A program made the translations under genes and the position numbers. From Acidobacteriota bacterium (lineage in GTDB: Bacteria; Acidobacteriota; Polarisedimenticolia; J045), in NCBI GenBank assembly GCA_003696075.1, contig RFHH01000058.1, positions 1 to 45,382 on the forward strand: a stretch of 45,382 nt of DNA, written 5' to 3'. Under the pieces are notes generated by a model. The model was not told the origin of the DNA and ran no database searches. It was given only the letters and a program-made list of their open reading frames with translations. This document shows positions 1 through 45,382 of this stretch, piece by piece (positions within the stretch are counted from its first letter, which is position 1; every line of letters starts with the position of its first letter).

Positions 1-141
1 ATCGTCGGCGCGCCGATCCGGCTGGCGGCGGGCCTCCTCGCCGCGGCCTTCTCGATCCACGCGCTGCTCCCGGTGCTCGACAACGCGATCGCCGCCGCCC
101 GGCACGACGGGGCCGCACTCCTGCGGCTGCTGGCGCCCTGA
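1..141 (+). CDS. fliR: Flagellar export gate protein FliR, C-terminal end (partial)
   Basis: An open frame runs from the first base to a TGA at 139-141 and encodes 46 residues. It holds a hydrophobic helix (AAGLLAAAFSIHALLPVL) followed by a short amphipathic tail, as at the FliR C-terminus. FliR is an inner-membrane subunit of the flagellar type III export gate with FliP, FliQ, FlhB and FlhA. It lies directly before flhB, the usual order. Only the tail is present, so the call rests mainly on context and the helix pattern. Confidence 0.75.
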   Translation: MVGAPIRLAAGLLAAAFSIHALLPVLDNAIAAARHDGAALLRLLAP

Positions 142-150
142 GGAGGCGGG

Positions 151-1266
151 ATGGCCGCCAAGCAGCAGGACCGGAGCAGCCGTACCGAGAAGCCGACCCC
201 GCGCCGGCTCCGCAAGGCGTACGAGCAGGGGAACGTCCCGCGCAGCCCGGATGTCGGCCAGGCTGTGAGTCTCGCGGCGTTCCTTCTCTGGGCCTGGGCG
301 GGCGCGGGGGCGATGCTGTCGGGGCTGGCGCGCGAGCTGCGGTTGTCCCTGGCGGGGGCCGCGGGACCGATCTCGCCGGAACGCCTTCTCGAGCGCGCCG
401 CTTCCTCGGGTCGCGACGCCCTTCTCCTGATGGCGCCGCTGCTCCTCCCCCTGCTGGTGCTCTCGGTGGTTGGCCAGATCGCGCAGTCGGGCTTTCACCC
501 GCGCAAGCAGCCGATCCCGTTCGAGCTGAACCGGGTGAACCCCGTGGAGGGCCTCAAGCGCTTCGTGACCGTGGAGAAGCTCGTCGCGGCCGGAAAGGCG
601 TTGCTGCGCGTCGCTCTCTACGCCGCGGTGGCCGCCCTCGTGATCGTGCCGGAGTGGCCGCGGGTGGTGGAGCTGGCCGCGGGAACGCCGCTGCAGATCC
701 TGCAGGCGGCGGCGGCCATGTCGCTTCGCGTCCTCTTCCGCGCCCTGATTCTCGGCGCGGCGCTGGCGGCCTTGGACTACGCCTTCACCCGGTACCGCTG
801 GTACCGGAACCTCTACATGACGAAACAGGAGATCCGGGACGAGGCGAAGGAAAACGAGGGCGATCCGCTGGTCCGGAGCCGCCTCCGCGCCCGCCAGCGG
901 GACGCGGCCCGGCGTCGCATGATCGCGGGCGTCCGGACCGCAGACGTCGTCGTCACCAACCCGGTCCACGTCGCCGTCGCCCTTCGATACCGGCAGGCGG
1001 TCATGAACGCGCCGGTCGTCGTCGCCAAAGGAAGAGGCTACATCGCCCAGCGGATCAAGGAGGAGGCGAGAAAGCACGGGGTGCCGATCGTCGAGGATCC
1101 GCCGCTGGCGCGGGCGCTGGACCGCCTGTGCGAGGTCGGGCTGCCCATTCCGGAGGCGCTCTACCGCGCGGTGGCCGAGGTGCTCGCCTACGTGATGGGC
1201 CGGCGCCGCGGGCCGTACCGGACGCACCCCGAGGTCGATCCGCAGCGTGAGGAGGCCACCCGATGA
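151..1266 (+). CDS. flhB: Flagellar export switch protein FlhB
   Basis: FlhB (371 residues) is the substrate-specificity switch of the flagellar type III secretion apparatus. The N-terminus is basic (EKPTPRRLRKAYEQGNVPRS), followed by four hydrophobic segments up to about residue 215, then the cytoplasmic linker and C-terminal domain. The autocleavage site is at N270-P271, but the loop reads NPVH instead of the canonical NPTH. The tail (GVPIVEDPPLARALDRLCEVG) matches the family. A strong Shine-Dalgarno GAGGAGG lies before the ATG. The stop overlaps the flhA start by 4 bp (ATGA), so the two are probably translationally coupled. Confidence 0.97.
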   Translation: MAAKQQDRSSRTEKPTPRRLRKAYEQGNVPRSPDVGQAVSLAAFLLWAWAGAGAMLSGLARELRLSLAGAAGPISPERLLERAASSGRDALLLMAPLLLPLLVLSVVGQIAQSGFHPRKQPIPFELNRVNPVEGLKRFVTVEKLVAAGKALLRVALYAAVAALVIVPEWPRVVELAAGTPLQILQAAAAMSLRVLFRALILGAALAALDYAFTRYRWYRNLYMTKQEIRDEAKENEGDPLVRSRLRARQRDAARRRMIAGVRTADVVVTNPVHVAVALRYRQAVMNAPVVVAKGRGYIAQRIKEEARKHGVPIVEDPPLARALDRLCEVGLPIPEALYRAVAEVLAYVMGRRRGPYRTHPEVDPQREEATR

Positions 1267-3320
1267 GCACGGCGCTCGCCCAGCCGGCACCGGTGGCGGC
1301 CCGGGCACACGCCTCCCTGCCGCTCGCGATGATTCTCACCCTCGCCCTCATCGTGGTGCCGCTGCCCTCGGCGCTGCTCGACGTCCTGATCACGCTCAAC
1401 CTCTCGACCAGCATCGTCGTCCTGCTGGTCGCCATGTACGTTCCGGGGCCGACGCAGTTCTCCGCGTTTCCCTCGCTGCTTCTCCTGATGACTCTCTTCC
1501 GGCTGGCGCTGAACGTCGCCTCGACCCGCCTCATCCTGACGCGGGGCGACTCCGGCACCTCGGCCGCCGGTGTCGTCATCCAGGCCTTCGGCAACTTCGT
1601 CGTCGGTGGTTCCTTCGTCGTCGGTGCGGTCATCTTCATCGTCATCCTCGTGATCCAGTTCGTCGTCATCGCCCACGGGTCCACCCGCATCTCCGAGGTG
1701 ATCGCGCGTTTCACCCTCGACGCGATGCCGGGAAAGCAGATGGCCATCGACGCCGACCTGAACGCCGGCCTGATCACCGAGCGCGAGGCGATCGAGCGCC
1801 GGGCGATGATCCAGCGAGAGGCGGAGTTCTTCGGGTCGATGGACGGTGCGGTCCGTTTCACCCAGCGTGATGCGATCGCATCGCTCCTGATCACCCTGGT
1901 GAACATCGGCGCCGGGCTGCTGATCGGGGTGCTGCAGCACGGGATGACCGCCGCCGAGGCGGTGCGGACCTACTCCGTTCTGACGATCGGCGATGGCCTG
2001 GTGACCGCCGTGCCCGCCCTGCTGGTGGCGGTGGCCGGCGGAATCATCACCACGCGCGCGGCACAGGAGCGGAACCTCGGCGAGGAGGTGATCGGCCAGA
2101 TTCTCCTCAATCCCCAGCCGCTGCGGATCGCTTCCGGCACGCTCCTGGCGCTCGCACTGGTTCCCGGCCTGCCCAAGGTCGCCTTCCTGCTGCTGTCGGC
2201 GGCGGTCTTCGGCGCGTCCCGGGCCGCCGAGGCGTCGCGGCGGGCCAGGGAGGAGGCTCCGCCCGCCGCGGAGACCCAGCCGCCGGACGTCGAGGACGAC
2301 GTGGAGCCGTTGCTCGGCGTCGATCCGATGTGCATCGAGATCGGATACGACCTGATCGCCGCGGTGGGAGCCGACAGGCCGGGCGGGATTCTGGACAAGA
2401 TCAAGGGTCTGAGGCGTCAGATCGCCTCCGAGCGGGGCTTCGTCCTGCCTCCGGTCCGCGTGCGGGACAACCTCCGGCTCCCGCCCGACCGCTACGTCAT
2501 CCTCCTGCGGGGCGTGAAGGTGGCGGAGGGCACGATCCCGAAGGGGCGCTTGCTGGCGCTGGAGGCCGGTGTCACGCGGCGCATCGAGGGGGAGCCGACG
2601 CGGGATCCGGCTTTCGGCCTGCCGGCGGTCTGGATCACCGCGGACCGGGCCGACGAGGCGCGCGCCGCCGGCTACACGGTCGTCGATCCGCCGGCGGTGC
2701 TCTCCACGCACCTGATGGAGGTGATCAACCGCAACGCTGCGGAGTTGCTGGGACGGGAGGACGTCGCCCGCCTCCTCGACCACCTGCAGAAGACCCACCC
2801 GAAGGCCGTGGCCGAGCTGGTCCCCGAGCGGATGACGGTGGGGGAGGTCCACCGGGTGCTGCAGGGGCTGCTCCGCGAGGGCGTTTCGATCCGCGACCTC
2901 CCGCTCATCGTCGAAACGCTGGCCGATGCGGCCGCCGGCACCCGCGACACCCAGGCGCTGGTGGAAGCCTGCCGGCGCGCGCTGGCTCGCTCGATCACCG
3001 AGCCGCTGCTCGACGGCGACGGAGTCTTGAAGGCGGTCGCGCTCTCCCCGGAGCTCGAGGAGGAGCTGACGCAGGGGCTCGTGCCCGGCCAGGACAACAC
3101 GCCGCCGCAGCCCCTCGATCCGCGCCGGGCCCGCGACATCGTCGGCCGGATCCTGACGGCGGTCGCCGGCGCCGGCGGCAACGCCGCCATCGTGGTCGGA
3201 CCTCAGCTCCGCCCGTTCCTCGCCGCCCTGATCCGGCCGCAGCTACCCCACACACCCGTTCTCTCCACGCTGGAGGTTCCGCCGGAGGTGACGCTCCGCG
3301 CGGTGGCGACGGTGAGCTGA
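1263..3320 (+). CDS. flhA: Flagellar export gate protein FlhA
   Basis: FlhA (685 residues, usual family length) forms the nonameric export gate ring that docks chaperone-substrate complexes. The first 330 residues hold about eight hydrophobic helices. They include the conserved FHIPEP-family blocks FPSLLLLMTLFRLALNVAST and MPGKQMAIDADLNAGLI. The rest is the cytoplasmic domain, ending in the family signature around RPFLAALIRPQLP and PPEVTLRAVATVS. It starts within the flhB stop (ATGA overlap) and is followed one base later by flhF, so it sits within one polycistron. Confidence 0.98.
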   Translation: MSTALAQPAPVAARAHASLPLAMILTLALIVVPLPSALLDVLITLNLSTSIVVLLVAMYVPGPTQFSAFPSLLLLMTLFRLALNVASTRLILTRGDSGTSAAGVVIQAFGNFVVGGSFVVGAVIFIVILVIQFVVIAHGSTRISEVIARFTLDAMPGKQMAIDADLNAGLITEREAIERRAMIQREAEFFGSMDGAVRFTQRDAIASLLITLVNIGAGLLIGVLQHGMTAAEAVRTYSVLTIGDGLVTAVPALLVAVAGGIITTRAAQERNLGEEVIGQILLNPQPLRIASGTLLALALVPGLPKVAFLLLSAAVFGASRAAEASRRAREEAPPAAETQPPDVEDDVEPLLGVDPMCIEIGYDLIAAVGADRPGGILDKIKGLRRQIASERGFVLPPVRVRDNLRLPPDRYVILLRGVKVAEGTIPKGRLLALEAGVTRRIEGEPTRDPAFGLPAVWITADRADEARAAGYTVVDPPAVLSTHLMEVINRNAAELLGREDVARLLDHLQKTHPKAVAELVPERMTVGEVHRVLQGLLREGVSIRDLPLIVETLADAAAGTRDTQALVEACRRALARSITEPLLDGDGVLKAVALSPELEEELTQGLVPGQDNTPPQPLDPRRARDIVGRILTAVAGAGGNAAIVVGPQLRPFLAALIRPQLPHTPVLSTLEVPPEVTLRAVATVS

Positions 3321-3321
3321 G

Positions 3322-4296
3322 ATGGTCGTGAAGACGTTCAGGGGGCGGACGGCCGCCGAGGCGCTCGCCGAGGCGCGTGAGGCCTTGGGGGCCGACGCGC
3401 TCGTGCTCGAGACCCGGCGCTCCGGGACCGCCGTGGAGGTGGTGGCGGCGGCACAGCGGCCGGGCGCGCGACCGCACCTTCCGCCTCCCGGGGAGCGGGA
3501 GACGCTCGGCCGTGACGCGGTCGCGCTGCGCGACATGCTGACCGCGCGGGGTTTCAGCCTCGTGCTGAGCGAGCGGATCGCCGCCGCGGCTCAGGCCAAT
3601 CTCTCCGCGGAACAGCTCGCCGACCGGCGGACCGCCCGCGCCTACGCACGCGATCTCCTCGCGCTGATCCTCTCGCAGGCGCCGGAGGCTCCCGTCGGCT
3701 CGCTCGTCGCGCTCGTGGGCCCGCCAGGGGAGGGGAAGACGACCACCGCCGCCAAGATCGCGGCGCGGGCCCTGTACCGAGCGGGCCGCCCCGTCGTGCT
3801 CGCTTCGGCCGATACGCGGAGGCTCGGCGGGGCGGAGCAGATGCAGGCCTTCGCCCGCGCCCTGGGCGCTCCGTTCCGGCTCGTCCGCGACGCCGGCGGG
3901 ATCGACGAGGCGAGGCGCGCCGCGGGGCCGAGCGGTCTCGTGGTCGTCGACACGCCCGGAGTGGCGCGCGGCGACGCGGAGGGCATCGCCGCCCTCGCGA
4001 GGTTGCTCGAGAGCGCGCGCCGCAGCGAGGTGGAGCTGATTCTCGCAGCCGACCGGGACGCGGAGACGCTGAGCGACACGGTCCGCCGGTTCGAAGCGCT
4101 CCGCCCCGGATGTCTCGCGGTGACCCGGGCCGACGAGACCGCATCGCCCGGCCAGGTGGTCACGGCCATCGCCCGCTGCGGGCTTCCGGTGCGCCATGTG
4201 GCGCGCGGGCCGGAGATTCCGGACGACCTCGAGGCCGGTGATCCGGCGCTGATCGCGGCGTGGGCCCTGGCGGACGCCGCGGAGGCGACACCGTGA
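3322..4296 (+). CDS. flhF: SRP-family GTPase FlhF
   Basis: FlhF (324 residues) is a signal-recognition-particle-type GTPase that sets flagellar position and number. The N-terminus begins with VKTFRGRTAAEALAEAREALG, a typical FlhF opening. The G domain carries a P-loop G133-P-P-G-E-G-K-T, the G3 motif as DTPG, and a TRAD element in place of TKxD. The protein is shorter than many FlhF proteins (about 370-450 residues) because the linker between the N-terminal region and the G domain is short. Its stop overlaps the GTG start of flhG, which encodes its partner ATPase. Confidence 0.93.
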   Translation: MVVKTFRGRTAAEALAEAREALGADALVLETRRSGTAVEVVAAAQRPGARPHLPPPGERETLGRDAVALRDMLTARGFSLVLSERIAAAAQANLSAEQLADRRTARAYARDLLALILSQAPEAPVGSLVALVGPPGEGKTTTAAKIAARALYRAGRPVVLASADTRRLGGAEQMQAFARALGAPFRLVRDAGGIDEARRAAGPSGLVVVDTPGVARGDAEGIAALARLLESARRSEVELILAADRDAETLSDTVRRFEALRPGCLAVTRADETASPGQVVTAIARCGLPVRHVARGPEIPDDLEAGDPALIAAWALADAAEATP

Positions 4297-5141
4297 ACGG
4301 ACGCCGCTACCCGCGATCGATCCGGCGAGCCCGGCGGGCGCTGGCTCTGGCGATCGCGTCCGGCAAGGGCGGCGTCGGGAAGACGACCGTCGCCGGGAAC
4401 CTCGCCCTCGCCCTCGCCCGGACCGGTCTGTCGGTGGTCGTCCTCGACGGAGACCTCGGCCTCGCCAACGTCGACGTGCTGCTCGGCATGACGCCCCACC
4501 GCACGCTCGAGCACTTCTTCCGCGAAGGGGTTCCGATCGAGGAGATCGTCCACCGCGGGCCGGGCGGGGTCGGGGTGGTGCCGGCCGGATCCGGCATGCC
4601 GGAGCTGACGCGCCTGACGCTCGACGAATTGGTTCGGCTCGCAGGAGCGATCGACGCCCTGCGCGCCGAGTGCGACGTGCTTCTCATCGACACACCGGCG
4701 GGCATCGGTGACGACGTGTCGCGCCTCGCGCAGCTCAGCGATCGCGTCCTGCTCGTCACCTGGCCCGAGCCGACGGCGCTCGTGGACGCGTACGCGGTCC
4801 TCAAGGTCTTCCGCCGCCAGAGGCCCGATCTCGAGGTGGGCTTGCTGGTGAACGGGGTTGCCGACGCGGCGGAGGCGGAGCGGGTTCACCGGCAGCTCGA
4901 CCGCGCGGCCTTGCGCTTTCTGGGCCGGGGGGTGGCGCTGCAGGGCCACGTCGTCCGGGACGAGGCGGTCCGCGAGGCGTCGCGCCGCCAACGCGCCGTC
5001 GTCGCCGTCAGTCCGCTTTCGCCGGCGGCACGCTGTTTCGAACGGCTGGCGCTTCGGATCGCGGCGCTTGCCGGCGCCTACATGCGGGGGGTCACCGGAG
5101 AAGAAACCGGAAACGCGGTTCCGGCGGAGCTGGTGCATTGA
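4293..5141 (+). CDS. flhG: MinD/ParA-type ATPase FlhG (FleN/YlxH)
   Basis: FlhG (282 residues from the chosen GTG) is a MinD-like ATPase that limits flagellar number, activates FlhF GTP hydrolysis and, in some species, restrains the flagellar master regulator. The deviant Walker A motif is S23-G-K25-G-G-V-G-K30-T-T. VVLDGDLGLANVDVLLG is the switch I/Walker A' region, and LLIDTPAGIG is Walker B. I chose GTG 4293 because it overlaps the flhF stop (GTGA) and has GGAGG 8 bp upstream. An ATG-like upstream start at 4260 would overlap flhF by 37 bp and lacks support. Confidence 0.93.
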   Translation: MNGRRYPRSIRRARRALALAIASGKGGVGKTTVAGNLALALARTGLSVVVLDGDLGLANVDVLLGMTPHRTLEHFFREGVPIEEIVHRGPGGVGVVPAGSGMPELTRLTLDELVRLAGAIDALRAECDVLLIDTPAGIGDDVSRLAQLSDRVLLVTWPEPTALVDAYAVLKVFRRQRPDLEVGLLVNGVADAAEAERVHRQLDRAALRFLGRGVALQGHVVRDEAVREASRRQRAVVAVSPLSPAARCFERLALRIAALAGAYMRGVTGEETGNAVPAELVH

Positions 5142-5158
5142 AGGGCAAGGAGAAAACG

Positions 5159-5920
5159 ATGCGTGACACCCCGCTCGTCGACCCCGACGTCGAGTGGACC
5201 GCGGAAGCCCGGATTCCCGGTTCCCCGGCGCGCGAGCGCCTTCTGCTCGCCCACGTGGGCCTGGTGAAGTACCTCGCCCACCGGATCGGGTCGCGGCTCG
5301 CCGGCCAGGTCGACTACGACGACCTCGCCGGCGACGGACTGCTGGGGTTGATCGAGGCAGTCGACCGCTTCGACCCGAAGCACAACGTCCAGTTCAAGAC
5401 GTACGCCGAGTCCCGGATCCGCGGCGCCATCCTCGATGGCGTGCGCTGCCGCGACTGGGCGCCGCGCTCGCTGCGCCGGGCGGCCCGCAAGCTCGAGTCG
5501 GCCATCCAGGCCGTCGAGGCGAGGAATCACCGGGAAGCCACGGACGAAGAGATCGCCGAGGAGCTGCAGATCTCCCTCGACGAGTTGCAGGCGCTCTACA
5601 TGCAGGCCAGAGGGGTCCGACTCGGCGCCCTCCCCGACACGGAGGAGGAGGGCCCCGGCCCGGTCGACCCGGGCGCCGACCCGCTGGATCACGTCGAGGC
5701 GAAAGAGCGCCGCGAGCTGGTCGCCGAGGAGATCAAGCGCTTGCCCGAGCGCGAGCGCATGGTGCTGAGCCTCTACTACGAGCGTGGGATGACCCTCAAA
5801 GAGATCGGCCAGATCCTGGACGTGACCGAGTCCCGCGTCTGCCAGATTCACACCCGCGCCGTCGCGCGTCTCAGGGCGCGGATCGCCGAACGCGTGAAGG
5901 TTCCGGAGGAGGTGAGATGA
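5159..5920 (+). CDS. fliA: Flagellar sigma factor FliA (sigma-28)
   Basis: FliA (253 residues) directs RNA polymerase to late flagellar promoters and is inhibited by FlgM. Region 2 is seen as LVKYLAHRIG, DDLAGDGLLGLIEAVDRFD and FKTYAESRIRGAILDGVR. Region 4 reads LPERERMVLSLYYERGMTLK and ends in the helix-turn-helix VTESRVCQIHTRAV. The ATG at 5159 is preceded by AAGGAG at 5147-5152; an earlier TTG at 5138 overlaps the flhG stop and is less likely. Four sites resembling its target promoter occur in this window: before flgM, motA, the 91-residue gene and the channel gene. Confidence 0.96.
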   Translation: MRDTPLVDPDVEWTAEARIPGSPARERLLLAHVGLVKYLAHRIGSRLAGQVDYDDLAGDGLLGLIEAVDRFDPKHNVQFKTYAESRIRGAILDGVRCRDWAPRSLRRAARKLESAIQAVEARNHREATDEEIAEELQISLDELQALYMQARGVRLGALPDTEEEGPGPVDPGADPLDHVEAKERRELVAEEIKRLPERERMVLSLYYERGMTLKEIGQILDVTESRVCQIHTRAVARLRARIAERVKVPEEVR

Positions 5921-5957
5921 GAAACGCCTCGCCGCGTGGGCGCCGGAGGAGCCGGCC

Positions 5958-6911
5958 GTGAGCCGCCTGCTGACCCAGGAGGAGGTCGACGCCCTGCTCG
6001 CATCCTTCGACGCGGGCGAGGGGAAGGAAACGCCCGGGCGCGAGGTGCCGTACGACCTGCGCGCCCCGATGATCCTCGCCGGGGAGAGGCTGGCGATGGT
6101 GCTGGCCTCCTGCGACCGGCTCGCCCGGCACCTCGGTGACGTCGTGACCTCGCTGATGGCCGCCGACCGCCCGGTTCGGGGCACCTTCACCGGGCTGGTC
6201 CAGCAGCCGGCGGCGACCGTCCTGGCGACGCTCTCCGCCACCGAGCCGGTGGGCCTGCTGCTCGACGAGCACGGCGAGGCCGTCGGCGGGCTCTCGTTCC
6301 AGACGGAGCTGGGCCTCGCCGTCGTGGACCGCCTGCTCGGAGGGAGCGGAGCCGTGGCCGACCGGCAGGTTCCCTCGCTGTCGATCGTCGAGACGAGGCT
6401 CCTCGGCGAAGCGATGGCGCGCGTCGCCCGCCACCTCGACCAGCACACCGTGCTCGCCCCGGTCCGGCCGGGCCCGCTCGAGACGGCTCCCGTGTTCGGC
6501 AAGCTCGCGGCGCGCGGCGGCACCCTCGCCACCGCGATGTTCCGGCTCGCCACGCCGATCGGGGATGCGGTGTGCCGCCTTCTGATGACGCCCGTCCTCG
6601 CCAACCGCCTCCTCGCCGAGGAACCCGACGAGCGAGGCGGCCCGACGCCGCCCGAACTCGAGCGGGCGCTGGACGGCGTTCCGGTCCGGGTCGCGCCGGT
6701 GGTGCACGGGGCGACGCTCCGCATGGGCGACGTGAAGAGGCTACGGCCCGGTCAGATCGTCCAGCTGGACGTGCGCGAGGAGGATCCGCTGGCCGTGCGC
6801 CTGAACGGCGAGCTTCTGGCCCGCGGGCAAATGCGCAGCGACGGCCGCCAACGGTGGTTCGAGATCAGGGAATTCGTTCGCGCTCCGGCCGCCGGATCGG
6901 ACGACGGCTGA
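5958..6911 (+). CDS. fliM: Flagellar motor switch protein FliM
   Basis: FliM (317 residues) is the middle part of the rotor switch (C-ring) and the docking site for phosphorylated CheY. The extreme N-terminus SRLLTQEEVDALLAS is the CheY-binding EIDALL-type peptide. A CheC-like middle domain follows, then a C-terminal SpoA domain (about residues 240-310; LRPGQIVQLDV...EEDPLAVRLNGELLARGQM). Translation starts at a GTG, chosen because it places the CheY-binding motif at the N-terminus. The gene lies 37 bp after fliA and 28 bp before fliN. Confidence 0.95.
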   Translation: MSRLLTQEEVDALLASFDAGEGKETPGREVPYDLRAPMILAGERLAMVLASCDRLARHLGDVVTSLMAADRPVRGTFTGLVQQPAATVLATLSATEPVGLLLDEHGEAVGGLSFQTELGLAVVDRLLGGSGAVADRQVPSLSIVETRLLGEAMARVARHLDQHTVLAPVRPGPLETAPVFGKLAARGGTLATAMFRLATPIGDAVCRLLMTPVLANRLLAEEPDERGGPTPPELERALDGVPVRVAPVVHGATLRMGDVKRLRPGQIVQLDVREEDPLAVRLNGELLARGQMRSDGRQRWFEIREFVRAPAAGSDDG

Positions 6912-6939
6912 TCCGCGGAGCGCCTGGAAGGAGATCGAC

Positions 6940-7344
6940 GTGAGCGAGACGAAGCAGGACAAGGGTTCCGGTGCCGGCGCCGCGACGGCCGAGCCGCCCC
7001 GGGACGAAGGCCCCGGGACGGCCGGTGCCGCTCCGCCGCAGCCGCCCCGGGAAGACGCCGCCGCTCCGGATGCCGAGTCCGCGCCCGCCGGGGCGGACTC
7101 CGCCGGCGGCGCCGCGATTCTCGAGAAACTCGAGCTACCGGTCGAAATCCGGTTCGGGAGCCTCACCTGGCCGCTGGGGAAGGTCCTCGAGCTGCGCGTC
7201 GGCGACGCCCTGCCGATCGGCCAGGAGGACGACGACGCCGTGACTCTCGTCGTGCAGGGCCGGCCGTACGCGAAGGGCGATCTGGTGGTCGTCGACGGCC
7301 GCTTCGCTTTCCGCGTCGCGTCGCTGCTGGGAGGAGACGAGTGA
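6940..7344 (+). CDS. fliN: Flagellar motor switch protein FliN
   Basis: FliN (134 residues) forms the lower C-ring and helps deliver export substrates. The first 60 residues are a Pro/Ala-rich acidic linker of low complexity. The SpoA domain follows (LPVEIRFGSLTWPLGKVLEL, GDALPIGQ, YAKGDLVVVDGRFAFRVASLL). The usual FliN ends with VTEII-type residues, absent here, but the fold signature is intact. The GTG start is preceded by GGAAGGAG. The stop overlaps the start of the next small gene. Confidence 0.92.
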   Translation: MSETKQDKGSGAGAATAEPPRDEGPGTAGAAPPQPPREDAAAPDAESAPAGADSAGGAAILEKLELPVEIRFGSLTWPLGKVLELRVGDALPIGQEDDDAVTLVVQGRPYAKGDLVVVDGRFAFRVASLLGGDE

Positions 7345-7613
7345 TGCCAAGCCTTCCGTTGCTCCTGATTCTCGGACTGCAGGTCCTGTTCAACCTCGCC
7401 GTTCTCGCTCTGGTCGTTCTGCTCCTCCGGCGGGAGCCCCGGGGCGTCCCCGCGGCCACCCCGCGCGCGGGGGCCAAGCCGCGTTCGCGCGAGACCGGTC
7501 CGCCGCCGCACCTGGCCGGCCTCGTCGCCCAGGCGGAGCGGGGAGAGGAACTCGTCGCCGAAGCGGGCCTCAAGGAGCGGTTGGCACGCTTCGCGCAGGG
7601 AGCGGAGGGGTGA
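7344..7613 (+). CDS. Small single-pass membrane protein, possible FliO-like
   Basis: This 89-residue product has one N-terminal transmembrane helix (residues about 3-26, LLLILGLQVLFNLAVLALVV) and a positively charged, proline-rich cytoplasmic tail ending in a short helix. I do not recognise a conserved family. Its size, topology and place directly after fliN are like FliO, a small bitopic protein of the export gate, but no FliO sequence signature is evident. ATG 7344 overlaps the fliN stop (TGATG) with GGAGGAG 7 bp upstream. GTG 7341 is an alternative start one codon earlier. Confidence 0.6.
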   Translation: MPSLPLLLILGLQVLFNLAVLALVVLLLRREPRGVPAATPRAGAKPRSRETGPPPHLAGLVAQAERGEELVAEAGLKERLARFAQGAEG

Positions 7614-7619
7614 CCGCCG

Positions 7620-7847
7620 GTGACCGGCGCGCTCCCGGCCCTCAGGGTGGGCGGCCTGTACCGGGCCCGGGCGTTGCGGCTGCTGCCGGACGGACGAGTC
7701 CGGCTGCAACTCGGCGGCGGGACGGTGACGGCGAGAGCGTTGCGGCCGGTCCGCGCCGGACAGGCCCTCGTCGTCGAGGTCGTGCGCCTCTGCCCGGAGG
7801 TGGTGCTCCGCGTGCGCGCGGCCGGGAAAGATCTGCCGGGTGGGTAG
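7620..7847 (+). CDS. Small beta-rich protein resembling the N-terminal module of FliK-type proteins
   Basis: This 75-residue protein has no signal peptide or membrane helix. Its pattern (RVRLQLGGGTVTARALRPVRAGQALVVEV...PEVVLRV) is an alternating-strand module. It resembles the repeated N-terminal region of long proteins annotated as hook-length control protein FliK, in which 'G-x-x-L-L-x-L-G-G-x-x-V-x-A' is followed by 'L-x-x-G-Q-x-L-x-x-x-V'. Here it stands alone. A GTG start lies 6 bp after the preceding stop. The assignment is pattern-based and uncertain; the function is unknown. Confidence 0.55.
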   Translation: MTGALPALRVGGLYRARALRLLPDGRVRLQLGGGTVTARALRPVRAGQALVVEVVRLCPEVVLRVRAAGKDLPGG

Positions 7848-7900
7848 GAAGGATCGTCCCCCGCGAGGCCTGCGAAGCGCGCGCGGGGCGGGCCTCCGCG

Positions 7901-7915
7901 CGGAACGGAGCTTGC
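7901..7915 (+). promoter_or_regulatory. Sigma-54-type promoter upstream of flgF
   Basis: CGGAACGGAGCTTGC matches the -24/-12 consensus TGGCACGNNNNTTGC at 9 of 11 defined bases. The invariant GG (7902-7903) and GC (7914-7915) have the required spacing. It lies in the 94-bp gap before flgF, the first real gap after fliA-fliM-fliN. Transcription would start near 7927, leaving a short leader that contains the flgF ribosome-binding site. Sigma-54 control of rod and hook genes is common in other flagellated bacteria; here it is an inference. Confidence 0.55.
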
Positions 7916-7941
7916 TAATCGCGGAAGGGGAGGAGAAGAGG

Positions 7942-8679
7942 ATGTTCCCGCAGCTCTACACGGCCGCATCGGGGTTGATCGCCGGCGAGCGGGCCCTCGA
8001 GCTGGTCACCAACAACCTCGCGAACGTCCGCACGCGCGGCTACCGGCCGGACAGACCGGTCTTCTCCAGCTACCTGCCGCCGGGATCCGCGCCGCGCGCC
8101 GCGGGCCCGGCAGGGCCGGTTCCGCGCGGCGTGGCGCTCGCCGGAAGCTACCGGCCCGATCTCCCGGGCCCGATCCGGCCGACCGGGGCGCCGCTCGATC
8201 TCGCGATCCAGGGAAAGGGCTGGTTCCGCGTCGCGACCCCGCGCGGTCTCCGCTTGACGCGCGACGGTTCGTTCCAGCGGGATGCGGAAGGGCGCCTGGT
8301 GACCGCGGCGGGCGATCCGGTGCTCGACGACCGCGGCCGCCCGATCCGCCTGCCGGCGGGGCGCGTGGAGATCGCCACCGACGGCACCGTGCGGGCGGGC
8401 GATAACGTGATCGCGCGCATCGGCCTGGCCGACGCGGAGGGGCGGGAGCTCGAGCGCGAGGGCGGTTCGCTCTGGCGGCCCGCCGGCACCCCGCCGGTTC
8501 TCGCGGCCGGCGAGACGCATCTCCTCCAGGGGCATCTGGAGGAATCCGGTGTCAATGCGACCGAGGAGCTGGTCCGCATGATCGAGGCCCAGCGCATGTT
8601 CGAAATGCAGCAGCGCATGGTTCACCTGACGGCGAACGAGCTGGCGCGCCGCGCGCTCGAGATCGGTAACCCGCGTTGA
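7942..8679 (+). CDS. flgF: Flagellar proximal rod protein FlgF
   Basis: FlgF (245 residues) is a rod subunit between FlgC and FlgG. It has the flagellar rod/hook N-terminal motif (LYTAASGLIAGERALELVTNNLANVRTRGYR, with the N-N-L-A-N core), the middle FlgE/F/G domain, and the C-terminal motif ESGVNATEELVRMIEAQRMFE. ATG 7942 is preceded by AGGAG and fits the family start; the open frame extends further upstream, but that part has no homology. It heads a run to flgL, probably from the sigma-54-type promoter just upstream. flgF is distinguished from flgG by its shorter, more divergent middle and by gene order. Confidence 0.9.
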   Translation: MFPQLYTAASGLIAGERALELVTNNLANVRTRGYRPDRPVFSSYLPPGSAPRAAGPAGPVPRGVALAGSYRPDLPGPIRPTGAPLDLAIQGKGWFRVATPRGLRLTRDGSFQRDAEGRLVTAAGDPVLDDRGRPIRLPAGRVEIATDGTVRAGDNVIARIGLADAEGRELEREGGSLWRPAGTPPVLAAGETHLLQGHLEESGVNATEELVRMIEAQRMFEMQQRMVHLTANELARRALEIGNPR

Positions 8680-8687
8680 GGATGACC

Positions 8688-8705
8688 CGGGGCCGAGCGG
8701 CCCCG
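8688..8705 (+). other. Intergenic stem-loop between flgF and flgG
   Basis: A 7-bp perfect stem (CGGGGCC / GGCCCCG) with loop GAGC lies 9 bp after the flgF stop and 20 bp before flgG. No T-run follows. It could slow 3' decay, adjust flgF to flgG expression or act as a weak terminator. One FlgF per about five FlgG is needed per rod, so a differential-expression role is plausible but unproven. Confidence 0.45.
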
Positions 8706-8724
8706 ATGACCGGAGGTCGAAGCG

Positions 8725-9510
8725 ATGGAACGGTCACTGTGGACGGCGGCGACGGGGATGGCGGTCCAGCAGACCAACATGGACGTCATCGCCCACAACC
8801 TGGCGAACGTCAACACCACCGCGTTCAAGAAGACGCGCGCCGAGTTCCAGGATCTTCTCTACCAGACGATCAATGCGCCCGGCACCGCCTCGAGCGCCTC
8901 GACGAATCTGCCGGCCGGTATCCAGATCGGACTCGGCGCCCGCACGGCCGCGGTCAAGCGCCTGTTCCTCCAGGGGGATTTCCGGCCGACCGACAATCCG
9001 TTCGACCTGGTCATCGAGGGGGACGGCTTCTTCCGGCTGACCCGGCCCGACGGTACCGCGGTGTACACCCGTGACGGGGCGTTCACGACCGACGAGAACG
9101 GCAACCTGGTCAACGCCCTCGGCTACGCGCTCGATCCGCCGCTGACGATTCCCCAGGACGCGAAGGGTCTGACGGTCGGGCGCGACGGCACCGTCTCCGT
9201 CCGCCTGTCGGACGAGACGGTGAGCCAGATCGGCAACATCGAGTTGGCGAGCTTCATCAATCCGGCCGGCCTGCAGGCCATCGGAGGGAACATGTTCGTC
9301 GCCACCGTGGCCAGCGGTGACGAGATCATCGGGACGCCCGGCCAGGACGGGCTCGGTGAGATCGGACAGGGATTCCTCGAAACCTCCAACGTGAGCATCG
9401 TGACCGAACTCGTCGACATGATCTCGGCCCAGCGTGCCTATGAGCTGAACTCGCGATCGGTGCGGGCGTCGGACGAGATGCTCCGTTCGCTGGCTCAGCT
9501 CGTCCGGTGA
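8725..9510 (+). CDS. flgG: Flagellar distal rod protein FlgG
   Basis: FlgG (261 residues, nearly the standard length) builds the distal rod. The N-terminus MERSLWTAATGMAVQQTNMD followed by the HNLANVNTTAFKK core is the classic FlgG start. The middle contains the EGDGFFRL and YTRDGAFTTDENGNLV blocks. The C-terminus holds ETSNVSIVTELVDMISAQRAYE and the SVRASDEMLRSLAQL tail. It is preceded by CGGAGGTCG and followed 13 bp later by flgA. Confidence 0.97.
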   Translation: MERSLWTAATGMAVQQTNMDVIAHNLANVNTTAFKKTRAEFQDLLYQTINAPGTASSASTNLPAGIQIGLGARTAAVKRLFLQGDFRPTDNPFDLVIEGDGFFRLTRPDGTAVYTRDGAFTTDENGNLVNALGYALDPPLTIPQDAKGLTVGRDGTVSVRLSDETVSQIGNIELASFINPAGLQAIGGNMFVATVASGDEIIGTPGQDGLGEIGQGFLETSNVSIVTELVDMISAQRAYELNSRSVRASDEMLRSLAQLVR

Positions 9511-9523
9511 CGGGAGGCCCGAG

Positions 9524-10489
9524 GTGACGCTCGCCGCACTCGCGCTCCTCGCCGCCGCCTCCGGCGCCGCGCCCGAAACCGCGGCGCTGGTCGTGAGGCT
9601 TCGCCCGGCGGTCAGCGCGCCGGCGGAGTCCTCCCTGCGGCTGAGCGACGTCGCCGATCTCTCCGGTCCGCTGGCGGAGCGGGCGGCGGCCGTCGCGCTC
9701 GGCCCGGCGCCGGCGGCGGGGCGCCGCCGCGGCCTCTCCCGGCTCGCGGTGCGCTCGGCGCTGGAGCGGTCCGGCGTGCCCTCCGGGCGCGTGCGCTTCG
9801 ACGGGGCGCGAGTCGTCCAGGTGACCGGCCTCGGCCAGCCGGTCGACACCGAGCGCGTGCGCCGCGCCATCGAGAGGGCTCTTCCCGAGTTCTTTCCCGG
9901 CCTCACCGTGCGAGTGGAGGAGGTCGCCGTGCCGCGCACGCTTCTCGTGCCGCCCGGCGACTACGAGGTCGAACTTCTCCGGCCGCGTCGTGCCCCGGTG
10001 ACGGGGAAGCTCCGCCTTCCGGTCGAGGTGCGGCCCGCCCGCGGGAAGCCGGTGCGGACGGGCGTCCTGGCCCGGATCGCCGCGGAAGGCCCTCAGGTCG
10101 TCGCGAGGCGGGACGTGCCGCGCGGCGCCGTGCTGACGGCGAGGGACGTGGCCGTGGAGACGCGGCCGCTGCGTCCGGGCGGGCCATGGCTCGCCTCCCC
10201 GGCCGAGGCGGTGGGACGGATCGCCCGCCGCGGGCTGCGCGCCGGCGAGCCGGTCCCCGCCGGCGTGCTGGGCGGCGCGCAGGCGGTCGAAGCGGGTCAG
10301 AGCGTCGTCGCCGTGTACCGCAGCGGCGGCGTCACTCTCACCCTCGAAACGGTGGCCCGGGCCGGGGGAGGCGTCGGCGCCGTGGTACCGGTCGCCGGAC
10401 CCGGCGGCCGAGGGGTCGTCAAGGCGCGAGTGGTGGCGCCGGGGCGGGTCGAGGTGATCGGCTCCGACGCCGCGCCGGCCGTGGAGTGA
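9524..10489 (+). CDS. flgA: P-ring assembly chaperone FlgA
   Basis: FlgA (321 residues) is a periplasmic chaperone for P-ring (FlgI) assembly. The N-terminus is a signal peptide (TLAALALLAAASGAAPETAA). The C-terminal half has the SAF-type domain: VVARRDVPRGAVLTARDVAV, then RIARRGLRAGEPVPAGVL, then VYRSGGVTLTLETVARAGGG. The protein is longer than enterobacterial FlgA because of the N-terminal region. The GTG start has GGAGG upstream. It directly precedes flgH and flgI, the genes for the rings it helps build. Confidence 0.9.
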   Translation: MTLAALALLAAASGAAPETAALVVRLRPAVSAPAESSLRLSDVADLSGPLAERAAAVALGPAPAAGRRRGLSRLAVRSALERSGVPSGRVRFDGARVVQVTGLGQPVDTERVRRAIERALPEFFPGLTVRVEEVAVPRTLLVPPGDYEVELLRPRRAPVTGKLRLPVEVRPARGKPVRTGVLARIAAEGPQVVARRDVPRGAVLTARDVAVETRPLRPGGPWLASPAEAVGRIARRGLRAGEPVPAGVLGGAQAVEAGQSVVAVYRSGGVTLTLETVARAGGGVGAVVPVAGPGGRGVVKARVVAPGRVEVIGSDAAPAVE

Positions 10490-10496
10490 GACGGTG

Positions 10497-11204
10497 ATGG
10501 CAGACAAGGCGCGCTTCCAGGTGGCACTCTTCGTCCTGGGGATGCTCGCGGCGGGATGCGCGACGACGCCCGGTCCCCAGCCGGGAGTCGACTACGGCCG
10601 GCTGCCGCCGCTCAACATCGCACCGCCCCCCGAGTACCTCTCCGAGGGATCGCTGTTCAACGAGAGCGGCGCGGCCGATCTGGTGGCCGATTTCCGCGCA
10701 CGGCATCCGGGCGACGTCCTGTTCGTGACGGTGACCGAATCGTCGCTCGGATCGACGACCGCCGACAACAAGCTCGACAAGTCCTCTTCCCTCAAGCTCG
10801 AGGCCCCGGTGATCTTCGGCTGGGAGAACAAGGCCAAGGGAGGACTCGGACCCGATTTCGATCCGGCGGTCGCGCTCGATGCCTCGACGACCAAGAGCTT
10901 CGAGGGGCAGGGGGAGACGACCCGCCAGGGGCACCTCTCGGCGAGGATCGCCGTGCGCGTGGTGGCGGTCGGTTCGGACGGGAGGATGGTGGTCGCCGGG
11001 TCCAAGCAGATCACGGTGAACCACGAGACGGAGACGCTGACGCTCGCCGGAATCGTGCGTCCCGAGGACATCGGCCCCGACAACTCCATCCTTTCGTCGC
11101 AGATCGCCGATCTGACGATCCGCTACGGCGGGAGCGGGGACGTGGCCGACGTGGCCCGGCAGGGATGGTTCCACCGGTTGATGGCGAAGATCTGGCCGTT
11201 CTGA
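10497..11204 (+). CDS. flgH: Flagellar L-ring lipoprotein FlgH
   Basis: FlgH (235 residues) forms the L-ring in the outer membrane. A lipoprotein signal peptide ends in LAAGC, whose Cys would be lipidated. The family core is seen in GSLFNESGAADLVADFRARH, GDVLFVTVTES, LSARIAVRVVAVGSDGRMVVAGSK and the C-terminal VRPEDIGPDNSILSSQIADL. It shows that the cell has an outer membrane. ATG 10497 was preferred over the adjacent GTG 10494. Confidence 0.95.
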   Translation: MADKARFQVALFVLGMLAAGCATTPGPQPGVDYGRLPPLNIAPPPEYLSEGSLFNESGAADLVADFRARHPGDVLFVTVTESSLGSTTADNKLDKSSSLKLEAPVIFGWENKAKGGLGPDFDPAVALDASTTKSFEGQGETTRQGHLSARIAVRVVAVGSDGRMVVAGSKQITVNHETETLTLAGIVRPEDIGPDNSILSSQIADLTIRYGGSGDVADVARQGWFHRLMAKIWPF

Positions 11205-11222
11205 GCCGTGGAGGATCGTGGG

Positions 11223-12353
11223 ATGCGTCGCGATCGGTTGGTGGCCGCCGCTCTTCTGGCGGCAGCGCTGTCGGCGGGGGCGGTCCCGGCGGAAACGCCG
11301 GCCGACGATGGCGGCGTCGCTCTGCGGGACGTCGTGGACATCCGTGGCGTCCGCGACAATCAGCTCGTCGGCTACGGCCTCGTCGTCGGGCTGGCCGGTA
11401 CGGGCGACGGCACCCAGGCCAAGTTCACCATCCAGAGCCTCGCCAACGCCCTCAAGCGGATGGGCGTGGTCGTGCCCCCCTCCGCCATCCGGGTGAGGAA
11501 TGCGGCCGCCGTGATGGTGACGGCAGAGCTGCCTGCCTTCGCCCGGCCGGGAACGCGCATCGACGTCAACGTCGCGTCGATCGGCGACGCGAAGTCGCTC
11601 ACCGGGGGAACGCTGCTGAGGACGCCGCTGCGCGGCCCCGACGGCCGGATCTACGCCCTCGCCCAGGGCCCGGTCAGCCTCGGCGGCGGGTTCGCCGCCC
11701 AGGGGGCCGGCGCCTCGGTCACCAAGAATCACACGACCACCGGCACGATTCCCGGCGGCGCCCTGGTGGAACGGGCCGCCGGGGCTCCGCTCGAGGGCCG
11801 AGACAGCTTCGACCTCCAGCTCCGCCAGCCCGACTTCCGCACCGCACAGCGGATCGAAGAGGCGTTGCAGCGGGAATTCGGCGCGCCGCTGGCGCACGCG
11901 GTGGACGCCGGCACCGTGCGGCTCTCCGTTCCCGCCGGCTACGCCGACCGGCCGGTCCAGTTCCTGGCCCGGGCGCTCGGCGTCCCCGTCCATCCGGAGG
12001 CGCCGGCGCGGGTGGTCCTCAACGAGCGGACCGGAACGGTGGTCCTCGGCGGCGATGTGCGGCTCTCCCGCGTCTCCGTGACGCACGGAAACCTGACGAT
12101 CAGCGTGGTCGACCGTTACGCGGTCAGCCAGCCGGCTCCGCTCTCCCCGAAGGGAGAGACGGTCGTGGTTCCCGAGGGCGAGGTGGTGACCGAAGAGGAG
12201 CAGGGACGGACCCTGAGCCTCGGCGAGGGGACGCGGGTCGAGGAGCTGGTCGAGGCGCTCAAGAAGATCGGCGTGACCCCGCGAGACATGATCGCCATCT
12301 TCGAGGCGATCCGCGCCGCGGGAGCGCTCCACGCCGAGCTGGTGGTGATCTGA
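11223..12353 (+). CDS. flgI: Flagellar P-ring protein FlgI
   Basis: FlgI (376 residues) is exported to the periplasm and forms the P-ring around the rod. A signal peptide spans about residues 1-23 (LVAAALLAAALSAGAVPA). Family blocks include LRDVVDIRGVRDNQLVGYGL, LANALKRMGVVVP, AAVMVTAELPAFARPGTRID, and the C-terminal LVEALKKIGVTPRDMIAIFE followed by AIRAAGALHAELVVI. ATG 11223 with GGAGG 8 bp upstream was chosen over an in-frame GTG at 11208. The stop overlaps the flgJ start (TGATG). Confidence 0.97.
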   Translation: MRRDRLVAAALLAAALSAGAVPAETPADDGGVALRDVVDIRGVRDNQLVGYGLVVGLAGTGDGTQAKFTIQSLANALKRMGVVVPPSAIRVRNAAAVMVTAELPAFARPGTRIDVNVASIGDAKSLTGGTLLRTPLRGPDGRIYALAQGPVSLGGGFAAQGAGASVTKNHTTTGTIPGGALVERAAGAPLEGRDSFDLQLRQPDFRTAQRIEEALQREFGAPLAHAVDAGTVRLSVPAGYADRPVQFLARALGVPVHPEAPARVVLNERTGTVVLGGDVRLSRVSVTHGNLTISVVDRYAVSQPAPLSPKGETVVVPEGEVVTEEEQGRTLSLGEGTRVEELVEALKKIGVTPRDMIAIFEAIRAAGALHAELVVI

Positions 12354-12763
12354 TGGGCGGGCCGGCGGCGATCGTCCCGGCGTCGGGTCCCCGGGAGGAC
12401 AGGGAGGCGGTCCGGCGGGCGGCGCGCGGGCTGGAGGCGGTGCTCCTCCGCCAGATGCTGGCCGCCATGGAGCGGGCGCAGTTGGAGGAGGGGCTTTTCG
12501 GCCGCTCCGCCGGGGCCGGGGCGCGGCAGACGACCTTCGAGATCCTTCTCACCGAGGCCCTGGCGGAGGCGGAGCCGCTGGGGCTCGCTCCGCGCGTGGC
12601 CGAAGAGCTCCTCGGCCCCCCGCAGGAACGTGACATTGTCCGGACCGGTTCACATATTTCCAGCAGAAGGGGTCAAGTCGCACCCCTTCCGGCCGAAGAG
12701 ATCTACGGAACCGACTGGGCCGCGGCGGGATCGGAGCGCGCGGCCCCGGAGAACGAACGATGA
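12353..12763 (+). CDS. flgJ: Rod-binding protein FlgJ, N-terminal domain only
   Basis: This 136-residue protein matches the rod-binding (rod cap) domain of FlgJ: LEAVLLRQMLAAMERAQ, then GLFGRSAGAGARQTTFEILL. The peptidoglycan hydrolase domain of enterobacterial FlgJ is absent, as in many other phyla, so a separate lysozyme or SLT enzyme should open the wall. The last 40 residues (from about 12640) have AT-richer codons and no family similarity. They coincide with a FliA-type promoter and an inverted repeat. The stop overlaps the flgM start (ATGA). Confidence 0.85.
   Translation: MGGPAAIVPASGPREDREAVRRAARGLEAVLLRQMLAAMERAQLEEGLFGRSAGAGARQTTFEILLTEALAEAEPLGLAPRVAEELLGPPQERDIVRTGSHISSRRGQVAPLPAEEIYGTDWAAAGSERAAPENER
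12666..12689 (+). repeat. 8-bp inverted repeat over the flgM promoter
   Basis: GAAGGGGT (12666-12673) and ACCCCTTC (12682-12689) form a perfect 8-bp inverted repeat with an 8-base loop. It covers the -35 element and most of the spacer of the FliA-type site upstream of flgM. It may be an operator, or a hairpin ending read-through from the flgI-flgJ transcript. It has no T-run. Confidence 0.45.
12673..12699 (+). promoter_or_regulatory. FliA (sigma-28)-type promoter upstream of flgM
   Basis: TCAAGTCG at 12673-12680 and GCCGAAGA at 12692-12699 are separated by exactly 11 bases. This resembles the sigma-28 consensus TAAAGTTT-N11-GCCGATAA (5/8 and 6/8). It lies in the 3' end of flgJ, and its start point would be about 54 bp before flgM. 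A FliA-driven flgM-flgN-flgK-flgL unit is the classic late-gene arrangement. Confidence 0.55.
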
Positions 12764-13101
12764 AGATCCCCGGATCCGACCCGCTCCACCGGCTGCGGGA
12801 CCTCCTGGACCGGCTCGAGGGCGGGCGCACCGCCGGGCGGGCCGGGCCCGGATCGAGCGAGGGCCCGGCGGAAAGCGGCGGGGCCGACAGCGTGCAGCTC
12901 TCCGAGCGGGCCCGCGAGCTCCAGCGCCTCCGCGCGGCGCTCATGGAGACACCCGACATCAGGCAGGAGCTGGTGGACCGCCTCCGGGACGAGATCGCCT
13001 CCGGCCGGTACCGGATCGACGGCACGCGGATCGCCGACGAACTGCTCCGGGAGGCGGACCGTCTCGCCGTTCCCGCCGACGATGGCCGCGGCGACGCCTG
13101 A
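12760..13101 (+). CDS. flgM: Anti-sigma-28 factor FlgM
   Basis: FlgM (113 residues) binds FliA until the hook-basal body is finished, then is exported through it. The conserved C-terminal FliA-binding part is clear: ADSVQLSERARELQRLRAAL, METPDIRQELVDRLRDEIAS, then GRYRIDGTRIADELLREADR. The N-terminal half is disordered and Gly/Arg-rich, as expected for a secreted intrinsically unfolded protein. Its start overlaps the flgJ stop; a FliA-type promoter lies 60-90 bp upstream. Confidence 0.93.
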   Translation: MKIPGSDPLHRLRDLLDRLEGGRTAGRAGPGSSEGPAESGGADSVQLSERARELQRLRAALMETPDIRQELVDRLRDEIASGRYRIDGTRIADELLREADRLAVPADDGRGDA

Positions 13102-13543
13102 GGCCGCCGTTTCGGCGGGCCTCGCTTCGATCCTGAACGCGGAGGCGGAGCTGTTCGACCGGCTGGCGGCGCTCGCCCGCGAGCAACGGGAAGCCCTGCT
13201 CGCCGCCGACCGCGATCTGCTCGAGCAGCTCGCCGCGCAGGCGCACACCCTCGGCACCCGTTTCACCCTGCTCGACGCGGAGCGGCGTCGGCTCGAGGAG
13301 GAATCCGGACCGCAGGGGGTGCCGGCCGACGAGGAGGCGGCCGCCGCACGGGAGCGGGCGGTGGCGGCGCTCCGGCGCCTTCTGGAGCAGGCGGCGCTCT
13401 CGGGCGCCGTGTTCGCACGCCTGGGCGACACGGTGGCCGTCCGGCAGGCGGCCGTCTCGGCCCTGTTCGGGGCGAGCTACCTTCCCGACGGACGCGCGGC
13501 CGGGCTGCGGGGCGCGGGCCTGGCGCTGTCGAAGGAGGGCTGA
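13082..13543 (+). CDS. flgN: Probable flagellar export chaperone FlgN
   Basis: The 153-residue protein is almost entirely helical with coiled-coil-like heptads (LNAEAELFDRLAALAREQRE, ADRDLLEQLAAQAHTLGTRF). That is the pattern of FlgN, the chaperone that delivers FlgK and FlgL to the export gate. FlgN proteins are poorly conserved, so the identity rests on size, helix content and position between flgM and flgK. It overlaps flgM by 20 bp in another frame. Confidence 0.8.
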   Translation: MAAATPEAAVSAGLASILNAEAELFDRLAALAREQREALLAADRDLLEQLAAQAHTLGTRFTLLDAERRRLEEESGPQGVPADEEAAAARERAVAALRRLLEQAALSGAVFARLGDTVAVRQAAVSALFGASYLPDGRAAGLRGAGLALSKEG

Positions 13544-13546
13544 GCG

Positions 13547-14947
13547 GTGAGCGCGTTCTCCCACCTGTGGCTCGGCGTCACCGCCCTGAGGGCGTTCCGC
13601 CGGGGGATGGACACCGCGGGCTACAACGTGGCCAATGCGAACACGCCGGGCTTTTCGCGCCGGAGGGTGGAGCTTGCACCGCTCGAGCCCTCGGCGGCGG
13701 CGTACAACGTCCCGGGCCTCGGCGTCGGTGTGGCGGCGGTCCGCCGCGACCGCGACCCGTTCCTCGACTTCGCCACCAGGCGCGAGATGAGCCGGCTCGG
13801 CGGCGACGCGGCGCGCACCGAGGTGCTCACCGCCCTCGAGCCCGCTCTCACCGCCGTGGACGGATCGGCCCTGACAGGCCCCCTGGGGGACCTGTTCGAC
13901 GCGTTCGAGGCGCTGGCCGTCCAGCCGGACGACCCCGCCCTGCGGCGCGACGCGATCGCGGCCGCGGAGAACCTCGCCGCCGCGATCCGCCGCTTCGACG
14001 CGCGACTCGCCGAGGCGAGACGCGCGGCCGATTCGCGGGTGGCCGATGCGGTGGACCGCATCAACGAGATCACGCGCCGGCTCGCCCAGATCAACGCGCA
14101 GCAGCCGGTGATCGAAGCGGGCGGCCCGGAGGCGAGCGACCTGCGCGACGAGCGCGACCGGCTGCTCGACGAGCTGTCGCACCTCGCCGGCGTTCAGGTC
14201 GTCTACGACGAGCGCGGCCGCGCCAACGTCTTCCTCCAGGCCACCGGTGACGCGCTGGTCACGGGTACGACCGACATGCCGCTCCGGCTCTCTCCCGACG
14301 GGGAGGGGATGCAGCGCGTGTACGTTTCCCGGGGCGGCGAGCGAGTCGACCTGACCGGCGTCCTGCGCCTGGGGAAGCTCGGGGGCCTCCTCGCCGCGCG
14401 CGACGAGACGCTCGTCGCCTACCGCGACCGGCTCGACGCCTTCGCGACGGCCGTCATCGAGGAGTTCAACGCCGCACACCGGGCCGGTTTCGATCTCGAC
14501 GGCCAGCCGGGCCTGGCGCTCTTCCTCCCCGACCCTCCGGGAGCGAGGCCGGCGGCGGCGATCGAGGTCAACACGTCGGTGGCGGACGATCCGCGCCGCG
14601 TGGCTGCCGCGTCGGCGGCCGGCGAGCCGGGCAACAACGAGAACGCGCTGGCGCTGGCCGGCCTGCGCGAGAGCACGCCGGCGGGACTCGGCGGACAGAC
14701 GCTGCTCGAGGCCGCCTCGGCGCTCGTCGGGGAGATCGGCCGGGACGCGGCCACGGCGGACCTCTCCCGGCAGGCGAGCGCCTCGATCGTCTCCTCGTTC
14801 GAGAGCCGGAGGCAGGAGGTCTCCGGCGTGAGTCTCGACGAGGAAGCGGCCAATCTCGCCCGCTGGGAGCAGTCGTTCCAGGCGGCCGCGCGCTTCATGA
14901 AAGTCGTCAACGACGTGACCGAGGTCGCGCTGCAGATCCTGAGGTGA
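13547..14947 (+). CDS. flgK: Hook-filament junction protein FlgK (HAP1)
   Basis: FlgK (466 residues) joins hook to filament. The N-terminus has the rod/hook-family motif in the GYNVANANTPGFSRRRVEL form. It is followed by the helical domain with LGDLFDAFEALAVQPDDPAL and the DLRDERDRLLDELSHLAGVQ block. The C-terminus carries GVSLDEEAANLARWEQSFQA and AARFMKVVNDVTEVAL, typical of FlgK and required for polymerisation. The GTG start follows the flgN stop by three bases. Confidence 0.96.
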   Translation: MSAFSHLWLGVTALRAFRRGMDTAGYNVANANTPGFSRRRVELAPLEPSAAAYNVPGLGVGVAAVRRDRDPFLDFATRREMSRLGGDAARTEVLTALEPALTAVDGSALTGPLGDLFDAFEALAVQPDDPALRRDAIAAAENLAAAIRRFDARLAEARRAADSRVADAVDRINEITRRLAQINAQQPVIEAGGPEASDLRDERDRLLDELSHLAGVQVVYDERGRANVFLQATGDALVTGTTDMPLRLSPDGEGMQRVYVSRGGERVDLTGVLRLGKLGGLLAARDETLVAYRDRLDAFATAVIEEFNAAHRAGFDLDGQPGLALFLPDPPGARPAAAIEVNTSVADDPRRVAAASAAGEPGNNENALALAGLRESTPAGLGGQTLLEAASALVGEIGRDAATADLSRQASASIVSSFESRRQEVSGVSLDEEAANLARWEQSFQAAARFMKVVNDVTEVALQILR

Positions 14948-14951
14948 GCCG

Positions 14952-15833
14952 ATGCGGGTGAGCGAGTCCTTCAGCCACCGGACGTTTCTCGACGGCCTCG
15001 AGCGGACGCGCCGCAACCTCGAGCGGGCGCTCGCGCAGATGGCGAGCGGCCGCCGGGTGAGCGTCGGCTCCGACGACCCGCAGGCCGCCAGGGAGATCCT
15101 CCGGCTCACCGAGGAGATCGGGAAGCTCGCCACGCGGCGGCGGACGATCGGAGCGGCGCGTCCCTGGCTGGAGGCGACCGAGCGGGCGGTCGGCGAGGTG
15201 GGGGACGTGCTCAACGCAGCGCTCCAGTACGCCGTCCAGGGGGCGTCGGACACGGCGGGCGACGAAGGGCGGCGCGCCCTCGCCCGGCAGGTCGCCGCTC
15301 TGCGCGACCGCTTGGCGAGCCTGGCGGAGAGCCGGCTCGGAGGCCGGTACATCTTCTCCGGCACGCGGACCGACACGCCGCCGTATGACGCGGCCGGCGC
15401 CTACCAGGGGAATGCGTCGTCCATCGAGATCCCCCTCGACGATCGGCGGCTCGCCATCAATCTCACCGCTCCGGAGGTCTTCGGGGAGAGCGGGGTCGGG
15501 GGGCCGATCGATCTGCTCGAGCGGTTGCAGCAGGCGCTCGAATCGGGCACGGCGGACGACGTCCACGCCCTCGTGGAGCCGCTCCGGGAGGCGATCGCCG
15601 ACAACGGGGAGAGGCTCGCCGAACTCGGGGCCCGGCGCTCGCGGCTCGAGGACGCCGACGTTCGGATCGGCGACCGCATCCTCGATCTGCAACGCCGGCG
15701 CTCGGAGCTGGCGGACGCGGACCTCGCCGAGGTGCTGTCCGAGGTCCAGCGACTGGAGACCCAGTATCAGGCCTCCCTGGAGGCCGGTGCGCGGATCGCG
15801 TCGGCCCCGACCCTCTTCGACTACATCGGGTGA
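14952..15833 (+). CDS. flgL: Hook-filament junction protein FlgL (HAP3)
   Basis: FlgL (293 residues) is the flagellin-like junction protein above FlgK. The N-terminal flagellin-type helix reads ERTRRNLERALAQMASGRRV with SVGSDDPQAAREIL. The middle contains GGRYIFSGTRTDTPPY, a hallmark of FlgL. The C-terminal helix includes DADLAEVLSEVQRLETQYQA. It starts 4 bp after flgK with GAGGTGAGCC upstream. It is not flagellin: it lacks the long variable domain and carries the FlgL FSGT motif. Confidence 0.95.
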   Translation: MRVSESFSHRTFLDGLERTRRNLERALAQMASGRRVSVGSDDPQAAREILRLTEEIGKLATRRRTIGAARPWLEATERAVGEVGDVLNAALQYAVQGASDTAGDEGRRALARQVAALRDRLASLAESRLGGRYIFSGTRTDTPPYDAAGAYQGNASSIEIPLDDRRLAINLTAPEVFGESGVGGPIDLLERLQQALESGTADDVHALVEPLREAIADNGERLAELGARRSRLEDADVRIGDRILDLQRRRSELADADLAEVLSEVQRLETQYQASLEAGARIASAPTLFDYIG

Positions 15834-15836
15834 GCC

Positions 15837-16388
15837 ATGAAGGCACGGGCCAGGGCGGACGGCGGGCGGGTCGCGGGTGACGGGGCGGAGTCGGTGATCC
15901 GATTCCCCGACGCTCTCCCCGGCCTCGAGGGCGCCCACGCGTGGCAGCTCGTGGAACACCCCGAAGCGCTCCCGTTCCTCTGGCTCCGGTCGGTCGACAG
16001 GCCGCCCCTGGCCCTCCTCGTCGTCGATCCCCGGGTGATCCGACCGGACTACGCGCCGAACGTTTCGGCGGGCGACCTGGAGCGGATCGGTCTCGCGCCG
16101 GGGGCGCCCCGCATCGATCTCGTCGTCGTGACGCTGCGCGAGGGGGGCCGGGCCACCGCCAACCTGCGGGCCCCGCTTCTCATCAACCCGGAGAAAATGC
16201 TCGGCGCTCAGGTGATTCTGACGGATCCCTCGTGGCCGCTCCATCACCCGATCGCCGGTGCCGGCGCCGAAGCCGGCGGGACAGGGAGGTCCCGAACATG
16301 CTCGTCCTCAGCCGGAAACAAGGGCAGTCGATCCTCATCGGGGAGCGCATCAAGGTCAAGGTCATCGGAATCCACGGCCAGCAGGTGA
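15837..16388 (+). CDS. fliW: Flagellar assembly factor FliW with an unusual C-terminal extension
   Basis: FliW binds CsrA allosterically and, when not held by flagellin, blocks its translational repression. Residues 20-140 fit the family: IRFPDALPGLEG, FLWLRSVDRPPLALLVVDP, NLRAPLLINPEKMLGAQVIL and the end WPLHHPI. Beyond residue 140 the frame continues for about 43 Ser/Arg-rich, low-complexity residues to the stop at 16386-16388. That extension overlaps the start of csrA by 91 bp in another frame. FliW proteins are usually about 130-150 residues, so the tail is either a real overlap or a sequencing artefact. The ATG start is 3 bp after flgL. Confidence 0.9.
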   Translation: MKARARADGGRVAGDGAESVIRFPDALPGLEGAHAWQLVEHPEALPFLWLRSVDRPPLALLVVDPRVIRPDYAPNVSAGDLERIGLAPGAPRIDLVVVTLREGGRATANLRAPLLINPEKMLGAQVILTDPSWPLHHPIAGAGAEAGGTGRSRTCSSSAGNKGSRSSSGSASRSRSSESTASR

Positions 16389-16552
16389 GGATCGGCATCG
16401 AGGCGCCGCCGACGGTTCCCGTGGTTCGGGACGAGCTTCACCGGGCCGTCGCGGAGGCCAACCGGCAGGCTTCCCACGCGGGCGCGAGGTCCGTGGAGGA
16501 GCTGGCCGGCGTGTTCCGCTCTCTCGGCCGCGAGCGGGAGGAGGAGCGATGA
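16298..16552 (+). CDS. csrA: Translational regulator CsrA
   Basis: CsrA (84 residues) is an RNA-binding dimer that represses translation, in FliW-bearing bacteria typically that of flagellin. The N-terminus MLVLSRKQGQSILIGERIKV and the following VIGIHGQQVRIGIEAP are almost canonical. The VPVVRDEL segment carries the Arg equivalent of the RNA-binding R44. The C-terminal 30 residues are longer than in E. coli (61 residues). The ATG is preceded by AGGGAGGT. Its 5' end lies within the fliW frame, and its stop overlaps the HDOD start (ATGA). Confidence 0.96.
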   Translation: MLVLSRKQGQSILIGERIKVKVIGIHGQQVRIGIEAPPTVPVVRDELHRAVAEANRQASHAGARSVEELAGVFRSLGREREEER

Positions 16553-17385
16553 GCGGCAACTCTTCCGTCCTCGAGGGGGCGGCGGCGTTCACCGAGAGGC
16601 TGGATCAACTCCCGCCGATGCCTCAGGCGGTGGCGCGCCTCCTCCGCATGCTCGACGCACCGGAAACCACGCCTGCGGATCTCCAGAAGGTCATCGAAAC
16701 CGATCCCGCGCTGGTGGCCTCCCTGCTGAGGCTGGTGAATTCGGCGATGTTCAACTGGCCCCAGCAGATCACGACGATCTCGCACGCCATCATGCTCATC
16801 GGTTTTCTGCGGCTGCGTTCCCTGGCCCTCGCTACCGTGGCGGCGGGTCTCAAGAACGCGATCCCGGCGCTCGCCGCCGAGGCGCGCGACATCCTCTGGG
16901 ACCACGCCGTGGCCACCGCCCTCGGCGCGCGGCTCACCTGCGAGCGGTTCCGGATGACGTGGGGGGAGGAGGCGTTCGTCGCGGGACTGCTGCACGACTG
17001 CGGGCGGCTCGCGATGCTGGCGCTGGAGCCGGTGGCGTACGCGCCGATGATCAGCAACGAGGTTCTTCCGGACTGCGTGCGCGAGCGCGACACGTTCGGG
17101 ACCGATCACCAGGAGGTCGGCGCGGCTCTGCTGGCCCAGTGGCGCCTGCCGAAGCGTCTGGTGCTGGCGGCCGGCCGGCACCACGACCCCGAGGCGCTCG
17201 GCCAGGACCACGGTTCCCTCTTGGCGATGGTCGTTCTCGGAGACAGCCTGGTGGACCAGCGCAGCGAGGGGGATCCGTGGCGGGCGGCGGAGGCGCTGGG
17301 GCTCGACCGCGAGGCCCTCGAGGCGGCCCTCCCGGCAATCCGGGAGGAGGTCCGCCGGGTGCGCGCCGAGCTGATGCGGCTGTGA
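16549..17385 (+). CDS. HDOD domain signalling protein
   Basis: This 278-residue protein is almost entirely one HDOD domain: LPPMPQAVARLLRMLDAPET, IETDPALVASLLRLVNSAMF and ISHAIMLIGFLRLRSLALAT. Unlike many HDOD proteins it keeps the HD pair (LLHDCGRLA) and downstream DHQEVGAALLAQW and GRHH residues. HDOD proteins are regulatory and often control motility, cell-cycle or c-di-GMP output; catalysis is generally not shown. Coupling to csrA through ATGA and position at the end of the flagellar run suggest a motility role. No output domain is attached. Confidence 0.88.
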   Translation: MSGNSSVLEGAAAFTERLDQLPPMPQAVARLLRMLDAPETTPADLQKVIETDPALVASLLRLVNSAMFNWPQQITTISHAIMLIGFLRLRSLALATVAAGLKNAIPALAAEARDILWDHAVATALGARLTCERFRMTWGEEAFVAGLLHDCGRLAMLALEPVAYAPMISNEVLPDCVRERDTFGTDHQEVGAALLAQWRLPKRLVLAAGRHHDPEALGQDHGSLLAMVVLGDSLVDQRSEGDPWRAAEALGLDREALEAALPAIREEVRRVRAELMRL

Positions 17386-17393
17386 TCCTCCCC

Positions 17394-17409
17394 GGCCGGC
17401 GCGCCGGCC
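17394..17409. terminator. 16-bp perfect palindrome between convergent genes
   Basis: GGCCGGCGCGCCGGCC is perfectly self-complementary. It lies in the 31-bp gap between the stops of the HDOD gene (plus) and fliL (minus). In RNA it would form a tight GC hairpin on either strand, so it may act as a bidirectional transcription end. There is no T-tract, so intrinsic termination is uncertain. Confidence 0.4.
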
Positions 17410-17416
17410 CGCCCGC

Positions 17417-17932
17417 CTACTGGACGATGAACTCGACGAACAGGATCTCGCGCACCGGCGAGTTCGGCAGGAGCTGATTGAGCTCCCGCGCGATCTCCCG
17501 CCTCAGCGCCTCCTTCCCGATGGAGGTGCTGACGTCCTCGAACCGCTTCGAGGAGAGGACGGAGAGCACTCGATCGCGCACGCGCGCCTTGAGCAGCGGA
17601 TCCTGGTTGTAGCGCTCCTCGCACGTCGGGTCGCTGACGACGGCGCGGATGGTGGCCTTGACGAAGCGGTTGCCGCCGGGGTCCGCGAGGTTCACCACGA
17701 AGGTGTCGAAGGGGATGATCACCTCCTGGGCCGGCGGCGGCTCGGCCGGCGCGGACGCCGCCTCGGCGGACGGCGCGGCCTGCGCCTGGCGCCCGCCCCC
17801 GAGCAGGAGCGAGACCCCGACCCCGGCGCCGGCCGAGACGACGGCCAACACCACCATCACGACGATCATCAGCCCCTTGCCCGACTTCTTCTTCGGCTGC
17901 TCCTGCTTGGTTTCCTTCTCTTCGTCAGCCAT
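17417..17932 (-). CDS. fliL: Stator-associated basal body protein FliL
   Basis: FliL (171 residues) is a bitopic inner-membrane protein that rings the stator and supports torque. It has a short Lys/Glu-rich cytoplasmic N-terminus, one transmembrane helix (about residues 19-45, GLMIVVMVVLAVVSAGAGVG) and an Ala/Pro-rich linker. The periplasmic stomatin-like domain follows: IPFDTFVVNLADPGGNRFVK, RDRVLSVLSSKRFEDVSTSI, then REILFVEFIVQ at the end. It is the last gene of motA-motB-fliL, 24 bp after motB. Confidence 0.93.
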   Translation of the reverse strand: MADEEKETKQEQPKKKSGKGLMIVVMVVLAVVSAGAGVGVSLLLGGGRQAQAAPSAEAASAPAEPPPAQEVIIPFDTFVVNLADPGGNRFVKATIRAVVSDPTCEERYNQDPLLKARVRDRVLSVLSSKRFEDVSTSIGKEALRREIARELNQLLPNSPVREILFVEFIVQ

Positions 17933-17956
17933 GGCTCGTCTCCCCGGCGCGGGCGC

Positions 17957-18670
17957 TCATCGCCGGCCCTTGCCGTCCGACTGCGACGTCTGGATCACGA
18001 TCTCCACGCGGCGGTTCTTGCGGCGGCCCTCGGGTGTGGCGTTGTCGGCGACGGGCCGCGTCGGCCCGTAACCCACGGCCTGCATCCTGGCCGGCGGGAC
18101 CCCTTGGGACTCGAAGAAGCGGACCACGGCCGCCGCTCGCCCCGCCGACAGCTCCCAGTTGCTCGGAAAGCGCTCCGAGCGGATCGGCAGGTTGTCCGTG
18201 TGGCCCTCGACGATCACCTTCGCCCCCGACTCCTTGATCGTCGCGGCGACCGCGGAGAGGAACTCCATCGACTCCTCGTCGATCGCGGTGCTCGCCGGCG
18301 GGAAGAGGAGCTCGCCGTCCACCCGCACACGGACGCCCTCGTCGGTCCTCTCGGCCTCGACGAGACCCTCGTAGCCGAACGTGCGGAGCTTCTGGACCAC
18401 CTCCTCGAAGATCGCCTCGGCGGTGTACGTGGGCGGATTGAACTCGACGGCGATCACGGTGTCGCCGGAGGGGATCTCCGTGTAGTGGCGCATCGTCTGG
18501 ACGCCGAACGCCTCCCTGAGGTATCCGGCGATCACCTTGAAGCGCTCCGTCTCCATCGTGCTGAAGCTCAGCAGCAGCACGAAGAAGCACAGGAGGAGCG
18601 ACATCATGTCGCCGAAGGTGACGACCCACTCGGGAGCGCCCTTCTTCGGTTCGTCTGCGGGCGGTTGCAT
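17957..18670 (-). CDS. motB: Stator protein MotB
   Basis: MotB (237 residues) anchors the stator to peptidoglycan and forms part of the ion channel with MotA. The single membrane helix VTFGDMMSLLLCFFVLLLSF contains the proton-carrying aspartate (D21). The C-terminal OmpA-like domain includes VEGHTDNLPIRSERFPSNWE, LSAGRAAAVVRFFESQGVPP and the NRRVEI ending. The segment between helix and OmpA domain (about residues 50-100) holds the plug region. It lies 7 bp after motA. Confidence 0.96.
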   Translation of the reverse strand: MQPPADEPKKGAPEWVVTFGDMMSLLLCFFVLLLSFSTMETERFKVIAGYLREAFGVQTMRHYTEIPSGDTVIAVEFNPPTYTAEAIFEEVVQKLRTFGYEGLVEAERTDEGVRVRVDGELLFPPASTAIDEESMEFLSAVAATIKESGAKVIVEGHTDNLPIRSERFPSNWELSAGRAAAVVRFFESQGVPPARMQAVGYGPTRPVADNATPEGRRKNRRVEIVIQTSQSDGKGRR

Positions 18671-18677
18671 GGCCGTA

Positions 18678-19445
18678 TCAGGCGGCCTTCTTCTCGAGCG
18701 CCTTGCGCTGCTTGGGCTCGAGGTAGGCCGACAGCTTCTGTTCGACCGAGGCGGGATGGTCCCCCTCCACGATCGACAGCACTCCCTGCAGGACCAGGAG
18801 CCGGCAGTTGACCTCGTCCCGGCTGCGGTTCTTGAGCTTCTCCGCCAGCGGGGCTGCGAACAGGTTCGCGATGATCGCTCCGTACAGTGTCGTCAGGATC
18901 GCGACGGCCATCGACGGACCGATGGTGCTCGGATCCTCCATCGAGGAGAGCATCTGCACGAGCCCGATCAGCGTCCCGATCATCCCGAACGCGGGTGCCG
19001 AGGTCGCCATCCCCTCCAGGAGGTCCTGGCCGATCTTGTGCCGCTGGGCGAGGAAGTTGATCTCGGTCTCGAGGACGGTCCGGATCGCGGCGGGTTCCAT
19101 GCCGTCCACCGCGAGGCGGATCGCTTTGGCGAGGAAGGGATCGTCGATCTTGACCTTCTCCAGGGAGAGAAGGCTCTCTCGCCGCGCCTTCCGCGACAGC
19201 TCCACGATCGTGGCGATGAGTTCGCCGATCGGGGTCATCTTGCCGAAGAAGGCGTTCTTCACCACGCTGACGGTGCCGAAGACGCGGTTGAGCGGATTCT
19301 TGATGAAGGTCGCGCCGAGCGTGCCCCCCACGACCACGAGGGCCGACGGCAGGTTGAGGAAGATGACCGGATTCTCGCCGACGAAGATGGACGCGAGGAC
19401 GAGAACTGTCCCCAGCACCAACCCGATGATGGTGGAAAGGTCCAT
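18678..19445 (-). CDS. motA: Stator protein MotA
   Basis: MotA (255 residues) forms the pentameric stator ring that turns the rotor. Four membrane helices are visible: TIIGLVLGTVLVLASIFV, LPSALVVVGGTLGATF, FGMIGTLIGLVQML and MAVAILTTLYGAIIANLFAA. Between helices 2 and 3, ARRESLLSLE carries the charged residues that contact FliG. The ATG at 19445-19443 was chosen because it opens directly into the first helix; upstream codons are intergenic. A FliA-type promoter lies about 45-70 bp upstream. Confidence 0.96.
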   Translation of the reverse strand: MDLSTIIGLVLGTVLVLASIFVGENPVIFLNLPSALVVVGGTLGATFIKNPLNRVFGTVSVVKNAFFGKMTPIGELIATIVELSRKARRESLLSLEKVKIDDPFLAKAIRLAVDGMEPAAIRTVLETEINFLAQRHKIGQDLLEGMATSAPAFGMIGTLIGLVQMLSSMEDPSTIGPSMAVAILTTLYGAIIANLFAAPLAEKLKNRSRDEVNCRLLVLQGVLSIVEGDHPASVEQKLSAYLEPKQRKALEKKAA

Positions 19446-19488
19446 TCCGGCTCGGTCCTCGGGCCCGCCGCGGGGCCGTCCCCAGACC

Positions 19489-19515
19489 GTCTCGGCCGCC
19501 GATCGGCGAACTTGA
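19489..19515 (-). promoter_or_regulatory. FliA (sigma-28)-type promoter for motA-motB-fliL
   Basis: On the minus strand the site reads TCAAGTTC, 11 bases, GCCGAGAC. It matches the sigma-28 consensus TAAAGTTT-N11-GCCGATAA at 6/8 and 6/8 with ideal spacing. Transcription would begin near 19482, about 37 bp before the motA ATG. It faces the promoter at 19562-19588, 46 bp away. Confidence 0.65.
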
Positions 19516-19561
19516 GCGGGCCCCGTCCCGGGTGGAGAGCGCCCCCGGAGGGGTCCCGGAT

Positions 19562-19588
19562 TCAAGATTCGTGCCGGGCGGCCGATCA
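19562..19588 (+). promoter_or_regulatory. FliA (sigma-28)-type promoter for the 91-residue gene
   Basis: TCAAGATT at 19562-19569, an 11-base spacer and GCCGATCA at 19581-19588 match the sigma-28 consensus at 6/8 and 7/8. This is the best match in the window. The start point would be near 19595, immediately before the AGGAGG ribosome-binding site of the gene at 19607. It is divergent from the motA promoter. Confidence 0.7.
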
Positions 19589-19606
19589 GGGGAGCAGGAG
19601 GGACCC

Positions 19607-19882
19607 ATGGACTTCGTCATCGGACGGATCCCGCCCCCTGGAAGCGCCGCCGAGCGGCGAGGCCGGACGGAAGGGCAGATCGAGGCGCGCATCCTCCACG
19701 TCCGTGAGCCCCGCCGCCGCCGGAGGGGCCCGGGCGATGGTCCGGAGCGGCGGCGCGCCGCCCAGGAGACCGACCCGCCCGGCGCCCGGGTCCTGGTGGT
19801 GCTGGTCCCCGAAGCGCACCGGCTCCCCGACGACCTCGCGGAGGGGAACTACCGCCTCTTCCTGCGCTTCGTGCGCCGCTGA
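19607..19882 (+). CDS. Unknown 91-residue protein, probable FliA-dependent late gene
   Basis: I do not recognise this protein. It is small and very basic: an N-terminus MDFVIGRIPPPGSAAERRGR, an Arg-rich middle with RRRRR, and a compact C-terminal part (ARVLVVLVPEAHRLPDDLAE then GNYRLFLRFVRR) that looks like two strands and a helix. It has no signal peptide, membrane helix or cysteines. The ATG is 5 bp after AGGAGG, and a near-consensus FliA promoter is just upstream. It is divergent from motA, so it may belong to the motility or chemotaxis regulon. Function is unknown. Confidence 0.7.
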   Translation: MDFVIGRIPPPGSAAERRGRTEGQIEARILHVREPRRRRRGPGDGPERRRAAQETDPPGARVLVVLVPEAHRLPDDLAEGNYRLFLRFVRR

Positions 19883-19986
19883 GCGGTGCCGGGTTGCCCC
19901 CGCGCGGGCGGAGCCGGAGAATGGATCGGTCCAAGCCGCCGGCGCCCCGGACGTCCCATGACGGCGCGGCGCGGCGGCATCGAAAA

Positions 19987-20341
19987 GGGGGCGAAAGGAC
20001 TCGACGGGGAGCGGAAAGCACAGGTGGCACGCCGAGGCTGCCCGGAACCTCGTTAATCACCGGGCCGCTTGAACAAGCGCCAACAACGACTTCGCTCTCG
20101 CTGCCTGATCGAGGCGGCGCGCCCGCCCGCCCCTGCCCGTGGGGGCGGTCCCGGGTGTCATAGCTCACGGGCTGGCCGTCGCATCGCTGGCCCGGCGGTG
20201 CGCGGCGAGATCGACGGGCTGGCGACCCGGGCACCTGCCCTTCGGTTCCCGGGGAGCGAGATCTGGAAGAAGCGGCTAAGCGTGTAGAAGCCTGTCGCCG
20301 ACCCTCCTCGGACGCGGGTTCGATTCCCGCCGCCTCCACCA
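19987..20341 (+). ncRNA. ssrA: Transfer-messenger RNA (tmRNA)
   Basis: tmRNA rescues stalled ribosomes by acting as tRNA-Ala and then as a short mRNA. The acceptor stem is GGGGGCG (19987-19993) paired with CGCCTCC (20331-20337), followed by A and an encoded CCA. The third pair is G-U (19989 with 20335), the alanine identity element. The 5' part has the conserved GGACTCGACGGGG block, and the T-arm GCGGGTTCGATTCCCGC is intact. The tag frame at 20079-20108 (GCC start, TGA stop) reads ANNDFALAA, ending in the protease signal ALAA. Its 355-nt length is typical of a one-piece tmRNA. Confidence 0.95.
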
Positions 20342-20344
20342 CCT

Positions 20345-20379
20345 CGCCCTCCGGGACGATTCGTTGCCGCCCGGAGGCG
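20345..20379 (+). terminator. Probable terminator hairpin of tmRNA
   Basis: Just after the tmRNA CCA end, CCTCCGGG (20348-20355) pairs perfectly with CCCGGAGG (20370-20377) around a 14-base loop. Two more pairs (CG at 20345-20346 with CG at 20378-20379) follow one bulged base. No T-tract follows, as is common in such GC-rich genomes. Confidence 0.5.
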
Positions 20380-20466
20380 ATCCCCGTACATGTCCGGCAA
20401 GCGTCCACCCCGGGTCGGGCCGGGGAGCGGCGAGCGGCGTGGGGTTCTGCCGCCCGGGGGTGCGGC

Positions 20467-22014
20467 ATGGCGGCACGGAGACTGGTGATCGGGGTCCTCG
20501 ACCTCCTGGCCGAGGAGCGCGCGCGCTCACCCCTGGCCTTCGCGTACGGGGCGGTGATGCGCAAGCAGTACGCGAGCGTCATGCCGCAAGCGGTCTCCGT
20601 CTGGTGCCGGCGGCTGGGCCACGAGGTGCACTACGCGACCTTCTGGGGCCAGAAGGATCCGGCGTCGCTGATGCCGGAGAGTCCGGACATCCTCTTCGTG
20701 TCCGCCTACACGCAGGCGAGCGCGCTCGCCTATGCCCTCGCGAAGCTCTACAAACGCCGCGGAGCCCTCACCGTCCTGGGCGGCCCGCACGCGCGCTCGT
20801 TCCCGCTCGATGCCCTGCGGTTTTTCGACATCGTCGTCAGGGACTGCGACCGGCTCCTGGTGGAGCAGATCGTGAGCGGCCACGTTCCGCCCGGCTCGCT
20901 CGTCACGAGCGGACGGAAGCTGCAGGAGATCCCTCCGGTCGCCGAGCGACTGCCGGAGATCGAGAGGTCCTACTTCTACCGCGGCCGGTCGCGGCGATTC
21001 ACGCTGATCGGCCTGCTGACCAGCCTGGGCTGCCCCTACTCGTGCGAGTTCTGCGTCGACTGGGACAACCCGTACCGGCTGCTCCCGCCCGAGCGCCTGA
21101 GGGAAGATCTCGCTTTTCTCGCAGAGCGGTTCCCCGGCACCATCGTCGCCTTCCACGACGCCAACTTCGGTGTCCAATTCGATCGGACCTTGGCGGTCAT
21201 CGAATCGCTGCCGGCCGGCCCGCGCAATCCGTACGTGATGGAGTGCTCCCTGTCGCTGCTCAGAGGCGACCGGATACGCCGGCTGCGGGACACGGGCTGC
21301 GTCTACGTGGCCCCTGGGGTGGAGTCCTGGGGCGACGACTCGGGCAAGGCGGGCGTGGGGCGCCGCACCGGGAGGGAGAAGCTGAACGGCGTCGTCGGGC
21401 ACTTCGAGCGCCTGTTCGAACACGTGCCGGGACTCCAGGCCAATTTCCTGTTCGGAACCGACCTCGACGCCGGTGACGAGCCGGTGGAGCTGACGAAGGA
21501 GTTCATGCGGCGCACCCCCTTCGTATGGCCGACGGTCAACATCCCGATGCCCTTCGGCGGAACGCCGCTGTACGAGAGCTACCTCGCCCAGGGCCGGATC
21601 CTGAGGACGATGCCCCTCTCCTTCTACTACAACCCTCACCTGGTGACGACGCTGGCGCACTATCATCCGATCGAGTTCTACGAAAAGCTCATCGAGATCT
21701 TCGAGGAGATGACGTCGCCGGCGATGCTCGCCCGCCGGCTCGCCTTGCGCGTTCCCGCCGCGCTTCGCGCCTACTTCCTGCTGAGAACGCTCGGGATGCG
21801 CACCTACATGAGGGAGTACCGGCGGATCCTCCGCCTCCTGCGCGACGATCCCGCATTCCTCGCTTTCCACGAGGGCCGCACGACCGAACTTCCCGCCTAC
21901 TACCACGCCCTCTACGAGCGCAAGCTGGGCCGCTACGCGCATCTGATGTCCCGCTCCGACAGGTATCCGGAGCTCGCGCAACCGTCGCGCGGCGCCGACG
22001 ACCTCACCGCCTAG
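20467..22014 (+). CDS. B12-binding-type radical SAM protein
   Basis: The 515-residue protein has a degenerate cobalamin-binding-like N-terminal domain (about residues 1-150; DILFVSAYTQASALAYALAK, VLGGPHARSFP). The radical SAM barrel begins with a CxxxCxxC cluster motif at C189, C193 and C196 (GCPYSCEFCVDW). Radical SAM enzymes cleave S-adenosylmethionine to start radical chemistry; many B12-type members methylate or rearrange unactivated carbons. No DxHxxG B12 motif is clear, so cobalamin use is uncertain. The C-terminal 150 residues form a helical domain of unknown role. Substrate unknown. It is not linked to a recognisable biosynthetic cluster. Confidence 0.85.
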   Translation: MAARRLVIGVLDLLAEERARSPLAFAYGAVMRKQYASVMPQAVSVWCRRLGHEVHYATFWGQKDPASLMPESPDILFVSAYTQASALAYALAKLYKRRGALTVLGGPHARSFPLDALRFFDIVVRDCDRLLVEQIVSGHVPPGSLVTSGRKLQEIPPVAERLPEIERSYFYRGRSRRFTLIGLLTSLGCPYSCEFCVDWDNPYRLLPPERLREDLAFLAERFPGTIVAFHDANFGVQFDRTLAVIESLPAGPRNPYVMECSLSLLRGDRIRRLRDTGCVYVAPGVESWGDDSGKAGVGRRTGREKLNGVVGHFERLFEHVPGLQANFLFGTDLDAGDEPVELTKEFMRRTPFVWPTVNIPMPFGGTPLYESYLAQGRILRTMPLSFYYNPHLVTTLAHYHPIEFYEKLIEIFEEMTSPAMLARRLALRVPAALRAYFLLRTLGMRTYMREYRRILRLLRDDPAFLAFHEGRTTELPAYYHALYERKLGRYAHLMSRSDRYPELAQPSRGADDLTA

Positions 22015-22021
22015 GGAGCGC

Positions 22022-22037
22022 GGGCGGAGCACCGCCC
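22022..22037. terminator. Hairpin between convergent genes
   Basis: GGGCGG and CCGCCC pair around the loop AGCA, 7 bp after the radical SAM stop and facing the end of the BNR-repeat gene. The 6-bp stem without a T-run is weak evidence for termination. Confidence 0.35.
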
Positions 22038-22180
22038 TCCCCGGCTCCGGTCGAGCGGGAAGCGGCGGCGGGCCGGGTCCGGGCCTGCCCCTCGGAGCGC
22101 GCGTCCTGCTCGCGCCCGGGGGGCGCCGCCGGGGCGAACCCGCGCGCGTGGAGAGGCGCCCGGCCGCGGGCGGGAGCCCC

Positions 22181-25100
22181 CTACGGGCAGGCGGCCTCCC
22201 GCGGGGGCCCGCAGGTCGCGTCGGTGTGCGGCCGGCCGAAGCCGGGGGCGCCCTCGCGGACGCCCGTCGAGGCGACGATCAGCCAGTAGCGGTTACCCGC
22301 GGCCGGCGTGAAGGTGTCGGGGGAGAGGCGGTCGCAGCGGCCTCCGATCGCCGCGTGGCTGAACGTACCGCCGGCGGCGAGCGCGTCGAGGTCGCCGCCC
22401 TCGATGGCGTAGGTCTGGCCGGGGACGGCGGCATCGTTGCACGAAGGGTCCCACGACGCCTGGACGTCGCCGCTCGCCAGCCGCTCGAACCGCGCCGTCG
22501 GCGGTACCTCGCCCGGCCAACCGGTGACGCCGCACACCGGCGGGCCGTCCTTTTCCGACTCGACCTTGACCTCGTCGATCCACCAGCCTTCGAGACTGTC
22601 GGCGGAGCTGTCCGAGCCGAAGACGAAGGCGAGCCAGATCCGGCGGCCGATGTAGGCGGAAAGGTCGAAGGTCGTCGTCACCCATCCGCCCGAGTCTCCG
22701 GTGAACGCCTCCTTGTCCTCGAGACCGTTGCACCTGCCGCTCGCGATCGTCGCGTCGTAACCGCCGTCCGGGATCAGCGGTTCGTAGACGTCCTGTCCGT
22801 CAGCAGCGCCGTCGATCACCACCTGACCGCCGTCGTTGCCGAAGTCGGTCTGATACCGGTGAACGAGCGTCAGCGTCGCCGCCCGGGCGTCGGCGGGGAG
22901 GTCGATACCCGGTCCGCCGGTCGAATCGCGACCCTGGAGGTAGAGCCAGGCGTAGTTCGCCTTGCCGTAGGCTCCGCCCGGGCCGCTGCCCGCGAGCCAG
23001 CTCTGCCCGTGCTCCGCGTCCTTGGAGTCGAGGTGCCACTCGTCGAGATACGGGAGGTTGCACAGGAACAGGCCGGGATCGACCGCCTCGTGGCTCCAGC
23101 TCGCTGCGGGCGAAGGATCGAGCGTGTCGTCGAGGTGGGTCGTGCGGATCGGCGGCTCGCGGTGATCGAGAACCGTCACCGTGAACGCTCCGGGCTGGTC
23201 CTTGTACCGCCCCGGAGCGTTGGTCGAGGTGATATCCACGATGTCGAAGACGATCGCTTCGCCGCACGGAAAATCGGGGTCGACGACGAAGCGGTAGCGG
23301 TTCGCCGCCGCGCCGACGCCGCCGCCGGGGATGTCCCCGTAGGGCTGCACGTCGGCACCCTCGATCGCCGCCCCGGGCGTCGATGTCGACAGGCGGGCCT
23401 TCACCCCCAGGGCGGTCTGGCTCCCGACGTTCCGGAGCCGCGGGCGGACCTCCCAGGTTTCTCCCGGTTCGACCGAGCCGTCGCCGTCGCCGTCGATCTC
23501 GGTGAGCGGCAGCTCGATCGAGTCGTACATCACGATCGGCTCGAGCGGATCCACCTGGACCTGCCACGCGCCGCGGCCGTAGGTGCCGGCGGTGATCGTG
23601 TCGAGCGACTGGTTGTACTTCAGGTCGTCGATGACGAGGCCCTGGGGCAGGCCGTCCATGAACGGCTCGAACGTCGCCCCGCCGTCCAGGCTGCGGAACA
23701 CGCCGGTATCGGTGCCGACGTAGACCTTCTGATCGGTCAGCATCAGCACCGTGTTGGCCGGCACGTCGGGAAGGCCGGCGCCGACCGCGGTCCAGCCGGC
23801 GCCCGCGCGCCACTCCCACAGATGCGCGGTGCCGAAGCCGCTGACGGCGGCAAGAATGCGGTCCGGGTCGACCGGGTCGGAGGCGACATCGTTGATCGAG
23901 CGCGCGGGCAATCCCGCGCTGAGATCTTCCCAGGTCGCGCCGCCGTCGGTGCTGCGGAAGACCGTGGCGTTGGTCGACGATGCGACGACGACCTGCGGGA
24001 AGTTGCGGTTGACATCGAGCGACACGAGGCTGCCCGAGCCGTGTGTCAGGTCATCCGACACCGGCGTCCAGTTGTCTCCGTGGTCGTACGATTTGTAGAC
24101 GCGGTGCGTCCCCAGGTACAGGATGTTCGGCGAGGTGGGATCGAGCACGTACGGCGTCACCCAGTTGATCCGGTCTCCGCCGATGATTCCGTTGCTCGCA
24201 CCGGTGATGCCGTGGAACGATCCGAGCACGCCGGTCTCCGAGCGGCTCACGTGCGGGTAGCCTCCCGAGGGGTAGGACGCGATGTAGGCGTAGTTCGGGT
24301 TCTGCGGGTCGATGTGGCAGACGAAGCCGTCGCCGGTCACCGCCTGGAGGTCCCACACGTCGCTCGTCGTGCGGGCGAGCGAGCTGTTGTCCTGGGCGCC
24401 GCCGCAGATGATGCCGGTGTCGGTGGGGTGCATGCCGACCGCGTAGAACTGGGTCAGGTTCATGTTGCCGTTCCGGTTGAGGAAGGTGTTGCCGCCGTCG
24501 GTCGACTTCCACACACCCCCGTCGCAGCCGACCCAGAAGGTCCCCGGGTTGTTCGGGTCCATCAGGAGCATGTGCGTGTCCTGATGCACCTTCTGCGACG
24601 AGCCCCACGGGTTCGACAGATCGGTCCAGGTCGCCCCGCCGTCGGTCGACTTGAAGATGTGCACCGTGCCGCGGTAGACGGTGTTCGGGTCCTGCGGGTC
24701 GACGGCGATCGTCATGTTGTACCAGCACTGCCCGTCGCAGGCGTCGGAACCGGTCGACATCTGCGTCCAGCTGGCGCCGCCGTCGGTCGTGCGCCAGAAC
24801 TCGGCGCCCCCGCTCGGACCGCTGGCGAACAGGGCGTAGACGACGTTGCCGTCGGAGGGCGCGATCGCCAGCTCGGTGCGCCCGGTGTCGGTCGATGGCA
24901 GTCCCGAGGCGGTCTGCTTGGTCCACGTCACCGCGTTGTCGGTCGACTTCCAGATGCCCTGGTTCGTCGCGCTCCACCAGATGTCCCGCACCTGCGGGTC
25001 CTGCTGGATCTCGTAGACGCTGACGCCGGACAGGCGCTTGGTCCAGGTGAGCCCGGCGTCGTTCGTCGTGTAGACGCCGCTGTAGTACGAGTTCCCGGAG

Positions 25101-25846
25101 GAGCAGCCGCGATGCCGGCCGCCCGTCACGATGTGGTTCGAATCGCGCGGATCCACGACGATGCTGGCGAACGAGGAGATGTCCTCCAGCGTCTGGCCTC
25201 CGGTCCCGTTGCGCGGCTCCCATGTCGCTCCGCCGTCGGTGCTGCGGAGCAGGCCGATCCCGAAGTAGCCCTCGCAGCCCTGCACGTTCTCGCCGGTCCC
25301 CACCCAGATCGTGTTCGGGTCGTTGGGATCGACGGCGACCGCGCCGATCGTCTGCGTCCCGGCGCTGTCGAACATCTGCTCCCAGCTCAGGCCGTCGTTG
25401 GTCGAGCGCCACAGCCCGCCGGAGGCGCTGCCGACCCAGACGGTCCCCGAGGGCCAGTCGACGGCGATCGCCGGCACGCGCCCGGTGACGTCGCCGAAAG
25501 CCCACCCTCCGAAGTGGGAAGGGGAGGGCCCGGTCGGGTACCAGAAGTTCGTCGCGGCGAGCAGGCCCTTGGCGCGGCGCTCGCGCTGCCGTTGGAGGGC
25601 CTTGCGGGTCTGCTCGACCGCCAGCCGCCGCCGGAGCGCCATCTCCGCAGCCGAAGAAGTGCCGGCCCGCCGCGGCCCGTAGAACCACTCGAGCCGGCGC
25701 AGGATCAACTCCTCTTCACCGACTCGCCGGTCCTCGATCCGCGGACCCACCGGGGATGCCTCCCCGGCGGCGAACGACGATGGCGCGGATCCGAGCCCGG
25801 CCGAGGTGAGCGCGGCCAACAGCGGGACGGCGACGAAGCGGCGCAT
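22181..25846 (-). CDS. Secreted BNR/sortilin-like beta-propeller protein
   Basis: The 1221-residue product begins with a signal peptide (RRFVAVPLLAALTSAGLGSA). About ten Asp-box/BNR-type motifs occur through the first 780 residues (forms of S-T-D-G-G-A-T-W, e.g. LLRSTDGGATWEP, IFKSTDGGATWTD, VFRSTDGGATWED). They indicate one or two beta-propellers like VPS10/sortilin or xyloglucanase proteins. A segment rich in DGDGDGSVEPGETW resembles a surface-protein adhesion linker. The last 350 residues are beta-rich, with a possible MAM/concanavalin-like region. No catalytic residues are assignable. ATG 25846 is preceded by GGAGGGAGGAG. Probably a cell-surface or extracellular protein of unknown ligand. 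Confidence 0.85.
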   Translation of the reverse strand: MRRFVAVPLLAALTSAGLGSAPSSFAAGEASPVGPRIEDRRVGEEELILRRLEWFYGPRRAGTSSAAEMALRRRLAVEQTRKALQRQRERRAKGLLAATNFWYPTGPSPSHFGGWAFGDVTGRVPAIAVDWPSGTVWVGSASGGLWRSTNDGLSWEQMFDSAGTQTIGAVAVDPNDPNTIWVGTGENVQGCEGYFGIGLLRSTDGGATWEPRNGTGGQTLEDISSFASIVVDPRDSNHIVTGGRHRGCSSGNSYYSGVYTTNDAGLTWTKRLSGVSVYEIQQDPQVRDIWWSATNQGIWKSTDNAVTWTKQTASGLPSTDTGRTELAIAPSDGNVVYALFASGPSGGAEFWRTTDGGASWTQMSTGSDACDGQCWYNMTIAVDPQDPNTVYRGTVHIFKSTDGGATWTDLSNPWGSSQKVHQDTHMLLMDPNNPGTFWVGCDGGVWKSTDGGNTFLNRNGNMNLTQFYAVGMHPTDTGIICGGAQDNSSLARTTSDVWDLQAVTGDGFVCHIDPQNPNYAYIASYPSGGYPHVSRSETGVLGSFHGITGASNGIIGGDRINWVTPYVLDPTSPNILYLGTHRVYKSYDHGDNWTPVSDDLTHGSGSLVSLDVNRNFPQVVVASSTNATVFRSTDGGATWEDLSAGLPARSINDVASDPVDPDRILAAVSGFGTAHLWEWRAGAGWTAVGAGLPDVPANTVLMLTDQKVYVGTDTGVFRSLDGGATFEPFMDGLPQGLVIDDLKYNQSLDTITAGTYGRGAWQVQVDPLEPIVMYDSIELPLTEIDGDGDGSVEPGETWEVRPRLRNVGSQTALGVKARLSTSTPGAAIEGADVQPYGDIPGGGVGAAANRYRFVVDPDFPCGEAIVFDIVDITSTNAPGRYKDQPGAFTVTVLDHREPPIRTTHLDDTLDPSPAASWSHEAVDPGLFLCNLPYLDEWHLDSKDAEHGQSWLAGSGPGGAYGKANYAWLYLQGRDSTGGPGIDLPADARAATLTLVHRYQTDFGNDGGQVVIDGAADGQDVYEPLIPDGGYDATIASGRCNGLEDKEAFTGDSGGWVTTTFDLSAYIGRRIWLAFVFGSDSSADSLEGWWIDEVKVESEKDGPPVCGVTGWPGEVPPTARFERLASGDVQASWDPSCNDAAVPGQTYAIEGGDLDALAAGGTFSHAAIGGRCDRLSPDTFTPAAGNRYWLIVASTGVREGAPGFGRPHTDATCGPPREAACP

Positions 25847-26403
25847 CGGGGCTCCTCCCTCCGATCGATCGGGAATTCGTCCGGACGGAACCAGTACGGC
25901 GAACCGCCCCCCCGCGCATGGCGGAGCCGTGAACGGTACACCGCGACGGCCGGCGGCGCCGCGCGGCGTTCCCGGTTCGGGGCGCCCGCGGACTCGAACG
26001 GGCGCCGCGTTCCCCGGCGGCGGCCCGCGCCCGCCGCAGGAACGGGCGGCGCCGGGCGTGAGACGCCGCCGGAGCGTCTGCGTGCGCGGCCCGCCCCGGC
26101 CCGGCGAGCCCGCCGCCGGGGCCCGACGGGGCCGGCACGCGCCAACGCCGGCGGTTTCGCTTCCCGTGCCGGACCGGGGCGGACGGTGGGCGACCCCGCC
26201 GGGTGGAGAGCGCCGAAGGGGAGCCCGCGTCCGGTCCCGAGCGCCGCGCTCGCGGTTCCCTCCGGATCGCCCGCCCGGCGATGCGGCTGCGCCGCCGGAG
26301 GCTCCCGGAACGGTCCGTCCGGGCTCGGGGACCGTCGAGGACGAGTCGGTCGGGACCTCCGCCCCCCTCGACGGCACCCCCCGCGATGTTCGATGATCGG
26401 ACG
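25847..26403. other. 557-bp divergent intergenic region
   Basis: This gap separates the minus-strand BNR gene from the plus-strand M1 peptidase. It starts with the BNR ribosome-binding site and contains a perfect 12-bp palindrome CCGATCGATCGG at 25861-25872, just upstream of that site, a possible operator. Long frames crossing it in several phases are GC-driven and lack recognisable protein features. I see no convincing -35/-10 pair or RNA gene. Confidence 0.4.
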
Positions 26404-28593
26404 ATGCGCCGTCCGTGCGGCACCGCGCTGATCGTCGCCCTCGTCGCCGGCCTCGGGGAGGGCGCGGCGGCGGCCGCGCTTCCGCCGGTCTTCGTCTCCT
26501 ACGCCATCGAGGTGCAGGTGGATCCGGCGAGCCGGGCGTTCCGGGGCGAGGAGAGGCTGACCTGGCGGAATCCGGCCGGCGTCGCCGTCTCCCGCGTTCC
26601 GCTTCACCTGTATCTCAACGCCTTCGCCAACGAGGGGAGCACCTGGCTTCAGGAGGCGCGCCGGAGCGGTTTCCGCCGGTTCGATCTCGAACGGTTCCAC
26701 GAGGTCTTCGACGATCCGTGGGGTTGGATCGATCTCGACGCGGTCCGGACGGAGCCGGCCGGCGAGGAGGTGCCGTGGCGTCCGGTCCAGCCGGACGACG
26801 GCAACCCTCTCGACCGGTCGCTCGTCGAGCTCCGGTTGCCGCGTCCGGTTCCCCCGGACGGCCTGCTGACGCTGCGCATCTCCTTTTCGGGGAGGTTGCC
26901 GAGGCCCTTCGCGCGGACCGGATGCGTCGACCGGTACTGCCTGGTGGGGCAATGGTTTCCCAAGGTGGCCGTCCTCGAGCCGAAGGGAACCCGGGGGGCC
27001 GAGCGGGCCCGCTGGGCGGCGCGCCAGTTTCACGCGGCGACCGAGTTCTACGCGGACTTCGCCGATTACGACGTGACCATCGAGGCGCCCGCCGGCTGGC
27101 TGGTGGCCGCGACCGGACGGCGCGAAGGCGATCCGATCGCCACGGATCGGGGCACCCTGCGCCATCGATTCCGCCAGCGCGCGGTGCACGATTTCGCCTT
27201 CGTCGTCGCGCGAGATTTCGAGGAGATCGTCTCCGAGCACGATCCGCCGGGGCCGGGCGGCCCGGTCGAGCTCCACTACGTGCTACCGCACGAGTTCGCC
27301 GATCAGCTCCCACGGTGGCGGACCGTGGCGGAGGCGACGCTCGACCTGCTCGGCCGGCGCGTCGGACCGTACCCCTACCGGACCCTCACGATCGTGCTGC
27401 CGCGCCTGGTGGCGGAGCGCACGGCGGGCATGGAGTACCCGACGTTCGTGGTGGCCTCCACCGTGGGGAGGGAGCTGGAGGCATGGCCGCTCCGCGCGAC
27501 GCGGATCGCCGAACACACGCTCGCCCACGAGCTGATCCATCAATACTTCTACGGGCTGGTCGCCTCCAACGAGCAGGAAGAGGCGTTTCTCGACGAGGGA
27601 TTCACCACCTATTGGACGGCCAGGGTGGCGGAGTCGCTCTACGGCGCCGGCCGCTCGTTGGGGTCGTTCTTCGGCCGGCCGCTCGGGGCTTTCGACCTCG
27701 CCCGCCTCGGCCTCGCCTACGTGGGCGGATCGATCCGCGAGCCCCTCAGGAAACGCCCCTCCGCCCTGTTCGCCGGGCGGACCCACGCCGTGCAGTTCTA
27801 CGCCCGCACCGCCGTGACGCTCGCGACGATGGAGCGGATGTTCGGCCGCGACACGGCCGATCGGATCTTCCGCGAATATTTCCGGGCCAACGCCTTTCGG
27901 CATCCATCCGTCGAGGATTTCCTGGCCGCCGCGCGCCGGGCCGCCGGGGAAGAGGCGCAGGGGTTTCTGCGGGAGGCGTTCGGGCGGGCCCGCCTGCCGG
28001 AGTTGGCGGTCACCCGGCTCGAAAGCCACCGGGTGGAAGTGCCCCTCGGCTCGTGGCCGGCGCCGGAGGGGCGCATCACGGTCGACCGCTCCTCGCGCCA
28101 CGAGCATGCCGATCTGCTCGACCTTCCGCTGGCGCGCGATTCGGACGGGAAGATCTGGCTCGAGATCACCGATCCCGGCTGGTTTCGCGAGGACTCGCAC
28201 CGCGACGGGACGGTGCGCTGGATCGGTTTCGAGCCGGTGGAGCTCCCGGAGCCCGGCGGGGACGGCGTGGAACCGAAGCTGTTCGAAAGCGAGGCCGTGC
28301 TCGAAGGACCGGGATGGGACCACCTGCCGGTGACGGTGAGGCTCCGCTTCGCCGACGGGGCCGTGGTGGTCGACCGGTGGGACGGCCGCTCCCCGTGGCG
28401 CGGGTACCGCGCGATCAGGCGCGCGAGGCTCGAGGAGGTGATCATCGATCCCGGGGACGCGGTGCTCCTCGATCCGTCGCCCGAAACGAACGGTAGGCGC
28501 GCCAGGCCGGACTCCCGCTGGCTCGCCGACTGGGCCGGGTGGGCCGGTGCTCTCGCCGCCTGGGTCGCCTCGGGGGTGTCGCTGTGGTTCTGA
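26404..28593 (+). CDS. M1-family zinc metallopeptidase (exported)
   Basis: This 729-residue protein is an aminopeptidase-type M1 metallopeptidase. It has an N-terminal signal peptide (CGTALIVALVAGLGEGAAAA) and the beta-rich N-terminal domain. The substrate-binding GMEYP (GAMEN-like) motif and the zinc site H375-E-L-I-H379 with a glutamate 19 residues later (LDEGFTTYW) follow. All catalytic residues are present. The C-terminal part (after about residue 540) is a beta domain rather than the long helical domain of ERAP enzymes, like other bacterial periplasmic M1 proteins. An ATG at 26386 is an alternative start. It overlaps the next gene by 10 bp. Confidence 0.93.
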   Translation: MRRPCGTALIVALVAGLGEGAAAAALPPVFVSYAIEVQVDPASRAFRGEERLTWRNPAGVAVSRVPLHLYLNAFANEGSTWLQEARRSGFRRFDLERFHEVFDDPWGWIDLDAVRTEPAGEEVPWRPVQPDDGNPLDRSLVELRLPRPVPPDGLLTLRISFSGRLPRPFARTGCVDRYCLVGQWFPKVAVLEPKGTRGAERARWAARQFHAATEFYADFADYDVTIEAPAGWLVAATGRREGDPIATDRGTLRHRFRQRAVHDFAFVVARDFEEIVSEHDPPGPGGPVELHYVLPHEFADQLPRWRTVAEATLDLLGRRVGPYPYRTLTIVLPRLVAERTAGMEYPTFVVASTVGRELEAWPLRATRIAEHTLAHELIHQYFYGLVASNEQEEAFLDEGFTTYWTARVAESLYGAGRSLGSFFGRPLGAFDLARLGLAYVGGSIREPLRKRPSALFAGRTHAVQFYARTAVTLATMERMFGRDTADRIFREYFRANAFRHPSVEDFLAAARRAAGEEAQGFLREAFGRARLPELAVTRLESHRVEVPLGSWPAPEGRITVDRSSRHEHADLLDLPLARDSDGKIWLEITDPGWFREDSHRDGTVRWIGFEPVELPEPGGDGVEPKLFESEAVLEGPGWDHLPVTVRLRFADGAVVVDRWDGRSPWRGYRAIRRARLEEVIIDPGDAVLLDPSPETNGRRARPDSRWLADWAGWAGALAAWVASGVSLWF

Positions 28594-29606
28594 ACGCGCA
28601 GCGGCGCCTCGCTCCCCTCGCCGGCCTCGCCCTGGTGAACGGCTCGGTCCGCCTCATCCTGTTGCGGTGGGCCTTGCTGGTCGTCTCGGGGTCGGCCGCG
28701 GTGCTTCTCGCCGCGCCACCGCTCGCCGCCGCCGCCCGGCGCCCTTTCTTCACCGAGCCCGCAGGGCCGCTGCCGGCGGGCCACCTCGCGCGCCTGGCGA
28801 TCGCCGCCGGACCCGGGCTCGGGGCGGCCGCGGGCGCGGCCGCCTTGCTCGCGCTCGCCGGCCATTGGCTTCTGGTGCCCGGCGCGATCGCGTGGCTCGA
28901 CCGCGTGCGCCGCGGCGGTCGGCCCCGCGGCGTGGTGCGGTTCGTCGTCGAAGCGGGAACTCCCCGCCTTTGGGCCATGGCGCGGATCACGCTGCTCGCG
29001 GTGGCGCTCGCGGCCGCGGGGCTCGCGGCGATCCGGCTGGGCTTCCACCGGCTCGATGTCGCCGCCGAGCGAGGGGCGTGGGACTCCGCGGCACGCGCCG
29101 TGCTGCTTCCCCGCCTGCGCTGGCTGGCCGGACTGCTGTGGCTGGCACTCGTGGGAGCGTTCGCCTTCTGGTGCCGGGTGGTGATGGTGGCGGACGGGCG
29201 GGCCCGGGTGCGGTCGGTGATGCTGCTCGTCCCGCGGATCTGGGTCCGCATTCCGTTCTCGGCACCGGTCCTCTTCGTGGCGGTCACGGTCCTCGTCCAG
29301 GCGGGCGCCGGCGCATACCTGCTCGCCTGGCGCCAGTCGGCGCCGCGCTCGGTGTCGGGGCTCGCGGCCTGGAGCGCGGGAGCGCTGGCGGTGCTCCTGC
29401 TTCAAGCGGGGGCCTGGCACTGGCTGCTGCGCAGCGCGCTGGTGGCCTACGGGAATCCCCGCCTGGCACCGCTCCGCGCGCGGCCCGATCGTCCCTGGTA
29501 CCTGTTCAGGCGGCTCGCGCGCCGCCCCGTTCCGCCGCCGACTCGGAGCGTCGTCGCCGCGGTCGCCGCGCCCGAGCCCGCGGAGGGAAACGGTCCGGAA
29601 CCCTGA
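28584..29606 (+). CDS. Multi-pass membrane protein of unknown function
   Basis: The 340-residue protein has about six hydrophobic helices (for example LLRWALLVVSGSAAVLLAA, ARITLLAVALAAAGLAAIRL, LAGLLWLALVGAFAFWC, FVAVTVLVQAGAGAYLLAW). Arg/Pro-rich cytoplasmic segments and a charged tail flank them. I do not recognise a family; length and helix spacing resemble DUF-type membrane proteins of Acidobacteriota. It starts with GTG inside the end of the M1 peptidase gene (10-bp overlap), suggesting coupled expression. Alternatives such as a membrane partner of the peptidase are speculative. Confidence 0.7.
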   Translation: MVLNAQRRLAPLAGLALVNGSVRLILLRWALLVVSGSAAVLLAAPPLAAAARRPFFTEPAGPLPAGHLARLAIAAGPGLGAAAGAAALLALAGHWLLVPGAIAWLDRVRRGGRPRGVVRFVVEAGTPRLWAMARITLLAVALAAAGLAAIRLGFHRLDVAAERGAWDSAARAVLLPRLRWLAGLLWLALVGAFAFWCRVVMVADGRARVRSVMLLVPRIWVRIPFSAPVLFVAVTVLVQAGAGAYLLAWRQSAPRSVSGLAAWSAGALAVLLLQAGAWHWLLRSALVAYGNPRLAPLRARPDRPWYLFRRLARRPVPPPTRSVVAAVAAPEPAEGNGPEP

Positions 29607-29801
29607 CCTTCCGAGGTCCGCTCCTCCGGACGCCGGGTGCGCTCCGGCCGGATGGGGGAGGGGGCTCGGGCGCCTTCGCGGCCGGCGGCTGGGGCGGCGG
29701 CGAAGTCCCGATTCTCCAGACCCTTGGGATCACCTCGGGGAAGCGGCACCCGCGTGACTTCGGGGTGGCCCCGTGGCGCCGTCCCTAGGGTTGTGCTACG
29801 A

Positions 29802-29823
29802 CATTTCGCGAGATGACGAAATG
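29802..29823. promoter_or_regulatory. Probable ArsR operator
   Basis: CATTTCG (29802-29808) and CGAAATG (29817-29823) form a perfect 7-bp inverted repeat with an 8-base centre. It is AT-rich in a GC-rich setting. The right arm includes the arsR ATG itself, so bound repressor would also cover the ribosome entry region. Inverted repeats in arsR promoters bind the ArsR dimer and release on arsenite. Confidence 0.6.
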
Positions 29824-30246
29824 AGCGAGCCCCTCCCCGCCGCAGTCGAGATCTTCAAGAGCCTCGGGCATCCCACCCGGCTCCGGTGCCTGCTCATGCT
29901 CGCCGAGGGCGAGCTGTGCGTCTGCCAGCTCGTGGCGGTCCTCGGCCAGGCGCCTTCCACCGTCTCCGCCCACCTCCACGCCCTGCGGCGCGCCGGGCTG
30001 CTCGAAGAACGCAAGAAGGGGCGCTGGGTGCTGTACCGCCTCGCGACCGGCGAGACGGTGCGCGCGGTGCTGCGGTGCGTCCGGCCGCTCGTCGCGGGCG
30101 ATCCGCAACTCGAGCGCGACGCCGACCTGTGCCGGCGCCTGCGTGCCATCGGGCCCGAGGAGCTGTGCCGAGTCGGCCTCGACCTCGCACGCCTGACCCC
30201 CTCCGATACCGCCCCGGGCCCGGCCGGCCCGCGGCACGAGGTGTGA
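29821..30246 (+). CDS. arsR: Arsenite-responsive repressor ArsR
   Basis: ArsR (141 residues) is a winged helix-turn-helix repressor of the SmtB/ArsR family. The metal-sensing ELCVC motif sits in helix 3 (GELCVCQLVAVL), carrying the cysteines that bind As(III). The recognition helix is PSTVSAHLHALRRAGLLEER, and the wing WVLYRLATGE follows. ATG 29821 was chosen because it places the inverted repeat before or over the start and gives the usual N-terminus; no clear Shine-Dalgarno is present, so it may be near-leaderless. An arsenite transporter follows directly. Confidence 0.93.
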   Translation: MSEPLPAAVEIFKSLGHPTRLRCLLMLAEGELCVCQLVAVLGQAPSTVSAHLHALRRAGLLEERKKGRWVLYRLATGETVRAVLRCVRPLVAGDPQLERDADLCRRLRAIGPEELCRVGLDLARLTPSDTAPGPAGPRHEV

Positions 30247-30252
30247 GTGGCG

Positions 30253-31341
<1,089 letters not shown>

Positions 31342-31732
31342 CCGGGGCTGTCCGCCAAGCCCCCGCGAAGGCGCGGCATCGGCTCGCCGGGCGGGGAGCT
31401 CCGTTCCCCGGGGTCGGGACTCGCCCCGGCCCGCCCGGGGCTGACCCGCGGGCGACCGACCCGGCGCGCGGGCGAGACGGCCGGCCCGTGGGCCCGTCGG
31501 TTCCGGTTCCCCGAGGCCATCGACGCGACGCTCGTGGGGTTCACACTGGGCGGTGCGAATTCGGGCGGAACCCGTCCAGGAACGAGGAAACCGGATCGAC
31601 AGCGGCCGGCCCGGGCGGCCGGAGCGCCTCCGGGAATTGCGCTTCGCACAGCGTCCAGCGGTATCGTTTTCGGAAGACCCGGCGCCGGCGGTGGCCGGCC
31701 CCGCGACCGACGCGAAAGGACGGGAGGAGACG
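31342..31732. other. 391-bp region between the ars operon and the zinc-ribbon gene
   Basis: A hairpin GGGGCT/AGCCCC (31344-31349 with 31358-31363, loop of 8) lies 2 bp after the transporter stop and may end the ars transcript. A weak -35/-10-like pair, TTGCGC (31637-31642) and TATCGT (31662-31667), with a long 19-bp spacer, precedes the zinc-ribbon gene. No coding frame here is convincing. Confidence 0.35.
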
Positions 31733-31945
31733 ATGCCGGTCTACGAGTACGTCTGCCAGGATTGCGGCGCCCCGAGCGAGGTGCGCGCGACGGTGGACGA
31801 GTACAGCCGGGGCCTGCAGGTGCGTTGCCGCGAGTGCGGTTCGGAGCGGCTGGACAGGGTGTTCAGCTCGGTGGCCGTCAACTCCGGAAGCCCACCCCCA
31901 TCCTGCTGCGGTTCCGGCGGCGACCCGTGCCGGTGTCGCTCGTAA
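31733..31945 (+). CDS. FmdB-type zinc-ribbon protein
   Basis: This 70-residue protein has the FmdB/CxxC_CXXC_SSSS pattern: MPVYEYVCQDCG, then a second pair CRECGS near residue 35, and a Cys/Ser/Gly-rich tail. The four cysteines would bind one zinc. The family is found as small putative regulatory proteins, and its function is not settled. A strong GGGAGGAGA ribosome-binding site lies upstream. It is not in an obvious operon. Confidence 0.88.
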   Translation: MPVYEYVCQDCGAPSEVRATVDEYSRGLQVRCRECGSERLDRVFSSVAVNSGSPPPSCCGSGGDPCRCRS

Positions 31946-32107
31946 GAGCGGCCGCCCGCACCCGGCTCCCCGACCGCGGCCCCGTGCCGGATGCCATCGG
32001 CCCTCCGAACGGATACGGGCAGGATCGTGCCGAACCGGGCCGCACCGGGAGGGGATGGGTGCCCGTCACAGGGTGCCACGAAAGGCCCGGAGCGGTGGAC
32101 CGATCCT

Positions 32108-32125
32108 CCGCGCGCGGGCGCGCGG
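32108..32125. terminator. Strong GC hairpin between convergent genes
   Basis: CCGCGCGC and GCGCGCGG pair perfectly around GG. The element lies between the stops of the zinc-ribbon gene (plus) and the lipoprotein gene (minus), so it may end both transcripts. No T-run is present. Confidence 0.4.
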
Positions 32126-32170
32126 CGGGGGGGATGGCCGCGGTCCCGGCCCCCGGGCCCGGCGCCGCCG

Positions 32171-32779
32171 TCAGCGCGGCTCGACGGTCCTGAGGGCGCG
32201 GCGCCCGGGCCACTCGTCGAGCAGTTCGCGCAGCACCCGCGCGCGCCGCGCGTCGTGGCGGACCACCGTTTCGGGGAACAGTTCGGGCCGCAGTCCGGGA
32301 TGGGTCTCGTCGAGCCAGGCGAGGAACTCGCGGTACGCCGGCATCCCTGCTTCGAGCGTCGCGGCGGTGAGCGGCGCCGGATAGGTCGCGGCGATGAGCC
32401 CGCCGCGCAAAACGAAGCGCGTACCGGGCCGGTAGACGGCCCCGTCGAGACCGAGCGCTCTGAAGAACGCGTTGCGCTCCGTGATCGATGCCACGCGGAT
32501 CGTGTCACCCTCGCGCTCGATGCCGTGCATCTCCAGCTCCGTCTCCATGACGAAATCCCACTCGAACAGGTCCGCGAGCGCCCGGCGCCCCCGGATCGGC
32601 TTCTTGCCGGGTAGGACGAACACCGAGTCCTCGCTGTGCATCGCCAGCAAACCCTCGAGGTCGTGAGCCCGGTGGAGCGCCACGTAGCGGTCGATCAGCG
32701 CCTGCGCCTCGCGGTTTCCCTCGGTCCCGCACGACAGCAGCAAAAGGGCGGCGAGCGCGGCGGTCGTCGTTCGTCGCAT
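32171..32779 (-). CDS. Lipoprotein with a SnoaL/NTF2-like domain
   Basis: The 202-residue product has a lipoprotein signal peptide ending in LLLLSC, so it should be anchored in a membrane by its Cys. The rest matches the NTF2-like/SnoaL pattern of small ketosteroid-isomerase-type folds: ALIDRYVALHRAHDLEGLLA, MHSEDSVFVLPGKKPIRGRR and DLFEWDFVMETELEMHGI. It is not clear whether it is enzymatic or binding. The last 50 residues are a helical extension. A GGAGGAG site precedes the ATG, inside a 14-bp palindrome. Confidence 0.8.
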   Translation of the reverse strand: MRRTTTAALAALLLLSCGTEGNREAQALIDRYVALHRAHDLEGLLAMHSEDSVFVLPGKKPIRGRRALADLFEWDFVMETELEMHGIEREGDTIRVASITERNAFFRALGLDGAVYRPGTRFVLRGGLIAATYPAPLTAATLEAGMPAYREFLAWLDETHPGLRPELFPETVVRHDARRARVLRELLDEWPGRRALRTVEPR

Positions 32780-32786
32780 GGGATCT

Positions 32787-32800
32787 CCTCCCGCGGGAGG
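32787..32800. repeat. 14-bp perfect palindrome at the lipoprotein ribosome-binding site
   Basis: CCTCCCGCGGGAGG spans the Shine-Dalgarno sequence of the minus-strand lipoprotein gene. In RNA a stem CCUC/GAGG would hide the GGAGG. It could be a coincidence in 70 percent GC DNA, or a translational control or DNA-binding site. Confidence 0.35.
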
Positions 32801-32855
32801 ACCGTGCGCGAGCGAGGGGCGGCCGGTGCCGGAGGGCCGGCTCCGCACCCGGCGA

Positions 32856-35800
32856 TCAATCCTCGTCGCAGGCGTCCCCGATCCCGTCGCCGTCCGAGTC
32901 CGCCTGATCGTAGTTCCAGTCGTAGGGGCAGTTGTCTTCCTCGTCCGGCACCCAGTCGTTGTCGTCGTCGGGATCGCAGGCGTCCCCGAGGCCGTCTCCT
33001 TCGGCATCCGCCTGGTCCGGGTTCGGTGTGGCGACGCAGTTGTCGTCCGCGTCGACGACTCCGTCGGAATCGGTATCGCTGTCGGTGTCGCAGGCGTCCC
33101 CCTCGCCGTCGCCGTTCGCGTCCCGCTGGTCCGGGTTGTAGAGATCGGGACAGTTGTCGCAGGGGTCTCCCCGGCGGTCGCCGTCGGCGTCGGCCTGGAG
33201 CGGGTCGAAGACGCCCGGGCAGACGTCGCAAGCATCCCCCGCTCCGTCGCCGTCGCCGTCCGCCTGGTCCCGGTTTCTCTGCTCGGGGCAGTTGTCGCAC
33301 GCATCCGGGATTCCGTCCCAGTCGCCGTCCCGTTCGGACGCGTTGGCGACGGTTGGGCAGAGGTCGCAGGCGTCGCCGCGGCCGTCCCCGTCGGTGTCGG
33401 CTTGCAGCGGGTCGGGGATGTTGGGGCAGACGTCGCACACGTTGCCCGCGCCGTCGTCGTCCTCGTCGATCTGCATCGGGTTCGGCACGCCTGGGCAGTT
33501 GTCGGCCACGCCGCACGCGTCCTCGGAAGGGATCATGCCGAGCGCAAGGGCGGTGCTGAGCACGCAGCCGCGGACCAGCTTCCGCGCCAGCGGCTCGAGC
33601 CCGGTTTCCTCGGGGATCGTCAACGATTTGTACAGGACGCAGGCCGCCTCTCCGGCCGGGCGGGCGGCGCCGCTTTCCCAAAGGGTGCGCCAGGAAACGA
33701 GACGCTCGAGCAACGCCGCGTTGACCGATGGATCGCGCGAGGCGGCGAGCCGGATGTGCGCTTCCAGGTCCTCGAAGTCGCGGCAAGGGGGCACGTAGTA
33801 GCTGAGGAGATAGCCACTGAGGGTGCCGTCGCCGTCGAGGTCGCGGTACGCCCAGCTCTCCGGCTGGACGAAGGCGACGGCGGTCGTTCCCGGGGAGCCG
33901 ATAGTGTACTTGTAGCCGAACCCGCCGGTCCGGTAGGTGGTGCGCTCCGAGATGCGGTACAGCTCCATCCACGAGGTCCAGTAGGGATAGCAGCCGGTGT
34001 CGGCGTCGTTGTGCCACGAAACGAAGTCGCCGTTCACCGCCGCGTCGCGGCCGAACAAGTTGAAGTGCGTCCAGCCGATCTCGTGCAGCTCGCCCGTTCG
34101 GAGGTCGAAGTGCATGAGCAGCTCCGGGTGGCGGTCCTTGCCGCGCCCGATCACCGCATCCCCCTCGATGTCGATGATCCCGTCCATTTCCGGGATCTCC
34201 GTGCGCTCGCCGGTCGCGACGTCCTCGACGTACAGGCGGCCGGTGCTCCGGTCCTTCCAGGAAAAGCGCGTGCCGTCCACCGCGTAGCCGGACCAGCCGG
34301 GTCTCGTCCCTTTCCGGGTTTCGCCGGGTCCGAGCCACACGAAGCCGGTGTCGTAGTCGTACCAGCCGTGCTCCTGGAGGAAGACGGCCAGGTCGGTCTC
34401 GGGATCGCTGTTGATCCAGCGGGTCGACGGAAGCCCGCTGTTGAAGATCTTTCCTGTCCCGCCCGGCACGTCCGGCGGTACCCACCACCGCAGCACCGCA
34501 CCGCCGACGTTCCCGTCGCCGTCCAGATCCTCGCCCAGCACTTCTTCGTCGGTGAGGAAGAAAACGGCGTGCCGCGTCGGGCTGGTCCAGTCGCCGCGCC
34601 GGACGATCGCTCCGGTGTCGTAGACGGTGCCGTCCCGGGCGTCCACCACGCGGAGCACGCCGTCGTCGAGATCGCCGTCACCGTTGGCGTCCTCGCCCGT
34701 CATCGACTCCGGAATCGGGAAGGCGATCCAGGGGTCGCCGGCGCGGGCCGAGTAGATGGCCTCGGGATCGCCGGGAACCGATCGCGTCTCGCCGGTCGAG
34801 ATGCGGTGCCAGAAGACGAGGGCGTCATCGAGGTCGCCGTCGCCGGTCAGGTCCCTGGAAGCGTCGGTCTCTCGCAGCGTCCAGAGGACGACGTCTCCCT
34901 CGACGTCCCAGCTCCGTGCCGTGCCGAGCAGCCGCGTCTCCTCGCCGCCGATCTTTCGCAGCGCCACCAGCGAATCGTCGATCTCTCCGTCGCCGTCGAG
35001 ATCCTCGCCGGCGAGCAGCTCCTCCACCAGGAAGACGATCGTGCCGCCGGTGACGACCTGGCAGTCGTTCCAAAAGCAGGTCTGCTGGTCGAGCGTGATC
35101 ATCGCGCCGTCCCTCGGCTCGGGGCAGGGAAGTGTCCGGCTCTCCGCGCGGACCTGGTCCGGCCATGGCACCTCGGCCCGGAGCGTTCCACCCTCGTCAC
35201 GCCAGGTCAGCAGGTAGTACAGATGGGTCGATCCGCGTGAAGGGACCGACCCGGGCGCAAGCTCGAACGAGACGCCGCGGGACTGCCCCGGCGCGAGATC
35301 GCCGACGTGGAGGTCGGCGGCCGCCCCCGGGACGATCGAGAGGACGTGCGTGATCGTCCCCGGACCGCCGCGCGCGATCCGGTCGATCGGTCCCGTCATC
35401 GTCGAGGCGACGACGTGCACGTGGAGGTCGCGGAGCGGTTCGCTGCGGCGGTTGGCGATCTCCAGCGCGATTCGCCGTCCGGCGGTGTCCCCGGCGTCGG
35501 CCGTCCCGTCTTCGAGCGTCACCGTCAGGGCGGGGGACGGCCCGATCGCCGGCGCGAAGCTCGCCGCGAGCAGGTCGTCGAACCGCCGCGCGAGGCGCGC
35601 ACCGGCGCCGGGCTCGATCTCGGTGCGGATCCCGCCGGCGGCGAGCCGGATCGCCGCGTCGAGCACGGCCATCTCCGGCTCGGCCGGCAACGGCCGGTCG
35701 AGATGGACCGGCGAGCGCGGGTCGTTGTAACCCTCGTCGTCGAGCCGCCGGACCAGATCGAGCAGGCGGAGCCGGACCGGGGTGTCTTCGGACAGACCCT

Positions 35801-35915
35801 CCCACAGGCGCGCGAGCGACGCCGGGTCGGGGCCGGCGGGACAGTCCGATCGTTCGGCGGCGAAAGCCGGGGAGATCGCGAGCAGGAGAACGAAGAAGGA
35901 CGCGGCGGCGCGCAT
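32856..35915 (-). CDS. Secreted protein with eight thrombospondin type 3 repeats
   Basis: The 1019-residue product begins with a signal peptide (AASFFVLLLAISPAFAAERS). Residues about 270-600 hold repeated D-x-D-G-D-x-x-D-type calcium sites (TGDGDLDDALVFWHR, DANGDGDLDDGVLRVVDA, DLDGDGNVGGAVLRW), probably propeller or FG-GAP-like blades. The C-terminal 218 residues are eight thrombospondin type 3 units of the form N-C-P-x5-N-P-D-Q-x-D-x-D-G-D-G-x-G-D-A-C-D. It ends within the last repeat with no sorting domain. Likely a calcium-stiffened extracellular or surface protein; function unknown. ATG start with a weak ribosome-binding site. Confidence 0.88.
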   Translation of the reverse strand: MRAAASFFVLLLAISPAFAAERSDCPAGPDPASLARLWEGLSEDTPVRLRLLDLVRRLDDEGYNDPRSPVHLDRPLPAEPEMAVLDAAIRLAAGGIRTEIEPGAGARLARRFDDLLAASFAPAIGPSPALTVTLEDGTADAGDTAGRRIALEIANRRSEPLRDLHVHVVASTMTGPIDRIARGGPGTITHVLSIVPGAAADLHVGDLAPGQSRGVSFELAPGSVPSRGSTHLYYLLTWRDEGGTLRAEVPWPDQVRAESRTLPCPEPRDGAMITLDQQTCFWNDCQVVTGGTIVFLVEELLAGEDLDGDGEIDDSLVALRKIGGEETRLLGTARSWDVEGDVVLWTLRETDASRDLTGDGDLDDALVFWHRISTGETRSVPGDPEAIYSARAGDPWIAFPIPESMTGEDANGDGDLDDGVLRVVDARDGTVYDTGAIVRRGDWTSPTRHAVFFLTDEEVLGEDLDGDGNVGGAVLRWWVPPDVPGGTGKIFNSGLPSTRWINSDPETDLAVFLQEHGWYDYDTGFVWLGPGETRKGTRPGWSGYAVDGTRFSWKDRSTGRLYVEDVATGERTEIPEMDGIIDIEGDAVIGRGKDRHPELLMHFDLRTGELHEIGWTHFNLFGRDAAVNGDFVSWHNDADTGCYPYWTSWMELYRISERTTYRTGGFGYKYTIGSPGTTAVAFVQPESWAYRDLDGDGTLSGYLLSYYVPPCRDFEDLEAHIRLAASRDPSVNAALLERLVSWRTLWESGAARPAGEAACVLYKSLTIPEETGLEPLARKLVRGCVLSTALALGMIPSEDACGVADNCPGVPNPMQIDEDDDGAGNVCDVCPNIPDPLQADTDGDGRGDACDLCPTVANASERDGDWDGIPDACDNCPEQRNRDQADGDGDGAGDACDVCPGVFDPLQADADGDRRGDPCDNCPDLYNPDQRDANGDGEGDACDTDSDTDSDGVVDADDNCVATPNPDQADAEGDGLGDACDPDDDNDWVPDEEDNCPYDWNYDQADSDGDGIGDACDED

Positions 35916-36041
35916 CGGGAACCCCCTTCCCCCGGGCTCTCCGCTCGGCTCCGCGGATCCGGGCCGTGACGCCCGGGCTGGGGGAAGCCTACGGCGGCCG
36001 GGACGAAGGGGCCACCCCGATCGCCGGGCGCCCGGCCGGGA

Positions 36042-37265
36042 TCAGCGCCCGTCTTCGGGCCGAGCGCCGGGCAGGAGACGGGCGGGGCGGAGCGCTTCCT
36101 TTCCGAACCTCTCGCGGAGCGAGTCGGCGATGCGGCCGAGCACGCGCTCCTTTTCCTCGCGCTCGTCCGGGAAGAGCGCGGGAGGGAGATCGTGGCGGGC
36201 CGCGAGCTGGCTCGCGCCGAGGCCGAGGAGACGGATCCCCCGCCCCCCGAGCTCCACGCGCTCGCGGAACAGCTCGAGGGCCACCCGGAACAGGGTGGAG
36301 GCGAGGTCGGTCGGCTCGGCGAGCGTTCGCGAGCGCGTCACCGTGCGGTAGCGGTCGTCCCGGACCTTCAGCGTCACGGTCCGAGCGACGAGTCCGCGGC
36401 GCCTCAGCTCGCCCGCGACGCCCAGCGCCCGCGCCAGCAGTTCGCGCTCGATCGCCTCCCGGTCGTGCAGGTCGTGCACGTAGGTCCTCTCCTCGCTCAC
36501 CTGCTTGCGCTCGTGGACCGGCTCGACGGGGGTGTCGTCCTCGCCGCGGGCGCGGCGCCGGAGGAACTCCGCGGTCCGGGCGCCGAGAGCGCGGCGCAGC
36601 CTCCGATCGGGGCAGCGCGCGACGTCGCCCACGGTGCGCAGGCCGAGCCGGGCGAGCCGCTCCGCCATCCGCGGCCCCACGCCCGGGATGGCGCGCACGG
36701 GGAGGGGATGGAGGACCCGCGGGACGTCCTCGCTCCGGATCACGACCAGGCCGTCCGGCTTGTCGAGGTCGGAGGCGATCTTCGCCAGGAAGCGGCACGG
36801 GGCGATCCCGACGCTCGCGGTCAGGCGCTCGCTCCTGCGGATCCGCTCCTTCAGCTCTCGAGCCAGCTCGGCCGCCTCCTCGAAGCCTGCCACCGCGCCG
36901 GTCAGATCGCCGTAGGCCTCGTCGATCGAGACCCTTTCCACCACCGGCACCCGCTCCTCCACGATCGCGAACACCCGCCGGGACACCTCCCGGTAGAGCG
37001 CGCCGCGCGGAGCGATCCAGACGGCGTCCGGGCACAGGCGCTCCGCGGTGACCGACGGCATCGCCGAGCGGACGCCGTACGGTCTCGCCTCGTACGAGCA
37101 GGTGGTGACGACGCCCCGCGGGCCCCGCCGGCCGACGATCACCGGCTTGCCGCGCAACTCCGGCCGCTCCCGCTGCTCGATGGCGGCGAAGAAAGCGTCC
37201 ATGTCGAGATGGAGGATGATCCGCACGTCGCCGCCCGCCCCCGTTCGGCCACGGCCGCCGTCCAT
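36042..37265 (-). CDS. dinB: DNA polymerase IV (Y-family)
   Basis: The 407-residue product is a Y-family translesion polymerase. Motifs: the first catalytic block ILHLDMDAFFAAIE with the metal-binding aspartate and steric-gate phenylalanine region, CSYEARPYGV, the second catalytic block SIDEAYGDLTG, and VGIAPCRFLAKIASDLDKPD. The thumb contains the helix-hairpin-helix AIPGVGPRMAERLARLGLRT. The little finger follows. It copies damaged DNA with low fidelity. GTG 37226 (VRIILHLDMD) is an equally possible start, 13 codons shorter. It sits downstream of the HNH gene but 198 bp away. Confidence 0.94.
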   Translation of the reverse strand: MDGGRGRTGAGGDVRIILHLDMDAFFAAIEQRERPELRGKPVIVGRRGPRGVVTTCSYEARPYGVRSAMPSVTAERLCPDAVWIAPRGALYREVSRRVFAIVEERVPVVERVSIDEAYGDLTGAVAGFEEAAELARELKERIRRSERLTASVGIAPCRFLAKIASDLDKPDGLVVIRSEDVPRVLHPLPVRAIPGVGPRMAERLARLGLRTVGDVARCPDRRLRRALGARTAEFLRRRARGEDDTPVEPVHERKQVSEERTYVHDLHDREAIERELLARALGVAGELRRRGLVARTVTLKVRDDRYRTVTRSRTLAEPTDLASTLFRVALELFRERVELGGRGIRLLGLGASQLAARHDLPPALFPDEREEKERVLGRIADSLRERFGKEALRPARLLPGARPEDGR

Positions 37266-37463
37266 GGTAGACCCGCGGCGCTCGCAAGGCCGCGGCCCGG
37301 TCGGTCCGCCCGGCGGCGCCCATTCCGATTCGCCTCTTGGCCGGCGTCCCGATCCGCCGTCCGCCCGCGCGTTCGAGCGCGCTCCCGTTGCCGGTTCGCG
37401 CGGGCCGGCGCGCGCCGCCGCTTTCGGCACCGCCCCCTCGCGAGCGGGGAGTGCCCCGTCACC

Positions 37464-38375
37464 TCAGCGGGCGTGCCGGAAGCGCTCGTAGCGCTGGGCG
37501 AGCCGATCCGGATCGGGCCAGGCCTCGCGCCGCCGTGGGAGGAGGATCGGCTGGCGGTGAAGCCGCTTCAGCCCGTGCTCGAGCATCGGCCCGTCGCGCG
37601 CTTCGAGGACCTTGGGATGGACCTCGACGAGGTAGCGCGGTGTCACGGCGACGAGATCGCGGTCGAAAGCGGCATGGTGCAGCTTGCACAGAGCGATGCC
37701 GTTGGTGACCACCGGCTCTCCCCGCTCGCTGCTGTCCGGGATGATGTGCGCCGCGTCGAGCAGGGCCCCCTCGGGCAACCGGCACAGGGCGCAGCGCCGG
37801 CGATAGGCGCGCAGGACACGTTCGCGGAAACTCCGCTGGTGGATCCGGTGGCGCACCGTCCTCGTGACGTAGGCCCGCCGGCCCGCCACTTCCGCATCGG
37901 CGACGCCGGTGAACGATGGCCGCGCCAGCTCCGCAGGATCGTCGGCCTGAACGGTGAAGGTGAGGCCGGCGTCATCGGCGCCGACCACGAACACCGGCCA
38001 GATGGCGAGATAGCGGCCGCACTCGATCCCGTAGAAGTAGGCGAGCGGTACGCGCGCCAGCATCGCGAGCTTCAGGCCCACGTTGTCGGGATGCTTCGGG
38101 TCGGTCCCCCGATAGCGGTAGGCGAGACGATCGTCGTCGAAGAACGCGTCGTCGTACGGTCCTCCCGGGGAGGTGCGGATCGAAAGAGGGATGCGGTCGA
38201 GGACGGCCGGCCTGAAGATCCCCTGCCGGCTGACGAGCGGAACGCGGCGGCCGCCGAACTCGAAGCCCTGGTGCAGCACGGCCCAAGGGAGAACGTCCCC
38301 GTAGCGCTCCCTTTGGGCCGCGAGCCACTCGAAGGCGGCGGCGCGGATCCGTTCGTCCTGCAGGCGGGACGTCAT
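37464..38375 (-). CDS. HNH endonuclease, putative restriction-like protein
   Basis: The 303-residue protein has a C-terminal HNH nuclease (about residues 190-270): CALCRLPEGALLDAAHIIPD, then NGIALCKLHHAAFD. Both CxxC-type zinc contacts and the HNH histidines are present. The family resembles COG3440 predicted restriction endonucleases. The first 150 residues are a separate domain I cannot name. Its recurring aromatic patches (FFDDDRLAYRYRG, LAYFYGIECGRYLAIWPVFV) suggest a DNA-reader fold, which would fit a modification-dependent nuclease. No methyltransferase or other defence gene is adjacent. Confidence 0.82.
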   Translation of the reverse strand: MTSRLQDERIRAAAFEWLAAQRERYGDVLPWAVLHQGFEFGGRRVPLVSRQGIFRPAVLDRIPLSIRTSPGGPYDDAFFDDDRLAYRYRGTDPKHPDNVGLKLAMLARVPLAYFYGIECGRYLAIWPVFVVGADDAGLTFTVQADDPAELARPSFTGVADAEVAGRRAYVTRTVRHRIHQRSFRERVLRAYRRRCALCRLPEGALLDAAHIIPDSSERGEPVVTNGIALCKLHHAAFDRDLVAVTPRYLVEVHPKVLEARDGPMLEHGLKRLHRQPILLPRRREAWPDPDRLAQRYERFRHAR

Positions 38376-38575
38376 TCCTTGGTTCCGGCGCCGCCGCCAG
38401 TTCACTCGAGCCCCGGTCCGGCGTGGCGAAGCGGCACGCTCGACCCCGCCGGGCCGGAGAAGATCCTCCGCCCTGGCCGCCGCTCGAGCGGGCCCGGCGC
38501 GTCTCGGGAAGCGAAGCCCCGGGATTCGGCGGGGACGGAGCCGGCGGGCGCCGGGCGAGGTGCACCGCGGAGGGC

Positions 38576-38605
38576 TTGATGCGGCGGCGCGGACGTCTGT
38601 ATAAG
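38576..38605 (+). promoter_or_regulatory. Sigma-70-type promoter of the Kazal gene
   Basis: TTGATG (38576-38581) and TATAAG (38600-38605) are separated by 18 bp. This is one of very few TATA-like hexamers in the window. The start point would be near 38612, followed by a leader of about 47 bp with AGAGGAGG before the ATG. The promoter looks much stronger than others here, suggesting high expression. Confidence 0.65.
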
Positions 38606-38658
38606 AAACAGCGCTTCCGGGGGAACGGGGACGAACGAAACGAGAGGAGGTTGGTCCG

Positions 38659-38898
38659 ATGAAGCGTTCCAACTGGATTCGTGCGCTGTTCGCCGTCGTC
38701 GCCTTGGCCGCGATCGTGGTGGGGGCGGCGGCCACCGTGAACCAGACCTACGCCAAGCCGAGCAAGCCGAGCAACTGCTACTGCCCGATGGTGTGGGACC
38801 CGGTCGTCTGCTCGAACGGGCACGTGTACTCGAATCTCTGCGTGGCCCATTGCTGGGGCGCCACCGGGTGCAAGCCGGCCGGACCCAGACCGTGGTGA
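38659..38898 (+). CDS. Secreted Kazal-type protease inhibitor-like peptide
   Basis: The 79-residue product has a signal peptide (WIRALFAVVALAAIVVGAAA, likely cut after TYA). The mature part is short. It holds six cysteines in Kazal order, CYC-x8-C, then VCSNGHVYSNLC, then HC, ending C. The tract PVVCSNGHVYSNLCVAHC matches the Kazal core P-V-C-G-x-D-G-x-T-Y-x-N-x-C-x-x-x-C. By analogy with ovomucoid, the P1 site would be the Met two residues after the second Cys, suggesting a chymotrypsin- or elastase-like target. This last step is an inference. Confidence 0.75.
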   Translation: MKRSNWIRALFAVVALAAIVVGAAATVNQTYAKPSKPSNCYCPMVWDPVVCSNGHVYSNLCVAHCWGATGCKPAGPRPW

Positions 38899-39362
38899 TC
38901 TCCGCGCCGGGCGGCCGGGGGCCGGCGGCCTCCGGCCAGCCCTGCGCCGCACCCTCGCGGGGACGGCCCCGCCGGAGCGGGTCCGCCGGGCGGATCCCGC
39001 GGTAACGCCGACTCGCCCCGCGCTCTCGCGCCGCGCACTTTCGCTGCGAGCCGACCGGCGGGGAGCACTCCCACCCGACTGGCCGGCGAGCCCCGTCTCC
39101 GGGCTCTCCGCCGCCGGCCGGAGCCGTCCCCAGGAACGAAGGGCCCGCCGACCCGGCTGGCGTCGCCGTGCGCGATCGCCGTGGTCCGCTTCCGACCCGG
39201 TGGCCGGGCGTGGCGGCGCGTCGCCGGTCGTTCGCGACGCTCTCCCAGCCGCGCAACCGGCCATCGCGGGGCCTCGGTGACGGGCAGCGGGCCAGAGCCC
39301 GCCGCGGCGAGACTGGAGCCCCGCACCGCGGCCGCGCCCGCGGGCCGGGGAAGGCGGGCCGC
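38899..39362. other. 464-bp region without a convincing gene
   Basis: The region between the Kazal gene and the patatin-like gene is very GC-rich. A hairpin GGCCGG/CCGGCC (38913-38918 with 38932-38937) may end the Kazal transcript. Open frames here lack family features. No promoter is clear for the patatin gene. Confidence 0.3.
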
Positions 39363-40553
39363 ATGCAGCGATCCGGCGGTTCGGCGGCAGGGGAGCCGAG
39401 GGCGCTCTCCGGCGGCCGGCACGATCACCCCGTCGAGTACGTCTCGATCGAGGACGCCGCACGCGCGCCTCGGGAGGGGATCGCCGTGTGCCTGTCCGGA
39501 GGCGGTTACCGCGCGATGCTCTTCCACGCCGGGGGGCTCCTCCGGCTCGCCGAGGCCGGGCTGCTGGCGCGCGTGTCCCGCGTCTCCAGCGTCTCCGCGG
39601 GATCGATCACCGCGGCGGTGCTCGCCCTCGCCTGGGACCGGTGCCGGCTGAACGAGCCCCGTGGCGCCGGAGAGCGCTTCGTGCGGCACGTCGTCGCTCC
39701 GCTGCTCGCCCTCGCCGCCCGGACGCTCGACGTGCCGGCCGCCCTCCTCGGACTTTTCGGTCCCGGCCCCGCCAACGCGTGGCTCGCGGGAGCCCTGGAC
39801 CGGCATCTCTTCCGCCGCCGCACGCTGTCCGACCTGCCCGACGAGCCGGAGTTCGTGTTCAACGCGACGAATCTGTGCACGGGGGACCTCTTCCTTTTTC
39901 GGAAGGGGCGGACGGGCGACTACCGGGTGGGTGCCGCCTCCGGCGCCCGGCTGCCGGTGTCCGGGGCCGTGGCGGCCTCGGCGGCCTTCCCTCCCTTCCT
40001 GTCTCCGGCGGTGCCGGCGCTGGGAACCGGTGGGCTCGCGCGGCGGGGTCGAGAGCCCCTGCACCGTGAACCCTACGTTTCGCATCCGGTTCTCACCGAC
40101 GGCGGCGTCTACGACAACCTCGGACTCGAGGCGGCCTGGAAGCGCTTCCGGACGGTGATCGCGAGCGACGGGGGGAGCCGGCTGGAGCCCGATCCCTCGC
40201 CGCCCCGCGACTGGCCCCGCCACATGCTCCGCGTCGTCGAGGTGATCGACCACCAGGTGCGCACGATGAGGAAGCGGCTGCTGCTGGCCCATTTCGAGCG
40301 CGGCACGCGGCGGGGCGCGTATTGGAGCATCCGGGGGGATGCCCGGGACTATGCGCCGTCTCCCCACCTGCCCTGTCCCCTCCCGCGGACGATCGCGCTC
40401 GCGCGCCTGCCGACGCGCCTGAAACGGCTCGACCCGGCGATCCGGTCGCGGCTGGTCAATTGGGGTTATGCGATGGCCGACGCCGCGGTGCGCCGCTTCG
40501 TTCTGCCCGACCTGCCCGCCCCGCGGCGCTTCCCCTGCGCCGGAGGCGTATGA
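39363..40553 (+). CDS. Patatin-like phospholipase
   Basis: The 396-residue protein has the patatin Ser-Asp dyad. The oxyanion block is LSGGGYRAMLFHAGGLLRL, the nucleophile motif SVSAGS has Ser in place of the first Gly of GxSxG, and the catalytic Asp lies in TDGGVYDNLGLE. Between them are FVFNATNLCTGDLFLF and the GAVAASAAFPPFL block. No signal peptide is seen. Such enzymes release fatty acids from lipids; some are secreted toxins. ATG 39363 was chosen because upstream codons show no homology. Its neighbours do not identify the substrate. Confidence 0.88.
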   Translation: MQRSGGSAAGEPRALSGGRHDHPVEYVSIEDAARAPREGIAVCLSGGGYRAMLFHAGGLLRLAEAGLLARVSRVSSVSAGSITAAVLALAWDRCRLNEPRGAGERFVRHVVAPLLALAARTLDVPAALLGLFGPGPANAWLAGALDRHLFRRRTLSDLPDEPEFVFNATNLCTGDLFLFRKGRTGDYRVGAASGARLPVSGAVAASAAFPPFLSPAVPALGTGGLARRGREPLHREPYVSHPVLTDGGVYDNLGLEAAWKRFRTVIASDGGSRLEPDPSPPRDWPRHMLRVVEVIDHQVRTMRKRLLLAHFERGTRRGAYWSIRGDARDYAPSPHLPCPLPRTIALARLPTRLKRLDPAIRSRLVNWGYAMADAAVRRFVLPDLPAPRRFPCAGGV

Positions 40554-40585
40554 CCCCGCGCGCGGCCGCGCGCCGTCGCGTCGTC

Positions 40586-40591
40586 TACAAT
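40586..40591 (+). promoter_or_regulatory. Possible -10 element upstream of the oxidase genes
   Basis: TACAAT matches the sigma-70 -10 hexamer at five of six positions. It lies 52 bp before the GTG of the first oxidase gene, and GGGGAGGTG follows as ribosome-binding site. No good -35 is present at the right distance, so the call is weak. Confidence 0.35.
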
Positions 40592-40642
40592 GCGCCCTTC
40601 GTCCGGCGGGCCGGCTCGGAGCCGGTTCCGGGGAGGTGTTCG

Positions 40643-41986
40643 GTGGACTACCCCCTCTGGATACCGTCGATCGGCCCGGGCGTCCTGATGGGGCTCGTGG
40701 CGATCGCCCACGTCACCGTCTCGCACTTCGCCATCGGCGGCGGCCTGCTGATCGCGGTCAGCGAAACGCTGGCGGCGCGGCGGGGCGACGATGCGCTGCG
40801 GGAACTCGCCCGGCGGTCTTCGTTCATGCTCATCCTCGTCTCGACCGTCTTCGGGGCGATCACCGGCGTCGGGATCTGGGTCGTCGCCGGCCTGGTCGCT
40901 CCGGCCGCGATCTCCACGCTGATCCACAACTACGTGTGGGGCTGGGCCATCGAGTGGGTCTTCTTCATCGTCGAGATCGTCGCGGCGCTCGTGTACTACG
41001 CGACCTGGGACACGATCCGGCCCGGTCTCCACCGGGCGATCGGATGGATCTACTTCGTCGCCGCCTACATGTCGCTCGTGATCATCAACGGGATCATCAC
41101 GTTCATGCTCACGCCGGGGCGCTGGCTCGAGACGGGCGCCTTCTGGGACGGTTTCTTCAACCCGACCTACTGGCCGGGACTGCTCCTGCGGACCGGGATC
41201 ACGCTGATCATGGCGGGGGCGTTCGTCTCGTTCACGCTTCTGCGCTCGCTGCCGGAGGACCGGTGGCGCCTCGCCCGCTATCTCGGGATCTGGCTCGTGG
41301 CCGGTTGCGCGCTGGCCCTGGCCGGATATCTCTGGTGGGAGCGGGCCCTCCCCGAGCCGGTGAGGTCGCTCTTCGCCGGGGCGGATCCTCTTCTCGCCTC
41401 GCTGGCCGCGACGCGAACCTTCCTCCTGGCCGCCCTGGCGGCGGTGGCCGTTCTGAGCGCTGCGTTCTACCTCGCCTGGCCGAAGGGGGCGCGACTGCCG
41501 GCGGCGGTTCTCCTGTTCGCGGCGGCGGTCTGCTTCTTCGGCGGCTACGAGCGCCTGCGCGAAGGGACGCGCAAGCCGTTCCTGATCAGGGACTACCAGT
41601 TCTCCAACGGCCTTCGCGTCGCCGACATCGCGGCCGTCAACGAGTCGGGCGTGCTGGCGCGGGCGCCTTGGGCGGCCCGCGGAGCGGCGCCGGATCCGGT
41701 GGACCGCGGCCGGCGCATCTTCATGGCCGAGTGCCGCGCGTGCCACACCATCGACGGCTACCTCGGCATCCGCGCCCGGCTTCCCGACGACCGGGACATG
41801 ATCTACGGGGTCGTCTATAGCCTCTACGAAAAAGGAGAGGCCTACGCGGAGGGCGCCGACACCGCATCGCTCGACTATCCGTTCATGCCTCCCTTCGTCG
41901 GGACCGAAGACGAGCTGGAAGCCCTCGTCGATTACCTCGCGAAGCTCGCCGCGCGCGGGCAGCCCTCTCAGGGAGCTTCACGATGA
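40643..41986 (+). CDS. CydA-like membrane oxidase subunit fused to cytochrome c
   Basis: The 447-residue protein joins a CydA-type membrane part (residues 1-330) to a class I cytochrome c domain. H23 aligns without gaps to H19 of E. coli CydA (heme ligand), and E104 to E99. INGIITFMLTP matches the conserved ANGWMQNP helix. R183 stands where CydA has H186, the heme b558 ligand. The C-terminal part has heme c motif C364-R-A-C-H and candidate axial M415 (FMPPF). The long quinol loop of CydA is absent. The most similar described group is the OR-C branch of the bd superfamily. GTG start with AGGTG upstream. Confidence 0.72.
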   Translation: MDYPLWIPSIGPGVLMGLVAIAHVTVSHFAIGGGLLIAVSETLAARRGDDALRELARRSSFMLILVSTVFGAITGVGIWVVAGLVAPAAISTLIHNYVWGWAIEWVFFIVEIVAALVYYATWDTIRPGLHRAIGWIYFVAAYMSLVIINGIITFMLTPGRWLETGAFWDGFFNPTYWPGLLLRTGITLIMAGAFVSFTLLRSLPEDRWRLARYLGIWLVAGCALALAGYLWWERALPEPVRSLFAGADPLLASLAATRTFLLAALAAVAVLSAAFYLAWPKGARLPAAVLLFAAAVCFFGGYERLREGTRKPFLIRDYQFSNGLRVADIAAVNESGVLARAPWAARGAAPDPVDRGRRIFMAECRACHTIDGYLGIRARLPDDRDMIYGVVYSLYEKGEAYAEGADTASLDYPFMPPFVGTEDELEALVDYLAKLAARGQPSQGASR

Positions 41987-43092
41987 ACCTCGAGCTGATC
42001 CCGCAACCGGATCCGACGCCCCTGCCGGGCCCGGCGTGGTTGTTCCATCTGCTGCTCGTCGTCACGTTCGTCTTCCATCTGATCTTCATGAACGTGGCGC
42101 TCGGCGGCTCCTTGCTGGCGGCGGTGGCCCACCTCACGCGGCGCGGCTCGGACGGTGTCCGTGACGAGTTCGCCCGGCGCCTCACCCGGGCGAACACCTA
42201 CGCCATCTCGCTGGCGATCACCACGGGAGTGGCCCCCCTCCTGTTCGTACAGGTGTTGTTCCAGCAGTACTTCTATCCCGCGACGATCCTGATCGCGCGC
42301 GGTTGGCTGTCGCTGGTGCTGCTGCTCCTCGTCGGCTACTACGCGACCTACCTCTACAAGTACCGCGGGCTCCCGGCGAGAGGGGAAGGGGGCGGGGTGT
42401 TCGCGGTCGTCGCCGCGGCGTCGTTCCTCGGGATCGCGATGCTCCAGGTGACGGTCAACCTCGTCCACTCGCAGCCCGACGAGTGGCCCCGTATCGCGGA
42501 TCGGCCGTGGTCGGTCGTGACGAGCCCCGTGTTCGTCGTGCGGGTGCTGCACTTCGTGCTCGCGGCGGTGGCGTTCACCGCTCTGCTCGCCGCGTGGTGG
42601 GCCGCCCGCGCGGCCGAGCGGGGGGAGGCCCCTCCCCTCAACGCGGCGATCGCCCGGTACGGGATGCGGTGGGCGCTCTGGAGCACGGCGGCTCAGGTCG
42701 CCGACGGGTTCTTGCTGCTGGTCCTGCTTCCGCCCGGGACCCTGACGCGGCTCATGCGCTCCGGCGCGGCGGCCATGGTTCCGCTGGCCGCGTCGGTGAT
42801 GCTCGCCTTCGGGACGATCGCGATGCTCGCGCGGGTCACCGAGCCGGTGGGCCAGCGGGGCCTGCTCGGCGGCGCCCTGGGTGCGATGACACTGACCGTG
42901 GCCGTGATGGCGGTGACGAGACATCAGGTCCGCCTCGCCTACCTGCAACCGGCCACCTCGAGGTTCACGCTGGCGGAGGCGCCCCAGTGGGGCAACTTCT
43001 TCCTGTTCGCCGTCCTGCTCGCCGGAGGCCTCGGGCTGCTCGGGTGGATGCTCCGCGCGGTGGCGATGGAGCGAAGGAACGCGGCGGGCTAG
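41983..43092 (+). CDS. CydA-like second subunit (CydA'-type)
   Basis: The 369-residue, strongly hydrophobic protein overlaps the previous gene by 4 bp (ATGA). It is not a CydB. Its helices repeat the layout of the first subunit: FVFHLIFMNVALGGSLLA (H32 aligned to CydA H19), VTVNLVHSQPDEW where CydA has the ANGWMQNP helix, and VVRVLHFVLAAVAFTALL (H190 aligned to CydA H186). It has no CxxCH. Together the pair looks like a heterodimer of two CydA relatives in which each supplies some heme ligands. Function in oxygen reduction is an inference. Confidence 0.65.
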   Translation: MNLELIPQPDPTPLPGPAWLFHLLLVVTFVFHLIFMNVALGGSLLAAVAHLTRRGSDGVRDEFARRLTRANTYAISLAITTGVAPLLFVQVLFQQYFYPATILIARGWLSLVLLLLVGYYATYLYKYRGLPARGEGGGVFAVVAAASFLGIAMLQVTVNLVHSQPDEWPRIADRPWSVVTSPVFVVRVLHFVLAAVAFTALLAAWWAARAAERGEAPPLNAAIARYGMRWALWSTAAQVADGFLLLVLLPPGTLTRLMRSGAAAMVPLAASVMLAFGTIAMLARVTEPVGQRGLLGGALGAMTLTVAVMAVTRHQVRLAYLQPATSRFTLAEAPQWGNFFLFAVLLAGGLGLLGWMLRAVAMERRNAAG

Positions 43093-43937
43093 ACGGCGAG
43101 CATCCGGGCGACCTCGGGAGCCCGTGCGAGCCCTTCTTCGATCATCGCCTTCGAGCTCTCCGGCGGAAGGCCGAACCATCGCTGCGCGCGCGCGGAGAGG
43201 ACGGCCGCTGCCCGTTCCGGTCCGGTTTCCGGAAGGCAGGAGACGAGCCGCGCCGCGGGCAGCGGGCCGGTCGGATCGTCGGCATGGTGCACCCCGATCG
43301 CGTCGGTGAAGGTCTCGGGCATCCCCCACCGGCGGCAGACCGACGCGCCGACCTCCGCGTGATCCCATCCGTAGGCACGCCGCTCGAGCTCGCAAAGGTC
43401 TCCCTTTCCCGCGTGCCACTCGTCGAGCAGCGCCCCGTACTCCTCCCCGCGGTGGTGCGCCAGGATCGGGACGGCGAGATCCTGCAGCAGCGCGGCGGTG
43501 AAGCTCTCCGAGGCCGCTCCCGGATCGACCCGCTCGGCGAAGACCGCCGCGATCGCCGCTCTGCGGGCGGCGGCGCTCCAGAACCGCGCCGGCACGAAGC
43601 CCGGCGCCGGTTCGCAGGGGAGCGTGCTGTGAACCGCGATCGAGATCAGCATCGATTCGATCTGCGCTCGTCCCAGCAGGTGGACCGCGTGATGGACGCT
43701 CCGGATCTCGTTCCGGATCGAGAACGCGGCCGAGTTCACGGTGGTGAGCAGCCGGACCGACAGCCCCGGATCGACGGCGAGCTGGTCGGCGACGGCCGAG
43801 AGCGAGACGTCCTCTTTGGCGAGCTGTTCGAGCAGGCTGGTGATGATCCCGGGGAAGCTCGGCAGCTCGTAGCCCTCGAGCACCGAGGCGAGCAACCGAT
43901 CGGGATCGTTCTTCTTCCGCGCGAACAGCTTGAGCAT
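43089..43937 (-). CDS. HDOD domain protein, degenerate HD motif
   Basis: The 282-residue protein is a stand-alone HDOD domain: YELPSFPGIITSLLEQLAKE, QLAVDPGLSVRLLTTVNSAA and SVHHAVHLLGRAQIESMLIS. The HD pair is changed to QD (LLQDLAVPILAHH), so phosphohydrolase activity is unlikely; a scaffold or signal-sensing role is more probable. It lies 10 bp after the channel gene on the same strand, so they form an operon. Its stop overlaps the stop of the oxidase gene on the opposite strand through CTAG. Confidence 0.86.
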   Translation of the reverse strand: MLKLFARKKNDPDRLLASVLEGYELPSFPGIITSLLEQLAKEDVSLSAVADQLAVDPGLSVRLLTTVNSAAFSIRNEIRSVHHAVHLLGRAQIESMLISIAVHSTLPCEPAPGFVPARFWSAAARRAAIAAVFAERVDPGAASESFTAALLQDLAVPILAHHRGEEYGALLDEWHAGKGDLCELERRAYGWDHAEVGASVCRRWGMPETFTDAIGVHHADDPTGPLPAARLVSCLPETGPERAAAVLSARAQRWFGLPPESSKAMIEEGLARAPEVARMLAV

Positions 43938-43947
43938 CGTCTCTCCC

Positions 43948-45021
43948 TCAGTCGGCGCGGCGCGCCATCTTGTTGGCGAAGATGCTGAGAAGTCCGCCGA
44001 GCATCACGTAACCGATCACCACCTCGATCATCGCGAGCACCTGGGCGGCGGGAGACGCGGGGACGACGTCCCCGTAGCCGAGGGTGGTCAGCGTGACCAC
44101 GCTGTAGTACAGCGCCGAGAGCGGCGTCGGGTGCTCGCCGTAGTCGACCGCGACGTACTGGTAGAGCCAGGCGAAGCCGACCGCCACCCCGACGGTCCAC
44201 AGCGCCCAGCGCAGGAAGCTGCGCCCGCAGTCCGAGGTGATCTTCCATCCCCAGTACAGCACGGCCGACATCCGGCTCTGGTGCCGGAACTCGTGGAGGT
44301 AGTTCTGGTCGATCACCGCGCGCCGCAGCAGGTAGGCCCCGCAGAAATCGACGTCGACGATGTCCGCGCCGATCCAGTCGGCGCTGGTGTAGCCCGAGAC
44401 GCCCCGCACGCGCGCCCCCCGGAGGTCGGCGTCCGCGAAGCGCGCGCGGTCCACGCGGCTCCGCTCGAGATCGACCCCGCGCAGGTCGGCCCGCGACAGG
44501 TCGGCTTCGCGGAGGTCGCACTCGAGCATCCGGGCGTTCCGCAGGCGCGCCGCGCCGAGATCGGCGCGCCGGAGATCGGCGAGGCTGAGGACGGCTCCGG
44601 GGAGGGAGGCGTTGAACAGCGTGGCGCCCTTCAGGTTCGCCCCGCCGAATCCCGCTCTCTCGGCCGAGGCGTCGGTCAGGTCGGCGCCCTCGAGGTCCGC
44701 CTTGAGCAGTTGTGCCTCGTCGAGCCTCGCGCCGACCAGCGCCGCGTCGCGCAATTTCGCGCCCACGAGGCGCGCCCGGGACAGGTCGGCGTGGCTCAGG
44801 TCGGCGCCGGTGAGGTCCACCCCGCTCAGGTCCAGGCCCGAAAGGTCCACACCGGCCAGCCTCACGGCCCTCAGATCGGACGGAAGACCCGGGGGCCGGC
44901 CTCCCCCCTTCCGCCGCGCCTCCTCGAAGGAGGCCAGCAGGCGCTGCCTGGGGGTGCTCCCGTCCTCCCCCTCGGTTTCCCACCGGATGCCGAGCTGGGC
45001 CTCGTCCACCGCCGCGGTCAC
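43948..45021 (-). CDS. Pentapeptide-repeat potassium-channel-like protein
   Basis: The 357-residue product has a pentapeptide-repeat domain (residues 48-207) in perfect register. Leu, or Phe/Met/Val/Ala, occurs every fifth residue from 50 to 205, giving 32 units or eight coils of a right-handed quadrilateral helix. Four more units are centred at 216, 221, 226 and 231. Two membrane helices follow (about 269-292 and 325-349), flanking a pore with the selectivity filter T312-T-L-G-Y-G-D318, as in two-helix K+ channels. The GTG start with GGGGAGGATCC agrees with the domain start. A FliA-type site lies upstream; HDOD follows. Confidence 0.88.
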   Translation of the reverse strand: MTAAVDEAQLGIRWETEGEDGSTPRQRLLASFEEARRKGGGRPPGLPSDLRAVRLAGVDLSGLDLSGVDLTGADLSHADLSRARLVGAKLRDAALVGARLDEAQLLKADLEGADLTDASAERAGFGGANLKGATLFNASLPGAVLSLADLRRADLGAARLRNARMLECDLREADLSRADLRGVDLERSRVDRARFADADLRGARVRGVSGYTSADWIGADIVDVDFCGAYLLRRAVIDQNYLHEFRHQSRMSAVLYWGWKITSDCGRSFLRWALWTVGVAVGFAWLYQYVAVDYGEHPTPLSALYYSVVTLTTLGYGDVVPASPAAQVLAMIEVVIGYVMLGGLLSIFANKMARRAD

Positions 45022-45382
45022 GGATCCTCCCCACGCCCCGGAGGCGGGGCTCGACGTGGCACGTATCGGCCCGCCGGCGCGCTGCCTTGAGCCGGCGCCC
45101 GACGATCGTTCGCCGTTTCCCGGGATGGTCCGCCACGGACCGGCGCCGGACGGTATCCGGATCCGGCCCGAAGGGAGGGGTGGGCGCACAGTTCGGGAAG
45201 TGCTCCCTCGATGGTGCGAAACGCCGCGCAACGCGATGAAAAACCGACACTTCGGCCCCAATCCTCGGGCATCGATGCATCCGAGTGCGGAACCTCCGAT
45301 GGTCCAAAGACTTCGGCGCGACGACGCACCGTTGCGGATGCACCTCACTCGGAACGTGCCGCCGAAGGTCCGGGCGGCGCAG
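45022..45382. other. 361-bp region at the right edge
   Basis: It contains the FliA-type site for the channel gene and is less GC-rich than the rest near the end. TGCATCCG (45276-45283) and CGGATGCA (45335-45342) form an 8-bp inverted repeat 51 bases apart. No gene is convincing; long frames over it have no protein features. Confidence 0.35.
45063..45090 (-). promoter_or_regulatory. FliA-type promoter for the channel-HDOD operon
   Basis: On the minus strand: TCAAGGCA, 12 bases, GCCGATAC. The -10 matches the sigma-28 consensus at 7/8, and the -35 shares TCAAG with the other three FliA-type sites in the window. The spacer is one base longer than the usual 11, so the call is weaker. The start point would be near 45056, about 35 bp before the GTG. 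Confidence 0.45.

Follow-up and report, generated by a model that had tools for sequence, protein, structure and literature searches.

A 161-bp gap between motA and a small uncharacterised gene, in a 45,382-nucleotide stretch of Acidobacteriota DNA (the window), very probably holds two outward-facing sigma-28 (FliA) promoters, from which motA-motB-fliL and the small gene would be made at a late stage together with flagellin. This reading draws on the letters and exact spacing of the two sites, their recurrence in relatives, similar sites before flagellin genes and flgM, the presence of both fliA and flgM, and the linkage of the small gene to flagellar genes, with which it also co-occurs. The promoters are of an ordinary, known kind, and what is new is the family to which the small gene belongs; their back-to-back arrangement suggests a late flagellar function for it in one Acidobacteriota group.

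Two divergent sigma-28-type sites

The minus-strand site (19489..19515), the predicted promoter of the motA-motB-fliL unit, reads TCAAGTTC-N11-GCCGAGAC, with 43 bp between it and the start codon of motA. The plus-strand site (19562..19588), TCAAGATT-N11-GCCGATCA, lies 18 bp before the start codon of the small gene, for which it is the candidate promoter. The first-pass annotation had described two such sites with exact 11-base spacers, facing apart and separated by 46 bp, and each element of that description holds at these coordinates. Against the consensus TAAAGTTT-N11-GCCGATAA, the minus-strand and plus-strand sites have four and three mismatches in 16 letters, respectively, with the N11 spacer exact in both, and a consensus search of the window with up to three mismatches returns one match where 0.02 is expected. 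The degenerate pattern used in the first-pass annotation matches exactly these two sites in the window at zero mismatches; relaxed to three mismatches or fewer, it gives 18 matches against 8.7 expected, a count reached by one of 100 shuffles. A palindrome in the spacer of the motA site, GCCGATCGGC, was considered as an operator and rejected because spacers vary among relatives.

An outside weight matrix was derived from 15 sites before motA or the divergent gene in eight relatives (G001, G004, G005, G006, G009, G010, G020, and G033), with the window sites excluded. Its training sites were selected by resemblance to the known consensus, so the resulting scores of 22.1 bits for the motA site (rank 1 of 90,712 window positions) and 21.2 bits for the small-gene site (rank 2) measure fit to the sigma-28 motif of the relatives and do not amount to blind discovery. 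Rank 3, at 20.2 bits, is a third sigma-28-type site (12673..12699, plus strand), which lies 60 bp before flgM and within the 3' end of the gene preceding it (flgJ by position). A wide gap separates these three from rank 4, at only 13.0 bits, and 18.7 bits is the highest score that the same matrix gives in 40 Markov-simulated windows. A scan of 166,695 bases from this genome and the loci of its relatives gives 29 sites of at least 16.5 bits, nine of which are training sites; among the remaining 20, 13 lie before motA, flgM, flagellin, a FliL-like gene, or the small gene, and seven lie elsewhere. None of at least 16.5 bits is present in 37 further loci of the same genome (109,112 bases with overlaps kept, 30 of the loci chosen by a loose pattern).

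Flagellar genes and further sites in the same genome

The unit downstream of the minus-strand site consists of motA (18678..19445; stator, MotA_ExbB, PF01618, 98 bits), motB (17957..18670; MotB_plug and OmpA, PF13677 and PF00691), and fliL (17417..17932; PF03748), all on the minus strand. The sigma-28 factor FliA and its anti-sigma factor FlgM are both encoded in the genome, and both within the window, on the plus strand: fliA at 5159..5920 (start approximate; TIGR02479, 241 bits, above cut-off) and flgM at 12760..13101 (PF04316, 66 bits). Matrix-positive sites also precede both flagellin genes, on contig C180 (19.8 and 17.6 bits). Across the 3.29-Mb genome, the strict pattern TNAAG-N14-GCCGANA has eight matches, compared with none for the reversed control: one match each precedes motA and the two flagellin genes, a fourth is upstream of an Rsb-like module, and the remaining four fall within unrelated coding sequences. 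The pattern omits the small-gene and flgM sites, the -10 boxes of which end otherwise. A genome scan had been proposed with the expectation of sites before flagellin, chemotaxis, and stator genes; the strict pattern places them before motA and both flagellin genes, and a CheW-domain search offered no chemotaxis gene for comparison. The very loose pattern TCAAG-N2..30-GCCGA shows no excess over the whole genome (377 matches versus 404 for the reversed control), indicating that the signal sits only in the exact spacing and flanking letters.

Two further features of this genome were observed. A 21.5-bit sigma-28-type site (L187 2035-2061, minus strand, on contig C80) has a STAS / STAS / HATPase-SpoIIE (Rsb-like) module about 110 bp downstream of it; a STAS homolog (E <= 1e-8) is found in only one of 11 other family genomes, G009, and the locus there has no site of at least 14.5 bits. 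In addition, a CheW-domain search of the genome, which is 98.6% complete and has flagellar genes, gave no match, and hence no CheW and no CheA carrying the domain; such a match is present in 38 of 41 genomes of the class. The organism is possibly motile without chemotaxis, or its chemotaxis genes possibly fall in assembly gaps.

A small gene restricted to flagellated relatives

Judged by its conservation as a codon reading frame, the open reading frame at 19607..19882 (plus strand) is a real gene. It encodes a 91-residue protein of a lineage-restricted family, represented by a 13-member alignment with 29-69% identity to the window protein. Comparison of the G010 and G004 copies reveals 7, 5, and 36 differences at codon positions 1, 2, and 3, as in a protein gene. 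The protein is Arg-rich, with a pI of 11.5, and is conserved in three blocks, at the N-terminus (MD...G), in a central part rich in Arg (R-x-PRR), and at the C-terminus, whereas the linker varies. A membrane helix is unlikely, the top 19-residue hydropathy mean being 0.61. Searches of Pfam and NCBIfam profiles against 11 members matched none at E <= 1, and no PDB chain matched the family profile at E <= 10. An AlphaFold2 prediction run on five of the sequences is poor (mean pLDDT 44.6), and the role of the protein must therefore be read from its context.

The gene is present in 13 of 41 class genomes (E <= 1e-8), all of them among the 16 that bear motA, compared with 0 of the 25 others (Fisher p 3e-8, which overstates independence because the genomes are related). 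The three motA genomes without it are G002, G008, and G011, the last on a contig that starts just upstream of motA. The same 13 were the confident matches (E <= 1e-25) when 396 genomes from the phylum were searched. Partial matches in G055, G082, and G171 from that search (E ~3e-4 to 4e-4), and one in G022 from the class search (E 0.009), were taken as chance. When the profile was run against 65 named motA loci, only four, all from Acidobacteriota (L055-L058), rose above the inclusion threshold. None of the papers listed in literature searches addresses the small gene or sigma-28 promoters in Acidobacteriota in its title or opening abstract lines.

Recurrence of the layout in relatives

In 11 of the 13 genomes, the small gene and motA diverge (G000, the genome of the window, which is its contig C58, and G001, G003, G004, G005, G006, G007, G009, G010, G020, and G033); the small gene follows motB in one (G018) and csrA in another (G029). 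A divergent pair of sites with N11 spacers can be recognised in eight of the 11 (G000, G001, G004, G006, G009, G010, G020, and G033). G005 has an N11 spacer on the small-gene side and N12 on the motA side, and G003 and G007 have N12 or weaker forms, as judged by eye. In 60 other loci, the region upstream of motA has a site above 15 bits in one case and a pair in none. The flgM site recurs as well, in six of the seven stretches in which flgM was placed (G000, G002, G004, G020, G029, and G033, but not G018), with FlgM identity based on Pfam for G000 and G002 and on position and inspection by eye for the others.

The two genomes in which the small gene is found elsewhere differ from each other. 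In G018, flgK-flgL-motA-motB and then the small gene lie in that order on one strand (names by position and eye); the small-gene site is weak, at 15.6 bits, and nothing of at least 14.5 bits precedes flgM or motA. In G029, the order is flgK-flgL-fliW-csrA and then the small gene (named in the same way), and the motA matches are on other contigs. The small gene nonetheless has its own 20.8-bit site there, which stops 20 bases short of the start codon. This case is the strongest argument for sigma-28 control as a property of the small gene in its own right, as opposed to one acquired from motA.

These findings bear on the alternative that only the motA promoter is real, with the plus-strand site a chance match or by-product and the small gene expressed in some other way. 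The plus-strand boxes are indeed more variable among relatives (TTCAGGTG in G010, for example) and weak in G018, but this alternative is improbable in view of the second rank given to the plus-strand site by the outside matrix, the separate G029 site, and a similar box-to-start gap, 17-26 bp, in the six members that have a small-gene site of at least 16.5 bits and a start either called or placed by us. Two functional promoters remain the preferred reading. The small gene probably defines a lineage-restricted late flagellar family controlled by FliA, and the first-pass proposal that both units are late flagellar genes is supported, at the level of sequence, by the presence of fliA and flgM, the sites before the flagellin genes, the recurrence in relatives, and the independent site in G029.

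Other sigma-28-type sites were seen in two of these genomes. G033 has a second back-to-back pair (L189 4283-4390; 19.9 and 18.3 bits), one site of which lies ~42 bp upstream of a gene that looks GTPase-like on inspection. G029 has strong sites at L183 4964-4990 and L193 4843-4869 (21.4 and 22.4 bits); the genes that follow are an unnamed one and one judged FliL-like by eye.

The downstream tmRNA gene

A tmRNA (ssrA) gene with the tag ANNDFALAA (19987-20341, plus strand) starts 104 bp past the stop codon of the small gene, and a tmRNA gene is close downstream in seven of the 11 divergent loci (the window, G001, G003, G004, G006, G007, and G010). This adjacency, together with a search for an intrinsic terminator between the two genes that found none, is what would be expected if the plus-strand promoter mainly served the tmRNA by read-through, tying tmRNA supply to the flagellar stage and making the small open reading frame secondary. 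Such a role is very unlikely given that the frame is strongly conserved as coding, that G005, G009, G020, and G033 have the small gene and no tmRNA in the stretch read, and that the small gene of G018 and G029 is located elsewhere. Sigma-70-like boxes before the tmRNA also argue against it, convincingly in G003 only (10 of 12 letters, 0 of 200 shuffles) and more weakly in the window (8 of 12 letters, 2 of 200 shuffles), G010, and G007. The best such box in G001, G004, and G006 is no better than those of many shuffles, and a stricter sigma-70 scan of the window stretch before the tmRNA returned no box. Read-through into the tmRNA from the predicted FliA promoter is possible on the ground of adjacency.

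The weakest explanation, that GC-rich DNA has produced both sites by chance, is consistent with the GC content of 72% and with the lack of genome-wide excess for the very loose pattern, but is scarcely credible when the strict forms are rare, do not occur in the reversed control, and in several genomes cluster upstream of flagellar genes.

Proposed mechanism and role of the small protein

The class-3 scheme of E. coli and Salmonella, in which export of FlgM frees FliA, is established. An equivalent sequence of events is the most likely scheme for the divergent promoters. FlgM would hold FliA as long as the hook-basal body is unfinished; upon FlgM export, FliA-RNA polymerase would start near 19482 and 19595, moving outward both ways, and motA-motB-fliL and the small protein would be produced late, in step with flagellin.

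Our tentative preference is that the small basic protein works in the cytoplasm as an accessory to the late flagellum, the stator or motor being the likeliest part that it serves; participation in control of the FliW/CsrA type and a part in filament export are each less likely. The evidence is about evenly balanced on a fuller proposal: a late flagellar component not named before and specific to one Acidobacteriota class, made with the stator via the divergent FliA pair, with stator engagement or control of the FliW/CsrA type as its target. The comparative evidence would extend FliA control of stator, flagellin, and flgM genes to an uncultured Acidobacteriota lineage. It also singles out a conserved, nameless small gene, found only in flagellated members, as a candidate for a lineage-specific flagellar accessory protein.

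Comparison with known systems

Small genes occur in the flgM-flgN-flgK-flgL-fliW-csrA region of Firmicutes, which resembles the neighbourhood of the small gene in G029. In contrast to those genes, the present family has no Pfam or NCBIfam match at E <= 1 in the 11 members scanned.

The Campylobacterota protein FlgV and the present protein are alike in being small, linked to the flagellum, and outside the core set. FlgV of H. pylori is described as having two transmembrane helices and a GFFxG motif and as encoded between flhG and fliA (PMC10655999). The present protein differs in lacking a hydrophobic stretch of helix grade, and its gene lies at mot or after csrA. Identity with FlgV was rejected on these grounds, as the maximum 19-residue mean of 0.61 does not accommodate two N-terminal transmembrane helices and the gene location is another one.

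For the promoters, a close parallel is found in the class 3 sigma-28 promoters of E. coli, which are given as those of flgMN, flgKL, fliC, motAB-cheAW, and tar (PMC4183435). The two systems share the same two boxes, the same spacing, and the same target classes (stator, flagellin, and flgM), as well as the placement of a promoter inside an upstream gene, that of motA within flhC in E. coli and that of flgM within the preceding gene here (PMC4183435). Three differences from E. coli stand out: the -35 box mostly opens with TCAAG and not TAAAG; chemotaxis genes are missing from the stator unit, which is motA-motB-fliL; and another sigma-28 promoter, predicted to drive the small gene, faces the opposite way.

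Follow-up and report, generated by a model that had tools for sequence, protein, structure and literature searches.

The window, a stretch of 45,382 nucleotides from an Acidobacteriota bacterium, contains two overlapping genes on the forward strand, here called A and B. Gene A (40643..41986) starts with a GTG at 40643, with GGGGAGGT shortly 5' of it, and ends with a TGA whose last base is 41986. It encodes a CydA-like subunit of 447 amino acids with eight transmembrane helices and a C-terminal mono-heme cytochrome c. Gene B (41983..43092) encodes a second CydA paralogue of 369 amino acids with nine helices; the overlap is 4 bp, with ATGA common to both genes. The A-B pair is preceded by a gene for a patatin-like phospholipase and followed by a convergent HDOD gene; with these neighbours, it stands alone. 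Elsewhere in the window, an ion-channel domain fused to pentapeptide repeats is encoded at 43948-45348 on the reverse strand. Positions 151-15833 contain, by inspection, flagellar export and structural genes (FlhB, FlhA, FlhF, FlgG, FlgI, FlgK and FlgL-like), which makes motility of the organism probable.

Protein A is a member of the cytochrome bd superfamily, as seen from Pfam, from HMM alignment to a known structure and from Foldseek. It matches Cyt_bd_oxida_I (PF01654) with 26.6 bits at a cut-off of 26.2, and the Cytochrom_C domain (PF00034) is also above its cut-off. The same Cyt_bd_oxida_I family is matched by 29 of 30 relatives of A. The A profile aligns to CydA of G. thermodenitrificans (5doq_A) with E=3.5e-9, and when the AlphaFold2 model is compared with the PDB by fold using Foldseek, CydA chains rank first. 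Searched against the PDB as a single sequence, A finds only cytochrome c or chance matches; a match to macrolide phosphotransferase was likewise rejected as due to chance. Structurally, the model has eight membrane helices with the cytochrome c domain after them, where canonical CydA has its ninth helix. The loops follow the positive-inside rule, with ten Lys and Arg residues inside versus three outside, which would place both ends of the protein outside, as needed by the cytochrome c.

Residue conservation was followed in 111 A proteins from many phyla, 109 of which cover the region of E307, the CxxCH motif and M415. In the alignment to 5doq_A, H23 (40709..40711) falls on the equivalent of E. 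coli CydA H19, the high-spin heme ligand, while E104 (40952..40954) and E111 (40973..40975) fall on the equivalents of E99 and of E107 in the proton path; each of the three is invariant (111/111). S144 (41072..41074), corresponding to S140 of the proton path, is Ser in 108 and Thr in 3 of the 111 proteins. E307 (41561..41563) lies in an E-x2-R-K-P motif and is placed by the 5doq_A alignment in the EVGRQPW motif; it corresponds to E445, the heme b595 ligand, just as R310 corresponds to E. coli R448. The equivalence of E307 and E445 is set by the HMM alignment and the R448-3 spacing, MAFFT alone being off by a gap. The cytochrome c domain (residues 353-432; 41699..41938) was identified by Pfam and is predicted to be periplasmic from the loop charges. 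It carries the heme c attachment motif C364/C367/H368 (41732..41746) as well as M415 (41885..41887), a candidate axial ligand of heme c. Together with E303, R306, E307, R310 and P312, the CxxCH motif and M415 are invariant in all 109 covering sequences. The number of CxxCH motifs per A protein varies from one to three across the family. By these alignments, A alone keeps the whole predicted two-heme oxygen site together with the proton-path residues.

Two further histidines are nearly invariant in A, namely H28 (108/111), whose position is occupied by Pro in canonical CydA, and H130 (110/111).

The ligands of heme b558 and the quinol site are lost from A. At the H186 position, the HMM alignment to 5doq_A places R183 (41189..41191; Arg in 111/111) and MAFFT the adjoining L182, neither of which is a ligand, and across the 111 A proteins the positions of H186 and M393 hold no ligand. 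The Q-loop is absent, the loop between TM6 and TM7 having only 12-14 residues in 108 of the 111 proteins, and K252 and E257 of the quinol site show no conservation in this set. An earlier, sequence-only reading of the window had assigned H23 to H19, E104 to E99 and R183 to H186, and had noted a C-terminal CxxCH domain with a candidate Met ligand; all of these assignments are borne out by the alignment and the family-wide conservation.

Protein B matches no family in Pfam or NCBIfam, its single-sequence search of the PDB returns nothing, and its profile gives one chance match there. B is a CydA paralogue, recognised as such by fold and profile only. The best PDB matches of its AlphaFold2 model (pLDDT 91.9) are CydA chains (5doq_A, E=1.6e-5, TMq 0.76), with CydB chains weaker in the same Foldseek search. 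In hhalign, B is related to A with 97% probability, to canonical CydA with 61% and to CydB with 8%, and the A profile matches several B proteins at E-values between 1e-9 and 1e-5. The profile comparison and the fold ranking rule out that B is a CydB, and the fold and the matches of the A profile rule out that it is an unrelated membrane protein. In the window's genome (3.3 Mb, 231 contigs, 98.6% complete), there is no match to CydB (PF02322), nor to a canonical or further CydA. Named relatives would place this genome within Acidobacteriota, closest to Thermoanaerobaculia and Holophagae. The claims that both genes are CydA-like and that neither is a CydB were thus correct, and the genome offers no CydB partner elsewhere. 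The HMM search against CydA families that had been proposed along with them succeeds for A, which is above the Pfam cut-off, but not for B; as the second subunit has no Pfam or NCBIfam model, annotation would miss half of the enzyme.

The hhalign alignment of B with CydA places H32 (42076..42078) on H19 and H190 (42550..42552) on the b558-type ligand H186, in agreement with the histidines that the sequence-only reading had picked out. H32 is conserved in 98 of the 98 sequences with a letter at this position. Inspection of the sequence reveals no acidic residues at the E99 and E107 positions of B.

A second axial ligand for the heme of H190 is proposed to be M309 (42907..42909), since the two residues co-vary. 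In 138 B sequences, both are present in 121, neither in 17 and only one of them in none; four further sequences end before M309 and are outside this set. When lost, H190 is replaced by Phe or Met, and M309 by Ala, Leu, Phe, Asn or Trp. The losses occur in at least three places, i.e., one Acidobacteriota clade (100/100 in the tree) and the loci L028 and L122. A pair of axial ligands to the same heme would be expected to show such joint losses at separate places. However, the counts are of rows and not of independent genomes, as a few genomes entered twice and many rows are related, so the weight of the co-variation rests on about three events. The pattern is the mark of a ligand pair, predicted to bind a single heme of the b558 type. 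The proposal that ligands are split between the subunits accordingly needs to be narrowed: it applies to the b558-type pair, which is lost from A and found in B, but not to the oxygen site, which is whole in A. E307, E111 and S144 in A and M309 in B extend the list of ligand equivalents given earlier.

The observation is more general than could be seen from the window alone. At least 565 relatives of A were confirmed in one scan, and the A-B pair is very widespread, being found in Acidobacteriota, relatives of Desulfuromonadales, Zixibacteria, Calditrichota, Armatimonadota, Verrucomicrobia, Omnitrophota, Methylomirabilis and others. Linkage was followed in 80 named loci, three of which are cut at contig ends. 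In all the 77 testable loci A and B are neighbours: 74 have the order A-B, one has B-A, and in two a Rieske and a cytochrome b gene lie between them. Variations on the pair include two tandem A genes ahead of B in a member of the Ignavibacteriae (L101:5949-9719), and an octaheme cytochrome c gene directly after A-B in Geobacteraceae and relatives (L066, L067, L078, L083, L088, L090).

Five whole genomes, each from a different Acidobacteriota family (G235, G189, G171, G096 and G244), have the order B - Rieske - cytochrome b - A; the domains were assigned by Pfam in two of them and through the Rieske motif in the other three. Loci with this operon are L125-L129, L089 and L173-L181. There is no cytochrome c1 gene inside these operons. 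As B and A are separated by genes for Rieske and cytochrome b, with no cytochrome c1, heme c of A most likely receives its electrons from a bc complex. Directly 3' of B, the Rieske gene is present in G244 and throughout a clade of nine members. The closest relatives of G244 carry plain A-B pairs, so the union with the bc genes has probably happened at least twice.

We suggest that A and B probably form a heterodimeric bd-type oxygen reductase that is fed by cytochrome c. The heme c of A would be reduced on the periplasmic side by a bc complex, an alternative complex III or periplasmic cytochromes, and the electrons would then move to the two-heme site of A (H23/E104 and E307). There, oxygen would be reduced to water with protons that reach the site from the cytoplasmic side via E111 and S144. 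As the protons would come from the cytoplasm, the reaction would charge the membrane, like that of canonical cytochrome bd. B would stand in the place of CydB and keep a b558-type low-spin heme at H190/M309, possibly as a relay. For the A-B pair we infer complex formation, heme occupancy, electron route, oxygen reduction and proton coupling. The predicted entry of electrons into A through cytochrome c is well supported by the anatomy of the protein and by gene linkage. The sequence-only reading had gone further, with cytochrome c instead of quinol as the donor. Its positive half is strengthened by the fused cytochrome c, by the lack of a Q-loop and quinol residues in A and by the Rieske-cytochrome b operons, while the exclusion of quinol does not follow.

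It can be speculated that, in the stand-alone pair, quinol is an input after all, alone or besides cytochrome c. Its electrons would reach the b558-type heme in B first and A from there, while heme c would serve either as relay or as another input. B keeps the His of b558, the heme that adjoins the quinol site in canonical CydA, along with the co-varying Met. Moreover, H190/M309 are lost in all nine examined members of the clade with bc operons, as expected if such an input had become redundant. However, the losses with bc linkage belong to one clade and may be a single event, the bc-linked G244 keeps the pair, and the pair has also disappeared from two lineages in which no bc genes are linked. 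Also, A has neither the Q-loop nor K252/E257, and the connection between TM6 and TM7 in the model of B is short. On balance, we consider a quinol input unlikely.

A strict rule that the heme of B is lost wherever bc genes are linked was rejected, as G244 has linked bc genes and both residues, while L028 and L122 lost the residues without linked bc genes. From the bc-linked clade, where H190/M309 are missing and the residues of A are kept, it appears that the heme of B would not be strictly required for oxygen reduction. It may relay electrons, provide another entry point or simply be a remnant. A more elaborate scenario is that a CydA duplication was split by function, with the oxygen site and cytochrome c in A and the b558-type heme in B, the latter serving as quinol entry in stand-alone pairs and being lost once the bc complex joined the operon. 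If true, this would be a bd oxidase accepting both quinol and cytochrome c, a scenario we regard as rather improbable. From H190/M309 in B and from the operons with linked bc genes, direct predictions follow on heme roles and electron entry.

For a cytochrome-c-fed A, electron donors exist in the window's genome, as it encodes one cytochrome b, two NrfD-type (complex III-like) proteins and one cytochrome c assembly protein. On contig C141 of this genome (G000; loci L169 and L170), a cluster of multiheme cytochromes with up to 11 CxxCH motifs and an MtrC/MtrF-like domain is located close to genes for NrfD, cytochrome b and cytochrome c assembly. This cluster suggests extracellular electron transfer.

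The multiheme cluster and the octaheme cytochrome c adjoining A-B in Geobacteraceae are also what could be expected if the pair were no oxidase at all, but a complex that transfers electrons between periplasmic cytochromes and the quinone pool. The family occurs in Geobacteraceae, which live largely without oxygen, so another function of A-B is possible. Electron transfer of this kind was raised earlier for the bd-like proteins with 14 helices in Nitrospina and Nitrospira (PMC3578206). However, all residues of the oxygen site and of the cytoplasmic proton path are kept in A, although such a complex would have no need of them, and no quinone site is seen, making this reading quite unlikely.

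Alternatively, the pair could be an oxidase that serves mainly to remove nitric oxide, peroxide or oxygen and not to conserve energy. Canonical bd enzymes have such activities too (PMC8509429), and the two heme-copper oxidase subunit I genes in the window's genome could cover ordinary respiration. The linkage to bc complex genes points instead to a respiratory chain, and the neighbours in the window, patatin-like and HDOD, are not stress genes. A primarily detoxifying role is thus very unlikely.

Taking A-B as an oxygen reductase fed by cytochrome c, its closest known counterparts are found within the bd superfamily, which is split into qOR, OR-C and OR-N (PMC13189123; family names also in PMC11707229). 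The quinol site exists in one of the bd families only, and for the remaining ones cytochrome c or some different donor is assumed; all bd enzymes characterised so far are quinol oxidases, which is a point against the cytochrome-c-fed reading of A-B (PMC8509429). In the literature we found no biochemistry of the A-B pair or of any cytochrome-c-fed bd-type enzyme. Such enzymes have so far been proposed from sequence, and A-B would be a member of this kind. With its divided ligands and its bc-linked operons, the pair is worth testing.

In the tree, the A clade stands apart from qOR and from the long OR-N-like proteins (support 100/99). Compared with the canonical CydAB of qOR, A has the same CydA fold, the ligands of the two-heme site and the proton-path residues. 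However, A-B lacks both CydB and the Q-loop, and the b558-type pair is in B and not in A. An archaeal CydAA' from Caldivirga maquilingensis, reportedly described by Murali in 2021, is said to be an oxidase of two CydA paralogues without CydB and to use quinol. A-B resembles it in the pairing of CydA proteins without CydB, but differs by the fused cytochrome c and the missing quinol site in A.

The OR-C family (Murali, Gennis and Hemp 2021), as far as it is described in citing papers, has a CydA homologue with two active-site hemes and no quinol site, and cytochrome c is its proposed donor (PMC8509429). By the same descriptions, A is similar to OR-C in the active-site ligands, the absence of a quinol site and the association with cytochrome c. 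Given its lack of a quinol site, its fused cytochrome c and its own clade, A-B is likely a member of OR-C.

The OR-N enzymes of nitrite oxidisers (Nitrospirota, Nitrospinota) are proposed to be CydAA' pairs with cytochrome c as donor (PMC10839748, PMC12342949). They share with A-B the two CydA paralogues, the absence of a quinol site and the proposed donor. However, the bd-like protein of Nitrospina has 14 predicted helices (PMC3578206), while A has eight and a cytochrome c domain. The long CydA of OR-N, in which extra helices replace the Q-loop, is thus not what is seen in A.

Long CydA-like proteins of more than 600 amino acids exist in other Acidobacteriota (L114, L116 and L117), in addition to a shorter one (L115). 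These proteins, L115 included, form a separate clade in which H186 is kept, the E99 position is occupied by Tyr and there is no equivalent of E445. The genes at L114 and L117 are located near cytochrome c genes.
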